A DNA stretch of 64,000 bases from Lasiosphaeria ovina (lineage: Eukaryota > Ascomycota > Sordariomycetes > Sordariales > Lasiosphaeriaceae), in NCBI GenBank assembly GCA_033439765.1, contig JAULSN010000005.1:868001-932000 (forward strand), written 5' to 3'. The notes under the pieces are model-generated. The model was not told where the DNA came from. It searched no databases and saw nothing but the letters and a program-made list of their open reading frames with translations. A program made the position numbers and the translations under genes. Of this stretch, positions 1-64,000 are shown piece after piece (positions within the stretch are counted from its first letter, which is position 1; each line of letters opens with the position of its first letter).

Positions 1-3000
1 CTGTGGCTGGAACCCCATCACGGCTCTCGCATTTAGAATAAACTGGCGCCCCGCAACCGGACCATACGTGAGCATGATCTGGTTCTTTTGCACGACTTGA
101 CTCCGCATCGCGGTAAGAATTTCCCTCGATATGCCCGCAGCTGAGGTTGACCTGTCAACCTCCGGGGTGCTTTCTCGATGCTCCATAATCCGGTCGAGCC
201 GGCCAATGTGCTGCAGGGCCGTGTCGTAGTCGAATCCAAACTCGGCCTTGAGATACTCGTTGTTGTGCAAGGCGATTTCTGCGTCTTCCTTCGTCACGAT
301 GATGAGGTTGTTTTCTCTCGGGTTGTTGTTCGGCGAGACATTCGACGATAGATGCTCGTCGCACCTCCTTATGCAATCCTCCCACCTGTTCGCCAGCAAA
401 TCGCGCCTAGTAGAAGCCATCAGGCACGCCACTCGGGCTGTTTCGAGCACGGATTCCGTCACTTCGGATCCTGCATCGACAAACATTCCAGCCGCATAAT
501 CGTCCAGGAGCTTCTGTAGCCCGGTAGCAGCGGATTCATAGTCCCCATCAATAAATCGCAGGTAACCTTTATGGTACCGATCATTCCAGTCCGCGAAGGC
601 ACGGATCTGCTTCGCCGTCTTGACCATCTCGGTCCTTTCTGCCTCCGGAAGGTGCGAGAAATCACCTTTTCTGTCTCCGTCATCGTCTTCATCGTGTCGA
701 CTTGGACTCGTCGAGCGTGAACAGCGCGCGACCATGGAATCAAGCTGTGCGATGGCCGACTCGTAGCGCTCTGCTTGGAACGCTTCCTTGGCCTTTCCGA
801 GGAGATGAAACCAGTGAAAGCGCTCGGTAGATTGCACCCGCTCTTGGAAAAGCCCGTCGTCAAGCCCTTCGACTTCGCTCGCTATCGGGTCGGCCTTGAG
901 CCGTCTCGACATAATCAGCTGTGCGCGAGCTTCTTCGTAATCGTCGGCCACGACGGCGTCTTTCCAGGCCAGAACGGAGGCGTTCCAGTCGCGCTTCCAA
1001 GTCAGGAACTTCTTGTCCCTGGGGAGCTGGTCGGCGTCGATCAGGTACGGACCGAACTCGTGGCTGGCCAGCTCCTCCGTCTCGGCGTGGAGCTCTAATG
1101 CGCTGTCGAGCTGGTTGGAGAGCTCGTATTGCCGGATCTCCAGCTGGATCTGCATGACTTTGATGTAGAAGGCCGTGAATCTCTCGAGGTATTCCGTATC
1201 TCCGGTGTGCTTGATGAGTAGTCTCATGAGTTTCTTCTGCTCTGTGTCGTTGGCCATGACCTCCGTGAAATAATCGCTTCCCCTGCCGTGACGCGCCTCC
1301 ATATCCCACATCTGACTATTGAGCGTCAGTATCTCGGCTGCTCGGGAAGAATCACCTCCCGAGGACTGCAACGTCTCCAGCATTCCGGTGACTGCATCCC
1401 GAGCCTGTACCGACGCTTCCGAGTGGCTCTGTGGGGTGAATGACCTCAGTTGGCGCAAAAATGCCCTCAGTAGGACGCAGTACTCGCGATTCCGCTTTAG
1501 CTCGTCTGTTTTGGACTGGAAGATAGGGTCGTCGTTGCAAATCTGCAGGATGCGGTCGATATGCAGGATGACTTCGTCGAGGTCCAGTTCTTCGAGACCT
1601 TTACGGAGCAGGTCCTGGTGGTGCTCGATGGCGCTCAGCCATTCCCCCGAGTCGAGTGCGCTTTCGAGATCTTGTAGCCGTGCCAGCGGATTCGCATCAT
1701 ACTTCCGCCATGCAGTGGCCATATTGCCCCCTGGCGGCATGGATTGCGGATCTCTATCTATTCCTCTCATCAGGCCGCCTTTCTCGCCTGCCTCTTTGAT
1801 TTGCCTCAAGTTTTGGCTCATGCGGTCGAGTGCTGCCTCCAATTTCGCTGATTCCGCAGCATCCAATTCCCGCGCATTTTGAACAAAGTCAATGAGGCTG
1901 GTCACCATATCTCGGCGCGTGGCGTGGTAAGTTTTTAGCAGCTGGTAAGAATAAATTGTGCCGGGGGTGGCATTTGGTACACTGTGACTAACGGGTTGTC
2001 CTTGTGCCGCTATCCCTTCGTTGGCAGCATCTTTGTCTGCCTCGCTTTGAGAGGTTGCCGGAACCTCCTCTTGTCCTCTGATGACAGCGTCAAGCGCCCG
2101 GCCTGTCGCCTCGTCAACCTCTAGAAAGTCTTCATTAAGTGCTTTCAGAACCTCGGGTCGTCGCTCTCCGTTGATTGCGGCGACGATAAACCTGTTACGA
2201 AGGATATAGCCCTTCTCATAGAGAGAGGCATAACCCTCAAAGGGGCCGTATTTCTCCTCCGAGCTGGCGAGAATATCTTCGGCTAGCTGGTGCAAGTCTT
2301 GATGCGATGTTCGTTGCCCTTCCGAGCTGTCATGGCCAAGCTTCCGTCGAACGCGGATGAGGAACTGTATAGTATGAAGGACAGGCGCCTGTAAATCTGG
2401 GGAGATGGCGTGTCCGCCGTTCAAATCGATAAACTTCCGCAAGAGCTGCTCATAACGATCAGCCGCCATCTTGAACTCTGTCGGCGTTGCAATGACGACG
2501 AAATTGTCGATGAAGGTGCTTAACAGGTGCCAAGGCCAATTGTGAGTGTCCGGGATTGCCAAGGACATATTGACCAGGGTGAGCATGTTGAAGAACATCG
2601 GGGCGTATCTTGGCCGCATGTCTCCCACATCAATACCCCCCTCAAAAGACCTCGAGACTGCAATCCAGTATGGGACGCCTACAGCATTGGAATACCATTC
2701 GTGAAATTCGTGGAGTTCCATGAAAGTCCTGTCTGCAGTCCCGCCAGTGGAATTCCAAGTGATATTGGAGGCCTTGATACTGTTTGTCTTCGATTTGAAG
2801 AACATCAAGACCGCGTTGTCTTCGTCCGTCAAAACTTCTGCTGTCATGCTTCGATCTGTGGCGTCTTTGATTTTCTGCAGGACGTAGCGAATTCTCGGTG
2901 CGACTAGGGAAAGAAGGGGGCTAATCCATTCAATGCTGCATTGTGGACCGCGTCGGACTAAACCTCGATCTACGGCAATCTCGATCGCGTGCGTAGCGGA

Positions 3001-5370
3001 ACGCTCATCGATATCGATTTGGTTGCGAATGACGTCGTCCCAAAGAGAGATCACCACTGGACCTTTGCGCCAAAAGCTGGTGAGAAGGATGAGTGGCGCT
3101 GCGAGGCGGTCTGGAAGGAGGTATAGCAAGTTGGTTATTTGGGTCAAGAGACGGCAGTCCGGGATTTTGTCGAGCTCGTCATCGGGCCCATCAGGAAACG
3201 GCCTCATCCTGTCGCGATGAGCAAAATCAAAAAGGTCTTCCAGCCGGACGTCTGAGAACTTGGCCCACGACAGCACCTCATGTATCGCAGCAGGCATGCC
3301 ATCAAGGAGCGAAACAAGGAGCTCCATTGTGTCGAGATCTGCATGATTCGGGGCCGCCGTGAGTAATCCGCTCCGCCTGATAACATGTTGGACGAGCTCC
3401 ATTCCTGCCGCCAGGTCCAGGGGGCGAAGTTGGATGGGTCGCACATCGTTCCACGTTGAGAAGTTGGGCTTTAGGAAGGAGAGATCATCCCGGCTGCCGG
3501 CCAGAACGATACGATGGTTAGCACTGGGCACGTTGCTGGGCTCAAACAGCCGCTGGAGAATATCGCCAATGTCCTGAGCGTTTTTCTCAGGAAGCGCGCC
3601 TGGACACAAAGGGGGTGGGAGAATCGAAAAGGCGGCGTGCAGGTTGTCCAGAACCAGTAGCACGGTTTGATCTGCCAAGATCTCAACAACGGCTTGTTCA
3701 AGTGATTCGATGTCCCATGATTCAAGTTCTTGGGATTCGAGTGTCCAGAATCGAGCACCTAGTTTTGGGTCCCCTCCGTGTGCCAAAAGCTGACGGAGAA
3801 TGTGTTTCAAGACCGCGCCTGCAGTCTGCAGTTCGGCCGAGTCAAAATCCAAGTATACAACGGCACTTGTGAAGAAAGTCTCCCGCCACAAGGTGCAGCC
3901 GAATTGGAGGAGGGCGGTTTTTCCCACACCGGCCGGGCCGTGCAAATACACCCGGCCATGATGTGCGATCGCTTTTTCAAGGCGAAGGAGATCGAACTCG
4001 CGGCCGAATACCTGCGAGGGACCGTCACCATCAATGTGGGCGGGCGAAATCTTAGGGTAGCAGGACGCGTCTTGCTCGGTGGGTTTGTCATTCTCATGCT
4101 GCACGACTTGTATGTCTACGCCGGACGAGTAAGTGACCGGAATAAACCAATCCGTGACAGAAACATCCAAGCCAAATCTCGCATGGCGAGTGGGAGATTC
4201 GCGCGAGGCGACGCGGGCTGTGGCGGCAGCTTGCCAGAACGGCTGTCCCAGGACCAGTAACGAGTGGTAGAAGGACCCTAAGAAGATCTCGGCAGCGTGG
4301 CTCGAGACCTTGAACGACATGGCGAGGACATTGTAGACTCCGTGGCGGTAAAACACCTTGGCAATATTTGCGTCGTCTCCGGCGTTTGCTCGAGCTGATT
4401 CGCATGCGTTTAGTACTGCGATCTCGACCTGGTGTGTCTGCAGCAGACGTCCCACCCTGTCAGCATCCACGGCTACCTTTCTATTCTCCTGGGGGTGGTC
4501 GAAGTATAGGTATGCCGCTTTTGTCTTGGTTCCCTTTCGCATCTTGACGGCACCGTGCATGTCAAAGTGAACAATAGCATAGTATCCGGTGCCGAGTCGA
4601 TCCCTGGTTGACTCCAGGTGCTCTTCTAAGGCGGTAAAAGTGCCCGGGCGAACAATTTCGAGGCGAAGTTGAACAGGACTGTTGATCTCCTTGAGGTGAC
4701 TCCTGATGCGCGATAGGATGCCGGAGGACACGAACGGGCTGATGTCTCGGTACGAGGCGGATCCCTCGCTCAGGTCCCGGGCAACCACCATCAAGACATT
4801 GACGGTTTGGAAATCGGCCGCGCTTGGCCACGTGTGGACTCGAATGGGCACTCCTGGCTCCTTCGCAACTTGGGGATCACCATGTTCAAGGAGCCTCCGA
4901 AGGCGAATGTCGATCTCAGAAACGCCCTCGGGATCCCAATTCTTCCCATCTTCCAGAAGCTCCCACCAAAGCTGATGAACGGTGCTGTCCGCGGAGACAG
5001 TACCTTCGGATACCTCGATCAGTACCGACTTCTTCCCGCCGCCGGTGACGCGGGTTTCAACCGTCTTGCGTAGTTCCAGCTGGGAAATAATGCTCCTGGG
5101 GTATGAAGCAACTAGCGCCGCCGCCTTCTCTGCACGAGTGACGGAGAAAGGTGATTGCTGAGCGTAACCCTGAAGATACCAAGCACACTCGGATTTTTCG
5201 ACTGGTGTTAAGGGATCTCGGAGAGTAAAAGACTCGGGTAGGCGCTCGGCGTCGATGTCGATAGAAACGGCCCAGATAGGTTGGCCGAGGTTTGGCGAAG
5301 CTGTCAACGCCGGCTCTGCGTGAATGGCGACCCGGAGCGGCGCTGTTGTAGAACCTTCGTGGTGGTTCAT
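1..5370 (-). CDS. CHAT protease - NTPase (NLR-like) - helical repeat protein, 3' end beyond the window
   Basis: One uninterrupted frame of about 1790 codons starts at the ATG ending at 5370 and is still open at base 1, so the C-terminus is missing. No other ATG occurs in this frame up to 5700. Residues about 185-390 form a CHAT (caspase-like peptidase) domain: the catalytic His is H272 in HFDMHG and the Cys is C323 in LNACESA, each after a hydrophobic strand. A P-loop NTPase follows, with GPAGVGKT (K484) and a Walker-B-like LLVLDNL (D575), in the style of NB-ARC/NACHT STAND proteins. From about residue 900 to the edge the protein is helical with loosely TPR-like units. CHAT-STAND-repeat proteins are typical fungal NLR-like sensors; here the protease would be the effector released by sensing. 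The gene is divergent from a gasdermin-like gene, its likely substrate (inference). Motifs are seen directly; function is inferred from the family. Confidence 0.88.
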   Translation of the reverse strand, partial: MNHHEGSTTAPLRVAIHAEPALTASPNLGQPIWAVSIDIDAERLPESFTLRDPLTPVEKSECAWYLQGYAQQSPFSVTRAEKAAALVASYPRSIISQLELRKTVETRVTGGGKKSVLIEVSEGTVSADSTVHQLWWELLEDGKNWDPEGVSEIDIRLRRLLEHGDPQVAKEPGVPIRVHTWPSAADFQTVNVLMVVARDLSEGSASYRDISPFVSSGILSRIRSHLKEINSPVQLRLEIVRPGTFTALEEHLESTRDRLGTGYYAIVHFDMHGAVKMRKGTKTKAAYLYFDHPQENRKVAVDADRVGRLLQTHQVEIAVLNACESARANAGDDANIAKVFYRHGVYNVLAMSFKVSSHAAEIFLGSFYHSLLVLGQPFWQAAATARVASRESPTRHARFGLDVSVTDWFIPVTYSSGVDIQVVQHENDKPTEQDASCYPKISPAHIDGDGPSQVFGREFDLLRLEKAIAHHGRVYLHGPAGVGKTALLQFGCTLWRETFFTSAVVYLDFDSAELQTAGAVLKHILRQLLAHGGDPKLGARFWTLESQELESWDIESLEQAVVEILADQTVLLVLDNLHAAFSILPPPLCPGALPEKNAQDIGDILQRLFEPSNVPSANHRIVLAGSRDDLSFLKPNFSTWNDVRPIQLRPLDLAAGMELVQHVIRRSGLLTAAPNHADLDTMELLVSLLDGMPAAIHEVLSWAKFSDVRLEDLFDFAHRDRMRPFPDGPDDELDKIPDCRLLTQITNLLYLLPDRLAAPLILLTSFWRKGPVVISLWDDVIRNQIDIDERSATHAIEIAVDRGLVRRGPQCSIEWISPLLSLVAPRIRYVLQKIKDATDRSMTAEVLTDEDNAVLMFFKSKTNSIKASNITWNSTGGTADRTFMELHEFHEWYSNAVGVPYWIAVSRSFEGGIDVGDMRPRYAPMFFNMLTLVNMSLAIPDTHNWPWHLLSTFIDNFVVIATPTEFKMAADRYEQLLRKFIDLNGGHAISPDLQAPVLHTIQFLIRVRRKLGHDSSEGQRTSHQDLHQLAEDILASSEEKYGPFEGYASLYEKGYILRNRFIVAAINGERRPEVLKALNEDFLEVDEATGRALDAVIRGQEEVPATSQSEADKDAANEGIAAQGQPVSHSVPNATPGTIYSYQLLKTYHATRRDMVTSLIDFVQNARELDAAESAKLEAALDRMSQNLRQIKEAGEKGGLMRGIDRDPQSMPPGGNMATAWRKYDANPLARLQDLESALDSGEWLSAIEHHQDLLRKGLEELDLDEVILHIDRILQICNDDPIFQSKTDELKRNREYCVLLRAFLRQLRSFTPQSHSEASVQARDAVTGMLETLQSSGGDSSRAAEILTLNSQMWDMEARHGRGSDYFTEVMANDTEQKKLMRLLIKHTGDTEYLERFTAFYIKVMQIQLEIRQYELSNQLDSALELHAETEELASHEFGPYLIDADQLPRDKKFLTWKRDWNASVLAWKDAVVADDYEEARAQLIMSRRLKADPIASEVEGLDDGLFQERVQSTERFHWFHLLGKAKEAFQAERYESAIAQLDSMVARCSRSTSPSRHDEDDDGDRKGDFSHLPEAERTEMVKTAKQIRAFADWNDRYHKGYLRFIDGDYESAATGLQKLLDDYAAGMFVDAGSEVTESVLETARVACLMASTRRDLLANRWEDCIRRCDEHLSSNVSPNNNPRENNLIIVTKEDAEIALHNNEYLKAEFGFDYDTALQHIGRLDRIMEHRESTPEVDRSTSAAGISREILTAMRSQVVQKNQIMLTYGPVAGRQFILNARAVMGFQPQ

Positions 5371-5688
5371 TTTGGTCTCCGGATATAGTGCTCTGAATCC
5401 TGCGAATGCTGAAGCTACGTCGGTAATGGGGACCCAACTGATCGTCTCGAAGTCGGAAGAAAGACGCCGCTGAGCACGGATCCACGACGCACGTTGCGCG
5501 ATATTCCGTCTGGAATGTTCCCCAACGACGGATATCAGCTGATGCTCTGACGACGAGGATGGTTTTGGTCTAGTGGCGTGCCACCTGCTGCACTTGAGTC
5601 CAATCACAATGTTCGAAGCACCGTGCTCGTTTTGAACCCCTCTTTCGCAGCAAACCTTCACCCCATCTCGCCCTTTCTTGCTCACGAG
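5371..5688. promoter_or_regulatory. Shared divergent upstream region of the CHAT-NLR and gasdermin-like genes
   Basis: These 318 bases separate the two opposing start codons and must hold both promoters if the starts are right. Both frames stay open through part of it, so a longer N-terminus for either protein using an unseen upstream exon cannot be excluded. No convincing TATA box was seen. Head-to-head packing would favour co-expression of protease and substrate. Confidence 0.5.
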
Positions 5689-6561
5689 ATGATGGAGCAG
5701 CAGCGCCGGTACTTCCTCCTCAGCGAGCCATGCTCGGCCGCCGAGATCCCAAAGATGATGTGCAGGGTGGTGGCAAACAAGTATCTTCCGCTCCAACGAT
5801 ACGCGCCAAAAGAGCCGTTGGGCGGCGATGTGGAGCCAAGTCACAACACGAACCAAGTCATCCCTGACATTCTACCCCCAGCTTCCAAGTCGGCGAGTCA
5901 GGCCGATTTTATGCGCAATGCGAGAGATGCGAGCTTGAAGGCGTCGCTGATGGCTCTCTTCGGCATCGGCGCGGGCCGGGGCGATGACGCGACGGTGAAG
6001 CTCGACTCGAAAGAAGTCAAGCGCTATACGCTCGCGAACCCGAAGGAGTATTTTGAGAAACTGATGCGGAACGAACTCTACGCTCGAGACGTGAACCAGA
6101 TCCTGGACGACTGCGACGGTCGAAAGGCATACCTAGTGACGGGGTTTTTGACGACCAACGATGCGCTCTGGACTTTTTCATCTTCGGTGTCGTCCACGAA
6201 AGAGTTCAATGTCACGATTCCAGTGGCTGAGGTCTTAGGGGTTCCGGTTCCTATCAGCGGTCTTGATCCCGAGCTTAGCACCACTATCTCTCGATCCCGA
6301 GAACGGAGCCGTCAGATGCGGGTCCTCGAGGAGGAAATTTTTGCCGTTGCCTACTCGGTAATTCGAAGCCGTGGGACCGGCTGGATCAAGAGAGGAGCTC
6401 CGACGGCGGTTCTGACAGGTCCTGTCCGTGTAAAGGCTCGGCATTTGGCGTTTGGAGACGACAGTGGCGAGGAAGTGGACGATGAGGATTCCGTTGACGG
6501 TCTTGAGCTTATAGATGAGGATGAAGAAGGGCTAGATGATGCTAGAGGGGTCGAGTTTTGA
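5689..6561 (+). CDS. Gasdermin-like pore-forming protein (candidate)
   Basis: This is a single-exon frame of 290 codons from the ATG at 5689 (a second ATG follows directly; the frame is open upstream to 5578 but only with GTG). Features that recall fungal and bacterial gasdermins are the size (known fungal members are roughly 240-290 aa), a conserved-looking strand KAYLVTGFLT (residues 146-155) preceded by an amphipathic stretch ending in NPKEYFEKLM, a Ser-rich hairpin-like segment (163-170), and a final amphipathic strand EEIFAVAYSVIRSR (225-238). Residues 256-290 are extremely acidic. In known systems the N-terminal part oligomerises into membrane pores after proteolysis removes a short C-terminal inhibitory piece; the acidic tail is the natural candidate here. 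The neighbouring CHAT protease supports the call by context. No signal peptide or membrane segment is evident. It could instead be an unrelated lineage-specific protein; the family call is by eye. Confidence 0.6.
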   Translation: MMEQQRRYFLLSEPCSAAEIPKMMCRVVANKYLPLQRYAPKEPLGGDVEPSHNTNQVIPDILPPASKSASQADFMRNARDASLKASLMALFGIGAGRGDDATVKLDSKEVKRYTLANPKEYFEKLMRNELYARDVNQILDDCDGRKAYLVTGFLTTNDALWTFSSSVSSTKEFNVTIPVAEVLGVPVPISGLDPELSTTISRSRERSRQMRVLEEEIFAVAYSVIRSRGTGWIKRGAPTAVLTGPVRVKARHLAFGDDSGEEVDDEDSVDGLELIDEDEEGLDDARGVEF

Positions 6562-8358
6562 CCTGCTGTGGCTACGGGCTCACAGGCACTACGTAGCAGC
6601 GTATCTGCCACAGCGTAGCCATCGGGCCGTTCGGATGCCCTTTACGGCTGCTACATCATCTCCGCTGCCCTCTGGCGGCTAGCCGGATGGGCTACAACAC
6701 ACATGTCGAGATGGTGGTCGGGAGCTTTGAAAGAGGATGTGCCAACTGTTGTTCCGGACTCTCGACAGATATCCCGGATTTTGGAATTACAAGCATCTCC
6801 TGCCCAGGGCTCTTCTCAGATCTATTGACGTAGGAGCAGGGTGTGTTGAGGTGTATGATGATACCAAGATGTCTTTTTGACGAGCAGTGGCCAGTCCTAA
6901 GCCTCGGGGGCCTAGGTTACTTGCCGAACTGTTCTCTGTGTGTACTATCTTAGTAGTCATATGCTCTGGCTACCTGCTAGGTTGCCATGGTCGAGTGAAC
7001 TGTTAGAGGCCTAGAACTGAGGACCATATGTGGCGAGCTTCACCGACAGCTGGCCAAATAGGCGGTTTGATTCCCTTGCCCGACAACATCGGTATGGCCG
7101 GGGTATTCAAGCGAATACGTCGTATTTGCGATTCAGTTGCGCACTTGCGGGGAGCCAGAGAGGGTCCCGAAACCCCGAGGTCACAATACTGGTCATCCTC
7201 AGTCAGCAGATGGTCTGCTTCAAGATGCCAGGTACCTGCTCAGGTACTAGTGCCTACAAGGTAGTATAGTGGTAGTCAGGTGATTAGTGGAGTCCTGGCC
7301 TGACCGAGACCTCACCCTTTGTGCTTGCGACGCGATCTGTTCCCATTACAAATGAGAAACTGCAATCAGCTGCAATCAAGCGGTGCCGCGTAGGACGTGC
7401 CGCGGCTGTGTGGCGCTACCAACGGCACCCAGGAGGCCGAAAAGCGGTCTCAAGATTACGAAGTCGGGAGCTACACAGCTGTGTGACAAGGTCTGTTTGA
7501 TCAACTAAATAGGGGCATTAGCCCTAAATCGGGGGTGGAACTCCCTTGTCTCTGATACTTTCCCGTCTCGAAACTTCCGTTGTAGAAGTCTTTGTCTTTT
7601 GCAAAAGGCTGAGTGATGCCCTGTTCAGGAGTTTTGAAAGATATGGATGGCTACGAAGCTGAGCAGATTGAAGGGAATCTCGGAACCGCCGTAGCGGATC
7701 GTAACCGACTTTGTAATGACTATCTCTTGTATGATCCAGGCTCTGGTCTAAAATCGTTCCTGAATGAGCTTAAAAAAAGCCTTCCACGGCTTCCTCCTAT
7801 AATTACGGTCTGGGAAATGGTCCGATCGGTCTAAGTTGGGGAAGATGGCAGGATTGCGTCGTATAGAGATGTAGAGCCGTAGGTCTCTAACAAGCTCGGC
7901 TGTAAGGTTTTCGAGCTTGCCGGCTAACTACCTCGACCCTATAACTGGCACATCACATCACATGCCGGCTGCTCCGCTCCACACACCCGAACTTTGAACG
8001 GCCCGGATGTCAAGATTGACACCATAGATAAGTCATGAATTGTCTATATCCCGATAAGAATCCACCCTGCCACGGACCCACAGCATAATTATATGGCGGT
8101 CATTTTTTGCGACTGCCCAACCTTCAACTTCTTTTTTCTTTCACCCCATACCCAAGCCTGCGCGTCGCAATCACGCCTCCCGCCAATCCACAAGTCAGTT
8201 CTCGCGGAAAAGTTCTTGGGCACATCGCCGCTCAGCGGCATGAAAACTACCACAACTAGTCAACTACATCATGGGGAAGCTTCTGCCCCGAGTGGTGCGC
8301 GTTCGGCCAACTTGATGTCTGCCAGTTGACAATTCGGTCTCGAGCAGTCGAGAGCGCC
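6562..8358. other. Intergenic, no gene recognised
   Basis: Only short frames with many in-frame stops are present (for example around 7030-7260 and 7616-7834), none with a recognisable domain or a good start. A short duplicated word (ctgcaatcag) occurs near 7360. The stretch may include decayed DNA, but no transposon motif was seen. Confidence 0.4.
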
Positions 8359-9542
8359 ATGTCCACCAAACTCGGCTTTCTAGATTATGATGATTCAGAA
8401 CTTGAGACGATTCGGAATTTTATGACGAAACCGACATCATTCGTATTGAATCATTAGCTCCCCTTCACCTCGCCGCCTGGAGAGGCCTCGACGACGTTGT
8501 CGAGCGGCTGCTAAGCTGCGGGGCAAGCGTTGATGTGTTTGCAGGCGCGCCCTATGGAAAGCTCACTTTCCTCCTTCTAGCCATAGTGAAGGGAAACATT
8601 TCAACTGCGACCTTGCTGCTCGCCAATGGCGCCAGCCCGAACTTACTACACGAGGACAACCCCTTTTCGACGACCCTCCACCTCGTCTGCATTCTGGGTC
8701 ACACAGACCTTGTCAAGCCGCTAATGGCCACAGCTAGTGTTCAAGCAGACCCTTCAAAGCTGCTGGAGTGCTACGCTTGGTGGGGCGTTTCAGACGAACC
8801 GGCCATTCTCAAACTCCTCGTCGAAGAGGGTGCGGGATTTTATAATGGGTTGGTTGACCGCTTGCGCTCTAGGCAAAAATATCAGTCTCTATTGGCGCTC
8901 CTGCACACGAAAGAGTACCGAAACACAATAACCTCTCAAGGCCAGGGCCCTGCAATAGCGAGACAATTTCTTCGTTCAGTAAACCTATCAGAACTAGATA
9001 CTGAGATCGCCGACCAGATTATCCGCCAGCTGTTTGACCTTTCCATTGACACAGACCTGTGTGCGGACCCAGACTTCACATTGGAGCCCCTATTATCGCC
9101 ACTCGACTTTCCAGATATGCTAAAGCTGCTGCCGATCTTCCTGGAACGCGGAATGGATGTCAACCGAGGCACAAATATCAGGACCGGGTATCTGTCCGGA
9201 GAAGATTTACCCGACTCCTATCCCGGTGGAAGCCTTTTGTACCAAGCAAGCACCTACACAAAATATCGATACAAAGAAGACTCTGCGGCCCAGCTCGGGG
9301 TCGTCCGTCTGTTGCTTCAGCACGGTGCGCACATTGATGCGCAAACCAAGGGGAATTGTCTTTCCATATCTGATTACGAACACTATGACGACAAAAAAGA
9401 AGTGGAATAGCGTTTCAAGCTGCTCAAAGTGCTGCTAGATCATTGCCACCAAACCCCCCAGAGCCAGCGTGGAGAAGACATCAGAACATTTTTGAGCCAA
9501 GTGTCACGGCTTACCGCTGATCTGGGTATTGACACGATGTAG
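8359..9542 (+). pseudogene. Ankyrin-repeat protein, broken by a frameshift and a TAG stop
   Basis: A start at 8359 opens a frame reading MSTKLGFLDYDD that hits a stop at 8455. The next frame (-1 shift near 8400) continues without a break to 9407 and carries ankyrin repeats: LAPLHLAAWRGLDDVVERLL, a second unit ending LLLANGASPNLL, a degenerate third (LHLVCILGHTDLV) and a C-terminal one (LGVVRLLLQHGAHIDAQ). A TAG at 9408-9410 stops it, but the same frame then reads RFKLLKVLLDHC and on to a natural-looking stop at 9540-9542. CAG to TAG would explain the break and is the favoured RIP-type change, but that is inference. An intron near 8400 cannot be fully excluded. Ankyrin proteins of this type are common in fungal accessory regions; the partner is unknown. 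Confidence 0.7.
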
Positions 9543-9860
9543 ATGGACTCAATGGAGAGTGATCAGGGCCGGGGTGCGACAGAAATGAGCATGCTGCCCG
9601 CGTTGGAATTTAAGAGGGTGTGGTTGGTGATACATGATCATTGATCTTATTCAAACCCCGTGCAATCAGTTATCAAGGAACAATCGGGTGGAAGTCCCCA
9701 TAGCTGTGTACATTAACTGGCTCTTTGGCTCTCGCTCGTATACAAACAACGTCATCAGATATGGTGACATTTGTAGGTAACTAAGGCAGGGTCTTTTCCC
9801 TGACGGTAAATCGAAAACAAAAGCGACAGACAAAATTCCTGCAGCTCGCAAAATCACCCC
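9543..9860. other. Intergenic, nothing recognised
   Basis: These bases lie between the ankyrin pseudogene and the 3' end of the peptidase gene. No long frame with an ATG and no repeat was noticed; the stretch presumably holds 3' untranslated sequence. Confidence 0.4.
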
Positions 9861-10737
9861 TCAACGTCCCATATCATTTGCAAGCGCAGTAATGAACTCG
9901 ACGGCCACATCCCTGCCAAGGCTGATGTCTTTCTCCGACTTGTCCTCGGGCACGTGCAGAAAGACGGCGTGTCCGCGCTCCGGGCGATCGCGAACGGCCG
10001 CCAGCGAGGTCAGCAGCTGGAACTCGCAAAAGTACAGGCCGGCGTCGTCCGAGACAGTGATTTGGGCGCCCTACAAGATGCAGTTAGAATGCAGCAGCCG
10101 AACTGATCGATCTTCCAGCATGTATCCAAGGTGTCGGAAGCGAGCACGCACAGAACGAGAGCAAGAGAGGGACAGGAACAATGAGCTGATGAGAAACCAA
10201 CTCACCGGAACGCGCGCGGCGACCTCGTCCCTGACGCGCAGCATATCGAACCCGGGGCGCAGCTCCGCCGGAAGATCCGCCCACTGGCCGCCCGGCGCAG
10301 CCAGCTCCTCGGGGAACGGCAGGCCGTCGTGGCCGAGGGCGGCGAAACCGTCGCGGCGCGCGCGCGTCTCCAAGTAAAACCCCGGGAACGGCGGGTTCAT
10401 GCCGATGTGCACGGCCAGGTCGACCTTTTTGTTGTTTGGGTGGTTCCACACGCCCTCGATGAGCTGCCTGCACGGCCCGTAGTTGCACTGCACGTTGTCC
10501 GGGTGCTTGGTGATCTTGATGGGTTTCGCGCCGGGGCGGGTGATGGCGGCTGGCAGCGTGTCGCGGATCATGGCGGAGGTGTTGAAGTCCCATTCGAGGT
10601 ACGGCTGCGATTAGAGGGGGGTGTTAGATGGATTGGAGACTGGGAGGGGGTGAGGGGAACGCTACTCCGCCGCCGGTGACGACGACGTGGATGAAGTCGT
10701 CGTTGTTTGTTGTTGTTGTTGTTGTTGTGTCGGCCAT
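9861..10737 (-). CDS. Pyroglutamyl-peptidase I family protein (peptidase C15)
   Basis: Three exons (10666-10737, 10206-10604, 9861-10070) join in phase to 226 residues. Intron 1 has GTAGCG, a CTAAC branch and CAG; intron 2 has GTGAGT and TAG. Pyroglutamyl peptidases remove N-terminal pyroglutamate from peptides in the cytosol using a Glu-Cys-His triad. Matching landmarks are VHIGMNPPFPGFYLE with E103, SDDAGLYFCE with C172, and HAVFLHVPE with H196, in the right order and spacing. The usual N-terminal TGFGPF...NPS loop is altered to TGGGPYLEWDFNTS, so substrate choice may differ or the first intron may be slightly misplaced. The N-terminus holds a run of seven Thr encoded by an ACA repeat. The length fits the family (about 200-250 aa). 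No signal peptide is seen. Confidence 0.82.
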
Positions 10738-11344
10738 GTTGGGCGCGAAGGGGGGGTTTCGTTGTCTCGGGTGTGCCGTTATCTCGGGTGTGCAGGAGGA
10801 TCGGGACACTGGCAGTCATAAAATGGATAAAAGCACGGTCTGAAGTGAGAGACTTGGAACTCTTGAAATCACAGGAATAATCCAAGAATTATGCAACCCT
10901 TTAACGAGTTGTGCGTAGGTTGCTGCTATCTCTTGGTGTTGGCGGGGTGGGCGTCGACATTGGCTCGTTGGTGCTGGTTCCCCCTGCCGGGTTGTGTTTC
11001 ACATGAGCAGCGCGAAGTTCCTTCCGGAACACCCGGCCTGCTCACTCAGCTTGAACTACGACGTCGGTCTGTTCGGCCCCCGGCTCCGAACTACTATCTA
11101 ATTAGTGTGCGGCGCAGTATTCAGCCCCCGGTAAGGTGGAATCGTGGAGGTTGACCTGGGGCTGACTCTTCTGGGATTAACCAACAAATACGCGTATAAG
11201 CGTATAAGAGCATGGCATCTTTGTTTAAAGGCAACAGGATCAAACATTCTATCTTCTTAGCTACGTAACTACTCTCTTTTCACCAACCATCACCCTGCAC
11301 CTCTAAGGTCCCAACTCTATCAGTAACACTCTAACGCAAGCAGC
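10738..11344. other. Intergenic between two minus-strand genes
   Basis: It holds the 5' region of the peptidase gene and the 3' region of the small secreted protein gene. A short frame at 10891-11154 has no recognisable content. No repeats were noted. Confidence 0.4.
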
Positions 11345-11797
11345 TCACGAACACGCCCAGATACCACCGGTACCAATAACCGCGCCGCCCGAGCAGGTGA
11401 TCTTGTCCTTGGACCACTTGCAGTTGGAGTTGAAGGCGTGCGAGCGCTCGAGGGTCAGACCATTGCCGCCGCAGCCCTCCAGCGTGAACGGGCCGTTGCG
11501 CCACCCGTTCTCCTGCACGTAGAAGTCGATGCCGCACGGGCTGCCGTCGCCCGTGCGGATCTGCGTGAACTGGCTGCACACGTCGGGCGTGCCGTTGGAC
11601 CTGGAGACTTTGGTCAACTAATTGGGTCTGACGGGGGTGATAACTATGGGGGATGGACTGGGAACCACGAACCAGGCAACCTGCGACAGGGCGCCCTCGC
11701 GCGACTTGCGCGTCGCGTGGTAGACGGTCGCCGACGCCAGGGGGAGGTACATGACGAGAGCGGCCGTGGCGGTCTCGGTGATGGCGGAGAAGCGCAT
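11345..11797 (-). CDS. Small secreted cysteine-rich protein (effector-like)
   Basis: Exon 1 (11673-11797) and exon 2 (11345-11600) join across a 72-nt intron to 126 residues. The donor is GTTCGT, a weak but usable site chosen because it restores phase; neighbouring GT sites do not. The first about 23 residues (MRFSAITETATAALVMYLPL, then ASA) look like a signal peptide with a cleavage site near ASA-T. The mature part has six cysteines (in DVCSQ, SPCGID, EGCGGN, SNCKWS, ITCSGG and IWACS), allowing three disulfides. A TATA box lies 188 bases upstream. Such proteins are secreted by fungi as effectors, antimicrobials or wall-associated factors; no known family was recognised, so the role is open. 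Confidence 0.68.
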
Positions 11798-12401
11798 GTC
11801 TTGATAATTGACACGTTGTTAGTGGCGGGAGTCTGCCATGAGTTGAGTGGAGAGGAGTGTGAACGTACTGGCTGATTGAGTTGATTGGGGAGGTAGTGAG
11901 TGTGTTGAGGTTTGTTGTGTGCAGGGTTGTGAGTTGTTGTTTGCTCTGTGTCGGGCTGGCTTGAGTGAGGGGGCGAGCTGGGTGTTTATATACACCCTCT
12001 GCCACCTCTCTTCTCTACAAACTTCACTTCACGATCATCGCACCGAGGCGCACTCTAGGCTGACTCGTGGCAAAGAGGGCGCGTAAACTGCCAACATTAC
12101 CTGTGCTCACCACATCATTCTCGTCTGAGACAATCCACTTTAATCTAGAGAACGCCTCTCATAGTCTTAGAAATTCGCCGACGAACGAGCTGTGCAATTG
12201 AAATAGACTGTTCGTGTCACCCAAGAGATTGGTTAATGAACACACTCGCTCGTATAAACGCCTGGAGCGTCCCATCGAGGCTCGGCTGCGGCCCAGCCGG
12301 TACTCAGCAGAGTGCATAAAGTGCGGCTCTGTTGATATAGCCGCTCGTAACCAATATACAATGCTGACATGACTAAGATCCAAAAATGGGCTGCACAATA
12401 T
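11798..12401. other. Upstream region of the secreted protein gene; otherwise empty
   Basis: Besides the TATA box at 11985 and the C/T-rich leader, no gene is seen. Short minus frames at 12159-12442 lack features and partly run into the inverted-repeat element. Confidence 0.4.
11985..11992 (-). promoter_or_regulatory. TATA box of the small secreted protein gene
   Basis: The minus strand reads TATATAAA here, 188 bases upstream of the ATG. This is a clear TATA element in a region otherwise rich in C/T, suggesting strong regulated transcription. Confidence 0.55.
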
Positions 12402-12694
12402 CGGAGACCCTTACAAAGCATGGGGCCAAAAGTCAGTAACATTTCTTTGTACCTGACTTACGTAAGGACAGTGCCACCAAAATTTCCACCCATTGATACT
12501 GTATAAGCCCGTCGCTAAAAGAACACAAGCGTTAGGGACAAGGCCACTAGCGTATAGGGACTAAAGCGCTAGAATCCAGCAGCAAGCCCCTAAAGTTGTA
12601 GCGAAAAGGCAGTGCTTTGAACACTGTCCTTACGTAAGGCAGGTCCAGAGAAAGTGTCATTTACTTTTGGCCCCATGTTCCGTAAGGTTCTCTG
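12402..12694. mobile_element. MITE-like element with long terminal inverted repeats
   Basis: The left arm (12402-12473) and right arm (12622-12694) are imperfect inverted copies of about 72 bases. Both contain ATGGGGCCAAAAGT and end towards the centre in the palindrome CTTACGTAAG followed by GACAGTG. About 148 bases without an open frame lie between. The element is 293 bases long, flanked by AT on both sides, which could be a 2-bp target duplication. This fits a non-autonomous DNA transposon of the MITE class; no transposase is present in the window and the superfamily is not assigned. Confidence 0.72.
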
Positions 12695-12873
12695 ATTTGA
12701 TTGCCGCTCGCTCCGGCTCCGGGCCCATGTCTCCTGCAGCCCTGTAATAAAAGACTCTGCAGCAGGCAAGTCAGCCTATAGACATCGGATAGGAACTTTG
12801 AGGCAATTACCTGGCCATCAGAAAGTTACACTCAACGGCCTTCAGATAATCGGACGATACACTCTGCGGGTTC

Positions 12874-15131
12874 TCACCGCCGTCCGCCCAACGCATTGCC
12901 CAGCTGCTGCGCCAGGCGGCCGTCATCGAAGCGCTTGTCCCCCCTGGGCTGGCCAACCATGGACACGACATCCTTGTCGGCAAACGCCTGCCAGACGGTG
13001 GCCGTGTCGGTCGGGCTGGTCAGCAGCACCTTGACGTGGGTCTGCACCCGCTTGTCGCGGGTCAGCTCCAGCAGCTCGAACAGCACGCGCTCGACCTGCA
13101 GGTCCTGCATGAACGCGGCGTCGTCGTACACGTTGATGCTGTCGAGCACGCACACCAGCGTGACCCTGCTGCGCAGCCGACGCACCAGCCCGACGAGCAG
13201 CCGGCACAGCTGCTCGACTTCGTCGGGCGCGCCGCTCTCTAGGGCCGCCAAATCCACGTCGCGCGCCGCAAACGCGAGGTCCGCGCTGTCGAAGACGTAC
13301 TGGCTCAGCAGCTGCGCGATCAGGCTCCTGGCCATGCCGGCGCCGCCCGCGAGCGGGTCGAGATGCGCGTCGCCGTGCTCGGCGCAGAAGAAGGCCAGCG
13401 TGCAGAAGCGCGCGTCCTGCCGCAGGCTCTGCACGACACCCGCGCTGAACAGCGACAGCGCCGACACGCTTGTGCGGCTTGGCTTCATGTGTCCGTGCAC
13501 TAGCAGCTCTGTCGAGCTCGCCTGCACCATCCACTGCTGGAACTGCGGGTTGCCGACCAGCTGCTCCGCCCGCCCCTGGTCGCGCCGGTCCACCACGACG
13601 GCAGAGCTGGAGATGTTGGCCACGTCGTCGGTTGTCTCTGCTTCGTCGCTGGCGGGCGGTGGGAGGTTCATTGCCTGAAGCAGCTCGTCCTGCGTTATTG
13701 CTGGCGCGGGCTCGGCGTCGGCCCATGGGAGCCGGCCGCGGCTGCGCGACCGCTCCTCGTGCAGCGCCGACGTCAGGCGGTCGTTCTTGACCATGAGCTT
13801 GGCGTTCTTGCGCTCAAGTGCTGCTGAACAGTTGGGCGCAGGATTTGCGCACGTCAGCACACTGGCTCAACCAAGCATGGGCGGGTATGAATTCAGTAGG
13901 AACGGAACAGGCTCACCGCTCTTGCCCGCGAAATAGTCCTCGAACATCTGGCGGATGCTGTTCACGGCCATGGACGAGATGGCGGCGTTCAGAGCGTTGG
14001 CAGCGGCGTTTTGCTCGTTGGCAGCGGCGTTACGCTCGCTGGCCGCCGCCAGCTTGCGCTGCTGGATGGCGAGTGCCCGCCCGGCTTTGGCTATCTCGGC
14101 CTGCTTGTCAGCCAGCCGCTTCTGCTCTTTCTGCAGCTTGAGCTGGCCGAGCTGCAAGCTCTTTAACTTTTCCAGCCCTGGGAAACAGAAATGTCAGATT
14201 ACGCGTTCCTTCCGTTGAAAAGACAATGAAGATGCTGCCCGTGCTCACCTTCTGATGCCTTGAGGTCGACTGAGCGGGTGACGCGCATGTGGTCCAGCGT
14301 GGCCTTCTCCATCAGCCGCTTGCCGCTCGAGTCGATGCCGGCCAGGCAGTCAGACAGGTCGGCCTTGTAGTCGGATGTCTTCCAGAGGACGGTCGCCGTC
14401 ATTTTCAGCCCTTTGATGGTATTAGGTAAGTATTTATTTGCAGTTCTCAGACTTAATAAGAGGAGCGAGGTTGACATACCTCTCTTTGCCGAGTAGTAGA
14501 GCACAATGTCCTCGAGTGCCTGCAGCACCGACACGAGCACCGTCATGGCCGCGGGGATGAGGTAGTCGTCGTCGGCCGCGCAGAGCGCAACAACGCGCTC
14601 GACGTCGCCCAGCTTCTCCCGCATCTGGCGCAGGCTCTGCTCGACTTCTTCGCGGATCTCGGCCGTCCTTTTGGCTGCCTGTCACGTACTTTGTCAGGCA
14701 ACGAACACCCATGCCCCTGACTAGAAGAAACTGGAGAACAATGACAACTCACATCGAAGATGACGTCAAACACGCAGTGGATCAGCGACGTGTACTCCAT
14801 GTCGGGCAGCAGGGAGAGCAGCGCCTTGGCGTCGCCGACGTGGTTCGAGAACTTGTCGCCGGCCTTCTTCCAGAACCCGACGAAGCCCTCGTACTTGTAG
14901 TACTTTGCGCGCGCCGCCTCGAGCGTGGTGACCAGCTCGGCCCAGCCCACCGCGCCGCGGATGCTGTACTGAGTGCCGGCCAGCGCTGTCGGCTCGGCGC
15001 GCAACCCCGCCAACTGCGCCATGGCCTGCGGGAACATCACATCCCAGAACGGCCGCCGCGCCGGCGTGCCCGGCGGGGTTGCCTTTGCGAGTTGCGAGGG
15101 CCGCGAGGGCAGCAGTTGCAGTTGCTGCTCC

Positions 15132-15192
<61 letters not shown>

Positions 15193-15463
15193 GCTGCTGC
15201 GGTTGTTGCTGCTGCGGTTGCTGCTGCGGTTGTTGTTGCTGCTGCTGTTGCAGCTGCTGCTTCTGGCTCTTTCTCAGGCCCATGTTGCCGTCGTCCTCCT
15301 TGTTTTGTGGGACTGTGATTGGCGCGTAGCGTCCGAGGGCCGTGTTGAAGCGCACTTGTGGGTTAGCAAAGGCCTCGTGGTATTCGGGTAGGCGGGTGTC
15401 AATGAAGTCCAAGCACGGTTGCTTTTTACTCAACGCCCGGGCGCCTGTCGACTCGTCCGCCAT
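12874..15463 (-). CDS. DUF7708-type STAND-like protein with poly-Q tract, no P-loop
   Basis: Five exons (14753-15463, 14480-14678, 14249-14410, 13917-14177, 12874-13823) with GTGAGT/GTATGT/GTGAGC donors join in phase to about 760 residues. The N-terminal part (from about residue 135) has WDVMFPQAMAQL, then WAELVTTLEAARAKYYKYEG and FWKKAGDKFSNHVGDAKALL, the pattern of the fungal DUF7708 domain at the head of STAND proteins. A coiled coil rich in Ala/Gln/Lys (exon 4) follows. The last exon holds ELLVHGHMKPSRTSVSALSL, RSLIAQLLSQY and VTLVCVLDSINVYDD, resembling an NTPase core in layout but without a GxxxxGKT loop, so ATP binding is doubtful. The exon-5 acceptor is ambiguous by one codon (13823 or 13820). 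A Gln-rich stretch near residue 70-110 is coded by CAA/CAG repeats. Function is unknown; a regulatory role in cell death is inference from the family. Confidence 0.75.
15132..15193 (-). repeat. Trinucleotide microsatellite coding poly-Gln
   Basis: About twenty TTG units on the plus strand (CAA on the coding strand) run without interruption, followed by mixed CTG/TTG/CGG units to about 15260. The tract lies inside exon 1 of the DUF7708-type gene and should vary in length between strains. Confidence 0.9.
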
Positions 15464-16324
15464 GAGGCTTGGGATGTGGGGAGATTGAAGCTCGTGGCGA
15501 CGGACTGGGGTTTTGAGGCGTCGAGTCTCGACAAGATGCGCTACATACGTAGTGCATAATTAGTCTGGGACTGGAGGGCAGTGCAAATCCAATCGCGGCA
15601 AGACCAGGGGCCTCGAGAGAATGCCAGCGCTGTTCGTCACGTCATCCAATTGCGATGTGCGACAGAGCGGGCAGCGCGGGCGACGCCAATCGACGCGGAA
15701 GCTGTTATCTCGCCTCTCATCGGGTAGCCATGCACCCTCTGGAAGAGCCCAAGTCCCGAAGAGGGGGGAACAGACGCGAAGGAATGGTAGTGCAACGAGG
15801 CTCTGAGATACGGCTGTTGATTGGCGCATCCCAGGCTCAAGTCTCCACATTTGCTCCTCACTTATGCAGGAAGCGCCCCACTTGCCTCAGCCGCACTGAG
15901 ATCAGCACATCACAACCAATCACTTCCTAATTTGGCTAGGTGGGCAGGTCTCTAGCGTGATAACTCACAGGCATGGATGGTACTCCATACCCCGCTTGAA
16001 ATCCCCGTCCGATCCATGCCCGACTCAATAATGATCGAGAGTCTTGTCGCTCGACTGAGCAAGTTTTAACGACGCCGCTGTCCTTGTTTCAGATGTTTTA
16101 TTAATTACGAATCAGTTTTTCTGCTGAGGAGCTGTGTGCGTGATGAAAAGCACCCTTTCCTCCGTGCTTTTATTATTTACGTGGCCACTTACACTTTTCA
16201 CTACTTTATGCGCCCTTCACTCTCAAACTCTTTCCACGGTGCCAAGTTGATTAATAATTATATGCACACTAAATAGGTGCTCCAATCGTTTGAGTCCCAT
16301 CAAGCTTGAAGCACCGCAGTCATC
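15464..16324. other. Divergent intergenic region
   Basis: It separates the starts of the DUF7708-type gene and the AAA ATPase gene. AT-rich patches near 16080-16270 (ttaattacg, aattatatgc) are likely promoter DNA of the ATPase gene. No supported gene was found; frames at 15560-15930 look like chance. Confidence 0.4.
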
Positions 16325-19300
16325 ATGGCTACTGAGCTACCTCTGCATCTTGGGCCGCCGGTGGAGACGCTGCCAGTACCAGCCCTTGACCCAGCCTCAA
16401 CACAATCCACCAAGCCATCCGTCGAGCCGGTGAAGGATGAGGTCCATCCAGCCCAGCCCACAGAGGAAGAGCCAACGCAGCCCCTGAACCCGGATAAGTC
16501 CGAAACGAACAGCCTGCTCGACGATATTGCCCTGTTGACCGACACCCAGAAAGGGCTGGAGCCAAAGCTGGACGACGGCTCCGCCGCTGGCCCATCATCA
16601 AACGGCCCGCCCCCGCCGCGGAGAGCATGGTCGTTCGGGACAGATCGCCGTGATAGAGCCCGTGGAGAGGTGGCCTCTGTGCCTCCGCCAGGAGACAAAC
16701 CCGAGGACATTCCGCCACCCCGGGTCTCGCAAATTAACCGGGTACCCTGGGCGGCTTTCCAGCGCAACCGCCATAGCAGCCCATTTGCCATCGACGTCCT
16801 AGTCGGCGACCCCGATCCGAAAGTCGCCATACTCACCCGCTTTTCACAATTCAATGTTCCCGCGCCGGCCCGCCAGGTGGCAGAGGCGGCCGACGAAGCC
16901 GAAGCGGCCGAAGCGGCCGAAGCGGCCGAGGGAGCGTGGGCTGAGGACGATCTAGACGACCTGGACGATCACGATCACATCCCCATTAAAAAAGCGTCGA
17001 CCTTTGTGGCCATGCCGCCCAGCCACACTCAGCGTACCAAGGTTCGGAGTCAGGCACCCCTGCCAGAGCGCATCCGCATCAACTCCCCAGCCATTATCGA
17101 GCTTCTCAACAACATAGTCGATATGGAGGACGAGGACAAGGCCGAAACAGACGCCCCCCTTCTCATGATGCAGCCTTTCCGAGCTCTGGTCTACCACAAA
17201 GACGAAATCCGAAACGCCAAAAAGAGGCTCGAGGCCGAGATCAAGGACAAGGACAAAAATATGGCAAGAGCCAAGGCGCTATTACAGACTGGACTATCTG
17301 GGGGAGAAAAGAAAAAGGACGGCGATGACACGTCTAGGGACGGGGACAACGCCAAGCTAAAGATTTACGGAGGCTCGGAACCCGAGAGCGGGGCGGCGTT
17401 CAAGGATGACGGACCCAGCTACATAGGCCCCTTGCTGAACAGCCAGAGGGACGTTGACGACATCCAGTGCCTTGTCGACTTCATCGACACGGAGCTGGGG
17501 GGCAGGCTGGCGTACCTGGCGGGCGACGACTGCCAACGCGTCACCTTTAGCGACATCTGGCACCTATTCAAGCCGGGCGACTGTGTGCTCGGCGCTGACA
17601 CCAAGCAGGCGTACCGTGTTCTGAATGTCGAGTACTCCAAGCACAGCATGAAGCTGCCGTCGCCCCGCGACGTCTGGCGCCACGGTGCGAAGGCCCGACT
17701 CGAGGACTCGCCCATCACCATCCAGTGCATCTATATCGACTTTGACGGTGAGCAGATCGGCCCCGTCCTCAAGACGTTCGAGTTCCATCGCTTCGAGGGC
17801 GACAGAAGCGTTCGTTCGCTCGACATCGTCCCGCTGCGCCTCGCCAAGACAGACGGCGAGCTCGAGAAGACGCTGATCAAGCGCGGCTCGACCTTTATCG
17901 ACGCATGCGGCACGGGGCGCCGCGGCGTGCCGCTGCACTACTCGGGTCTTACGCTAGACACCAAGGAGGAGGTCAACAGCCAAGTCGTCATCGACTTTGA
18001 AGAAGCCTTTGCCGCCAACGGCGGGAACCGCAGGAACGAAAAAGGCGGCCTGACGACAGAGCAGGTCGTCCTCGAGCTGTTCGTCAGCATGCTGCGAGAA
18101 GAAGCACCCAAGGGGCAGAATCCCGTCTTCGTGCCCGACGCCATGGCGCAGAACTGGAAGCCCACCATCGAGAACATCGACACGCGGTACCAGGACGAGA
18201 TCAAGAAGAAAGATGAAGAGGCCACTAAGAAAGCCCGACGCTCCGAGTACGCCACGGACTCGGACTCGGACCGGTCTAGGGGGTCTATAACGCGGCAGCG
18301 GCGCAAGCTTAACAAGAAGCACTCGCGCAACCGGCAGTGCATTCCCGAGTGCTGCGGGACCGAGAACGTGCACGACGACACCTACGTTGAGCGCGGGCGC
18401 ACCACCGACTTCATCCAGGGGCAGTTCCGCGAGCAGCGCGAGACGGGGTCGCGCCAGCGCGTGCCGTCGCTGGCCATCTCGCCGCAGCCGCTGGGCAGGG
18501 CCACCGAGGACGAGCACTTCATCACCGACGGCGAGCGGCTGATCGTTACGTACCGCGTCTTCGGCTTCATCATGCGCAGCCGCAAGTGGGCCCAGCTTGA
18601 TCTGACGCATCTTGGGCCACCCAAGGGCGAGAACACGTTCGACCTGCTCGTGCTGCCGCCCGGCCACCGCAACATGGTCGAGAGCTTGGTTACCCAGCAC
18701 TACCTCGACAAGGCGTCAGCGTTGGACGAGACGGACGAGCGGGACATTGTTCACGGCAAGGGTAAGCAAGTGACATTCGCCAGCACGATGACCGAGCTCA
18801 CGCATGAATGTAGGCAAGGGTTTGATCCTGCTCCTCCACGGGGCTCCAGGGGTCGGAAAGACGACCACGGCCGGTTAGTGCCACTATTCCACCCTCGCGG
18901 CGCCTGTGTCCTGGACCAACTGACGGGGAAATGAGGAAAACAGAATGCGTCGCCACCTATTTCCACAAGCCCCTGTTCCAAATCACCTGCGGTGAGTGAA
19001 AGCCCTTGTTCAATATTCCGCGTCCAGCGCCGGACCCCACACTGACACCGCTTTAGGAGATTTGGGGGCCACGGCCGAAGTGGTCGAACGGCGGCTGGAG
19101 ACCAACTTTGCCCTAGCCAGTCGGTGGGGTTGCATCTTGCTCATTGACGAAGCCGACGTGTTCCTCGAGGCGAGGCAGACGGAGAACTTTGACCGCAACA
19201 GCCTCGTGGCGGGTGAGTTATTTGCCCCTTTCCTTTTATCCCAAGGCCCGCAATCACGAAAACACATCTTCTAACCCCAACCGCACAGTGTTCCTCCGCA

Positions 19301-20727
19301 CGCTCGAGTACTACACGGGCATTTTATTCTTGACGACCAACCGCGTGGGCACGTTCGACGAGGCGTTTACATCACGCATCCACATCAGCCTGTACTACCC
19401 ACCACTGGATCAGGCGTCCACACTCGCCGTGTTCGAGGTCAACCTGAACCGGATCAAGGAGCGGTTCCACAAGAAAGAGGAGCGCGGCGTCGCGAAGCTG
19501 TTGCTCCATGAGCGGTCCATCAAGGCCTTCGTACTCAACTACTACAGCCGCAACAAGGAAGCGCGCTGGAATGGGCGCCAAATCCGCAACGCCTGTCAGA
19601 CGGCGCTCGCGCTAGCCGAGTTCGAGGCGCACAAGAAGGTCGCCAAAGCGACAAACAGCGCTGCGGGAGGCGGCGGGGCCGGAATCGGCCGCACCGTCAT
19701 GGACGTGGCCGCCACGTCGCGCACCATGGTCACGGTCAAGATGTCGGCCAAGCACTTTGGCGACGTGGCCGAGGCGTACCTGGCCTTCATGCGCTACCTG
19801 CGCGACGTGCACGGCGTCAGCGCCGCGCAGCAGGCCAAGAACTTCCGCCTACGCCACGACCACTACGGGCTCGGCCGCGAGCCGCCGACCACGGCCGGCG
19901 GGCTGGGGCTGCTGGCGTCGCGGCAGCGGCCGCAGCAGACTCAGACTCAGAGGGCGCCGCCAGTGCAGAAGCGGAAAACCACTACCACGACCACCACTGT
20001 TGGGCGCGGCACTGCTGCTGCTGCGCGGACCCGGCAGCCGGTGCCGCAGCGGGTGGCGAGGCCGAAGCAGGTCGAGGTCGAGGTGGTGGAGGAGGAGGAA
20101 GAGGTTCTCGGCGAGTATGGGTATGGCGAGGCAGAATTTTACGAAGAAGAGCAGGATGACGATGAAGATGCGCTGCTGGATGAGGAGGAGGAGGCGCTGG
20201 AGGGTGAGGAGGAAGAGGAAGGCGAGGAGGAAGAAGAAGCAGAAGAAGAAGAAGATGATGAAGAAGCACAGTTCGACGAGGATCTCGAGGGCGAGCAAGA
20301 AGAGGTTGACGAGGAGGACGCAGAGGAAGACCTGGACGACGACGCCAATTTCGGCGCCCTGGACGACGAGCAGCTTGGCGAAGTGGAAGAATTCTTGGAA
20401 GAGGAATTCCAGGAGGAGGGGGAATACTCGTACGAGGCGCCGCCCAAGGCCAGGCCCCAAGCTGCCGGTGGCGGCCGTGTTTTGACGCCCCGAAGCCGGG
20501 GACAGTCCAGGGTGGCAGCACCGGCGGGTAATCCGCGTGGCGGCGGTGTCGGCCGCGGAAAAGCGGTCGCCACTGCTGCCGCCACTGCCCCGGCGGGGAG
20601 ACCACTGGGCAAGCCGCCGAGGGGAGGCCTTGCGCCGCCTGCGGGACAAGGACGGGGTAAGGCACCGGCGGGCGCGGCAGCGGCAGGCCGAGGTCGGGGC
20701 CGTCGAGTGGTTCCGAGGCAGGAGTAG
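16325..20727 (+). CDS. AAA-family ATPase with DUF7025-like N-terminus and long acidic/RG-rich tail
   Basis: Five exons (16325-18761, 18814-18873, 18944-18991, 19057-19212, 19289-20727), all split after the first codon base, give 1379 residues. The N-terminal 250 residues are low-complexity (Pro/Glu, EAAEAAEAAE). A middle region with PSYIGPLLNSQRDVDDIQCL, WHLFKPGDCVLG and GVPLHYSGLTLDTKEEVNSQ matches the fungal DUF7025 type. The AAA module has Walker A HGAPGVGKTT (K828), Walker B CILLIDEADVF (D879/E880) and a sensor-like FLTTN, then FDEAFTSRIHISLYYP. After the ATPase lid (to about residue 1060) the protein runs into a tail of about 120 mostly Glu/Asp residues and ends in Gly/Arg/Pro-rich sequence (GRGRGRR). 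Such ATPases are common in filamentous fungi; substrates are unknown. Three short exons cluster exactly over the Walker motifs. Confidence 0.88.
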
Positions 20728-21069
20728 TTACTTTCGAGCAAAAGCTGTTATGGACGCGTTGAGATAGTTGCCCAAAAGTTTCGGTTGGCTCAAACCGATG
20801 AATAACGTACTCAATGTTGGAGGAGAGTTGGCCCACACACAATGTTTCTTCTTTTGGAAATATCGGCCGCAAGAGGTTAAAACTAGAATGTGATATGTGA
20901 GTGCCGGTGATTCTGCGAAATGCCGAAGGCCCGTCTGCCCCTGCTTCTTCCTCCCCTCAATGCAACATCTTTCTAGATCTTTATGTCCCCCTCTACGGAG
21001 TATTTTGCGTGATAAAGCTTGCACTCGTTTCGAGGATTCCGATCCACGTCCTCTCATTCTCACCATCTC

Positions 21070-21202
21070 CTAAGAATCCAACTTCGGCATCGGTAAGAAC
21101 TTCCTAGACAGAGCCCACTTCTTCTCAAAAACCGGCCGACCATTGGTTAAAACGTCTTGAACTACGAGGTTGTCTTACCGATCCCGAAGTTGAATCCTTA
21201 CG
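21070..21202. repeat. Imperfect inverted repeat
   Basis: The left arm (21070-21106, containing CAACTTCGGCATCGGTAAGA) and the right arm (21163-21202) are inverted copies with a few mismatches around a spacer of about 56 bases. It could fold into a hairpin or be a small MITE remnant; no target duplication was recognised. Confidence 0.55.
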
Positions 21203-21470
21203 GGATGTTGGAAGCCGTAATAACTATTGTGCCACGGCACGGCGTCCGTTGTGCCCTCCGTTCCTCGCCTACGTCACTCCCCTTACTCCGCGGCTCAAGA
21301 CTGCTCGAGTGTCTGCAGGCATTGCCGTCCTGTTTTCTTTAGGCTTTTTTGGGAAGGGGGGGAGGGGCATGTTAGAAAAAGGAGGTCGAGAGTGCCGCTA
21401 CCTTGCCTTTTCGAATCCTTAGTCATGTATCATATTTATCGAGTGGGCAGTTTTGAGACCGTACCGGGAG

Positions 21471-21504
21471 CCAGCGGATCTCCGCGGCCAGCGGATCTCC
21501 GCGG
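21471..21504. repeat. 17-bp tandem duplication
   Basis: The unit CCAGCGGATCTCCGCGG occurs twice head to tail and is itself partly palindromic (CCGCGGAGATCCGC-like). No function is apparent. Confidence 0.7.
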
Positions 21505-22579
21505 CCTACGGAAGCGCCAGCTGCTACGGAACCGGGCCTCCAGTTGGTTCGAATCCTCTCTCGGCCTCCGAGCAAATGTGCCGAGCTGTGCCGAGTGCCG
21601 CCAACTACCTGCCCAGCACCCACCATATCAGCGTCATAGCCAGCCAACCAGCCACCAGATGAAAATAGCTGCGCTGGTTGTCTCGACACCCTCTCGCGCT
21701 GTGCCTGCTGCTTGTCTGACACTGATTAGCTGATGACCCCATTCGCCAACTAATTACTTTAACTATTACTAGCCTAGCAGCCCCAACATTTGGCAACACC
21801 CAACCCAACCGCCCCCCAAAGCCACCTGCCGCGCCTTTCCCGCTTGTGCATCCGCGTAGTCCGAGCGGCCAATATGCGGCCCTGCCTTGGTTTCTTGGTT
21901 TCAGCCCCGTAGTTCAGGACCAAAGCTGGGTCGAGGGCTCAGTGTGATAATCAAGGCCGGGGTTAAATATACTTGTATCAGGTATCACACACAGCGTAGA
22001 AGCTGGCATTTGATTACAGAGGCGAGTTAAAGTCACCGTATATCAATCTTTTGTTTCAAATGCCGGTGGGCATGGACATGGGTTGGCAACTCGGTTGTGC
22101 ATGAGCGCCATAATGAGTGACTGACGCCACCACATGTGCCCCCAACATCCTCATCTCGCTCCGTATAAACGGCAGTTGGTTGGTTGTTGCCATATCTCAT
22201 TGCACACTTCTCGAGATGAACAGTTTTAAATGCCGCGATGATGACCGGCGAGCCGCGAGACAAGTCTCCAAGCCCTGACCCAGCTTTGATAGCGGCCGCC
22301 GAGACTGCATCTGCGACTTTGCCGCTGTCCAAGCTAGACCAACCGGTATCAAAGCTAGGTCTGCGCCTGGAGATGTGTTTTGCCTTTGCCGTTGGCCCAT
22401 TCTAGCACCATCATCTGCTCCGTTCACCACTCCGCGCCACGCTAGCCAACATCTCAACGAGAGACATTTCAGTCATCGCGTTTCCGCCGCGGCCAAGAGC
22501 ACGGCGGGCGGGTTCAATTCCGTGGAAGCCGCCTGATGTCGGAGCTCAGATGACGGCCATCGGAGCTTGTCTGGATGTG

Positions 22580-22585
22580 TATAAA
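22580..22585 (+). promoter_or_regulatory. TATA box upstream of the small Cys/His protein gene
   Basis: TATAAA lies 217 bases before the ATG at 22797, followed by a CCAAT-containing and C/T-rich leader with a CATCATCAT run. This arrangement is usual for expressed fungal genes and supports the plus strand as the coding one. Confidence 0.5.
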
Positions 22586-22796
22586 GACGATGCCATCTCC
22601 GACTCAACCTATGTCCTTCTATCTCAATCACATCCAATATCATCATCATCATCATCGCCTCCAACTACACTCCAGCCACACATTCCTTGAGTAAATTCTT
22701 CTACCTCTCATTTTATCGTCTTCCACCGCTCCACACATCCAGCCCCGCTACCCGGAAAATAAAAGAAAGAAGAAAAAGAGGGACCAGCCCGACAAC

Positions 22797-23060
22797 ATGT
22801 TTATGTTCGAACTCGTAACATTCTCGTGCGGCCACGGCAAAATCCAGCAAATGGATTATTCCTGCGAGATAATGAAAAGACACAAGGTCGGAACCTGCAG
22901 ATATGACAAGAAAAACCCGCAGCACACGCCCAATCCAGTTGAGGATAATACCAAGCAATGCCCCGATTGCACCCGCATGCTCAACGAGAGTGTCGACTAT
23001 GAGCACTATAATACACACGGCCAAGGCCACGGCAGCACGTCGGGATCCACTCGTCATTGA
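22797..23060 (+). CDS. Small Cys/His-rich protein, possible zinc binder
   Basis: A single-exon frame of 87 codons starts at a good ATG (gacaacATG). Cysteines and histidines are spaced as in a small zinc-binding fold: FSCGHGK (residues 9-15), DYSC, KRHKVGTCRYDKK and CPDC. The C-terminus is His/Gly/Ser-rich. A TATA box and leader precede it. An overlapping minus frame with hydrophobic segments lacks an ATG at its listed start and is judged a shadow. The family and function are not recognised. Confidence 0.55.
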   Translation: MFMFELVTFSCGHGKIQQMDYSCEIMKRHKVGTCRYDKKNPQHTPNPVEDNTKQCPDCTRMLNESVDYEHYNTHGQGHGSTSGSTRH

Positions 23061-24067
23061 TGAGAAGAACGGAGAAAGGACCGACGGTCGGACCGACGGA
23101 GGAGAGGGATGATTGGGGGAAGGGGGGTGGGGGGTGGCTGTTGATGCACATGCGTCCCAAACCAACCACGGAGTTCGGCCGGCCAACGCCGCGGGACGGC
23201 ACGGAGGCGGCGAGGCAAAAGAAGGGGGTGAGAGACGTCACGGCAATGGGGAGGACTGGAAAATGGGGGCGGGCTGGATCCCGCCCCTTTTCAAGAAAAT
23301 ATCCCCAGAAAGAAAAAAAAGGCAGACTTGAAAGCTGGCCTTTCTTTGCTGCGCTTTTTGGCGGGGATGCCACTCGTTTTCAACTACTATATATATAATA
23401 CGTAACCAGAGGAGAGTCGGCAGGGGGCAGCACCGGCGCTGTTGTTTGGACTCAAGTATACTCGTAGCTGGTTACCTAGGTATCTTCTAGCCCTCCTTAC
23501 CTGAGCTTTCAACAAACATATACTCTGTCCCAATCCCGGGAAGCATGCTCTCTCTCACGCTCTGATCCCGAGGATAGTCCAGGGTGAAAGCATCGGCGAG
23601 GAGTCAGGAGTAGGGCGCCCCTGATTATGACACCTAATACCTGTTAAGAATGTAGGCTGAAATAAAGGGGGTTTCACAGGTCGACCAGGATATCATGCTA
23701 ATTTTGGCTACGTCCTATTTAGTTCTAGGCCAAGAACCTCAAAACTTTTAGAATCCTTAGTTGACTCACACATATTCAATATTTTATGCACACCCTGTTG
23801 AGGCCGCGAATAGTCCAAAAGAGGAAATATTGGGTGGCAAATATCTCCGAATCTTGTCCGATCAATTTCGACTTGGTTATGAGTCAACCAAGGCTTTTCG
23901 AAGGGCCCCGACTTCTTGCAAGAATGATTAGGGGCTGCCTTCATTTCTTTCTTCTTTACCACAATCAATCATTCACTTGGTCCAGATTCCTGCCTCTTTC
24001 TTTGCTGCGTGTCACGACGTCTGTACTCATTTTTGTGGCTTCCGGTCCACGTCCTCTCATTTTCACC
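23061..24067. other. Intergenic, nothing supported
   Basis: The frame of the following gene extends back in phase to an ATG at 23786, so part of this stretch could be its N-terminus. Otherwise only short frames and an AT-rich patch (tatatataata near 23390) are seen. Confidence 0.4.
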
Positions 24068-25228
24068 ATGTGGAAAGCTGCGCTGTGCAATGTTCTTGGT
24101 GTTATGTACACCTTCCGCGAGCGCGTCGGGCAGGTTTTTGACGGCGGCGATCATACCACGGCCGAGCATTCCGCGGCGTGTGCTCATCTGTTTAGAGCCC
24201 CTATTGTGTCGACATCAACGCCGCCCGTCGGTGTCGTGTCTGCCACTGCCACTGCCACGGTGTTGTACACGGACATCATCGTCGACACTAGCACCACGGA
24301 TCCAGTCAACACCGCCCCCGCCCATCCCACCGCGCACCACCTCCATGGCAACGAAGCCCGGCAGGATAAGTGGAAGTCCTCATCAAATGAGACAGCAGCA
24401 GCGTCTTCGACAACGTCCGCCGCCGTCCCGTTCAACGTTGCCGCGGTCGGGGAGTCCATGTTGGTCCCAACCATGATCGTGACTGAGAAAACCGCAAGCG
24501 TCCAGACTAGGACAACCACCATCTACATAACCGTGAGCACCGTCACCACGTCCACGGCGGTGTTAGTCGTGACCACGGCCGAGACAATCACCATCACCTT
24601 CACCACGCCAGCCGCTTGCGCCGTCACCACGACAGCCCCCGCCAACGCCACCACTTCCAGCGCCACCATCATGTCCACCGTGTCGTCAGTCGCAACCGCA
24701 GCCGACACAACCAACACCACCACGACGACAGCCAAGACAGCCCCCGTCAGCACCACCACAAGCGTCAGCACCGCAGCCAGCAGCACCGCCCCCTCGCAGA
24801 CCGGCCTCGTCGCCATCGTCGGCGGCGGCGCGTACGACGGCTGGTTCCTCCGCTGGAGGCAGGGGTGCACGGCAGCGGTGGCGGGGAACATGGCGCTGTC
24901 GCCCACCGCCGGCAACGGTACCGCCATCGTCTTTGCCACCTCGGGCGGCAGCCCGTTCCTGCCCGGCATGCCCGCCGCGACACTGCACCTCCGCATGGAA
25001 GACCCGGAGCATGGTGCGCTTGCCTTCTTGATGGCCGCTCAGGCCACTGCCGGCGGCGGCGGCGGCAGCCCGTCCGTCGAGTGTGCCGTGAACAGCTCGA
25101 GCAGCGCCGTCAGCTGCACCGCGTCGAATGGGCTGGATGGTGTGTTCCTGTGCGGGATGGACGTGTACATGGCTGCTCCGAGCTGGAACTCGTCGGGCTG
25201 CGCGCCGGTCTGGCTCAGGTTCGTTTGA
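24068..25228 (+). CDS. Thr/Ser-rich mucin-like protein with Cys-containing C-terminal domain
   Basis: A single-exon frame of 386 codons was taken from the ATG at 24068 (caccATGTGG); an in-phase ATG at 23786 would add 94 residues including two hydrophobic stretches, so the start is uncertain. Residues about 130-255 are a Thr/Ser/Ala/Val-rich linker (TTTIYITVSTVTTST) of the heavily O-glycosylated kind. The last about 120 residues look folded, with cysteines in QGCTAA, VECAVN, VSCTAS, FLCGMD and SGCAPV and potential N-glycosylation sites. This layout suggests a secreted or wall-anchored surface protein. A convincing signal peptide is lacking with the chosen start. No known domain was recognised. 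Confidence 0.5.
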   Translation: MWKAALCNVLGVMYTFRERVGQVFDGGDHTTAEHSAACAHLFRAPIVSTSTPPVGVVSATATATVLYTDIIVDTSTTDPVNTAPAHPTAHHLHGNEARQDKWKSSSNETAAASSTTSAAVPFNVAAVGESMLVPTMIVTEKTASVQTRTTTIYITVSTVTTSTAVLVVTTAETITITFTTPAACAVTTTAPANATTSSATIMSTVSSVATAADTTNTTTTTAKTAPVSTTTSVSTAASSTAPSQTGLVAIVGGGAYDGWFLRWRQGCTAAVAGNMALSPTAGNGTAIVFATSGGSPFLPGMPAATLHLRMEDPEHGALAFLMAAQATAGGGGGSPSVECAVNSSSSAVSCTASNGLDGVFLCGMDVYMAAPSWNSSGCAPVWLRFV

Positions 25229-25837
25229 TGTACCCACCCACCGCACCGCGCGGATCCGGGAATATGTGAGGAGGATGCGTGGGTTGGTAGGTATCTCCGG
25301 GGGTGTCTGTCGAGTGCGCTTGGCCACTTTGGACTGGCGTGTTCACACAAGGCGTTGTGATCTAGTTCTACCACCAACATCCAGCGTTGGTCCAAATATT
25401 TTTGTATCCATATTTGGTTAAATTTGGCCTCAAATTCGAATATATGACTGGCCTAGAGGGCGTTATTTGACTTGTTTGATTTGTAATATATTTGAGTTGT
25501 TGCCAGCGCTAGTGCGCGCGCGTCAGGGAGTGTGGGTTGGGGTGCTCTTTCCTTACAAGTATATACGTCCCGCCTAAAATATACTTGTCAGGGGTGTTTT
25601 AGGGGTCCGGAAATGGTGGGTTTGGGCCGAACCAAACAAGGCGATTTTATCGGGGAATGCGCTTGAAACTTTCTGGGTTCAACCCCCCCCCCCTCGGCAC
25701 TTGGACCGGGATCCCAAGAGGCAGAATTGGTAGCTAGCCTCTAGCGCAATTACTCTCCGTTTAAAGAACTTCTAAACTGTATATTCTTCTAGGTAATGAC
25801 TACATAAAGAGGTAGTTTCAATCTAAAGTTATGCCTA
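25229..25837. other. Intergenic, nothing recognised
   Basis: AT-rich runs around 25380-25500 and a run of ten C at 25683 are the only noticeable features. Confidence 0.4.
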
Positions 25838-26491
25838 CTAGCTTAGTGGTAGCCGGGGCTGTAGAGGGCGGAGGGGCTGTAGATCACGCTGGGGAAAGTA
25901 CGGATTGTAAGGACCAGGCTCCACCCACGGCCTCGCACGCCCCCTCAAACGATCTTCCGCACGCTCCATAAAAATCTGCAATTCTCTCGCATCTCGCGCA
26001 CGATCCCTCGAGCGCTCTCTCAAACGATCTTGCGCACGCTCCTTCGAACGATCCCTCATACTCATCCAAATCTGCAACTCTCTCGCATCTCGCGCACGAT
26101 CCCTCGAGCGCTCCCTCTCATACTCCCTCGCACGCTCTTTGGATCGCTCTCTCGCACGCTCCCTCGAACGATCCCTCGCCTCCGCTAACCGCAGCAACTC
26201 CCTCTCGGCCTGCTCACGATTGCTCGCGAGTATGGTCTGTAACAGCATTTCCCGCTCCCTAGCCCCAGAGTCCTGAGGGCTACTGTTGGGCTCGGTGGGC
26301 CCAGCAGCCTCGGGGCTGTCTCTGGGCGGCCTCTCAGAAATAGAAACCCTATCGTGTTCACGGCACTTCCCCGTGTCGGCAGATCTCGGGTCTTCATATT
26401 TAGCCTTCTGCCTGGGACAGGACACGACTTCGCAGGCATCTGCAGAACCCTTAGCTCTAGACTGGGGGCAAATGGTGAACGGAGTGGTGCC
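25838..26491 (-). pseudogene. Arg/Glu-repeat ORF without start codon, probable gene remnant
   Basis: The minus frame is open from 26491 (just after a TGA) to 25838 but has no ATG before its middle. Its first part has spaced Cys/His (TICPQS, ACEVVSCPRQ, TGKCREHD) that recall small zinc-binding modules. The rest is almost pure Arg/Glu/Asp/Ala with a duplicated block RSRDRARDARELQI (about 99-bp spacing, near 25970 and 26070), a predicted charged single helix. It may be the 3' exon of a gene whose 5' exons are lost or not recognised. The family is unknown. Confidence 0.4.
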
Positions 26492-26755
26492 TCACGCTTT
26501 TGGCAGTAGCGCATGCCAAGCGCTACAATGGTATTTGAGCAGCGTGGGTTGTGGCATCTGTCTGTATGTTTACCAGCAAGGTGTCAGTACTGATTGATGT
26601 CGCAACGGATGTCAAGAGCAAGGGTGGCAGCGCTATAATTACGTGCCAAGCAATCCCCATCCGAATTGCAAATATAACACCGGTCTGTACAACAGTTAGG
26701 AAAGTCAACAAAAGTGGAAAAGAGCCATTGCTCTGACGAAAGAACCGCCAGGCGT

Positions 26756-26972
26756 TTTCAGAAGCCAAAGCATGCAAAAGCAGTCAAAAAGAGGGTATTC
26801 CAAGTGTGTGTATTCCGTTGTGTAGAAGGAAGAAAAGCTCTTCGCCCTGCAGGCCGGGGAACAGTGTAGAGCCTGTGGAAAAGGCGGTCTAATTAGGTGC
26901 CCTGTGCGCACCCTGCCCGGCCCCTGCCCGGACCCTCAAGACCATGCCAAATCCAGTATGGCCTTTCTAACA
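26756..26972 (-). repeat. LTR (3' copy in element orientation)
   Basis: 217 bases, same as the other LTR by eye. In element orientation it begins TGTTAG and ends CTGAAA, so the terminal CA of the usual TG...CA rule is absent. Confidence 0.93.
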
Positions 26973-26982
26973 CACCCCCTCA
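26973..26982 (-). other. Polypurine tract
   Basis: The minus strand reads TGAGGGGGTG directly before the 3' LTR, the expected place and composition for the plus-strand primer of a retroelement. Confidence 0.7.
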
Positions 26983-27075
26983 GTTGAAGCTATTCCCGGC
27001 TTCAACTGCCCAAAGTAACCGCATGTAAAAGTAAACATACAAAATCCTTCCTTCCTTTCCGTGCCCTGAGGGCAT

Positions 27076-27810
27076 TCACAACTCCCTAGGCAAATCCAAA
27101 TGCCCAACCGGGGTTCCTTCCTCTTGCCTTCTAGCCACCAACTGCCGTGATACGTCCTGTAGGTTCATCTGATGCACGAACTCCGTGAAGGCGTTGTTTT
27201 GTAGTGCCTTCGTCAGGCCGTTAGCGATCATTTCTGCGCTCTTCGTGTACACTGCCTTTATATGCCCAAGCCTGTATTCCTGCCGCAGCCAGTGGTTGTG
27301 AATATCAATATGCCGAAGGTTCGTCTTCAACTGGGAGATCTCTTCTGTTAATAACCGAATAGTTATGCGGTTGTTATATTCGACGGTGATGCGGTGGTCC
27401 TTAAGGTTGACGTGCAGCTCCTTCAGTAGCCTGCTGACATATAGGGCTTCCTTTGTGGCCTGCGAGAGAGCAAGCAACTCCGCCTCGGTGGTTGAAGTCG
27501 TTACGGTGGCCTGTTTATTCGCCCTCCAGCCGATTATGCCCCTAAAAAGCTTTATGGCGTAGGCTTGTGAGCTCTTCCGGTCTACCGAGTTGTCCCCGAA
27601 GGAAGCGTTACTGGCCACCCTGAAGTTATCGTCGCCTCCGAACTGTAGGGCTAGATGACTGGTGCGAAGTAGGTAGCCGAGGACCCGGTTAGCCGCCTTA
27701 TGGTGCTCCGGGCCGGGGTTGGTCGTGAAGCGAGAGAGCCGGGAGATGGCGAAAGCCACGTCCGGGCGAGTGATGACGGCGGTATATATGATGGAGCCGA
27801 CCTTCCGCAT
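27076..27810 (-). pseudogene. Copia RNase H and end of reverse transcriptase
   Basis: This 244-codon open frame holds GSIIYTAVITRPDVAFAIS (the end of the RT thumb) followed by the RNase H part with SQAYAIKLFRG, WRANKQATVTTSTTEAELLA and LRHIDIHNHWLRQE, all standard copia landmarks. The frame is unbroken although the upstream part of the same polyprotein is destroyed, so it is a fragment. Confidence 0.85.
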
Positions 27811-28071
27811 ATACCGTAGGATGTCGGCCTTCTTCGCGAGAGCTTCATAGGGTAATAGCTCCTCCCTCGCTATAGGCGTGCTGGTGGGCGGTGTAGGTGA
27901 TATGTCGGTAAGGGTACCTATTTTGGTAATATATAAAGACTATAATAACCACAGGCGCCGCTTGGCCCTGTTACGGAGGATCTCAATACCTAGGAACTAC
28001 TGTAAATTATCCCCACCCGTAAGCTGGAAGCGGGCCTTGAGCTTCTCGATGACTTCGAGAGCTTCCTTCCT

Positions 28072-28296
28072 CTATTGCTCCCTAAAGGCGAGGACGATGT
28101 TATCCATATAGAAGAAAATGATCACGCCGTTGTTGGTGAAGGTATACGGTTCGTAAGGGACGGGGCTATAGCCTAGGGTCTTGAGTGCCCCGGAGAGTGC
28201 CCTCTGCCAAAGAAGTGGTAATCTCCTGAGTCCATATAGAGCCTTATTAAGCCTTAAAACGGTGCCCGGCTTCTTGTGCCCCGGTGGTATGCGCAT
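28072..28296 (-). pseudogene. Copia reverse transcriptase core fragment
   Basis: The fragment has NKALYGLRRLPLLW and FYMDNIVLAF. The catalytic YxDD box reads YMDN, so the second catalytic Asp is lost by a G-to-A type change. Stops lie on both sides. The enzyme cannot be active. Confidence 0.8.
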
Positions 28297-28830
28297 ATAA
28301 ACCTCCTCGTCCAGGGAGGCATTTACGAAGGTATTGACGGCGTTATACTATAGGAGCTCAAGGTCGAAGCGTACAGCTATCGCCATAATCGTGCGGAAGG
28401 ACCGGCCGGCTAGGGTTGTAGCGTAATTACTTTCCGAGAGGTTCTTCGGCTATTAATCTCCCCGGATAACTAGTCGGGCCTTATATTTGATAAACCTTCC
28501 GTATTTATCGAACTTATAGACGTATACCCACCTATAGTCTAGGACCTTAATACCTTTTAGGCCTCGTTATAGGACCTCTACCTACGAACGTATCTCTATA
28601 TAACTCTATAGATATGCCCTCTCTACGTCCTCGAAGAGGTTCCCCATAGGGTGGTCCTTCAAGTCCCCGTAGTGACCCGGTGGGTCCGGGAGGTCCCGGC
28701 GGTATATAGACAACGGGGTCTTCAGCAACCGTTCGACCTATACCCTCGTAAGGGTCTTCCTTCCTAAGGTCCCTACCCTAGAAGATAATATGCCTATATA
28801 GAAAGACCCATTCTAATACTCCTAAATACT

Positions 28831-28936
28831 AAGCTTGGCTACCCGGGTTTTCCCCGGATTAGCCCCCGGCCCGTATTCTACCGTTATACTGAGCTTGGCT
28901 ACCCGGGTTTCCCCAAGGTCGGCCCCCGGCCCGTAT
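28831..28936. repeat. 60-bp period tandem duplication inside the retroelement
   Basis: AGCTTGGCTACCCGGGTTT, and later GCCCCCGGCCCGTAT, occur twice at a 60-base spacing in the linker between integrase and reverse transcriptase. Some differences between the copies fit later mutation. Confidence 0.65.
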
Positions 28937-29784
28937 AATATAATCGCCCCGGCTAGTATAGCTGTAGGCGGCGACTATAGTAGTATAGGGAGCGACCCGC
29001 TGCCCTTCCCTCCTACCGTATAGCTTCCGTATGGCTCAGGGACCTCCCTATACGCCACGATCTTATCCTCTATAACGCCGTCGTCATCCTCTAGTATATT
29101 AGTAATATCCCTAATATCTTCCTAGTCCCCAGGGGTGGCTACTACTTCCTCAATATCAGGTTCCCTAACCGTAAGGGCCTCAAGGTGGTTCGCGAGGGCT
29201 ATAGGGTCCATTTCCCGGACGTCTTACGCCAGGGTTTCCAGCTTACCGTCAAATATAGTATTCTCGTCGAAGATGACGTCCCGGGTGACGATAACTATAT
29301 TCTTTAAAGGCACCTACACCCTATAGATATTGGTCGCTATATAGCCGATAAGGTAGCCGATCCACGCCTTAGGCTCAAAACGCTTGAGGCGTTCTTCCTT
29401 ATTTTGGGCCCTATCGGTCATCGCGTATACCTTATAGCCAAAGACCCGCAAGTACCCTGAGTACGGAAGAGTATAGCCGTTGAAGAAGGAATACCAGGCC
29501 TGATAAGGAGTCTTCTAGTCATTCTGAGCGCGAGGCTGCCTATTGAGTAGGTAGATAGCCGTTCGAGAGATCTCCCGCCATAATTTATTCGGGAATACGG
29601 CTCCTAAAGCGAGTGTAAGGGCTTTCTACTTAACTAACGCCCCCGCCCTCTCGGCGGTACCGTTCTATCCCTATATACGGGGCGCCGAGGGCTTCTAGAC
29701 TAGGCCATGCCTCCTAAAGAAGTCCGTAAACTCTACTAACTTGAGCTCGTTATCTGACTCGATAACCTTCGGTACGACTTTGTG

Positions 29785-30574
29785 TTAAACCCTTAACTCC
29801 TTGAAGAAGGCTTCCAAAATAGCAATAAGGGTCACGTACTTCCGGTCGGTAGTATAAAAATCCCAGCTTATACCTATATAGCGGTCGGTCACTAGCATAA
29901 GAGAGTCATACTTCTTATCGTCAGGCTCCCAGTTATGAAAGTCAATCGCAAAGCAGTCCCCGGGCCGTTGAGGCTTGTCTTTTGGCTCTCGTTTGACCTG
30001 TCGCTTTATTTTGGCCCGCGCGTATACGCTACACTCGACTATTTTGATGCCCTTGATACGCACCCCCTGAGCTGTGTTGACGAGTCTTTCCAGGGCGCCG
30101 GGGCCCGGGTGGCCCATACGCAGGTGCCAGATTTCGGCGCTCACGCTCCGGGGCTTCCTTTTGGTGTAGGAATTGAACCGGTTCCTTCTCGTGAAGAAGG
30201 CGGCCCTGCTCAGGTCTTCCGGAATATGCTCAATGACGAATTGGTCGTGCCGGGCCTGCAGCACGCATACTACCGATTGATCCGTCATGCGGCGTAGGTA
30301 GGTGGGGTCCCCGCTGTTATCCCAGTGCATGCCTCTCTCATGTAGGCGCCGCAGTGACACCAGGTTGCATGCGATACCTTCACACAGGGCCACATTGTAC
30401 AGCCTCAGGACCTTCTTTCCTCCGAATGTATTGCTGACTTGCAGGTCCACCTCGCCGTATGCAGTGATAGGGATCTTGTGGTCCCCAGCCCACACGAATT
30501 CCCCCGCGAGGGCGTGCCGAATGTTGAGGAAGCGGCTGACTTGGTTGAAGATGTGTATTGTAGAGCCTGAGTCC
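29785..30574 (-). pseudogene. Copia protease and N-terminal integrase fragment
   Basis: It starts near the protease active site (LDSGSTIHIF, just after a TGA where Trp is usual), continues through IWHLRMGHPG (the His pair of the integrase zinc domain) and ECSVYARAKIKRQ, where the second Cys of the CxxC pair is Tyr, to the first integrase catalytic Asp in AIDFHNWEP. A stop at 29785 ends it before the rest of the integrase core. Confidence 0.82.
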
Positions 30575-30704
30575 AGTCATCCGAGCCCTCGAGGGCGACT
30601 GTCTTCTCTTTTGTTGTCATGTGGTTTTCCGGGCGCGGTGCGCGTGGACTGCTCTGTCGGTATAGAGGCTTCAATAGATGTTTGTTGTTGTATTGGGGAA
30701 TGCA

Positions 30705-30721
30705 GCTTCCGGGCTCATAAC
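30705..30721 (-). other. Primer-binding site matching the initiator tRNA-Met anticodon arm
   Basis: The plus strand reads gcttccGGGCTCATAAC up to the LTR border. GGGCTCATAAC is the anticodon arm (anticodon CAT) of eukaryotic initiator tRNA-Met. A primer made from a cleaved half of this tRNA is known for Drosophila copia and some fungal copia elements. Confidence 0.65.
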
Positions 30722-30938
30722 TTTCAGAAGCCAAAGCATGCAAAAGCAGTCAAAAAGAGGGTATTCCAAGTGTGTGTATTCCGTTGTGTAGAAGGAAGAA
30801 AAGCTCTTCGCCCTGCAGGCCGGGGAACAGTGTAGAGCCTGTGGAAAAGGCGGTCTAATTAGGTGCCCTGTGCGCACCCTGCCCGGCCCCTGCCCGGACC
30901 CTCAAGACCATGCCAAATCCAGTATGGCCTTTCTAACA
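30722..30938 (-). repeat. LTR (5' copy in element orientation)
   Basis: 217 bases, identical by eye to the copy at 26756-26972. The GGCGT target duplication follows it at 30939. Confidence 0.93.
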
Positions 30939-33900
30939 GGCGTCTTACTCGGTGCGCTCGCAACGTTGCGAGTCTTGGCAGCGGATTTTCTAGGCTTCAT
31001 GGAGCTGGTCTTTCGGCGATGTCTAACCCACATGGTTACCCAATGTGTTGTCTTTATGACCTCGTATTTGAAGACTAGTGGGTCGAGGAGACTCTAAATA
31101 GTAAAGGAAAGAGAGGCGTGGGGGAGGGGGGAGGGGGTTGTAAGCTGTTATAGGCCTCTATCTGCTTATCTTCCGAGCCTCGTCAACCCTAAAAAGTGAG
31201 GCGGTATGCAGACGTGAATACGTGTTTGGTCAAAAATAAACCCTCAGGAAAGGCAGGGCGGGGTGCGTGCGGGGGTTGCATCCGATGCCAGTCAAGGGCG
31301 CTACTCTCCAGCCTTGGGCCTAGATCTCTCAATTATCGTGCAGACTGCCCTCCCTCCCCAGTTACGGATTGCTTGAATCCCAAATTGGGCATCAGTACAT
31401 GCTGCACCCGGCTTTAACCATCCTGTCTGTGCCTATGATTAGGCAGCAGCCCCGAAATCGGGTCAGCAGCCAGAAGTTAGGATCAGTAGTTCAGAACGGG
31501 GTCCAAAACTGTTTCATGACTTCTCTTTCCTTTCTGCTACATCTTGCACACGTAATACACTCGATCTAATTATATGCAAAAAGCGACCGATTTCTGGCTC
31601 CTCCAGTTTCTCTGTTGGAATGACAAGGTCATTCGTACTAGTCACTATGGTAACCGTTGCGAAAGGATGGGGGGTTTTGGTGGTTATATTCTTCTCTGTT
31701 CACTATGTAAAAGGATCACGAACTACGGGGACAGGACGCGGGTGGCTTTGGCAAAGCTCTGTGGTCACGTGTTGGTAGCGTGTGGCCCGTGCGCCCTAAG
31801 GTCACGTGAAGAACGCGTTTGCCCCGCGCGCTGACAGTTCCCCACTGTTTTCCCTAGTAACTAATCATAGCTCTGCAGCTGCACGAGCCTGAGTGGTCGG
31901 TGATTCCTACATTCTCAAACGTCAAATCTAATCTCAATCGCACGTACTGTAGTAAGCCCTCACACCCCAATTAAATTATCATGAATTACGATCCCAAACA
32001 TTCGCGTCACTACCTCGTCTTGCATCGCGAACCCTCTACTGTCGGAGGAAAGATAGTGTTCTAGAGCAGTTTAGACTGCCTATTATCAAAGGAGAAAAGC
32101 GGCGCGATTGACCTCTCACAAAACCATCGGAGCCATTCAGTTTTACGATTTTGGATCTCCTTCAAGACTTGTTGATCATCACTGGAAAGCATCAAGCTAA
32201 ACTAATTTCTCTTACAGAGGTGGGTTCTGTGTTTGCGCAGGCGCAGGCGGGATACGTAACTCTTGGGGCGTAAAATTAGCTGCCGGATCGGTCGGGGATA
32301 AGGCCGGCCGCAACCCGGGGCGGGAACAACGTAGGCTAAGGGGATGCGAGCTTGGCCAGGCCATTCAAGCTGCCAATGTGTTTCCTCGGAAAATAGCCAT
32401 CATGCAATTTTCCTGTTCGGGGCCGCGAGTTTGCTGGCCGGAGTTCAGAGCTGAGCTACGTAAAGGCCACGAATTCGCGAGGGCAGAACAAGCGACTCGA
32501 GGGACAATGGAAGCTCAGGAAGGAAAATGAGCGTGGGAAGAGGAAGCCGAGGCCACATACCATCAGAAACAGGGCAGTCAGGCTTATAGATGTTGTTTTC
32601 ACCGCCCGATCGAGCAGCCACCAGCATGATTGAGCTCGGCAGCATCTGGAAAAGCGCATGAAAACCTTCGCTTGGAGCAATGGCCGCTGAGGGACCATCT
32701 TGATCGTGTCACTGGGATGAGCAACGCTGCTCCCAGGCGCAAGCAGGATTGGTAAAGGTGGGTGATCACGCCAGTTATGTTCGTAAACGTGCATGTGGTC
32801 CCGTAAGTCTTCTTCACAGTGCGGTGTGCACCTGTACGTTAGTATCGAAGGCCCAGCTGTGACTGTGACTGACCTGATAGTCACGGTCTTTACCAACGGG
32901 AATTGCTGTGGAGATTCTGCGAGTTTGGATACTAAAACGTGTTGGAATGTGTTGGGAAGGCAGTCATTCCTGGTGCATTATATGTAGTTGTCTGTTGTAG
33001 GGGATCATGAAAGTAGAAAGGAGAGAATCACTACAGCTAGTAGGAGATATGTGTTGGAAAAGGTGCTTGATACTTGAGATGGTGTCATGCTGTGAAGGTA
33101 GTACTACCCGTCAATCAATTCTTGCGATATAATTCAAAGCATCAATCTTCAATGACACGTCTAACTTTGCTGGGCCTGGTGCGGCTGTGCACCGCTTCAG
33201 GCCACTGGGATCATGACTTTTCAAGGCTAGCCAGACTGATTAAGGTACCCATTGGGTGGTCTCGGCCAAAGCAACGCCTGCACCTCCTACACTACCACCA
33301 CGCAGCATACATTGCGTCCTGTCCTGATGTATAGCATACACACAGGAGCAGACCTATAATGGTGCTCAAGGGGTAGTTCTATCCACTCATTACGCTCTGA
33401 CCTGCCTCAACGCCGTCCACCACCCGCAGTCGAAGACCCCAGAGATACACAAGTGCTTCATCTATTATCCTCAACTGGACGCCCTTGTGAGACTCCACCC
33501 CCAACAACGTTGTTCTTCTTCACCATGCCGACAGCATTCCATGGGTCACGTTGACCCCCAAGAAGCCAGTTCTCCATAGAGCTGTTACCTTTGAACTTGT
33601 CCTTTCCTTGACTCAACGGTTCTGGGTGAGATCGGGTGGCGGGGACCCAGATCTCAGGGGCATTGGGGGATTGGGGCTCCATTTAGGGATAAATTGCAGT
33701 AAACTGGTGGGGGGTGTTAGAATAGGTTGAATAGTAGATGTCGGATGCTGTGGCGCTTTGAGGGGAAAGACTTGCTCTGTGAAAGTGAAGAACTCTGCGT
33801 CTTGGATCCGGATGCGCGAGGTAATGTTCTCCTGGGCTGAAAAGGGGCTTGCAATGGACTGCAAATGAGAGGGCGTCTGGATTTCAGTGTTTCTGTTGTT

Positions 33901-34737
33901 GATCTGTCTCTTCTCGCTGGATTGCCGGCATTATGATCACGACTGGGAGGGAGCAACAACCTCCTTTTATGCTCATCACCGGCATCAAATCACTCCCATG
34001 GTTTCCTCATCAGCGGATCTAAACCCTTGGATTCAAAAACTTGCCCCGTAATACGGACGTCTAAGCCCAGCGGAACACGAACCGGCCTGATCATTCTGGG
34101 AGACGCTACGAAAACTGGCCCCGTCATGGTTTCCCGCAAAGCGACACGATGTGGAGTTTTTGCCAACCTCACCGAAGGGATGCGAAGAGGAACAGAGAAC
34201 TAGCCCCGTGTTGAGCGAAGGGGCAGAAATTGTCTTCCACACGTTGAGGCCTGGGCTGAAGAAGTGGGTGCGTCGCCCGCTGAATCGGAGATGCAATGCT
34301 TCTCGGGGCGAGAAACGGATGCCAATGAGACGTTCACTAATTTTAGCCCGAGGAGAATCCTGAGGCTCGAAAAAATGGCCCCGGACCTACACGTGTGTTC
34401 AGGCCGGGAGTGGCGTTCTCTTGTGCAACATCAGGGGTTGGACTCGACTTGCTGCTCGTTGATTGGACGTTGGGTGGTGCAATCGATTGGACCAAAAAAC
34501 TGACCCTAGTAACTTAGGCCCCTCCGCTCTGCTGTTGCCTTGGTGTGGAGGCCAATTTTGATGTCTAATCATTGCGACTTGGCGCTTGCGCAATTTTCGG
34601 TCAGTCAACTGGTAGGAAGTGAACGAGGGGAATGTGATCAGGCGTCGCGCCCCACCTCCACCATTGCAGCAGGGAGACAAAGGAACCCAATCGTGCCAGA
34701 CGCCTGTCAATGTCGACGTCAGGTCTCAAAAGGAAAG
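30939..34737. other. Long gene-poor stretch, no supported gene
   Basis: Almost 3.8 kb hold only short frames. The longest (minus, 32456-32896) lacks an ATG start and any recognisable domain. AT content is moderate and no LTR, transposase or tRNA was recognised. The right end should contain the promoter of the gene at 34738. Confidence 0.4.
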
Positions 34738-35820
34738 ATGGCTAGAGATACGCTAGAGGCCACCCCTGAGAGCATTGCGGCTGATCTCGCTCCGAGGATA
34801 GTAGAGGGGAGCGGAGACGTCGCCTCTCATGACAGCAACACTGCGTTGTTTGTCTCCGGATTTTCGAGAGCTTCACTGGGGGAAATCAGGGCAGAAACAC
34901 CCAAGAGCGCCAACGACAACCCCAGGTCTGCACCATCTCCAACGTGCCGCGATAATGCCGAAGAATCGAAGCCAGGCAATCGCAAATCGAGGAAGCGCGA
35001 GAAGCAAAGAGCCAGACGCGCGCTGAAGAGACGACAAAACCAGGAGACCACAGGAGTCGAATCGGCCTCCCAAGACGACGTGAAGGGGCAAGATGGGGGA
35101 GGAACAGGCAAACGGCACCGACCGACGCAGGTGGAGCAAAGTATGAACTTCTTCATGACCATGTATGACTGGTCTGGCTTTTTTCTTCGGTCCGAATCTT
35201 GGCTCCCTCACCTGAATGCAGGCGGCAAGCTCGATTTTGAAACCGCTGAATCCATTTCTAGAGCAGTCAAGCGATCCTGGTTCGGTAGCGGTGGGCCATC
35301 AGGTTTCAAGTCTCTTGAGGAGTTGGAGCGATTTACCGAATTGAAGGAGAAGGAAGCATCATACATTGAGAAACAGCTGAACAGGATGCCGTCTTTGCAA
35401 GACGAAGCATGGAAGTCATACTTTGGAGACTTGGAGAGGCTTTCGCAGCAGAGGCCTGTTGAGGAAATACTTGGTGGGCCAGCCGAGTTTCTCCGTGACA
35501 CGATTCTGCCGTGTCTTCGGGCGCAAGTCATTTCCTTAAGAGCGCGCACTAGGGAGGTTAGAGTTTTACGTGATAAGTACGAACGGCTATGCCAGAAGTG
35601 GGATCGTCAGGAGGGGCTTCGCTCCTTGATTTCCAGTTTGCGGATCAGCCAGGGACTCATTATTCCTGTATGCCCCGTCTGGAAAGAGGTAAGCGAGGAG
35701 ATTGAACTGCTCCAGGGGGATCTTTTAGAACCTCATGATTTGAGGATCTTGAACGAGAACAGGAGGAGGACACAAGTAGCTTATGAGGAAGCCATGGTGA
35801 GCGCCTTGCTCGTTGCTTGA
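34738..35820 (+). CDS. Hypothetical basic/coiled-coil protein
   Basis: A single-exon frame of 360 codons starts at an ATG in good context (gaaagATGGCT); the frame is open further upstream, with another ATG at 34561. Residues 85-105 are a very basic stretch (NRKSRKREKQRARRALKRR) that would serve as a nuclear localisation or nucleic-acid-binding segment. The C-terminal 220 residues are predicted helical with heptad-like patterning (SLRARTREVRVLRDKYERL). No known domain was recognised. No signal peptide or membrane segment is present. Confidence 0.6.
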   Translation: MARDTLEATPESIAADLAPRIVEGSGDVASHDSNTALFVSGFSRASLGEIRAETPKSANDNPRSAPSPTCRDNAEESKPGNRKSRKREKQRARRALKRRQNQETTGVESASQDDVKGQDGGGTGKRHRPTQVEQSMNFFMTMYDWSGFFLRSESWLPHLNAGGKLDFETAESISRAVKRSWFGSGGPSGFKSLEELERFTELKEKEASYIEKQLNRMPSLQDEAWKSYFGDLERLSQQRPVEEILGGPAEFLRDTILPCLRAQVISLRARTREVRVLRDKYERLCQKWDRQEGLRSLISSLRISQGLIIPVCPVWKEVSEEIELLQGDLLEPHDLRILNENRRRTQVAYEEAMVSALLVA

Positions 35821-36401
35821 TGTTGACAAGAGCTGTGGACGTCACTTCACATTACTGCGGCACAAGACCCAATAGTTAAAGAGCGACAATAGTTGGTATT
35901 TTTTTGGTCAGATCTTGAGCCGTTCTGGTCAGATCTTGGGCCGTAGAAACGCTCATCAAATAGTTTGGCACTAATTACATTCTTCACCGGGCGGTCACCA
36001 ATGGCTCAAGCCTTATGATGGATCTCGAATGACGTTGAATTTCGAGTGGCGATTGGATCTCGAGTGACGATTGGATCTCGAGTGTTGATGGATCTCGAGT
36101 GTTGATGGATCCGATCAGTGGCGCGGTTCGAGGGGCCTCCTGCAGATCAAAGGAGGATTTAAGACCCACCTTTGTGCGGGATCCCGACATAGCCATCATT
36201 CTCTTAAGGCAGTCCTTAGCAGATTGATGGAACCGGTAACTCAGCCATGGGGATCTCCAGCAGCTGCAAATCGGCAATAGATTCTCCGTAGGGACATCAT
36301 CGTGGGAAGGATGGAGAAGCCAATCCACATCACGAGGTGATGTAAGATCATTGGTAAACGGGGGTGGAGCATGCCACTCCGGAAGCCGACTAAGCTCAAG
36401 A
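35821..36401. other. Convergent 3' region between two genes
   Basis: It holds the tandem repeat at 36019-36112 and otherwise nothing recognised. The frame of a long minus ORF passing through here is a shadow of the zinc-finger gene. Confidence 0.4.
36019..36112. repeat. Short tandem repeat, GATTGGATCTCGAGT units
   Basis: About five imperfect units of 18-21 bases centred on GGATCTCGAGTG lie just downstream of the zinc-finger gene. Unit spacing varies by a codon-like 3 bases. Confidence 0.75.
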
Positions 36402-37577
36402 TCAGGCCAAAGTCCCCAACGAAGTGATTGAAGTGGCCGATTTTCTGTGTCGGCCGCCCTTTTTTCCTCCGGACTCGTAATGGGCGACGAAGGAAGCGAA
36501 ATCGTCAAAGGTTGCTGGGCACTGAGCTGAACACCGTGACCGACACCTATATGGTCCCACGAAAACAGGGTCTCTGTGCCGTTGATGGTGCTCCTTGAAC
36601 TTGTCCCAACGTAGACTGGGAAAGGATTTTCCGCAGGCGCATGTATAAACGTTGGGGTTTTGTCGGTGCTCGGTGGAGTCAACTGCGGCGTGACGATACT
36701 TGCAGGTCTGGATGTGACGGGCGAGGCCAGGCTTGTCGGCGTAGTGTTTTCCGCATCCTTCGGCTGGGCAAGCATACCGGATCTTGCACGGTCGCTGTCT
36801 ATTGTCGGGGCGGTCGAGGTGAGTCCTGCGCTCGCGCATATGTTAGTCTCGGACCACTCGCTGATACGGTTGGGACGGATTGCGGCCGGGGTCATCCTAC
36901 CTAAGGCTTTCTGCGGTGAAGAACAACTTGTTGCATTTGGTACAGCGATGTGTTTCTGCATGCTCAATCCGAAGTCTTGAACCCTTGGAAGTGGCGCTAT
37001 GATGTTCTGCCGGATCGGTGACGTCGAACTGTTTGGGTCTTCCTCCGGGAGACTGAATGGGAGAGCCATCTCTAGGCCCTGGCGCGGCCTGGATGTCGGG
37101 GTTGTTGACTTGGACGAGGTGCTGCGGAGTGCTAACTGACGAAGCAGGCGTCGAATTGGCGGCCCAATCGGCTGCGCTAGTTGTGGCAGGTGAAGTTGAG
37201 TTTTGTGGGTCGGATACAAATGGGGAGAGGTTGTCTACCAGTGATGAGAAGGGAAGAATGTCGTGTGCGGAGAAGTTAAAGTCAAAGAAATCGGGTGGCG
37301 CAGAAGCTATATCACCGAGAATTGTTGTGTCCCAATTCTCGCCGAAATTGTCATGACCTTGCCCGGGTGTCGAGTCGAAGAAACTTGATCCCGGTAATGT
37401 TGGCTGTGATATCCACTGCTGGTCGCTCGGTCCGAAATCAGGTTGGCAGGACTGGGGATTCCAAAATGACGGAGGGTCGAAGTTCCAGTCAAATCCGTTG
37501 TGGAGGTCGCTGTCGATTAAATGATGACCATGATTACCGTCAGAGATGGTGCGAGCGCGGACCTGGATCCGCGCGTG
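36402..37577 (-). CDS. C2H2-type zinc-finger protein, 5' end unresolved
   Basis: The last exon (36402-36825) and an upstream exon (from 36901) join across a 75-nt intron (GTAGGA, GACTAAC branch, GCAG). The junction falls inside the first finger: CTKCNKLFFTAESL + RTHLD. Further finger-like units are YACPAEGCGKHYADKPGLAR (then H, xxx, C), YTCACGKSFP with HHQRH, and YRCRSRCSAQCP with AHYE. Upstream the frame is Asp/Pro/Ser/Phe-rich, like an acidic activation region (WNFDPPSFWN, PPDFFDFNFS). The frame is open only to 37577 and has no ATG there, so at least one 5' exon is missing; a strong donor (AAAG|GTAAGT) at 37756 may end it. Probably a DNA-binding transcription factor; targets are unknown. 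Confidence 0.68.
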
Positions 37578-38199
37578 TCACGAAGTTGGACGGAGATCTG
37601 GCGAGAAGGCGGGGCCTGATCAAATGACCGGCCCCAAACGGGGATTTTGAACTGCTTGACGAGAGAGGAGGGGCCGGGTAGATTGTAACTCCGCCGGTGG
37701 GTGAAGACGAGAAGTGTATGCGGAAGAAAAGACAAAGTTGGGCTCACGAACACTTACCTTTATCTATTTCCCGCGCTCGCAGGGCAAGTTTTGATAGCCA
37801 ATCGCGCTCTCGGATGGATTTGTTTCTTCTGTTAGAGAATACCAGCAATAATGTCCGGAATTTCTGACAGCCGAAGTAACACACTAACGGGAAGGAGGGC
37901 CGGAGGGGCAGATATTGTTGCCCAACCACTGCCCCCCACCATCCGCCCAATCTCAAGTAACGCAAAGAAGTGCGAGTTTCAGCTGCCGCTCCGCCACACT
38001 TGACACAACCGTGTCGAGTCGTCCTCCGTAAGATGAACTCATCGCGCAGGTCACGTCATATCAACAGGACTTATAACTAAACGCGCTGTATTATGTAATT
38101 TGCTCCGAGGCCCTATGCCAAGCCGTAAAGGCATTTCCAACTTTGATGAACAACTCCTCCTCAAATCTTCTGGAGTAAAAACAGATCGGGAAGCTAGCG
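37578..38199. other. Unresolved 5' region of the zinc-finger gene and pseudogene flank
   Basis: A likely 5' exon or leader of the zinc-finger gene ends at the GTAAGT donor near 37756. Nothing else was recognised. Confidence 0.4.
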
Positions 38200-38885
38200 C
38201 CAAGTTAGCCGTCGTACCAAATTGCGAGAAATGATAGACCTACGGGATGCCAGGACCAATAGTAACAAGATCTCCCTCGCTGTCTTTCTTGATAGCTTCG
38301 CCGGGGCCGTAGAATCCCAAGGGAATCGATATGATGGGGCTGCCCTCGAGACTGGCGAATGAGACGGGTACATTGCAGCAGTCGGGGTAACAAGCACATC
38401 GAGCCCGTTCCTGTCCATGGCGGCCTGAAGTCCACCTTCGCCCCCGATGAAGTCGCGGGTTGCTTCCAAATCCTTAAACTCTTGGGAATCAGGATCTAGC
38501 GATACGGCGAGCCCGAAGCTTTCGACGTTGTGATTGGGATAATCCTCATCTGGGTCGGCCTTGGTGTGGTCTATGAGGTCTTGCAAGGTTCGGATCCCCC
38601 TTGGGTTCGTCGTCAGCGTATGGAGGTACGCAGACATGCTAGACGGGAAGTCGGCTTGAGCAACATCCGCTAAAGCCTGGTCGTGGCCATCCATCGTTCT
38701 TCAGCCAGGAGAGCTACGTTGTGGACGACTGTGGCTACTAACATCTCCAGCACGGAAACAGCCACATTCAAGCTCTTGGCTTCTTCGAGCTCTAGCTTTC
38801 CGAGGAGCGATGTTAGGACACCTATCTTGGTGCCTTTGATATTGGCTGTGGCGCACGCGAGAGCATAATCGGGAATATTGTCGAA
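38200..38885 (-). pseudogene. Amidase C-terminal half, frameshifted
   Basis: In minus orientation the sequence reads DNIPDYALACATANIKGTKIG and LALLAEERW-like sequence, then after a shift near 38690 DFPSSMSAYLHTLTTNPRG, DLIDHTKADPDEDYP and GLDVLVTPTAAM, then after another shift near 38370 FASLEGSPIISIPLGFYGPG. This order is that of fungal amidase-signature proteins, which hydrolyse amides using a Ser-Ser-Lys triad. The N-terminal half with the catalytic residues is absent, so the remnant is dead. It directly abuts an NB-ARC fragment in one open frame. Confidence 0.68.
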
Positions 38886-39373
38886 CGATATGTCGTCTGT
38901 CAGGGGATCCAGTGGCTCAATGGCGATCGCAGTGGCGGCTAACATGGATAAACTCGAATTTTGGGTGGTCACCAGAATGTGTCCGTAAGCTGACCGCGGC
39001 CAAAACGACTGGATGATCGAGAGTTCCTCTGCGATGTCGAAAATCACGAGCCAAGGCTTGTCTAAGGAAGAAAGTCCATTATTAGCAAGATTCAAATAGA
39101 GCCCTTTGCCGGTTTTCCCTTAATTAACTAATCACCAGTCATCTCCCGCCAAGCGCGGAGCCTCTCCATACCAAGCTGGGCATAGGAATCTGCTGTACCG
39201 GCTAGGCTGAGCCCCAGCTTTTTAGAGATATCGGCCGCCGTATTTGACAAGTCCAGCACACCCTCCGAGGGGACCCAAAATACGTAGTCGTAGTCGCCAC
39301 GGAACCTAAACGCGTATTCCGCCGCAACAGCCGTTTTGCCGACCCCTCCAAGTTCGTGAAGCAGGCAGAGGAC
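38886..39373 (-). pseudogene. NB-ARC (NLR) domain fragment
   Basis: The fragment starts with LCLLHELGGVGKTAVAAEYA (the P-loop), continues as FRGDYDYVFWVPSEGV and LGMERLRAWREMT, crosses a preserved intron (GTGATT...TTAG, about 39062-39142) and goes on with DKPWLVIFDIAEEL (Walker B region) and SAYGHILVTTQN. It breaks off at DPLTD, where amidase sequence begins. This is the usual NB-ARC core of fungal NLR proteins; the N-terminal effector and the C-terminal repeats are gone or unrecognised. Confidence 0.72.
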
Positions 39374-40118
39374 CTAACGATGTTTTGCAGCGGTTGAGGA
39401 CTAGGAAAGCTCGTGGCGTACAAAAGCTAGCTCTATCTCCCGCCTAGTAAATCTTAGGTTTTGGAAAAGCGGGACTTCAAACAAATTAAATAGAGTATCG
39501 CCCTGCTGCGCCGGGTGGCACTTGCGGACCAGGAAGGCGACCTGACCCTTGTGCAGCGTGGTCATGGCGCGGATGCGGACGACGGCGGGGTCCGTGTCGC
39601 TGTCGAGCACCTTTTGGTCGACTCTGAACACGAAGCCGTAGACGACGGAGAAGCCCACGCCGGGCCCCAGTCGAGATATGCCTTGACCTCGTCGCTGCTG
39701 ACGCCGCGCTGGTCCGTCCAGTGCCCGGTGGCCAGGTCGAGCAGGGACCGTCGCCGCAGATCTCGTTGCTCTCGAGCTTCTGCTTCAGCCACCCGGCCGT
39801 GATGCGGCCCGGGCGCGGGACCAGCTCGGACACGGGCGCGTCGGGCCCAGGGAGCTCGTAAGGGCGCCCGCCACTACCGGACACAGCACCGCGAAGAGCT
39901 GTCTCTGGAACGGGGCATCGTCGATGCGGTGGTCGGGAGGGTAGTAGGGCAGCGGCGGGAGCTCGGGGCGCAGAAGCGACGGGAGCTCGATGGGGAAGGT
40001 GAACAAGAACCGGCACGGCGTGTCTGAGTCGACGCGAAAGTTGGTCTATTTTATGACGGTGGCCGGGAAGTATTCTACCAGCGGCGAGGTGGCGGTTGAA
40101 GCAGATTCGGCCGACATG
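39374..40118 (-). pseudogene. Decayed ORF fragments upstream of the NB-ARC piece
   Basis: Coherent-looking peptide pieces lie in different frames in order: MSAESASTATSPLVEYFPAT, FLFTFPIELPSLLRPELPPL, SELVPRPGRITAGWLKQKLE, DLATGHWTDQRGVSSDEVKA, and GFVFRVDQKVLDSDTDPAV ending at FTRREIELAFVRHELS. GC-rich coding character and the common orientation suggest one former protein broken by at least three frameshifts, possibly the N-terminal part of the former NLR. No family was recognised. Confidence 0.45.
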
Positions 40119-40957
40119 TTCAATGGTTGTTTGACAGTTCAGTTCAGGGACGAAATTACTTTTAAAGAAGAGCTGGTATGAGAAATACTCGCAGGGTGTA
40201 GACATTGAGAGAAACCAAAATGTAGGGAGCAGTGGTCCTTGGTTAGCAGTTGTAGGTACGGATATGGACACATGGAAATTATATGCAAAAAGGGGCAGAC
40301 ACGGAAAAGGGGTGCCCCCAACCCAAGCAAGCCAACAAGTGACTGGGTGCCGATCGCTGATGGTGCGCGTGGCCAATCATCAGAGGACGTTGTCCGCCCT
40401 CTGGCACTCTCAATGCAGACTGACGAACCACGCCTCTGGTCGGGTCGGCAGGTAATCTGTTTGGGGATGCATGGTCGTAAGACCCCTTTTGCTGTAATTA
40501 ACCGTCTAGTTGCAAATTACCTCTGACGGCAATGTGAAATCCCTACTAAATACGGCCCGTTCAGCCTGTCTGAATTGGCTGCTTAAGCAGGGGTCGCTCC
40601 CTCGACCGTCCCGAGATCGGGCCCAGCTGCAGCAGCCCGCTGAGTCTTTTTCTGCCAGACTCCACCAAGCCACATCGGGCAAGGCGCGCACTTTGACTGT
40701 CGCGCTTCCCCATGGGACGATTGGATGCAGCCCTGACAGCTGAAGCAAAGTCAATATTTGACGCAAAAGCTTCAGAGTTCCACTTTTGCTCCATAATCTG
40801 GCCTGATCTGATCCTGAGCGCCATCTCCCCGCCGCTGCCGACCCGACCAAAACGTGCCTGCCGACCGCGCACTTCTCTCCCGGAACCCGACGTCTGGTTT
40901 CGTGCATTCCTTACTCCTCAATTCCCACGTCTGCGTCTGCCGATCCACAGACCGACA
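40119..40957. other. Intergenic and promoter region of the aminotransferase gene
   Basis: No gene is supported. The last 150 bases before 40958 are C/T-rich, as is common for leaders of highly expressed fungal genes. Confidence 0.45.
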
Positions 40958-42538
40958 ATGCTTTCCTCGCTCAGAATTGCCTCGCGCGGCGTCGCCGCAG
41001 GCCGCAACCTTGCTGCCGTGCGCGCAGCTTCCACATGGGCCAACGTGCCCCAAGGTCCACCGGTATGTCATTGTTCCGTGCGCTGCCGCGACGAACAAGC
41101 CGTCGACAAGCCATCGACGGGTTCAATTGACTAGGTAACTAACCTTCGCAGGATGTACGTGCTGCCGCCCGACTCTAACGGCTCTCCACGCCCGCCTGCC
41201 CGTTTGCTGTTGCTGACTGTAGCACCACGCCGTTGCCTCGCCGTCAGGCTATTCTTGGTACGCGGCCAACGCACGCCGAGCACACCTCGCCGTCCTCACA
41301 CTGACAATTGGCTTGCAGGCATCACGGAAGCCTTCAAGGCCGATTCCTTCGCCCAGAAGATCAACCTCGGTTCGTCCACTGCCCCCGCTGTCGCCGCGCC
41401 CCGCCGACCCCGGAGCCACAACTAACCGACCCCTATAGGAGTGGGCGCCTACCGCGATGACCAGGGCAAGCCGTACGTGCTGCCGTCGGTACGCAAGGCC
41501 GAGGACCAGGTGATCGCATCGCGGCTCAACAAGGAGTACGCGGGCATCACGGGCGTGCCCGAGTTCACCAAGGCGGCGGCGGTGCTCGCCTACGGCAAGG
41601 ACAGCTCGGCGCTGAACCGGCTGGCCATCACGCAGTCCATCTCGGGCACGGGGGCGCTGCGCATCGGCGGGGCGTTCCTGGCGCGCTTCTTCCCCGGCGC
41701 CAAGACCATCTACATCCCCGAGCCGTCGTGGGCCAACCACGCGGCCGTCTTCAAGGACTCGGGGCTCGAGGTGCGCAAGTACGCCTACTACAACAAGCAG
41801 ACCATCGGCCTCGACTTTGACGGCCTGCTGGCCGACATCAAGGCGGCGCCCGCCGGCAGCGCGTTCCTGTTCCACGCCTGCGCGCACAACCCCACGGGCG
41901 TCGACCCGACGCCCGCGCAGTGGAAGGAGATCGAGGCGGCCGTCAAGGCGCAGGGCCACTACTCCTTCTTCGACATGGCGTACCAGGGGTTCGCCAGCGG
42001 CGACATCCACAAGGACGCGTTCGCGCTGCGGCACTTTGTCGCGCAGGGCCACAACGTGTGCCTGGCGCAGTCGTTCGCCAAGAACATGGGGCTGTACGGC
42101 GAGCGCATCGGCGCCTTCTCGGTCGTGTGCGCCGACGCGGCCGAGCGCGCGCGCGTCGACTCGCAGATCAAGATCCTGGTCAGGCCCATGTACTCGAACC
42201 CGCCGATCCACGGCGCGCGCATCGCCGCCGAGATCCTCAACACGCCGGCCCTGTACGACCAGTGGCTGGTCGAGGTCAAGGACATGGCCGACCGCATCAT
42301 CACCATGCGCGCCCTGCTCAAGGACAACCTCGAGAAGCTCGGGTCCAAGCACGACTGGAGCCACATCACCAGCCAGATCGGCATGTTCGCCTACACGGGC
42401 CTGACGCCCGAGCAGATGGACGTGCTGGCCAAGGAGCACAGCGTCTATGCCACGCGCGACGGCCGCATCTCGGTCGCCGGCATCACCAGCGCCAACGTCG
42501 GCCGCCTGGCCGAGGCCATCTTCAAGGTGAAGGGCTAA
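40958..42538 (+). CDS. AAT1: Aspartate aminotransferase, mitochondrial, with two microexons
   Basis: Five exons (40958-41062, 41152-41154, 41248-41257, 41319-41369, 41439-42538) give 422 residues. The enzyme moves an amino group between aspartate and 2-oxoglutarate with pyridoxal phosphate. Residues 1-26 ([20 protein letters not shown]...) are an Arg/Ser/Ala-rich presequence for import. Family landmarks are [59 protein letters not shown] and [14 protein letters not shown] with the PLP-binding K271. The second exon is only 3 nt (GAT, Asp) and the third 10 nt (Ala-Ile-Leu plus one base); all four introns have GT...AG ends, and the third exon is needed to keep the frame. Length and motifs are complete, so the gene should be active. 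Confidence 0.93.
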
Positions 42539-42952
42539 CTCTGTCGGGGTGTAGTTGAGTGATGCGGGGGATTTGTTTGCATGCATGCATGTGGGAGGCA
42601 ATTTTGCATTTATTCCAAGCCCCGTCGCGGAACAAGGAAACTCTATCGCACGCACGCCCAACTGCTTGTTTTGCATTGTACAAAAAGAGAGTTGTTCTAG
42701 ACTTTTACAGCATGTATGTACGTACGTATGGGGAGGGGGTGTAGAGAAAATAGTGCAGATGGTTCCTGAGCAGCTTCCCTCCGCTTTGCTCTTTGCATGC
42801 GTGAATGTGAATGTGAATCTGAATGCCATTGCCCTCTGCTTGTTCATCTCGTGGTCATGAAACATTAGCCACAGTCATTTCGTCATCCACCGGCAGCCAG
42901 CCGGACATAGCCGCCGGCTTAGCAAACCCAAATTGCAGCGGCGTGCCAAATC
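42539..42952. other. Convergent 3' region
   Basis: It lies between two converging genes and includes GCATGCATGCATG near 42579 and a T-rich stretch. No gene is seen. Confidence 0.5.
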
Positions 42953-44099
42953 TCACGCCCTCCCCAACCTCTCCAGATCCCCTCTGACATCGTCCGCCTG
43001 CTTGCCCATCTCGCGATACACGCGCGCCATCTCGCGCATGGTGCGCTCCTTGCCCGGCCTGGGCCCGTCCTCATCCCTGCCCTCCTCCACACCATACTCC
43101 TCGAGCTCGCCCCGCCGCGAGCGGACGGCCTCGGCGAGCCGCGCCCTGGCGTCGCGCAGGTGCGCCGCGTAGTTGGCCAGCGCGCGCGCCGCGTCGGGCG
43201 AGTACGTGTCGCGGCGGGCGGTCCACAGCGCCGTCTCGGCGTCGGCGGCCTGCCGCTGCGCCACCAGCGCCGCCTCGCCGGCGCGGAACTCGAGCGACCG
43301 CGCCACCGGCCCGTGCTTGGCCTCGAGCGCGCGCACCAGCTGCGCCAGCGCGTCCGCCTGCTTGTGGAGTAGCGCCGTCAGCGCCGTGGCGGCCGCCAGG
43401 CGCGCGCGCGTGACGGCTGCCGTGCGCTCGGCTGCGGCCTGTGCGAGCGATGTCGCGTGGCTGGGCAGCGCTGGGATCGTCCGGTGCACGAACGACGGGT
43501 TCGTCGTCGGGCTGACGATGCGCGCCAGGTGCACGGCCGAGGCGTGGAGTGTGCTGGATACCAGCGCGGCTAGCTGTGGGAGGAGTGAAGGGAAGTCGCT
43601 CAGCGGCGGGCTGGTCAGCAGCAGGGAGATTGACTCGGGCGGGAGGGACGGAGGTGGCGTGGCTAGTAGCGGTGGCAGGAGGAGGAGCAGGTCGAGGAGG
43701 GGCGCTGGCAGGTCCGCAGCGCTGCGATCTTGGCGGGTGGTCGCTGGCGGTTGTGGTTTCGCGCGCCGACTGAGCGCAGGGACCAGGAGGGCAGGGCGTG
43801 CTTCGGGCGGTGTTGGCGTGGTGGTTGCGATGGCGTGGGCGAGGAGGTGCTGCTTGGCAGCCTGTAGTCGGTGTCGCTTGAGCTCCTGGCAGGAGCAAAG
43901 GTGGTCAATTGGCACTCCCGTGTCTCAGTCCAACTTGTGCATCTACTGTATTTACCTCTTTCACGGCGGCGCGCTCCTTTGCGGCAGCGTCATTCTTGCT
44001 CGACCCGTCGGGGTTTAGCACGACCGTCGTCAGGGTGCTGTAGAGGGCCGCGAAATTCGGGTTGCTCTGTAGCACAGCATCGTCAACAGGGGGCAGCAT
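42953..44099 (-). CDS. Conserved-looking fungal protein of unknown function, helical
   Basis: Two exons (43956-44099 and 42953-43885) join in phase 0 (GTAAAT...CCAG) to 358 residues. It starts MLPPVDDAVLQSNPNFAALY and TTVVLNPDGSSKND, then a Pro/Leu-rich middle (PAPLLDLLLLLPPLLATPP) and a long Ala/Arg-rich helical C-terminus with coiled-coil character (LAQAAAERTAAVTRARLAAA, REMARVYREMGKQADDVRG). No catalytic motif, signal peptide or membrane span is evident. I believe similar proteins occur in other ascomycetes but cannot name a domain. It is divergent from the mitochondrial ribosomal protein gene. Confidence 0.75.
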
Positions 44100-44539
44100 G
44101 GCGGCTCCGGGTAATCATTGACTGAACGTGAGGATGTCGTCGGCGACGAGCGTTGTCGTGTCGTGTCGAGCAGCGCGTCAACCCCTCCCTGTAGCACACC
44201 CTAGTGCCTTGAAGACAGGGGCTGCCGGGCACAATAACCCCGCGAGGTCATGTGACTCTGGTTTCTCCAACCTTGCGGCGACCCCCACTGTCGGTCCTCG
44301 GCAGGTGTCAGCGCCTGGCACTCGCTAGGATGCGGGTCTCGAAATTTTGGAGCTCCCAAACTCAACTGCAAGCAAGCTCTCCGACGGACGCTCTCAGCGG
44401 GAGGCACGAATTGACCTCACTGCCGACGACCACCGAGCGCCAATTGCTCCCGACAGCACGCCTCGGCTGAGCCACACGCCCATACCATAGAATCCAACTC
44501 AAATCATCGCCGTCCCGGCGCGGCCGTTCCCTTCGCGCC

Positions 44540-44595
<56 letters not shown>

Positions 44596-44605
44596 GCCCG
44601 CCACA
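44100..44605. promoter_or_regulatory. Divergent promoter region with CAG repeat
   Basis: About 500 bases separate the starts of the helical protein gene and the bL28m gene. The right end, next to the start codon, holds an uninterrupted CAG run that is probably in the 5' leader of bL28m. Confidence 0.5.
44543..44593. repeat. (CAG)17 microsatellite
   Basis: Seventeen CAG units end 12 bases before the start codon of the bL28m gene. If transcribed, the leader could fold into a CAG hairpin. Confidence 0.9.
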
Positions 44606-45430
44606 ATGGCGTCGTCACTTCTCTCCCTCGGGCCCTGCCTGCGATCATCCGCTCTCACCACAAGCACCACCGCAGCACCGGGTACCAGCGCTGGCCGCGC
44701 ACTCTTCAGCACCACAAGCTCCGCCCTCCGGCGGTACGGCGACGGACGCAACGACAAGGGCTGGCGCAAGCAAAAAGTGTACGGCTCCACCCTGCCACTC
44801 CCATCCGCCACCGCCGCGGAGCTCACCATCCCACCCTACCCGTACGGGCCGAACGCGGTGTACCGGCAGAGCAACGCAGGCTTGTACGGCGGGCAGCGGA
44901 TCCAGTTCGGCAACAACGTGTCTGAAAAGCACGGGGTCAAGACGCGGCGCGACTGGCGCGTCAACGTGCAGCGGCACTCGCTGTTCAGCGCGGGGCTGGG
45001 CCAGATGGTGCGGGTGCGCACGACGACGCGCGTGCTGCGGACCGTCGACAAGGTCGGCGGGCTCGACGCGTACCTGCTGGGCATCAAGGCGGCGCGGCTC
45101 AAGGAGCTGGGCCCTTACGGCTGGCGCCTGCGGTGGCGCCTGATGCAGAGCCCGCGCATCGCGCAGCAGTACGAGGACCAGCGCCTGGCGCTGGGGTTGC
45201 CTGCCCGCGGCCTGCCCGCGTCTGCATTGGCGGAGTTGGAGATGATGGGCAAGAAGGCGGCGGCCGAGCAGCTGCTGGGGGAGACGGACGCGATGCTCGC
45301 GAACGGCGACGAGTTCGCCATTGGCGAGGATCTGGAGCTGCTGGGCGAGGCCGAAGCCGAGGTCCCGGCGGGCAACGGGTTCATGCACGAGGAGCCGGCG
45401 GACAAGTCACAGTCGCTGCGCCCCGAGTAG
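44606..45430 (+). CDS. mrpl24: Mitochondrial large-subunit ribosomal protein bL28m
   Basis: A single-exon frame of 274 codons. The N-terminus up to about residue 40 (MASSLLSLGPCLRSSALTTS, then GRALFSTTSSALRR) is a mitochondrial presequence. The core YGGQRIQFGNNVSEKHGVKT, then RRDWRVNVQRHSLFS and VRTTTRVLRTVDKVGGLDAY, is the bL28 fold, which binds 23S rRNA in the large subunit (yeast MRPL24). The C-terminal 90 residues are an acidic fungal extension. The presequence starts right after the CAG repeat. Core gene, expected to be essential for respiration. Confidence 0.88.
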   Translation: MASSLLSLGPCLRSSALTTSTTAAPGTSAGRALFSTTSSALRRYGDGRNDKGWRKQKVYGSTLPLPSATAAELTIPPYPYGPNAVYRQSNAGLYGGQRIQFGNNVSEKHGVKTRRDWRVNVQRHSLFSAGLGQMVRVRTTTRVLRTVDKVGGLDAYLLGIKAARLKELGPYGWRLRWRLMQSPRIAQQYEDQRLALGLPARGLPASALAELEMMGKKAAAEQLLGETDAMLANGDEFAIGEDLELLGEAEAEVPAGNGFMHEEPADKSQSLRPE

Positions 45431-45866
45431 GATTGGTGTCATGGCGGCTACAAATGTATTATAACCGTGTATTCAAGTAGCTCATGGAATCGCTGAGCAC
45501 TGGTTTGACAGACCCGCCCTTTGTGTCGAGCATATATTATTTGGGTTCAGCGGTGACGCTTAAAGCCCAATCAGCATAAGTTCAATTGGCATAAAAACAA
45601 GCCGACCATTGTCAGTTATGGTGCATCGTAGGATCCGTTATCATGCATCGGAGGACCGCAAGTAGCTACAGCATTCACAGAAATCACACAAAACTGGTAA
45701 ACTGAGTTGCCTGAAACAGGTCCGTATTGCTCTATATTTGAGGCCATCATGTCTGTGGCTGAAATAGAAGCGGGTTTAAACGGTCATATCGACGAATGTA
45801 ATAATGTAATCTTCAACCTCGTACGTGGCATCGCCACCAACTCGCCCACTTTGATCACTTCCTCGC
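45431..45866. other. Convergent 3' region
   Basis: It holds the 3' untranslated parts of the bL28m and tryptophan synthase genes. A short plus frame at 45707-45955 overlaps the synthase and is not supported. Confidence 0.5.
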
Positions 45867-48311
45867 TCAGAAGCGCAGATCCCAGCCAATCTTGGGGCCC
45901 AGGGTCGGCAGCTCGTCGGCCACGCTCTGCACGTCCTTGTCGCCGCGGCCGCTGACGCAAATGACAATGTCCTGGTCCTTGGTCATGGTCTTGGCCAGCT
46001 CGATGGCCCCGTAGATGCCGTGGGCCGACTCGAGCGCAGGAATAATACCTTCGAGCTGGCTCATCAGGCGGAAGCCGATAAAGGCCTCGGCGTCCGTGGC
46101 CGCCACGAACTTGGCGCGCTCCGAGTCCTTCCACTGCGACAGCTCCGGGCCCACGCCCGGGTAGTCGAGGCCGGCCGACACCGAGTGCGTGTCGTCGATC
46201 TGGCCGTGCTCGTTCTGCAGGATGTAGGTGCGCACGCCGTGCAGCACGCCCTTGGTGCCCGCCGTCAGCGTTGCGCTGTGGCGCGGCGTGTCAATGCCCT
46301 CGCCACCCGCCTCCACGCCCAGCAGCTTGACGCTCGGGTCGTTGCTGAACGGGTAGAACATGCCCACCGCGTTGCTGCCGCCGCCCACGCAGGCGACAAC
46401 GGCATCGGGCAGCTTCCCGCGCTGCTCGAGCATCTGCGCCTTGGTCTCGTTGCCAATGACCGACTGGAACGTGCGCACAATGGTGGGGAACGGGTGAGGC
46501 CCGATGGCCGACCCGATGATGTAGTGCGTGTCCTCAAGGTTCACCACCCAGGCGCGGAGAGCCTCGTTGACGGCGTCGCGGAGCGTGCGGCTGCCCGCCT
46601 CGACCGCAATCACCTTGGCACCCAGCAGCTTCATGCGGAACACGTTAAGCGCCTGGCGGCGCACGTCCTCGGCGCCCATGTAGACAGTGCATTCCATGCC
46701 GAATTTAGCGCACACGGTGGCCGTGGCGACGCCGTGCTGGCCGGCGCCCGTCTCGGCAATGATCTTGGTCTTTCCGAGGCGCCGGGCCAGGAGCAGCTGG
46801 CCGACGGCGTTGTTGATCTTGTGCGATCCCGTGTGGTTGAGGTCCTCTCGCTTGAGCCAGATGTTCGCGCCGCCGGCATACTCCGTCAGCCGCTCGGCCT
46901 TGTGCAGGTGGCCGGGCCGCCCCATCCAGGGGTAGTGCGAGCGGTACTCCTCCCAAAAGGCCGGGTCGTCCTTGATCTTGTTGAAGCCCTCCTCCAGCTC
47001 CGACAGGCAGTCCATCAGCGACTCGGGCACGTACTGGCCGCCAAACTCGCCGAAGCGGTCCGGGATCTTGCCGTGGAGCGCCGCCAGCTGCGCGACAAAG
47101 TCTTCCGCCTCCTCGGTGACGACGCCGTCCACCGACACGTCGCCATTCTGCTGGGCCCCCGAGATGGCCTCGACAATGCCGACCTCGCGCGTGGCCTCTT
47201 CCTCGGCGGTGCTGGTGCGCCCGCACAGGTACGAGCAAAACTCCTGCACAGACTTGGCCTCTTCGCCCTTGGCGGCGTTCTGCAGTGTCGTGACAATCAT
47301 GCTGCCGACGACAACGCCGTCGGCAATCTGAGCGACCGACACAAAGTGCTCGCGGGTGCTCACGCCGAACCCGACAACGGCGGGCATGTCCCCGCTGTAC
47401 GACTTGACGCGGCTCAGCAGCTCCGGCAGATTGGCATTGAGGGTGCCCGTGGCGCCCGTCACGCCCTGGCGCGACACGACGTAGATGAACGAGTCGGCGA
47501 GCTTGCAGAGGAGGCGCATGCGCTTGTCCGAGGTGGCCGGCGCGATGAGCGGCACGTAGGACAGTCTATGGGCAGACACGTTAGCTAGGTGCATGACAGT
47601 GGCACCAACGACATAATTCTGGCAGCGTACCCTCCACGCGTGCACATCTTGCGGAACGAGATGGCCTCCTCAGGCGGCAGGTCGACGACGATGAAGCCGT
47701 TGACGCCGGCGTCGTTGCAGTCGCGCAGCAGGCGGTCCTCGCCGTAGCTCAGCAGCGGGTTGTAGTAGCCCATGAGCAGGATGGGGGCGCGCAGGCCGCG
47801 CTTGCGCGAGTCGCGCACCATCTGCAGCGTCGACTCGATCGTGACTCCATGTTGAAGGGCAATCTGTGCAAGGCCATGTCAGCAGGCTGGCACGGTCGGC
47901 CGTTGGTCCCGACTTCGCTTACGGTGTTGGAGGCCTGGATCGTCGGTCCATCGGCAATGGGGTCGGTGAAGGGTACGCCGAGCTCGATGATGTCTGCGAG
48001 ATGGAGATGCCACGGTTAGAATGCGTCACCGCCAGACGGGGGGTGCCTGGGCGTCTTACCTGCTCCACCCTTCTCCATGGCCAGAAGAACATCGGGAGTG
48101 GCCTGGGGGTTGGGGAACCCGGCCGTGACATAGGTGACGAGAGCAGCCTGCGTCGCGGCAGTCAGTACAAGTTCAATGGCTGGAAATGCCTCCTTCTTTC
48201 AAGGCGGCGATGGGCGGTCCGGGATCGGGACGGGGAGAAGGGACAGAGCGGGGAGTGGCATACACGGTTCTGCTCCTTGCAGCGCCGGAAAGTCTGCTTG
48301 AGGCCCTCCAT
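45867..48311 (-). CDS. TRP5: Tryptophan synthase, fused alpha and beta domains
   Basis: Five exons (48264-48311, 48060-48147, 47923-47993, 47631-47863, 45867-47565) join in phase to 712 residues, the usual fungal length. The enzyme makes tryptophan from indole-3-glycerol phosphate and serine in the cytosol. The alpha part begins [16 protein letters not shown] with [31 protein letters not shown] (alpha catalytic acid E and D) and [14 protein letters not shown] linker around residue 295-320 leads to the beta part [27 protein letters not shown] (the PLP lysine in HTGSHK), [28 protein letters not shown] and CVSGRGDKD. Introns are confined to the alpha half. It corresponds to Neurospora trp-3 and yeast TRP5. 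All key residues are present. Confidence 0.95.
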
Positions 48312-49084
48312 GGTGGTGCGGGCAAGTCAATTGGGTCAATTGGGTCGATTGGTTGTTTTCAGAGCAGCACAGCAAGTTGAGAGACAAGACTGGAAAAAAG
48401 ACGGTGAAGGAGCAAAGACACGGAGGACAGTTGTTCAAGTAAGGTAGGTGAGGCGCCTTGCCGTGGACCTGAGTCACCGATTTTTCCAATCCCAAGGACC
48501 CCGCCACGCCACCAACAACCCCTGCGGCCCGCACTGTTGCCACCCCGCCATGCCCCGACGGCGCTTTATTTACAGTAGCTTTGTCCGCTCAGGATGGACC
48601 CAAACGTGGTCATCGACTGCCAAGGCCCCACAATCTCACGGAATAGCATCATCTCACTTTGCTTGCTCACCACGGTAACGGGAGAATTAACAAGCCCAAA
48701 GCATGTTTATTTATTTTTGTAGTCGCCTAACTAAAAACGCCGTCCATGATGCACTTGTAGGATTAGCCCTGACCTCACCCTCTCCGGTAACAAAATCCAC
48801 ACGCGTAAGAGGGACCGTTGCCATGTCCGCACGGCGAGTCATTGCCATCAAGCTACGTACCTTGATGGGATATTAACGCATCGGAAAAAAAGAAGAAAAA
48901 AACCACCAGAACAAAACCGCCTATCCAGTTGTGTCCGAGATCTGAATCGTTCAGATCAGTCTATCGCATACATGCACTCCCCCTGCCTCTCTTTGCGAGC
49001 CGCATCTAGTTTCAGTCCGATAAAATGCAGGAGACCATGTCGAAAGGAAAGAATACATTCGGGCAGCCGGCCGAGCCGCGGCGC
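48312..49084. other. Intergenic; promoter of the tryptophan synthase gene and 3' region of PRM1
   Basis: No gene is seen. A TGAGTCA-like bZIP (Gcn4/CPC1) site, ctgagtcac at 48469-48477, lies about 160 bases upstream of the TRP5 start, fitting amino-acid starvation control (inference). Confidence 0.45.
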
Positions 49085-51301
49085 TTAAAAGGCATGTCCT
49101 TGCTCGTCGGGGTAGCTGCTCTTTCGGGCGTGTGACGGATACCTGCCGAGCCCTGCCTTGCCCTGTGGCACGGTGCCCGCGTACACCACGTCCTCTTCGT
49201 AGGGGTTCGCCTCGGGGTACGAGCTGGGATCGGGGTATGCGCCCTCGCGGAACGGGTTTTCGGGGTGCGAGTCTTCGGGGTGCGAGTTTTCGGGATAGGG
49301 GTTCGCTTCCTGGCCCATGTCCTCGCCATACCGCTGTCCGCCCTCGCCCCGCGTCTTCTCGGGCCCCATCATGCCGCACAGGGACCGGATGACGCCCGAG
49401 AGGACAATGATGACGTATACGAGGAGGAGACCCAGCGAGATAAGCAGTTCTTGGACGATGCCGTTCCGGAGAGCGGTGACGACTTTGTCCACGGCCCCAC
49501 TAAGTTCATCCGTAGTGACTGTCGCCGGCGTCGCAAGAAAACTCTTCAAATCGCTGTCGCCATTGACACTATCATTGGCGCCCTGCGAAAATGTGTCGTT
49601 CTGGAACAGGGGGAGCGTGATGTGCGCGCTGTCGTGCACCCACGTGAGGCCCTTCTGGACGGTTTCGACCTTCCTGGTGATCAGGCAGTTGACAATGTCG
49701 CGTGCGGGCTGCTCCAGGGGCGTGCCGTGGAAGATTGTCGTGATGCCCTTGCTGATTTCGTCGTCGAAGGCGTTCAGTGTGTTGTTGACGGCCGTGGTCG
49801 CGTTCAGGACCCAGCCGAACAGGTCGTCGTTGATGTCGTTCTGCGTCTTGACCATGACGCGGTTGGCGTCGACAGCCCAGTCCGTCGACACGTCCTGCAG
49901 CGTGTTCACGACGTCGCCGGCGAAGTCGCCAACCTGGCTGGCCAGCGCGGGGGCCTCCTTCTCGATCAGCCGCAGCACGATCCACTGGCAGAAGCACGAC
50001 AGGAGCCCGGCCAGGGCCAGAGAGAGAACGAAGAGGGCGGGCAGAGACGTCGCGTACGCCATGGCCCAGCGAGCCCAGAGCTTCCTCCTGCCCTGCAGCC
50101 TGGAGCTGAGCTTGATGCCCAAGGTGGCGGTGAAGGGCCTCGAGGCGCTGTAGATGATGTCCATGGGGTCGTAGCCGTGCTCGACGAAGAACTTTGCACG
50201 CTTCCTCTCTCTGCGCCACCGCCGAACCTCAATCGCGCCCATGGCAACCATGGCCAGGATGGCCAAGATCGGAATCGCGACGAAGAAGGCTATCTTTGCC
50301 TTGTTGACAAGCTCAAACAGGGTGTTGAAGAAGTCGTTGAGAAATGAGTTGTCGGAGCAGAAGGAAAGGGCTTTCTTCTCGGCAACCGGAAAAACGGTTC
50401 TATCGAATTGGTAGCTGGAGAAAGACGCGTTGACCATCTGCTTTACCAGGTTGAAGGGGATCCCAATGGCGTTCTTGGTGATGTTCTCGGCCTGGTCGAA
50501 GTTGGGAATTGTCTTGTTGAGGCTCGTGATTCCCTCCACGGCTTTGGTACCGTCGATATGGATATTTTTCAGGTCGTTGAGATGTGAAGTAATGTCAATT
50601 TTAGGTGGGCTGATATTTGAGCCGAAAAAGCCGGCCACACCAGAGACTCCATTCGAGGCGCTGTTGATGACGTCTTGGACGGATGCGATATCCTTGGTGA
50701 TGCCGTTTGTGATGGACGAGATCGCACTGTTCATGACGTCGGTGGCCTCCTGAACCACTGCCGTTGCCAGTTCGAGGCCGCCGTGGATCAGGGCGCTAGC
50801 CAAGCAAACGTAGGTCCCCACGTACATGTTGATGATGAAGAAAATCAGCTCCTGGACGCCCGTCAGGATCATCATGATGACCTGTGCCATGGCCGAGACG
50901 GCATGGTTCACGCCAGAGGCCGCGAGGTTGTTGACGCCGACCGACAGGTAGTGCGGCATCGACGCCACAGCACTGCCAACATCCTCAACCTTGGAGCAAG
51001 CGGCCAAGGACTGGGCCTTGGCGTTGTCCAGATTGTCGTTGAGGCCCCCGGTGAGGATCAGCATGCGGATCAGAACCAGCACCAGCAGGACAGTCCACCG
51101 ATTAAACCACACTTGCGACAGCCTCGCTCGGAGGCCAAGGTAGGGTGTGACGGCGGGGTCGGTGTCCGGGTAGGGCGGGGGTGGGAGTCGCTGCTTCTCG
51201 GACGGGCCGTCGATGTCGACCATCTCCCAGGCGTTGGTGTTGAGCTGCGAGGGCTGCGAGGGCTGCGCCCTCTTGTAGTCGTGCATGTAGTTGTCGTCCA
51301 T
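49085..51301 (-). CDS. prm1: Plasma membrane fusion protein PRM1
   Basis: A single-exon frame of 738 codons starts at the ATG ending at 51301. PRM1 is a multi-span membrane protein that helps plasma membranes merge during mating and hyphal fusion. The sequence has the typical plan: a short cytosolic N-terminus (Pro-rich, PPPPYPDTDP), a first membrane span after WFNRWTVLLVLVLIRMLIL, further spans at IIMM..ELIFFIINMYVGTYV, AFFVAIPILAILAMVAMGAI, LPALFVLSLALAGLLSCFC and LLISLGLLLVYVIIVLSGVI, and two long extracellular loops with N-glycosylation sites. The C-terminal cytosolic tail is Pro/Glu/Tyr-rich with repeats of the EDSHPENP type. Length fits the family. Its presence beside incompatibility-type genes is coincidental as far as the sequence shows. 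Confidence 0.92.
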   Translation of the reverse strand: MDDNYMHDYKRAQPSQPSQLNTNAWEMVDIDGPSEKQRLPPPPYPDTDPAVTPYLGLRARLSQVWFNRWTVLLVLVLIRMLILTGGLNDNLDNAKAQSLAACSKVEDVGSAVASMPHYLSVGVNNLAASGVNHAVSAMAQVIMMILTGVQELIFFIINMYVGTYVCLASALIHGGLELATAVVQEATDVMNSAISSITNGITKDIASVQDVINSASNGVSGVAGFFGSNISPPKIDITSHLNDLKNIHIDGTKAVEGITSLNKTIPNFDQAENITKNAIGIPFNLVKQMVNASFSSYQFDRTVFPVAEKKALSFCSDNSFLNDFFNTLFELVNKAKIAFFVAIPILAILAMVAMGAIEVRRWRRERKRAKFFVEHGYDPMDIIYSASRPFTATLGIKLSSRLQGRRKLWARWAMAYATSLPALFVLSLALAGLLSCFCQWIVLRLIEKEAPALASQVGDFAGDVVNTLQDVSTDWAVDANRVMVKTQNDINDDLFGWVLNATTAVNNTLNAFDDEISKGITTIFHGTPLEQPARDIVNCLITRKVETVQKGLTWVHDSAHITLPLFQNDTFSQGANDSVNGDSDLKSFLATPATVTTDELSGAVDKVVTALRNGIVQELLISLGLLLVYVIIVLSGVIRSLCGMMGPEKTRGEGGQRYGEDMGQEANPYPENSHPEDSHPENPFREGAYPDPSSYPEANPYEEDVVYAGTVPQGKAGLGRYPSHARKSSYPDEQGHAF

Positions 51302-53259
51302 GACGACGGATGCGAGAAGTCTTGGCCGGCCAAGACGGTTGGTAGGTATTATGAAGGTGAGGAAGCTGCTCGGCAGACTTCCGAGCTCGAGCGATTATCG
51401 CTGGAAATTAAAAAGTCGAGAGTTCTAGACCAGCTAGATAGCAGAGCAGAAATGAGAAAAAGGAAACGAAGAAACGTTTAGGAAAAGAGCCTAGCTCGAG
51501 AAAAGTATTAACGTGCGACGTCTAAAAATGCATGACTCTATGTGCGGCAACAATGAGATGAGAGAGGGAGGTGACGGGGTGTGGAGGTGACGAGGTGAAA
51601 GAACAATAGGAAGGGAACAATAGGACAATAGGGTGGCGGTGGTGTCGCACAATAAGAGCGACAAACGAACGGAGCACGGGCGCGTTTGGCAGCTTGTCAG
51701 AAATCCCAATTAGAGGCAGCCTTTCTTTGTCTGGCCGCCAAATTGAAGGGGATTGTTCTGGCATGGCTTTGTCGAGCCTCTTAGGCGCTGCGTGTTGTAA
51801 GCGCCGGGCGCCTCTCAGCCAGTCGTTTCTTTGTCTGGGGTTGTGTCAGGCGACCCGACGAAGGCCTCGCACGACGAAGGCCAAAATGACGAGGCAGGCT
51901 TCATTCGACATATGTGTAATGGACTCCCATGTCTCGTAGCGTGGCTGAGGCGCCTGGAGTCACCAGACCTCGATGGTTCGCTCATGCTGTCCGCTCAGCA
52001 CAGGGCAAACGGTGATGATTGCTGCCAAGCACAACCTTGGAGACAAAGAATGACACCCTGAGAAAGGTCTGGAGTGGTGTAAAATTGCAATTTCTCATTT
52101 TTCTTTCGTTATCCGTATATTGATATTGCTTTCACTGTATGACATGCGAGGGGATTCGGACATGGCAGCGGCATGAAGGTGACAGGTCAGCGATGGTAGA
52201 CCAAAGCCGTGTTTCGCACGCGTCGCTGAAGAACGACTACCGACAGACACGTCATCCGAAGCGTGCAGCTCTACGACTGGTAACAACCGCAATGTCGACG
52301 GACAAGAATCTGAAGCATGCGAAACATCGCGTGGGTTAAGAGCGAAACCAAAGGGTAGCGTTTGCTGTTTGACGCGAAGACCAGCTGAGGGCGAGGTGAA
52401 GGGTGAAGTGAAGTGAAGTGAAGTTGCCAGGTGCCCAAAGTCCCGGTCCAGATTTTGGTCAACATCCAATCAGAAGACGTCTGGGACCCGGCAAAATGAT
52501 CGGCCATCTGCCCCACAACGCCAAGACAGGGCGGGCTGCCAGCTGCCAGACTCTTGCCGCGAGTGAGACTGGGTGCGCTCTGAAAGCCGTCGACTGCCCA
52601 AATCAGCAGGACTTCTCGGAGAACAAAAGCGAACAGTGTCGCAATGCCAAGACCCAGGCGATTTGCTGTGGCATCTAGGCTCCGGCTCCAAACGTAGCGT
52701 CGTCTCGAGCAGCAGCGGCGACGTGGGTGTGATTGGATGTGGCGCTCCCAGACGCTGCAGCCGCCTGACAGAAGCGGGTCCCCGTGTGGCCGTAGCCGCC
52801 ACATCACAACCCCTGCCATGCCCAGACAGCGGCAGGCAGTCAGGCAGCTGGGCGGCACCAGAAACAGAAACAAAGCTAAAATCCACCGCCTGGCACCAGT
52901 GGGACGCACTGTTTCACCTTCAACAACGCGTTGCTCGACCAAGATCACTGCAAGCTGCGCCCCATCGCCGAGCCCGAGCGGATGCCTCCCGCGTATCCAT
53001 CCAAGATTGAGAGCCTGAGCCAAGCCGTTCTCCAACCTAGCTAGCCGTTCCCGAAATAGGACCGCACTTTCTCGGTTCTTGATTGACTGCCCAGGAAACA
53101 CACCCGGACCGGACCACACTCGGTGGAGCCGCGATCAACCGCCCATCAAATCCGTCCGTTGCCGCCAGTAAGGTGTACAGAAAGCAACCTGGAAATTAAT
53201 TACTGGCCAAATAACAGTAGAAGCCTAGGTCCCCTCCGAGATGCCTCCGCTCCTCCAAG
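51302..53259. other. Intergenic, about 2 kb without a supported gene
   Basis: Several overlapping open frames of 130-280 codons on both strands at 52270-53120 lack ATG starts in good context and any domain; they reflect high GC content. The first 200 bases are the PRM1 promoter with C/T-rich DNA. The word gaagtgaagtgaagtgaag occurs at 52405-52425. Confidence 0.4.
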
Positions 53260-55694
53260 CTAGACGACCCGCACAACACGCACCTCGGCCGCATCAAACA
53301 GCTCGACCCAGTCGTCCGTCTCGCAGAAGCCAATACGCTGGTAGTTACCGTCCTCCACGGACACGGGCGCAAGGGCCAGGAAGCACTGCGGCGCGACTTC
53401 TCCCGGCTCAGCCTTGCGGCCGCCGAACAAGACACACAGGACGCGTTGCAGCAGGCGGACCGTCTGCGGGTCCTCTCCGGGGCAGTCGGCGGCGAACGGG
53501 ATCTGCGCGACGGTAGTGCCGCCGTCGGAGTCTATCGAGAGCTGGAGCGTGTTGCGCCCGTTCCACGACTGCTTGTCGAGCCTTTTGGCGGATGCCGTTC
53601 TGACCGTAGCCCAGCAGCTCGCCGCTGACAGCGTGATCTGGCCGCCGCCCAGCGGCCTCCCGAAGGGGTTCCCTTGCTCGTAGTTGCAGAATGTGCCCGC
53701 GTCGTCAATCGCCAGCCGGCGGTCGGCCTGGAACTCGTGCTTCGCGACGTGCTTGTACTTGATGGCGCACGTCGACGCGTACTCGAGCGGGTGGCAGATG
53801 CGCGACATCCACGACCACGTAGGCACGCCGCCGCCAGGGCGCACGACTCTCCTGCTCGGGTGCGGCGCCCACAGCATTGCTCGCGGTAGGTCCCGCGCCC
53901 ACAGCCCCGCCAGATACCTGTCCCCTGTGAGTATCTGGATGCGCTTAGCGATTCCCGCGAGCGCAAACGGCCGGTCTGTCTCGTGGCTTAAGAACAGGAA
54001 CGAGTATTCCTGACAAGCGCGGAGCCAAAAGTCGAAAGGCGCCCGGGAGTCGCCCGGGCCCTCGCACCGTCGGAGAACAGAACTTTTTTGGTCTGCACAA
54101 ATCTGTCTACGGCGTCGGAGCCCCCTGTGACACCCCCACCAGTCTCCAGCCCAGAGCTGGCCTGGGTCGAGTTGATGTCCCTAACGCTGAGGCCGTGCGC
54201 GTTGGTGATGCGCGTGCATTCGCAGTAGCAGCCCGTCCTGCACTCCCACAGCACCTCGGACGCGCCAAAGTGCAGCGTGCGCCGCGAGAGCAGTATCTCC
54301 TGGAACACCCACGCCCTGCTCAGCAACGGCTCCATGGGCGTGTGGAAGTCGAGGTCGCCGTACAGCACCTCGTGGCTCCGGTCGTGCGAGATGCGCGCGA
54401 AGACGGCCCGCCCGTCCACCTCCCCGTCCTTGATCGTCTCCAGCGACGGAACCGCCGAGTAGTCTGCACCGCCACCACCGCCGCCGTCCCCCCTGTCTGC
54501 GGACTTGCGGAGGCGGCGAAACCCCTGCTCGTGTGTCATGTACTGGAAGAGCCCGGCCAGCGCGCTGCGCGTCAACGTCGCGGCGATGTTCAGCGCAGCC
54601 TTGTTGTAGATGTCGGACATGTTGGCCGACTCCTCGACCCAGTCCTCGCCGTCGTCCTGGACGATGCACAGCGAGTCGATCCACACGTAGCGGCAGCCGA
54701 GCGCCCGGACCAGGTTGACCCATCCCGGAACAGCCGCGGCAGCTGCTCCCACTGGATCTGCTCCCGGTGCTGCGCGAGCGTGCCGTGCGTCGTCCGCAGC
54801 AGCAGCGACGCCGTCTTTGGGTTGCCCCAGCAGTGGCTCAGCGTCATGTACGGCGCTGTAGCCGACACTCCTCGTCGGCCGCCGTGTCCACGAGCCTGAC
54901 GCCGCCCTGCACGTCGATGAACCGCCTCGGCAGTGTCGACGGGCCGGCGAAGGACTTTTGGTGGGAGGCGTCGCAGCGCCGCGTCCACGCCGAAGCGAGC
55001 TCGACCACCTGTTCAAGGGTGATGACCGCTGAAACATGTCTTGCAGGGCCAATGGTGTGAGGCGCACTTTTGCGCTCAGTGCTCGTGTCCCCACATTGCT
55101 ATCAGCACTGTCCATCCATCTCCACAGCCGCCCACGGCATCGCGTAAAGTAAATAGATACCCGGGCAGATGATACAACTCGATCCGCGCCGTCGAGTCGC
55201 GGATAGTCAGCCCGTAGATGAACGAGAGGCCAGGTACGTCTTCGTAGACCAGCGTCCTGAACAGGAGCAGGCTGCACCCAGGCTGCTGCACGAGGCAGAG
55301 CGCACGCCTCGAGCGCCGGCCATCCTCGGTAGAAGCTTTGTACGAGCTGTACACGTCGGGGCTGTCGTCCCAGAAGAAGCCCATGGCGCGGCCGAGGATG
55401 GAGCAGAACACGCAGCCGCCAGCAGCTGCGCCCATGACGTTATCGAACTAGACCAGCCGGTACCTGGGTGGCGCGGTGCCGTCTCCCCTTGGATCCGGGC
55501 TGAGATGTGGCCCGAAGCTGCTGTAGCTCGTGTAGTCGAGATCCAGACATACCTGACACGCCGAGCGAGCTTGTGGGTGCCAAGGAGCGGGGCTGCTGTC
55601 CGCTGGTGCCGTATCCACAGGCGGCGAAGCATTGACCGTCACGGTGTTGCCCGACGGCCGTGAAAATATCCTCTCCCCCTGCTGCAGGACTCAT
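53260..55694 (-). pseudogene. HET-domain protein, inactivated by a stop and several frameshifts
   Basis: The likely start is the ATG ending at 55694. Pieces in order are SACQVCLDLDYTSYSSF and GCVFCSILGRAMGF (the N-terminal Cys pairs), an intron (GTATCT donor near 55160), FIDVQGGVRLVDTA, then the HET core TLSHCWGNPKT, LGCRYVWIDSLCIVQDDGED and MSDIYNKAALNIAA, then SRAWVFQEILLSRRTLHFG and the C-terminal half (ARDLPRAMLWAPHPSRR, TWSWMSRICHP). The frame is broken by TAG at 55448-55450 and by shifts near 55640, 54870, 54718 and 54040. HET proteins trigger fungal incompatibility cell death. Each coding piece is well preserved, so inactivation is recent or the assembly has errors. Confidence 0.82.
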
Positions 55695-56945
55695 GTCGCG
55701 ATGATGCCCATCTTATATGCCGCGCCTCTCTGCCATGTTATCTGCTAATTAACTAGAACCGGCGCCGACTTCTCACGCGGCCTCCGTTTTTTTGGCGGCA
55801 GTTGGGAGCGACGTTGCGGCCGCGGCGGGTCAGCGCCCGATTGAGACCGCCAAGCCGTAAGCACATATCTCCTCTGCATAGATACCTGAACTACGTAGGA
55901 CCTTGCTTGGATGACTGGCTGTGACGACCTGGTCGCGAATTGTCCGTGAGGCAAGGGAGCTTAATTGAACGACGAGCCTTCCTAGAAACGCCCTTTGCTG
56001 GAGTCTATGTATTTTGCTGCAAGGCCAGAAAGACACGCGAACATGGTGGAAATAGGCTTGTGGCATGGAGCTCATGGACGTGAGTCCAGATAAGGTTTCC
56101 CGTTTATGGGGAAGCCTTTAAATGTCCTGGGGGAGCCGAGCATGGATTTGACAGGTAACTCAGGCCCATCCAACGGTTCTGAACCTTGAAGAAATCTTAA
56201 ATCGACTTATCACCAAAATATCACAGGCTTGAAGCACAGGCAACTGGGGCGGGTTGAACAGGTGCGGAAAATGGAGCATCTAAGCCACCCTCACGGGGTT
56301 GCCCGCCTGTGTGCGGCCGAGCTCGGAGCAGATTGCTGCCTAATCCGCCATGCAGTCGGGGGGGTCCTTAAGATCCCCGTGTTTAGAATCCGAGCCTCGT
56401 TCCAAGTTGTCTTGCCATTTATCATCACCATCGTATCGTCGTCGTCCCTTTTTATTCTCGTCGTAGATACCCTTTTATTCCCTCGAGACTCATCTAATTA
56501 TTTATCGCATGATTAGATTGAACGAGTACATTAGGTACGTTGTACCTTGGCGATATGGTGTGGTGAGGACGAAAAGAAATACTGAGAAAAGGAATAATAA
56601 AGGGACGAAAAAAAGCCGCATAACAGCTTGCGTCTGTCCGGCTCTCTCCCAGCCAGGGGCCCCGCGGAGGTTACCCTAGTTATCCCCTCAGTTGGGATGA
56701 TCAGACCCAACCCTCAGGACCCTACCGCCCGGGTGCTGGTCGAGAGCCTTCCAGCTAAAGCCGAAACAGTCAGCCAAAGTGCGAGCTTAAATCAAGCGAC
56801 TCGAGTGTGTTTCGAACTGGGTAGACCTTGAAAACTTGGCTCCAGAACGTACTTGCAGCTCTTGCCCATTACACCACAGGCCGTCACCCGTTAGATATCC
56901 CGTCCAGCAAACTGGTCCATAACCTAGTGCTCTCGTCCGAAGGCA
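55695..56945. other. Intergenic between divergent HET genes
   Basis: No gene is supported. A degenerate tRNA-like stretch is present at about 56810-56885 on the minus strand (see rejected items). Confidence 0.4.
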
Positions 56946-59309
56946 ATGGGGTCCGAAGGCGATCCGTGCGATGGTTCAGATGAAAATCAGACGTGGGATG
57001 AAAGCTTCATGGAAGCTGGGGAAAAGGAGTACGACGATGTTGGAAGCACCTGCCCAGACCGCTTCTGCACCCAGCGAGCTTTCCACTTCTCCACTGGCGT
57101 TCTGACGTGCCTGACCTGTGGCTCCACGGACGGCGATAAAGTCACACCTGGAACGCCGTGGACGTACACCGGCCTGAGGCTGGAAACGGAGTTTCGTCTG
57201 TTGTTGGTCAGGCCGTCAAGACCAGACCAGAACGACGAGAGTGTCTGCTGCAGTCTCATCCACTGGAGGATCCAAGACCAGCTAGACTACGAGGCACTCT
57301 CGTACACGTGGGCGGACGAGTCCGGCAACGCCGCCAAGGACCGCGAAATCGATCTCGGGGGTTTCTCCCTGAAAGTGACGGCAAACTGCGAGGCGGCACT
57401 GAAGCGTGTCCGCTTGGATTCGAGAGCCAGGGTGGTCTGGATAGACGCCGTGTGCATAAACCAGGCCAACAAGGCGGAGCAGGGCCACCAGGTACAGCTG
57501 ATGCCAGACATCTACTCGAGGGCAAAGCGAGTCCTCATTTATCTGGGAGAGGCGACAGAACAAGAAACAAAAGGCCTCCACCACCTGCCTGTCCTCGATC
57601 ATCGCGGCCTCTCAACCGCCAATCCGCAAACACTCCACATGTGGACGTCTGCGGGACAAGCTGTGCGTTCGCTGTTCACTCGCCGCTACTTTTCCCGCGT
57701 CTGGATCCTGCAAGAGGTTGCTCTGGCCAGGTCCGGTGTCGTCTTGTGTGGTAGCTCCGATGTTTCGTGGGAGCATCTTCGAGAGCAGGTCCTCGGGTCT
57801 CACCACTACGGCAGGGGAATCGCGAGCCAAGAAATCCGCGAACTGTTACCCTTCGTTAACCGAGCTACCGGCTTACCCCACGTCCTCGCCTTTGGCCCAC
57901 CTAAGCTCCGAGACGAGTCGGATCTGCTGGACCTTCTCGACAAGGCCAGAGACAGCCACGCCACGGACCCGCGAGACAAGGTCTTTGCCGTCTTTGGTAT
58001 GATGCAGTGCGCCAAGAGCCTCGGCTACACTGCAGACTACACCGAGTCGGTCGAGGAAACGTATACCAGGACTGCGATCCTGCTCGCCGAGAAATTCGGT
58101 CTCTTGGCAGTCCTTGTCCGTGCTGTAGTTTGCCGCCAAGCGTTCCGGGCACTTCCAGCTTGGGTTCCTGACTGGTCCGTACCGAACGCGCTTGCTGATA
58201 CGCTATCAGAACTTACCAGCAAAGCCGAATTCGGACACGGACAATTCCATTTGAACAAGGAGCGGAATGAGATCAACTTTATCGGTGCACGAGTCTGCAG
58301 TCTATGGGCCGTGCTAAGCAGCGATCTGAATATCCAAGTATTTACGGCTACTCAGGGCAATTTCTTGGTCCAGTCATATACCGATCTTGAGAAACTGCAT
58401 CGAACGCTGGAATTACCTCCGGGGGACGGGCGATACTGCTATACGGTGTTGCGGAGTGAGAACAACCTGATATACCGCAACGGTACCGAGCTGCAGGTAG
58501 CCTTAGAAAGACAGAAGGGCGCCCTGCAAAGGAAGAAAGACCATGTGCTTGGCAATCGAGAACAAAGTCTCCTCCTATCGAGCGGCCGAGACTTCAAATT
58601 TCTTGGGCTTTGCATCATCTCGCATTCTTCTGAGATGTCAGTGTCGAAAAGGAATCAATATCTGCTCGTTGAAATGTTGGTTGAGAGATTCGCCTATATC
58701 CTAGAGCATAGGACGCAAGATGAAAGTTCGGAGAACAAGGCAGACGAAGCGGAAAGCGGAACGGAACAGGTGTTCTCTAAACTGGAGCACCAAATGGAGA
58801 AGGATTACTCAGTGCCGACGTGGAACGAGCCCCTGTGGCTGCCTGGGCCGTCCTGGAGGACGGGGATAGGCGATTGGATGAAGCCCAAATTGGAAGTGAT
58901 CTCAGAGATACCGGCAGAAGAGGGAACGGCCAAACTGTGGATCGGAAAAAGAAGCGGAAAAAAGTTGACCAAAACTGCGATACAGACAGCCTTGGGCGTG
59001 TTGCGCTTGGTGAGACCAGAGGAAGCAGTGGAAAGGTTTCAGTCCCGGTTATTCAACACCTTGGAGGGATGGCGGAGTGCTTGGGTTGAAAGAGAGGGGA
59101 AACATCTAGAACAGTTTCTGGCGACAAATCTTGGGAGGAAAGTGCTCTACGTGATAATTCACGCAACACCAAATGGAGGCGCGAAAACGAGAGAGGAGTT
59201 CAAGAGGATTGTAGGAAAGAATGCATTACTGCTTGTGCTTCCCGGAGAAGATGACTTTCTCGGAAAAGAGCTGCTGGAGTTTGAGCAATTGCAGCTGTTG
59301 AGAGAATGA
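56946..59309 (+). CDS. HET-domain (heterokaryon incompatibility) protein, intact
   Basis: A single-exon frame of 787 codons from ATG at 56946. HET proteins act in self/non-self recognition after hyphal fusion, and over-expression of the domain is toxic to the cell. The three HET blocks are visible: YEALSYTWADESGN (about 114-127), RARVVWIDAVCINQAN (about 158-173) with MPDIYSRAKRVLIYLGE, and RRYFSRVWILQEVALAR (about 248-264). An acidic Cys-containing N-terminus precedes them (CPDRFCTQ, VLTCLTCGS, possibly metal binding). After the domain come LPAWVPDWSVPN, typical for the family, and a C-terminal half of about 350 residues without a recognised domain, including a Glu/Lys-rich helical stretch. 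No NTPase or repeat domain follows. Confidence 0.88.
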   Translation: MGSEGDPCDGSDENQTWDESFMEAGEKEYDDVGSTCPDRFCTQRAFHFSTGVLTCLTCGSTDGDKVTPGTPWTYTGLRLETEFRLLLVRPSRPDQNDESVCCSLIHWRIQDQLDYEALSYTWADESGNAAKDREIDLGGFSLKVTANCEAALKRVRLDSRARVVWIDAVCINQANKAEQGHQVQLMPDIYSRAKRVLIYLGEATEQETKGLHHLPVLDHRGLSTANPQTLHMWTSAGQAVRSLFTRRYFSRVWILQEVALARSGVVLCGSSDVSWEHLREQVLGSHHYGRGIASQEIRELLPFVNRATGLPHVLAFGPPKLRDESDLLDLLDKARDSHATDPRDKVFAVFGMMQCAKSLGYTADYTESVEETYTRTAILLAEKFGLLAVLVRAVVCRQAFRALPAWVPDWSVPNALADTLSELTSKAEFGHGQFHLNKERNEINFIGARVCSLWAVLSSDLNIQVFTATQGNFLVQSYTDLEKLHRTLELPPGDGRYCYTVLRSENNLIYRNGTELQVALERQKGALQRKKDHVLGNREQSLLLSSGRDFKFLGLCIISHSSEMSVSKRNQYLLVEMLVERFAYILEHRTQDESSENKADEAESGTEQVFSKLEHQMEKDYSVPTWNEPLWLPGPSWRTGIGDWMKPKLEVISEIPAEEGTAKLWIGKRSGKKLTKTAIQTALGVLRLVRPEEAVERFQSRLFNTLEGWRSAWVEREGKHLEQFLATNLGRKVLYVIIHATPNGGAKTREEFKRIVGKNALLLVLPGEDDFLGKELLEFEQLQLLRE

Positions 59310-60120
59310 GGGGTTCTTTTCGGAATATTCGGGTAAGAATGCTTCTTCCTTTTTTGGGAACGGAAACTTCGGCGTCTTTTCATAGCTTCAGTATGAAGAT
59401 ACGTACCACCAATCTCAGCTGATATTGGACCGATCGTCCTAGATTGGAAGGAGCAACGTTCTGGATTTAAATGTGTGGAACTGACGAAGGGGGGGACCGC
59501 AGCTTCCACCAGTCGAAGAGGTTTAATTACAGGTACGTAAGGTACCTACTGGTAGTAAAGGACTGCAATTACCTTACCGAGACCTGGCTGGCAGTCGTGC
59601 ATCTCGGACATGAGTCTCCTCCCGCACATCTGGCTCAGCGACGACCAGGACATGGTGTCGGATATGAGGGGCGTGTACACGTGTCGCAATTGCGAATCGC
59701 TACTCCCTGAGCTTTGTCCAGAACAACGGCAAGGCGGCGGACGGGAGGGTCAAGCCGAAGCCGGGGAATATGACTATTACGTCTAAAGAAAACCCGCGAG
59801 CAGGTCCCTTACCTAAGGTAGGTAGTCGTCGGGATTGGCGGGACGACTCCTTAGAGGTTGGGTGTCTATGCCGAGCTCTTTTTGACGATATATATGGCAA
59901 CTCGCTGTGTAATCACGTTACTGGGTGAAGGCCAAACTTTAGTTAAATTGACTGGACCCCTTCCTGACTTGCCAGGTAGCTTATTTTACGGATTTGGCAC
60001 AAAACCGTTGTCGAGGGTGACTATCGAGGTAGGTGTATGCGTAAGGTAGGTAGGCAGCTTGGGATCGAGCGCCTTGAGAGTTCGATTCTCATTCCCTAGA
60101 TTAAGGTACCTAATTAGATT
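59310..60120. other. Intergenic between the intact HET gene and a HET remnant
   Basis: No gene is supported. A tRNA-like T-arm with half an acceptor stem is present at 60075-60098 (see rejected items). Confidence 0.4.
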
Positions 60121-61893
60121 TAGACAATCCGGATCTTGCTACGCCGGGCTCCATCAAACAGATCGCCGCCGATTACTTTCCAAGGAGAGACTTTGCCAGT
60201 CTGCCAGTCCGAGTTGACCTCGCCGAGGCCGACCCTGCGCCACGCGCCCTGGCCATCAGCTTCTTCCGCGCGCTCCAGTATCAGAAAGAACATGGACGAT
60301 CTCGCCGCCGAGTCCGTGTAAGTGGCAACCTTGAGCCCCCAGTATCTCTGCTCGCCGGGTTTGTCTGACTCTGCCGGGGCGGCACACTTGTCGCAGGTGT
60401 CGTGATAGTCGCTATTCCAGCAGCCAGAGCCAGTTTCGCCGTAGATGTCGACCGGCCGCTGCTCGTCCAGCGACACGCTCTTCCTAGCGCCGCCGGGCCA
60501 CCGCACAATCGTGTCGGGCACCCGCGCCCACGTGCGCTTCACCGTAACCAGCTACAGCGGCGCCATCAGCCCCCCAATGCACAGCGTGCCGCCCGTCACC
60601 GCCCCCGTCGGCTCCCCCGGCACGACGGCCTCGCAATGTGTCTCGTCGTGGTGGATGGTGACGTGCGGCTCCTCGTCGAGTTCGAGGCACGGCGCATACG
60701 AGATGTCGCCGTCCATGGAGGCCCAGGACTAGGAAGGGGCCAGGCGCGGGACGCGCCGAACATGTTCGCCATCGCCACCGACAGACCAAAGGAGCTGCTG
60801 TGTCAGGTGCGCGCGGAAAAGGCCGGCGAGGTAGAAGGAGCCGTCGTCGTCTCCAGTGTCGAGGGGTCCCTGTGATTTGTTTGGTTGATTAGCCAACCCT
60901 TGTGACCTTTGTCTTTGTTGCTTTCTTTTTCTTTGCTTTTTCTGTTTTTCTTGGAGGGAGGGGGGGTCATATGCCTACTGCCACGTCGATTGACTTTGCA
61001 ATCCCGGAAATAGCGACGAGCTTGTCCGACACGTTGGTCAGCTCGCGGGCCGCGTACAGCTGGACGAGGCGCATCCATCCGCCCATGTCCTCGTCCTTGT
61101 CGGGCAGACTTTTCGAATCCGGTCAGGACCGACGTCCTAATCATGGGGCTGTGTCTGGCGTCTTTTCGTCCGTGGTCCTCGCCGCACTCGCAAAACTGCT
61201 GCGTTGCGTCACGCACTCCCAGGCGAGCTCGGCACCCGTGTAGAGCACTATGCGCCGCGAGAGCACCGACTCCTGCAGCGTCCAGCCGCGGCATATGAGC
61301 GGAGACGGCTGGGAGAACCAGGCACTGTGGTCGCCGGCCCGCAGGAGAAGCTTAAAGTAGCGCGGCGGGGATAATGATATTGCGTCTTCGGCGCCGCCGT
61401 CGAGTCGGACCCTCGCCTTCCAACCACCCGTCGATAACTGTCGGGTACTCCTTCGATATCTCGCTTTTTGAGTACCCCTCGAAAGATATCGTGGCATATT
61501 GGGCGGAGGGCAGGAACCCAAGATTCCTTGATACATCAATTCTTTTGTTAATTCTGCTGAAAGACTCGTTGCGGCCTGAATCAGCTTGGAGCGACCGTGG
61601 TTGCGGCGTCGACGACGATGCGGCACCCCAGGCACTTCTTCTTGCGCAGCCTGGCGAGATGCTCACCCCGTATCCCGGATGGACCTCAGCGGATAGTCCT
61701 GTTCCCGCGCCTGCACTCCCAGGAGCGGCTTGCAATAGTCGCAGATTGCGGGGCCTGCCCAGTTAACAGATTGAAGCATATAGGGGGCGTAGGGGAGCAT
61801 GGTGGCCGACGACGCTTCAAGCTGGGCCGCGCCGTGGGCGGGGGCGATGTGACTGCCCTCGTCCTCGGGCGCCGGAGAGGCGCCGAAACCCAT
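60121..61893 (-). pseudogene. HET-family gene remnant with central deletion
   Basis: The N-terminal part keeps AICDYCKPLLGVQAREQDYP and KKCLGCRIVVDAA in separate frames. A later piece reads SPLICRGWTLQESVLSRRIV and LYTGAELAWECVTQ, the segment that follows the HET core. The core blocks (SxxWG, WIDxxCIxQ) are missing. The C-terminal piece has DISYAPCLELDEEPHVTIHH, an in-frame TAG at 60552-60554, and then EQRYWGLKVATYTDSAARSS and WRRVGLGEVNSDWQTG, matching HET C-termini. Multiple breaks and the deletion make it nonfunctional. Confidence 0.7.
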
Positions 61894-62490
61894 ATCTACC
61901 GCTCCTTCACTGGTCTCAGACGATCGCTAAGGGGCATTGTCGCTGTGAGGACAAAACGTTGCCCGATGCTGTCGCGTCCGTTCTGTGTGCGAACGTGTGA
62001 TTGCCTGTCGACAACAGCACTAGGCAATGTGTTATGTGGCAACAAAATCTGCTTCTAGGCCAGCCTGCACGAGGACGGATGCGTCTGCCGGGATCCTACA
62101 AGCGGCATTTACCATTGAGTACCAAGTTTGGTCGCTTTGAAATTTGAATCTATCATGCCACCAGCTTTATTTGGGCCCAACAGTTGAACAGAGCAGGTCA
62201 CAGGTTATGCATTTTAGGTACGTTCGACATTCACTAGCTCCGGGAGGGCGAGTTTCCAAGGAGAAAGAGTGTTGCCTCAATTGGCAAAGAGTTCCCTACA
62301 GTCCACAGACTAACTAGAATACGAGTAGTAGAAGTAGCGTTAGCGGGCTATCAGTAGAACTGATAATATAGAAGAAGAAGAAGAAGAAGAAAAAGTACTG
62401 TTTCTCATCGTTCATCAAGTTCGCCGCGTTGGCATCGTCAGGGGCCAGAATAAAGCAGAACGTCCCCGCGCAGAGCAGTTCGGAGTTAAT
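61894..62490. other. Intergenic with a short GAA repeat
   Basis: About eight GAA units lie at 62369-62393. No gene is supported; the right end is the 3' region of the protease gene. Confidence 0.45.
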
Positions 62491-64000
62491 CTAGTGTCCC
62501 CAGGTAAAGTCCAGAAACTCCTGCCTCTTCTCGTCCGCCTTCTTCTTCTCGTCGACCTCGCGCAAGATGTCGGCGACGATGGGGCCAACCAGCTTTACCG
62601 CGAACGGAGCCACGTTGACGAGCTTGGGGCCCAGGACCTTGGCCCTGTCGACGAGAAACTTGAAGAACTTCTCCCGCTTGTCGGACGAGAGCTCCGTGTG
62701 CATCTGGACAAACGACTGCAGGCACGCCTCGGCCACGATGGCCCGGTGGGCGAGGGGATCCAGGCTGGTGGTAGCCGCGGGCGCAGCCTCGGTCGTTGAT
62801 CCTCCGCCTCCCAGAAGCAGCGGCAGGCCGATCTTGGCCACGTCGGCGAGCACGGGGCCGGCCTTCTTGAAGGCGCTGCCGATGAAGTCGCCGAACGTGG
62901 TCAGGGCGCTGGTGAAGGACTCGGTGCTATCGCGGTCGGCGCGGGCGGCCTTGACCAGCGCGTCGAAGAAGTCGAGCTCCTGGCCGGCCAGCGCGCGCCC
63001 GAACCCCGTGTCCAGCTCGGCGGCCTGGCCGTTCTCGGAGCGCACTGCCTTGGGCGTCGTCTTGCCGGCGATGCGCGACAGCAGCAGCCGCAGGCCGGGC
63101 TCCAGCACGCCCTTGATCAGCCGCGGCGCCACCTTGATCACGAACGGCGCCAGCCCGGCCACCACGGGCGCCATGAACTCCTCGACCTGCTTCTTTTCGT
63201 TGGGATTCAACGCCTTGCTGGAGAAGTGCTGCAGCGCGGCCTCGGCCAGCAGCGCGCGGCCGATGATGCCGTCGTACGGCCGGCTGGCGGCCAACGACTC
63301 GGCGTGCGATCCGCTCTGGCTGTCGGCAGCGAGCCGCCCGGCCGTGGCGATGGCGGCCGCGGCGAGGATGCTGATCTCGGGGCCGGCCTCGGGGCCAAAC
63401 GAGAGCTCGCTGGGCACGGCGTTGAGGATCTTGTCGGGGATGTCCTCGACGACCTTTTGGGCCTGGCTGAGGCTGGACCGCAGCAGCTGCCGGGCCAGGT
63501 CCGCATCCGCCTCGGTGGTTGTCTGCGTGACCTGCCAGAGCCAGGCCTTGGTCGAATCCGGGTTCGTGGCTCGCGTGGGGTGCTTGGCTACGGTGCTGAT
63601 CTCCAGGGCAGTCTTTTGCAGCGCCTCGAAACGGTTTCCGTAGCGGCCCCCGTCGAACACGGACGCCGAGTTGTACGAGTAGCCGCCGAGCACGTGCACG
63701 CCGATCGCCACGAGCGAGTTCCGGTCTCTGAAGACGGGCGAGCCCGAGTTTCCTGTGCCGCTCGTCCCAAAACACTATGTCAGCATTTCCCGTCTGTGTT
63801 GTTGGTTACCTCTGCAGATAAAAAGGGGGGTTGCTTCACCTCCGTATGTGTCAATCTTGTACTGCAGCATGTTGTGGTCCGAGGTCGTCAGGTTGTACGT
63901 GGTGGCGGCGAACATCTCGTACATCCTCGCACCCCTCTCGCCGCCGTCCATGATGTCGCCCGGGTAGCCCACGACTCCCAGGTCTGCATTCTCCTTGGAG
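62491..64000 (-). CDS. Trypsin-like serine protease with duplicated helical tail, 5' end beyond the window
   Basis: Two exons are visible: 63840-64000 (open at the edge) and 62491-63752, joined by an 87-nt intron (GTGAAG...CACAG) whose phase restores YKIDTYGG + NSGSPVFRDR, the active-site serine loop of S1/V8-type proteases. VAIGVHVLGG is the strand after it. The catalytic His and Asp would lie beyond the window. After about residue 60 of the second exon follows an unusual C-terminal region of about 340 mostly helical residues with two related modules: RALLAEAALQHF...APFVIKVAPRLIKGV (plus-strand 63075-63258) and RAIVAEACLQSF...NVAPFAVKLVGPIV (62560-62753). The protein ends DFTWGH. The protease head is clear; the tail is not recognised and may sense, anchor or act on membranes (inference). 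Confidence 0.78.

What the first reader, a model, noticed from the sequence alone, without database searches (positions are those of the whole stretch)
1..6561. Divergent CHAT-NLR / gasdermin-like pair: a candidate fungal cell-death immune module
Seen: a CHAT domain with a His/Cys dyad (H272, C323) fused to a P-loop NTPase and helical repeats, head to head with a 290-aa protein with gasdermin-like strands and an acidic tail. Known: fungal gasdermins RCD-1 and HET-Q1 form pores, HET-Q1 is activated by a protease coded next to it, and many fungal gasdermin genes neighbour protease genes including CHAT types. Inference: sensing by the repeat region activates the CHAT protease, which cleaves the gasdermin and kills the cell, like inflammasome-gasdermin systems in animals and CHAT/gasdermin loci in bacteria.
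Basis: partly seen in the sequence, partly recalled or inferred. Interest (0 to 1): 0.95.

Follow-up and report, generated by a model that had tools for sequence, protein, structure and literature searches.

The report
Fungal gasdermin and its CHAT-protease sensor
Two neighbouring fungal genes look like a self-destruct switch, a pore-forming gasdermin and a large protease-sensor that would release it; the pairing is real and conserved, but this kind of gene pair is already known in fungi.

Summary
The minus strand encodes an intronless 1793-aa protein (ATG at 5370, stop just beyond the window) with a CHAT domain, H272 and C323, a P-loop NTPase and a helical solenoid. Head to head with it, 318 bp away, lies a 290-aa protein without any Pfam match whose predicted structure resembles gasdermins best, the fungal RCD-1 pore first. 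The pairing is not chance. Of 52 homologues of the small protein, 13 share an exact contig length with a homologue of the CHAT protein (0.09 expected), two pairs have consecutive locus tags, and partner divergences correlate (r = 0.77). The same genome holds a second head-to-head gasdermin/TPR-CHAT pair and an interrupted third. Fold, catalytic residues, linkage and tail conservation are shown; cleavage, pores and stimulus are inferred. Reviews already describe fungal gasdermin/CHAT pairs, CHAT-NLRs and one tested TPR-CHAT/gasdermin pair, so this is a new member of a known kind. The modest new element is a conserved three-part tail: basic linker, acidic run, terminal aromatic-hydrophobic motif.

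The parts
1..5370 (-). CHAT-NTPase-helical-solenoid protein (CHAT-NLR), 1793 aa, intronless; the last 3 codons and the stop lie just left of the window (stop at contig C28:867989)
   Evidence: Start at 5370: the six best homologues (P0054-P0059) begin within five residues of it in alignment A2
4183..4971 (-). CHAT (caspase-like) protease domain, residues 134-396
   Evidence: Pfam PF12770 E 5.9e-16 (coordinates shifted by 162 residues to the ATG)
4555..4557 (-). catalytic His272 codon
   Evidence: H in 13 of 13 paired CHAT proteins; in at least 90% of the 21 sequences of A2
4402..4404 (-). catalytic Cys323 codon
   Evidence: C in 13 of 13 paired CHAT proteins; invariant in the 21 sequences of A2
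3631..4014 (-). P-loop NTPase (AAA_16/NPHP3_N/NACHT-like) core, residues 453-580, Walker A GPAGVGKT at 3916-3939
   Evidence: K484 in 13 of 13
1..2733 (-). all-helical alpha-solenoid, residues 880-1790, presumed sensor
   Evidence: AlphaFold2 mean pLDDT 83.6, pTM 0.66; only weak Foldseek similarity, best E 1.6e-3
5371..5688 (.). 318-bp intergenic region between the two divergent ATGs (shared promoter region by position; no promoter tested)
   Evidence: sequence
5689..6561 (+). gasdermin, 290 aa
5689..6438 (+). pore-forming gasdermin fold, residues 1-250
6421..6456 (+). conserved linker, residues 245-256 (commonest residues in the family P-K-R-A-K-A-x-H-L-A-F-G; here P-V-R-V-K-A-R-H-L-A-F-G); candidate cleavage or recognition region
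   Evidence: column counts; function is inference
6445..6558 (+). acidic C-terminal tail, residues 253-290, ending in a conserved aromatic-hydrophobic motif; candidate inhibitory tail
   Evidence: more acidic than basic in 51 of 51; terminal motif in 47 of 51 versus 12.4 +/- 3.0 in shuffles

Best explanation
The two genes form a fungal gasdermin module. The large protein is an NLR-like sensor: a helical solenoid would recognise a signal, the P-loop NTPase would switch and oligomerise it, and this would activate the N-terminal CHAT cysteine protease (H272/C323). The active protease would cut the neighbouring gasdermin between its folded domain and its acidic tail, most likely in or beside the conserved linker at residues 245-256. 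Losing the tail, which ends in a conserved aromatic-hydrophobic motif, would let the pore-forming domain insert into membranes and kill the hyphal compartment, as defence or allorecognition. Shown here: gasdermin-like fold, CHAT and NTPase homology, conserved catalytic residues, helical C-terminal half, conserved linkage, conserved tail. Inferred: ligand, oligomerisation, cleavage, cut site, pore and death.
Confidence: 0.8

Rival explanations
1. The pair is functional but the tail is a docking or recruitment motif and the CHAT-NLR activates the gasdermin by binding or scaffolding, not by cutting it.
For: The terminal motif is conserved in 47 of 51 tails although the tail has low confidence in the model, as expected of a docking peptide. 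RCD-1 is activated by partner binding without cleavage (passages).
Against: Catalytic H and C are kept in 13 of 13 paired proteins, which a scaffold would not need; the one tested fungal CHAT/gasdermin pair is reported as activation by a protease.
Confidence: 0.1
2. The locus is an allorecognition (het) locus, so that death follows when alleles of fused strains meet, rather than defence against other organisms. This changes the trigger and does not exclude the best explanation.
For: HET-Q1 and RCD-1 gasdermins are allorecognition genes. A CHAT-domain protein is one hetB incompatibility allele of Aspergillus fumigatus (PMC11138114, passage). Two HET-domain genes lie 47-50 kb away in the same window.
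Against: One assembly only: no allele data. The review proposes that such incompatibility systems derive from broader pre-existing pathways.
Confidence: 0.25
3. Chance neighbours: a CHAT-NLR gene beside an unrelated membrane or structural protein.
For: The genome has 13 CHAT matches at 12 places, so a CHAT gene as such is not rare.
Against: Same-contig matches on 12 other contig lengths, correlated divergence, and recurrence in this genome; the fold is gasdermin-like.
Confidence: 0.02
4. The small protein belongs to another membrane-attack family (cholesterol-dependent cytolysin or MACPF) rather than to the gasdermins.
Against: All 22 better rows are gasdermin entries, the closest being fungal; the 290-aa length fits a gasdermin, while most CDC/MACPF chains listed have over 450 residues.
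Confidence: 0.03

Closest known systems
Fungal gasdermin plus TPR-CHAT protease two-gene cluster of Podospora anserina (Clave et al. 2022, as reported in PMC12881547; founding paper not seen)
   Same: gasdermin gene beside a gene whose product carries a CHAT protease and helical repeats; protease-to-gasdermin activation
   Different: here the protease carries a P-loop NTPase between CHAT and the repeats and is 1793 aa; cleavage not tested here. The C23 pair of the same genome (TPR and CHAT frames, no NTPase family matched) is closer in layout
Fungal NLR proteins with a CHAT domain beside gasdermin genes (PMC9815663, PMC10197012: 'dozens' of such NLRs or NLR-like proteins)
   Same: the same architecture: CHAT, NTPase, repeats, next to a gasdermin
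   Different: no difference in kind found; this gasdermin subfamily has no Pfam family, and the source names shown are 'hypothetical' or 'uncharacterized'
HET-Q1/HET-Q2 of Podospora anserina
   Same: gasdermin with a short C-terminal part controlled by a protease coded at the same locus
   Different: HET-Q2 is a subtilisin-like serine protease, and the two are idiomorphs; here a CHAT cysteine protease and both genes side by side in one assembly
RCD-1 of Neurospora crassa (8jyz, 8jyx, 8jyy)
   Different: RCD-1 needs two alleles and no cleavage; no sequence similarity was detected by profile
Bacterial gasdermins with caspase-like proteases (7n50, 7n51, 8sl0)
   Different: no relative of this subfamily was confirmed in one scan of bacterial and archaeal genome contigs

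Membership tests
Gasdermin superfamily (fungal gasdermins) | gasdermin N-terminal pore-forming fold | tested here: met
   model m9b796bbff8e9; first 26 Foldseek rows and first 22 VIA rows are gasdermins, RCD-1 first; low TM-scores, so met by consistent ranking rather than by close superposition
Gasdermin superfamily (fungal gasdermins) | detectable sequence relation to known gasdermins | tested here: inconclusive
   no Pfam hit and no gasdermin chain in the PDB by profile; HET-Q1 and the published fungal list were not available for comparison
Gasdermin superfamily (fungal gasdermins) | short C-terminal inhibitory part released by cleavage | not testable with these tools
   a conserved tail is present; inhibition and cleavage need an experiment
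Gasdermin superfamily (fungal gasdermins) | membrane pore formation and cell death | not testable with these tools
   needs expression
CHAT cysteine proteases | CHAT domain with His/Cys dyad | tested here: met
   PF12770 E 5.9e-16; H272 and C323 conserved in 13 of 13
CHAT cysteine proteases | proteolytic activity | not testable with these tools
   needs assay
NLR / STAND proteins | central STAND-type NTPase (NACHT or NB-ARC like) with Walker A | tested here: met
   AAA_16 and NPHP3_N over their cut-offs, NACHT below its cut-off (22.3 of 26.7 bits); some homologues carry NACHT or NB-ARC calls; Walker A K484 in 13 of 13
NLR / STAND proteins | C-terminal superstructure-forming repeats | tested here: inconclusive
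   an all-helical solenoid is predicted, but the repeat class is not identified: no Pfam repeat and no Foldseek match at E <= 0.001
Protease-clustered fungal gasdermin locus | gasdermin and protease genes within 10 kb, conserved | tested here: met
   318 bp between the ATGs here; in relatives, seven shared contigs of 6.6-16.4 kb and two pairs with consecutive locus tags

The most novel reading that the evidence does not exclude
The tail is a distinct control device of CHAT-linked fungal gasdermins: a basic recognition or cleavage linker (P-K-R-A-K-A-x-H-L-A-F-G), an acidic tether, and a terminal aromatic-hydrophobic strand that plugs the pore-forming domain and is what the CHAT sensor removes or captures. 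At some loci one CHAT sensor serves two diverged gasdermins (P0011 and P0041, both with contig length 9975, like P0082), which would be a protease-gated counterpart of the two-component RCD-1 pore.
Probability: 0.3. Interest if true: 0.6.

Novelty: new member of a known kind. Interest (0 to 1): 0.4.

Why it matters
It adds a well-supported case, with a gasdermin subfamily of at least 52 homologues that Pfam does not cover, to the fungal counterpart of inflammasome-driven pyroptosis in which sensor and caspase-like protease are one protein. Because both genes are adjacent and open without introns as read, the system could be moved into a laboratory yeast or filamentous fungus to ask what such sensors detect, which a review names as a major open question (passage). 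The conserved tail gives a concrete place to look for the cut and for the inhibitory contact.

Tried and rejected
Sequence-only identification of the small protein: Pfam, NCBIfam and PADLOC gave nothing; PDB sequence searches gave only weak hits that are not gasdermins (best E 0.057 and 0.52). The second gasdermin (C23) likewise had no Pfam family and no useful PDB hit, and its fold was not predicted. Relatives in viral contigs and in bacterial/archaeal genomes: none confirmed in one scan each, so real flanks of relatives could not be read and gene distances in them are unknown. Other CHAT loci of the genome: the A1 profile was run over 10-kb stretches around 11 of the 12 CHAT places (the weak C27:4561232 match was not fetched; the window's left flank L002 was not in that run); only the window and C23:5264401 had a gasdermin above the inclusion threshold. 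RIP as the cause of decay on C4: not supported, TpA/ApT 0.57. An argument that I dropped on re-checking: that most CHAT homologues share the ATG column; MAFFT can drag first residues there, so only the six best homologues are cited. Rows left out: P0074 (E 9.3e-9) was not put into alignment A2; 41 of 111 CHAT homologues went into A3; the first residues of the window piece in A3 lie apart from the rest of its alignment.

Papers: PMC12881547, PMC10197012, PMC9815663, PMC11138114, PMC13311144 and PMC12547243 were read only as passages found by term; only search listings were seen for the rest. Clave et al. 2022 itself is not held, so whether its list of gasdermins already contains this subfamily is unknown. 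The tail motif was defined after looking at the tails, so its excess over shuffles is descriptive; it also holds in 24 of 27 members kept at under 60% identity (same call).

Full report
What is there. The ten gasdermin homologues whose organism is shown are ascomycete fungi (taxonomy recalled), so the source is very likely a filamentous ascomycete; the closest named one is from Lojkania enalia (50% identity). The large minus-strand gene starts at 5370 and its stop lies just beyond the window edge. The six best homologues begin within five residues of that ATG. It encodes 1793 aa without introns. Pfam gives CHAT (5.9e-16), AAA_16 and NPHP3_N over their cut-offs and NACHT below its cut-off. NCBIfam gave nothing over a cut-off, and PADLOC gave weak matches to BovA (2.4e-4) and SAVED_CHAT (0.012).

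The C-terminal half. Residues 880-1790, predicted with 41 homologues, are helical apart from a stray residue or two (pLDDT 83.6, pTM 0.66). Foldseek finds only weak matches, none at E <= 0.001 and with low TM-scores, led by chains of the Paf1 and Ski complexes (Ctr9 and Ski3, TPR proteins by recall), with human separase also in the list. So it is a helical solenoid, presumably the sensor, but the repeat class is not settled.

Is the pair conserved? Homologues of the two proteins were searched separately and compared by the exact length of the longest contig listed for each. In five of the 12 both partners are named and the species agree: Lojkania enalia, Patellaria atrata, Eremomyces bilateralis, Aspergillus wentii, Geoglossum umbratile. 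In A. wentii and Geoglossum the locus tags are consecutive, so the genes are neighbours. On the seven short contigs (6595, 9975, 12811, 14092, 15907, 15940, 16440 bases) the genes must lie within that distance; on the other three scaffolds the distance is unknown. 17 of 30 did not match; named examples are Melanomma, Hyaloscypha, Coniochaeta, Aspergillus pseudotamarii and Podospora conica. They may be unpaired, or their partner may have been missed by the length and word filters. Pairwise distances of the 13 pairs, window included, correlate between gasdermin and CHAT protein (r 0.77, 0 of 20000 permutations); the nearest neighbour is the same pair in 6 of 13. Species history alone would give part of this.

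The same genome. The window gasdermin finds only itself. Two diverged members used as queries revealed a second gasdermin at C23:5268374-5269234 (+), 287 aa (E 0.0015 and 3.2e-4). It is related to A1 at hhalign probability 96.4, E 1.4e-9. On the minus strand 3.6 kb of TPR and CHAT frames read away from it (CHAT E 3.1e-24, TPR_10 8e-10; two overlapping frames, so an intron or a break lies between them), with 330 bp between the first ATGs: again head to head. A third, interrupted gasdermin on C4 (pieces at E 6e-6, 3.9e-4 and 0.015 within the small set searched; introns not excluded) lies about 2 kb from CHAT remnants (E 7.9e-13 and 5.8e-8) on the same strand. So the three gasdermin loci found here all lie beside CHAT genes or remnants, while of 11 CHAT places examined (of 12 found, which did not list C4) two had a gasdermin.

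The tail. From residue 253 the tail is more acidic than basic in 51 of 51 members with at least 15 residues there (of 53), with a mean of 33% D/E against 10% in the core. Before it lies a conserved basic linker: the commonest residues at 245-256 are P, K, R, A, K, A, variable, H, L, A, F, G, in 25-45 of about 52 sequences each apart from the variable one; the window has V at 246 and 248. An aromatic residue lies in the last ten positions in 48 of 51 tails (shuffled 21.7 +/- 3.5), and an aromatic-hydrophobic motif in 47 of 51 (shuffled 12.4 +/- 3.0; motif chosen after inspection). The model gives no confident place for the tail. I read this as an inhibitory or docking tail cut at the linker; that is inference.

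Mechanism and standing. The best-supported account is sensor activation of CHAT, removal of the tail, and pore formation. It matches what reviews report for fungi: over 80% of fungal gasdermin genes cluster with protease genes, about 19% lie within 10 kb of CHAT genes, some of these CHAT proteins are NLRs or NLR-like, and one P. anserina TPR-CHAT/gasdermin pair was tested (passages of PMC12881547 and PMC10197012). [quoted passage not shown] In A. fumigatus a CHAT protein is one allele of an incompatibility gene (passage of PMC11138114), so an allorecognition role is possible. The locus is therefore a well-supported new member of a known kind. What might be new is the subfamily's tail and possible loci with two gasdermins. 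One search naming a C-terminal tail with fungal gasdermins returned a single review, whose passages speak of a short tail in a bacterial gasdermin; the held library lacks most subscription journals and the founding paper, so this is no proof of novelty.

Noticed in passing
window 56946-59309 (+) and 53988-55277 (-): Two genes with HET (heterokaryon incompatibility) domains, E 3.2e-33 and 1.4e-17, in the same window as the gasdermin pair.
   Followed up: partly
L021:395-5237 (C23:5264395-5269237): A second head-to-head gasdermin / TPR-CHAT pair in the same genome, with a gasdermin very diverged from the window's.
   Followed up: yes
L034:6435-9545 (C4:518435-521545), minus strand: An interrupted gasdermin (stops in frame) about 2 kb from CHAT remnants on the same strand; base composition does not look like RIP.
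   Followed up: partly
proteins P0011, P0041, P0082: Two gasdermin homologues only 33% identical and one CHAT homologue all list a contig length of 9975: possibly one CHAT gene serving two gasdermins.
   Followed up: no
protein P0106 (Geoglossum umbratile): The CHAT partner also carries a fungal-type protein kinase domain near its C-terminal end (Pkinase_fungal E 1.4e-71).
   Followed up: no
window 8535-9410 (+): Ankyrin-repeat frame 2 kb downstream of the gasdermin; not shown to belong to the module.
   Followed up: no
window about 27000-31000 (-): Frames that read like pieces of a copia-type retroelement (recognised by eye, not searched), with a TpA/ApT ratio of 1.32 that suggests RIP.
   Followed up: no
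window 49085-51301 (-): 738-aa protein with hydrophobic stretches and no Pfam match at 0.001; it resembles the fusion protein PRM1 from memory only.
   Followed up: no
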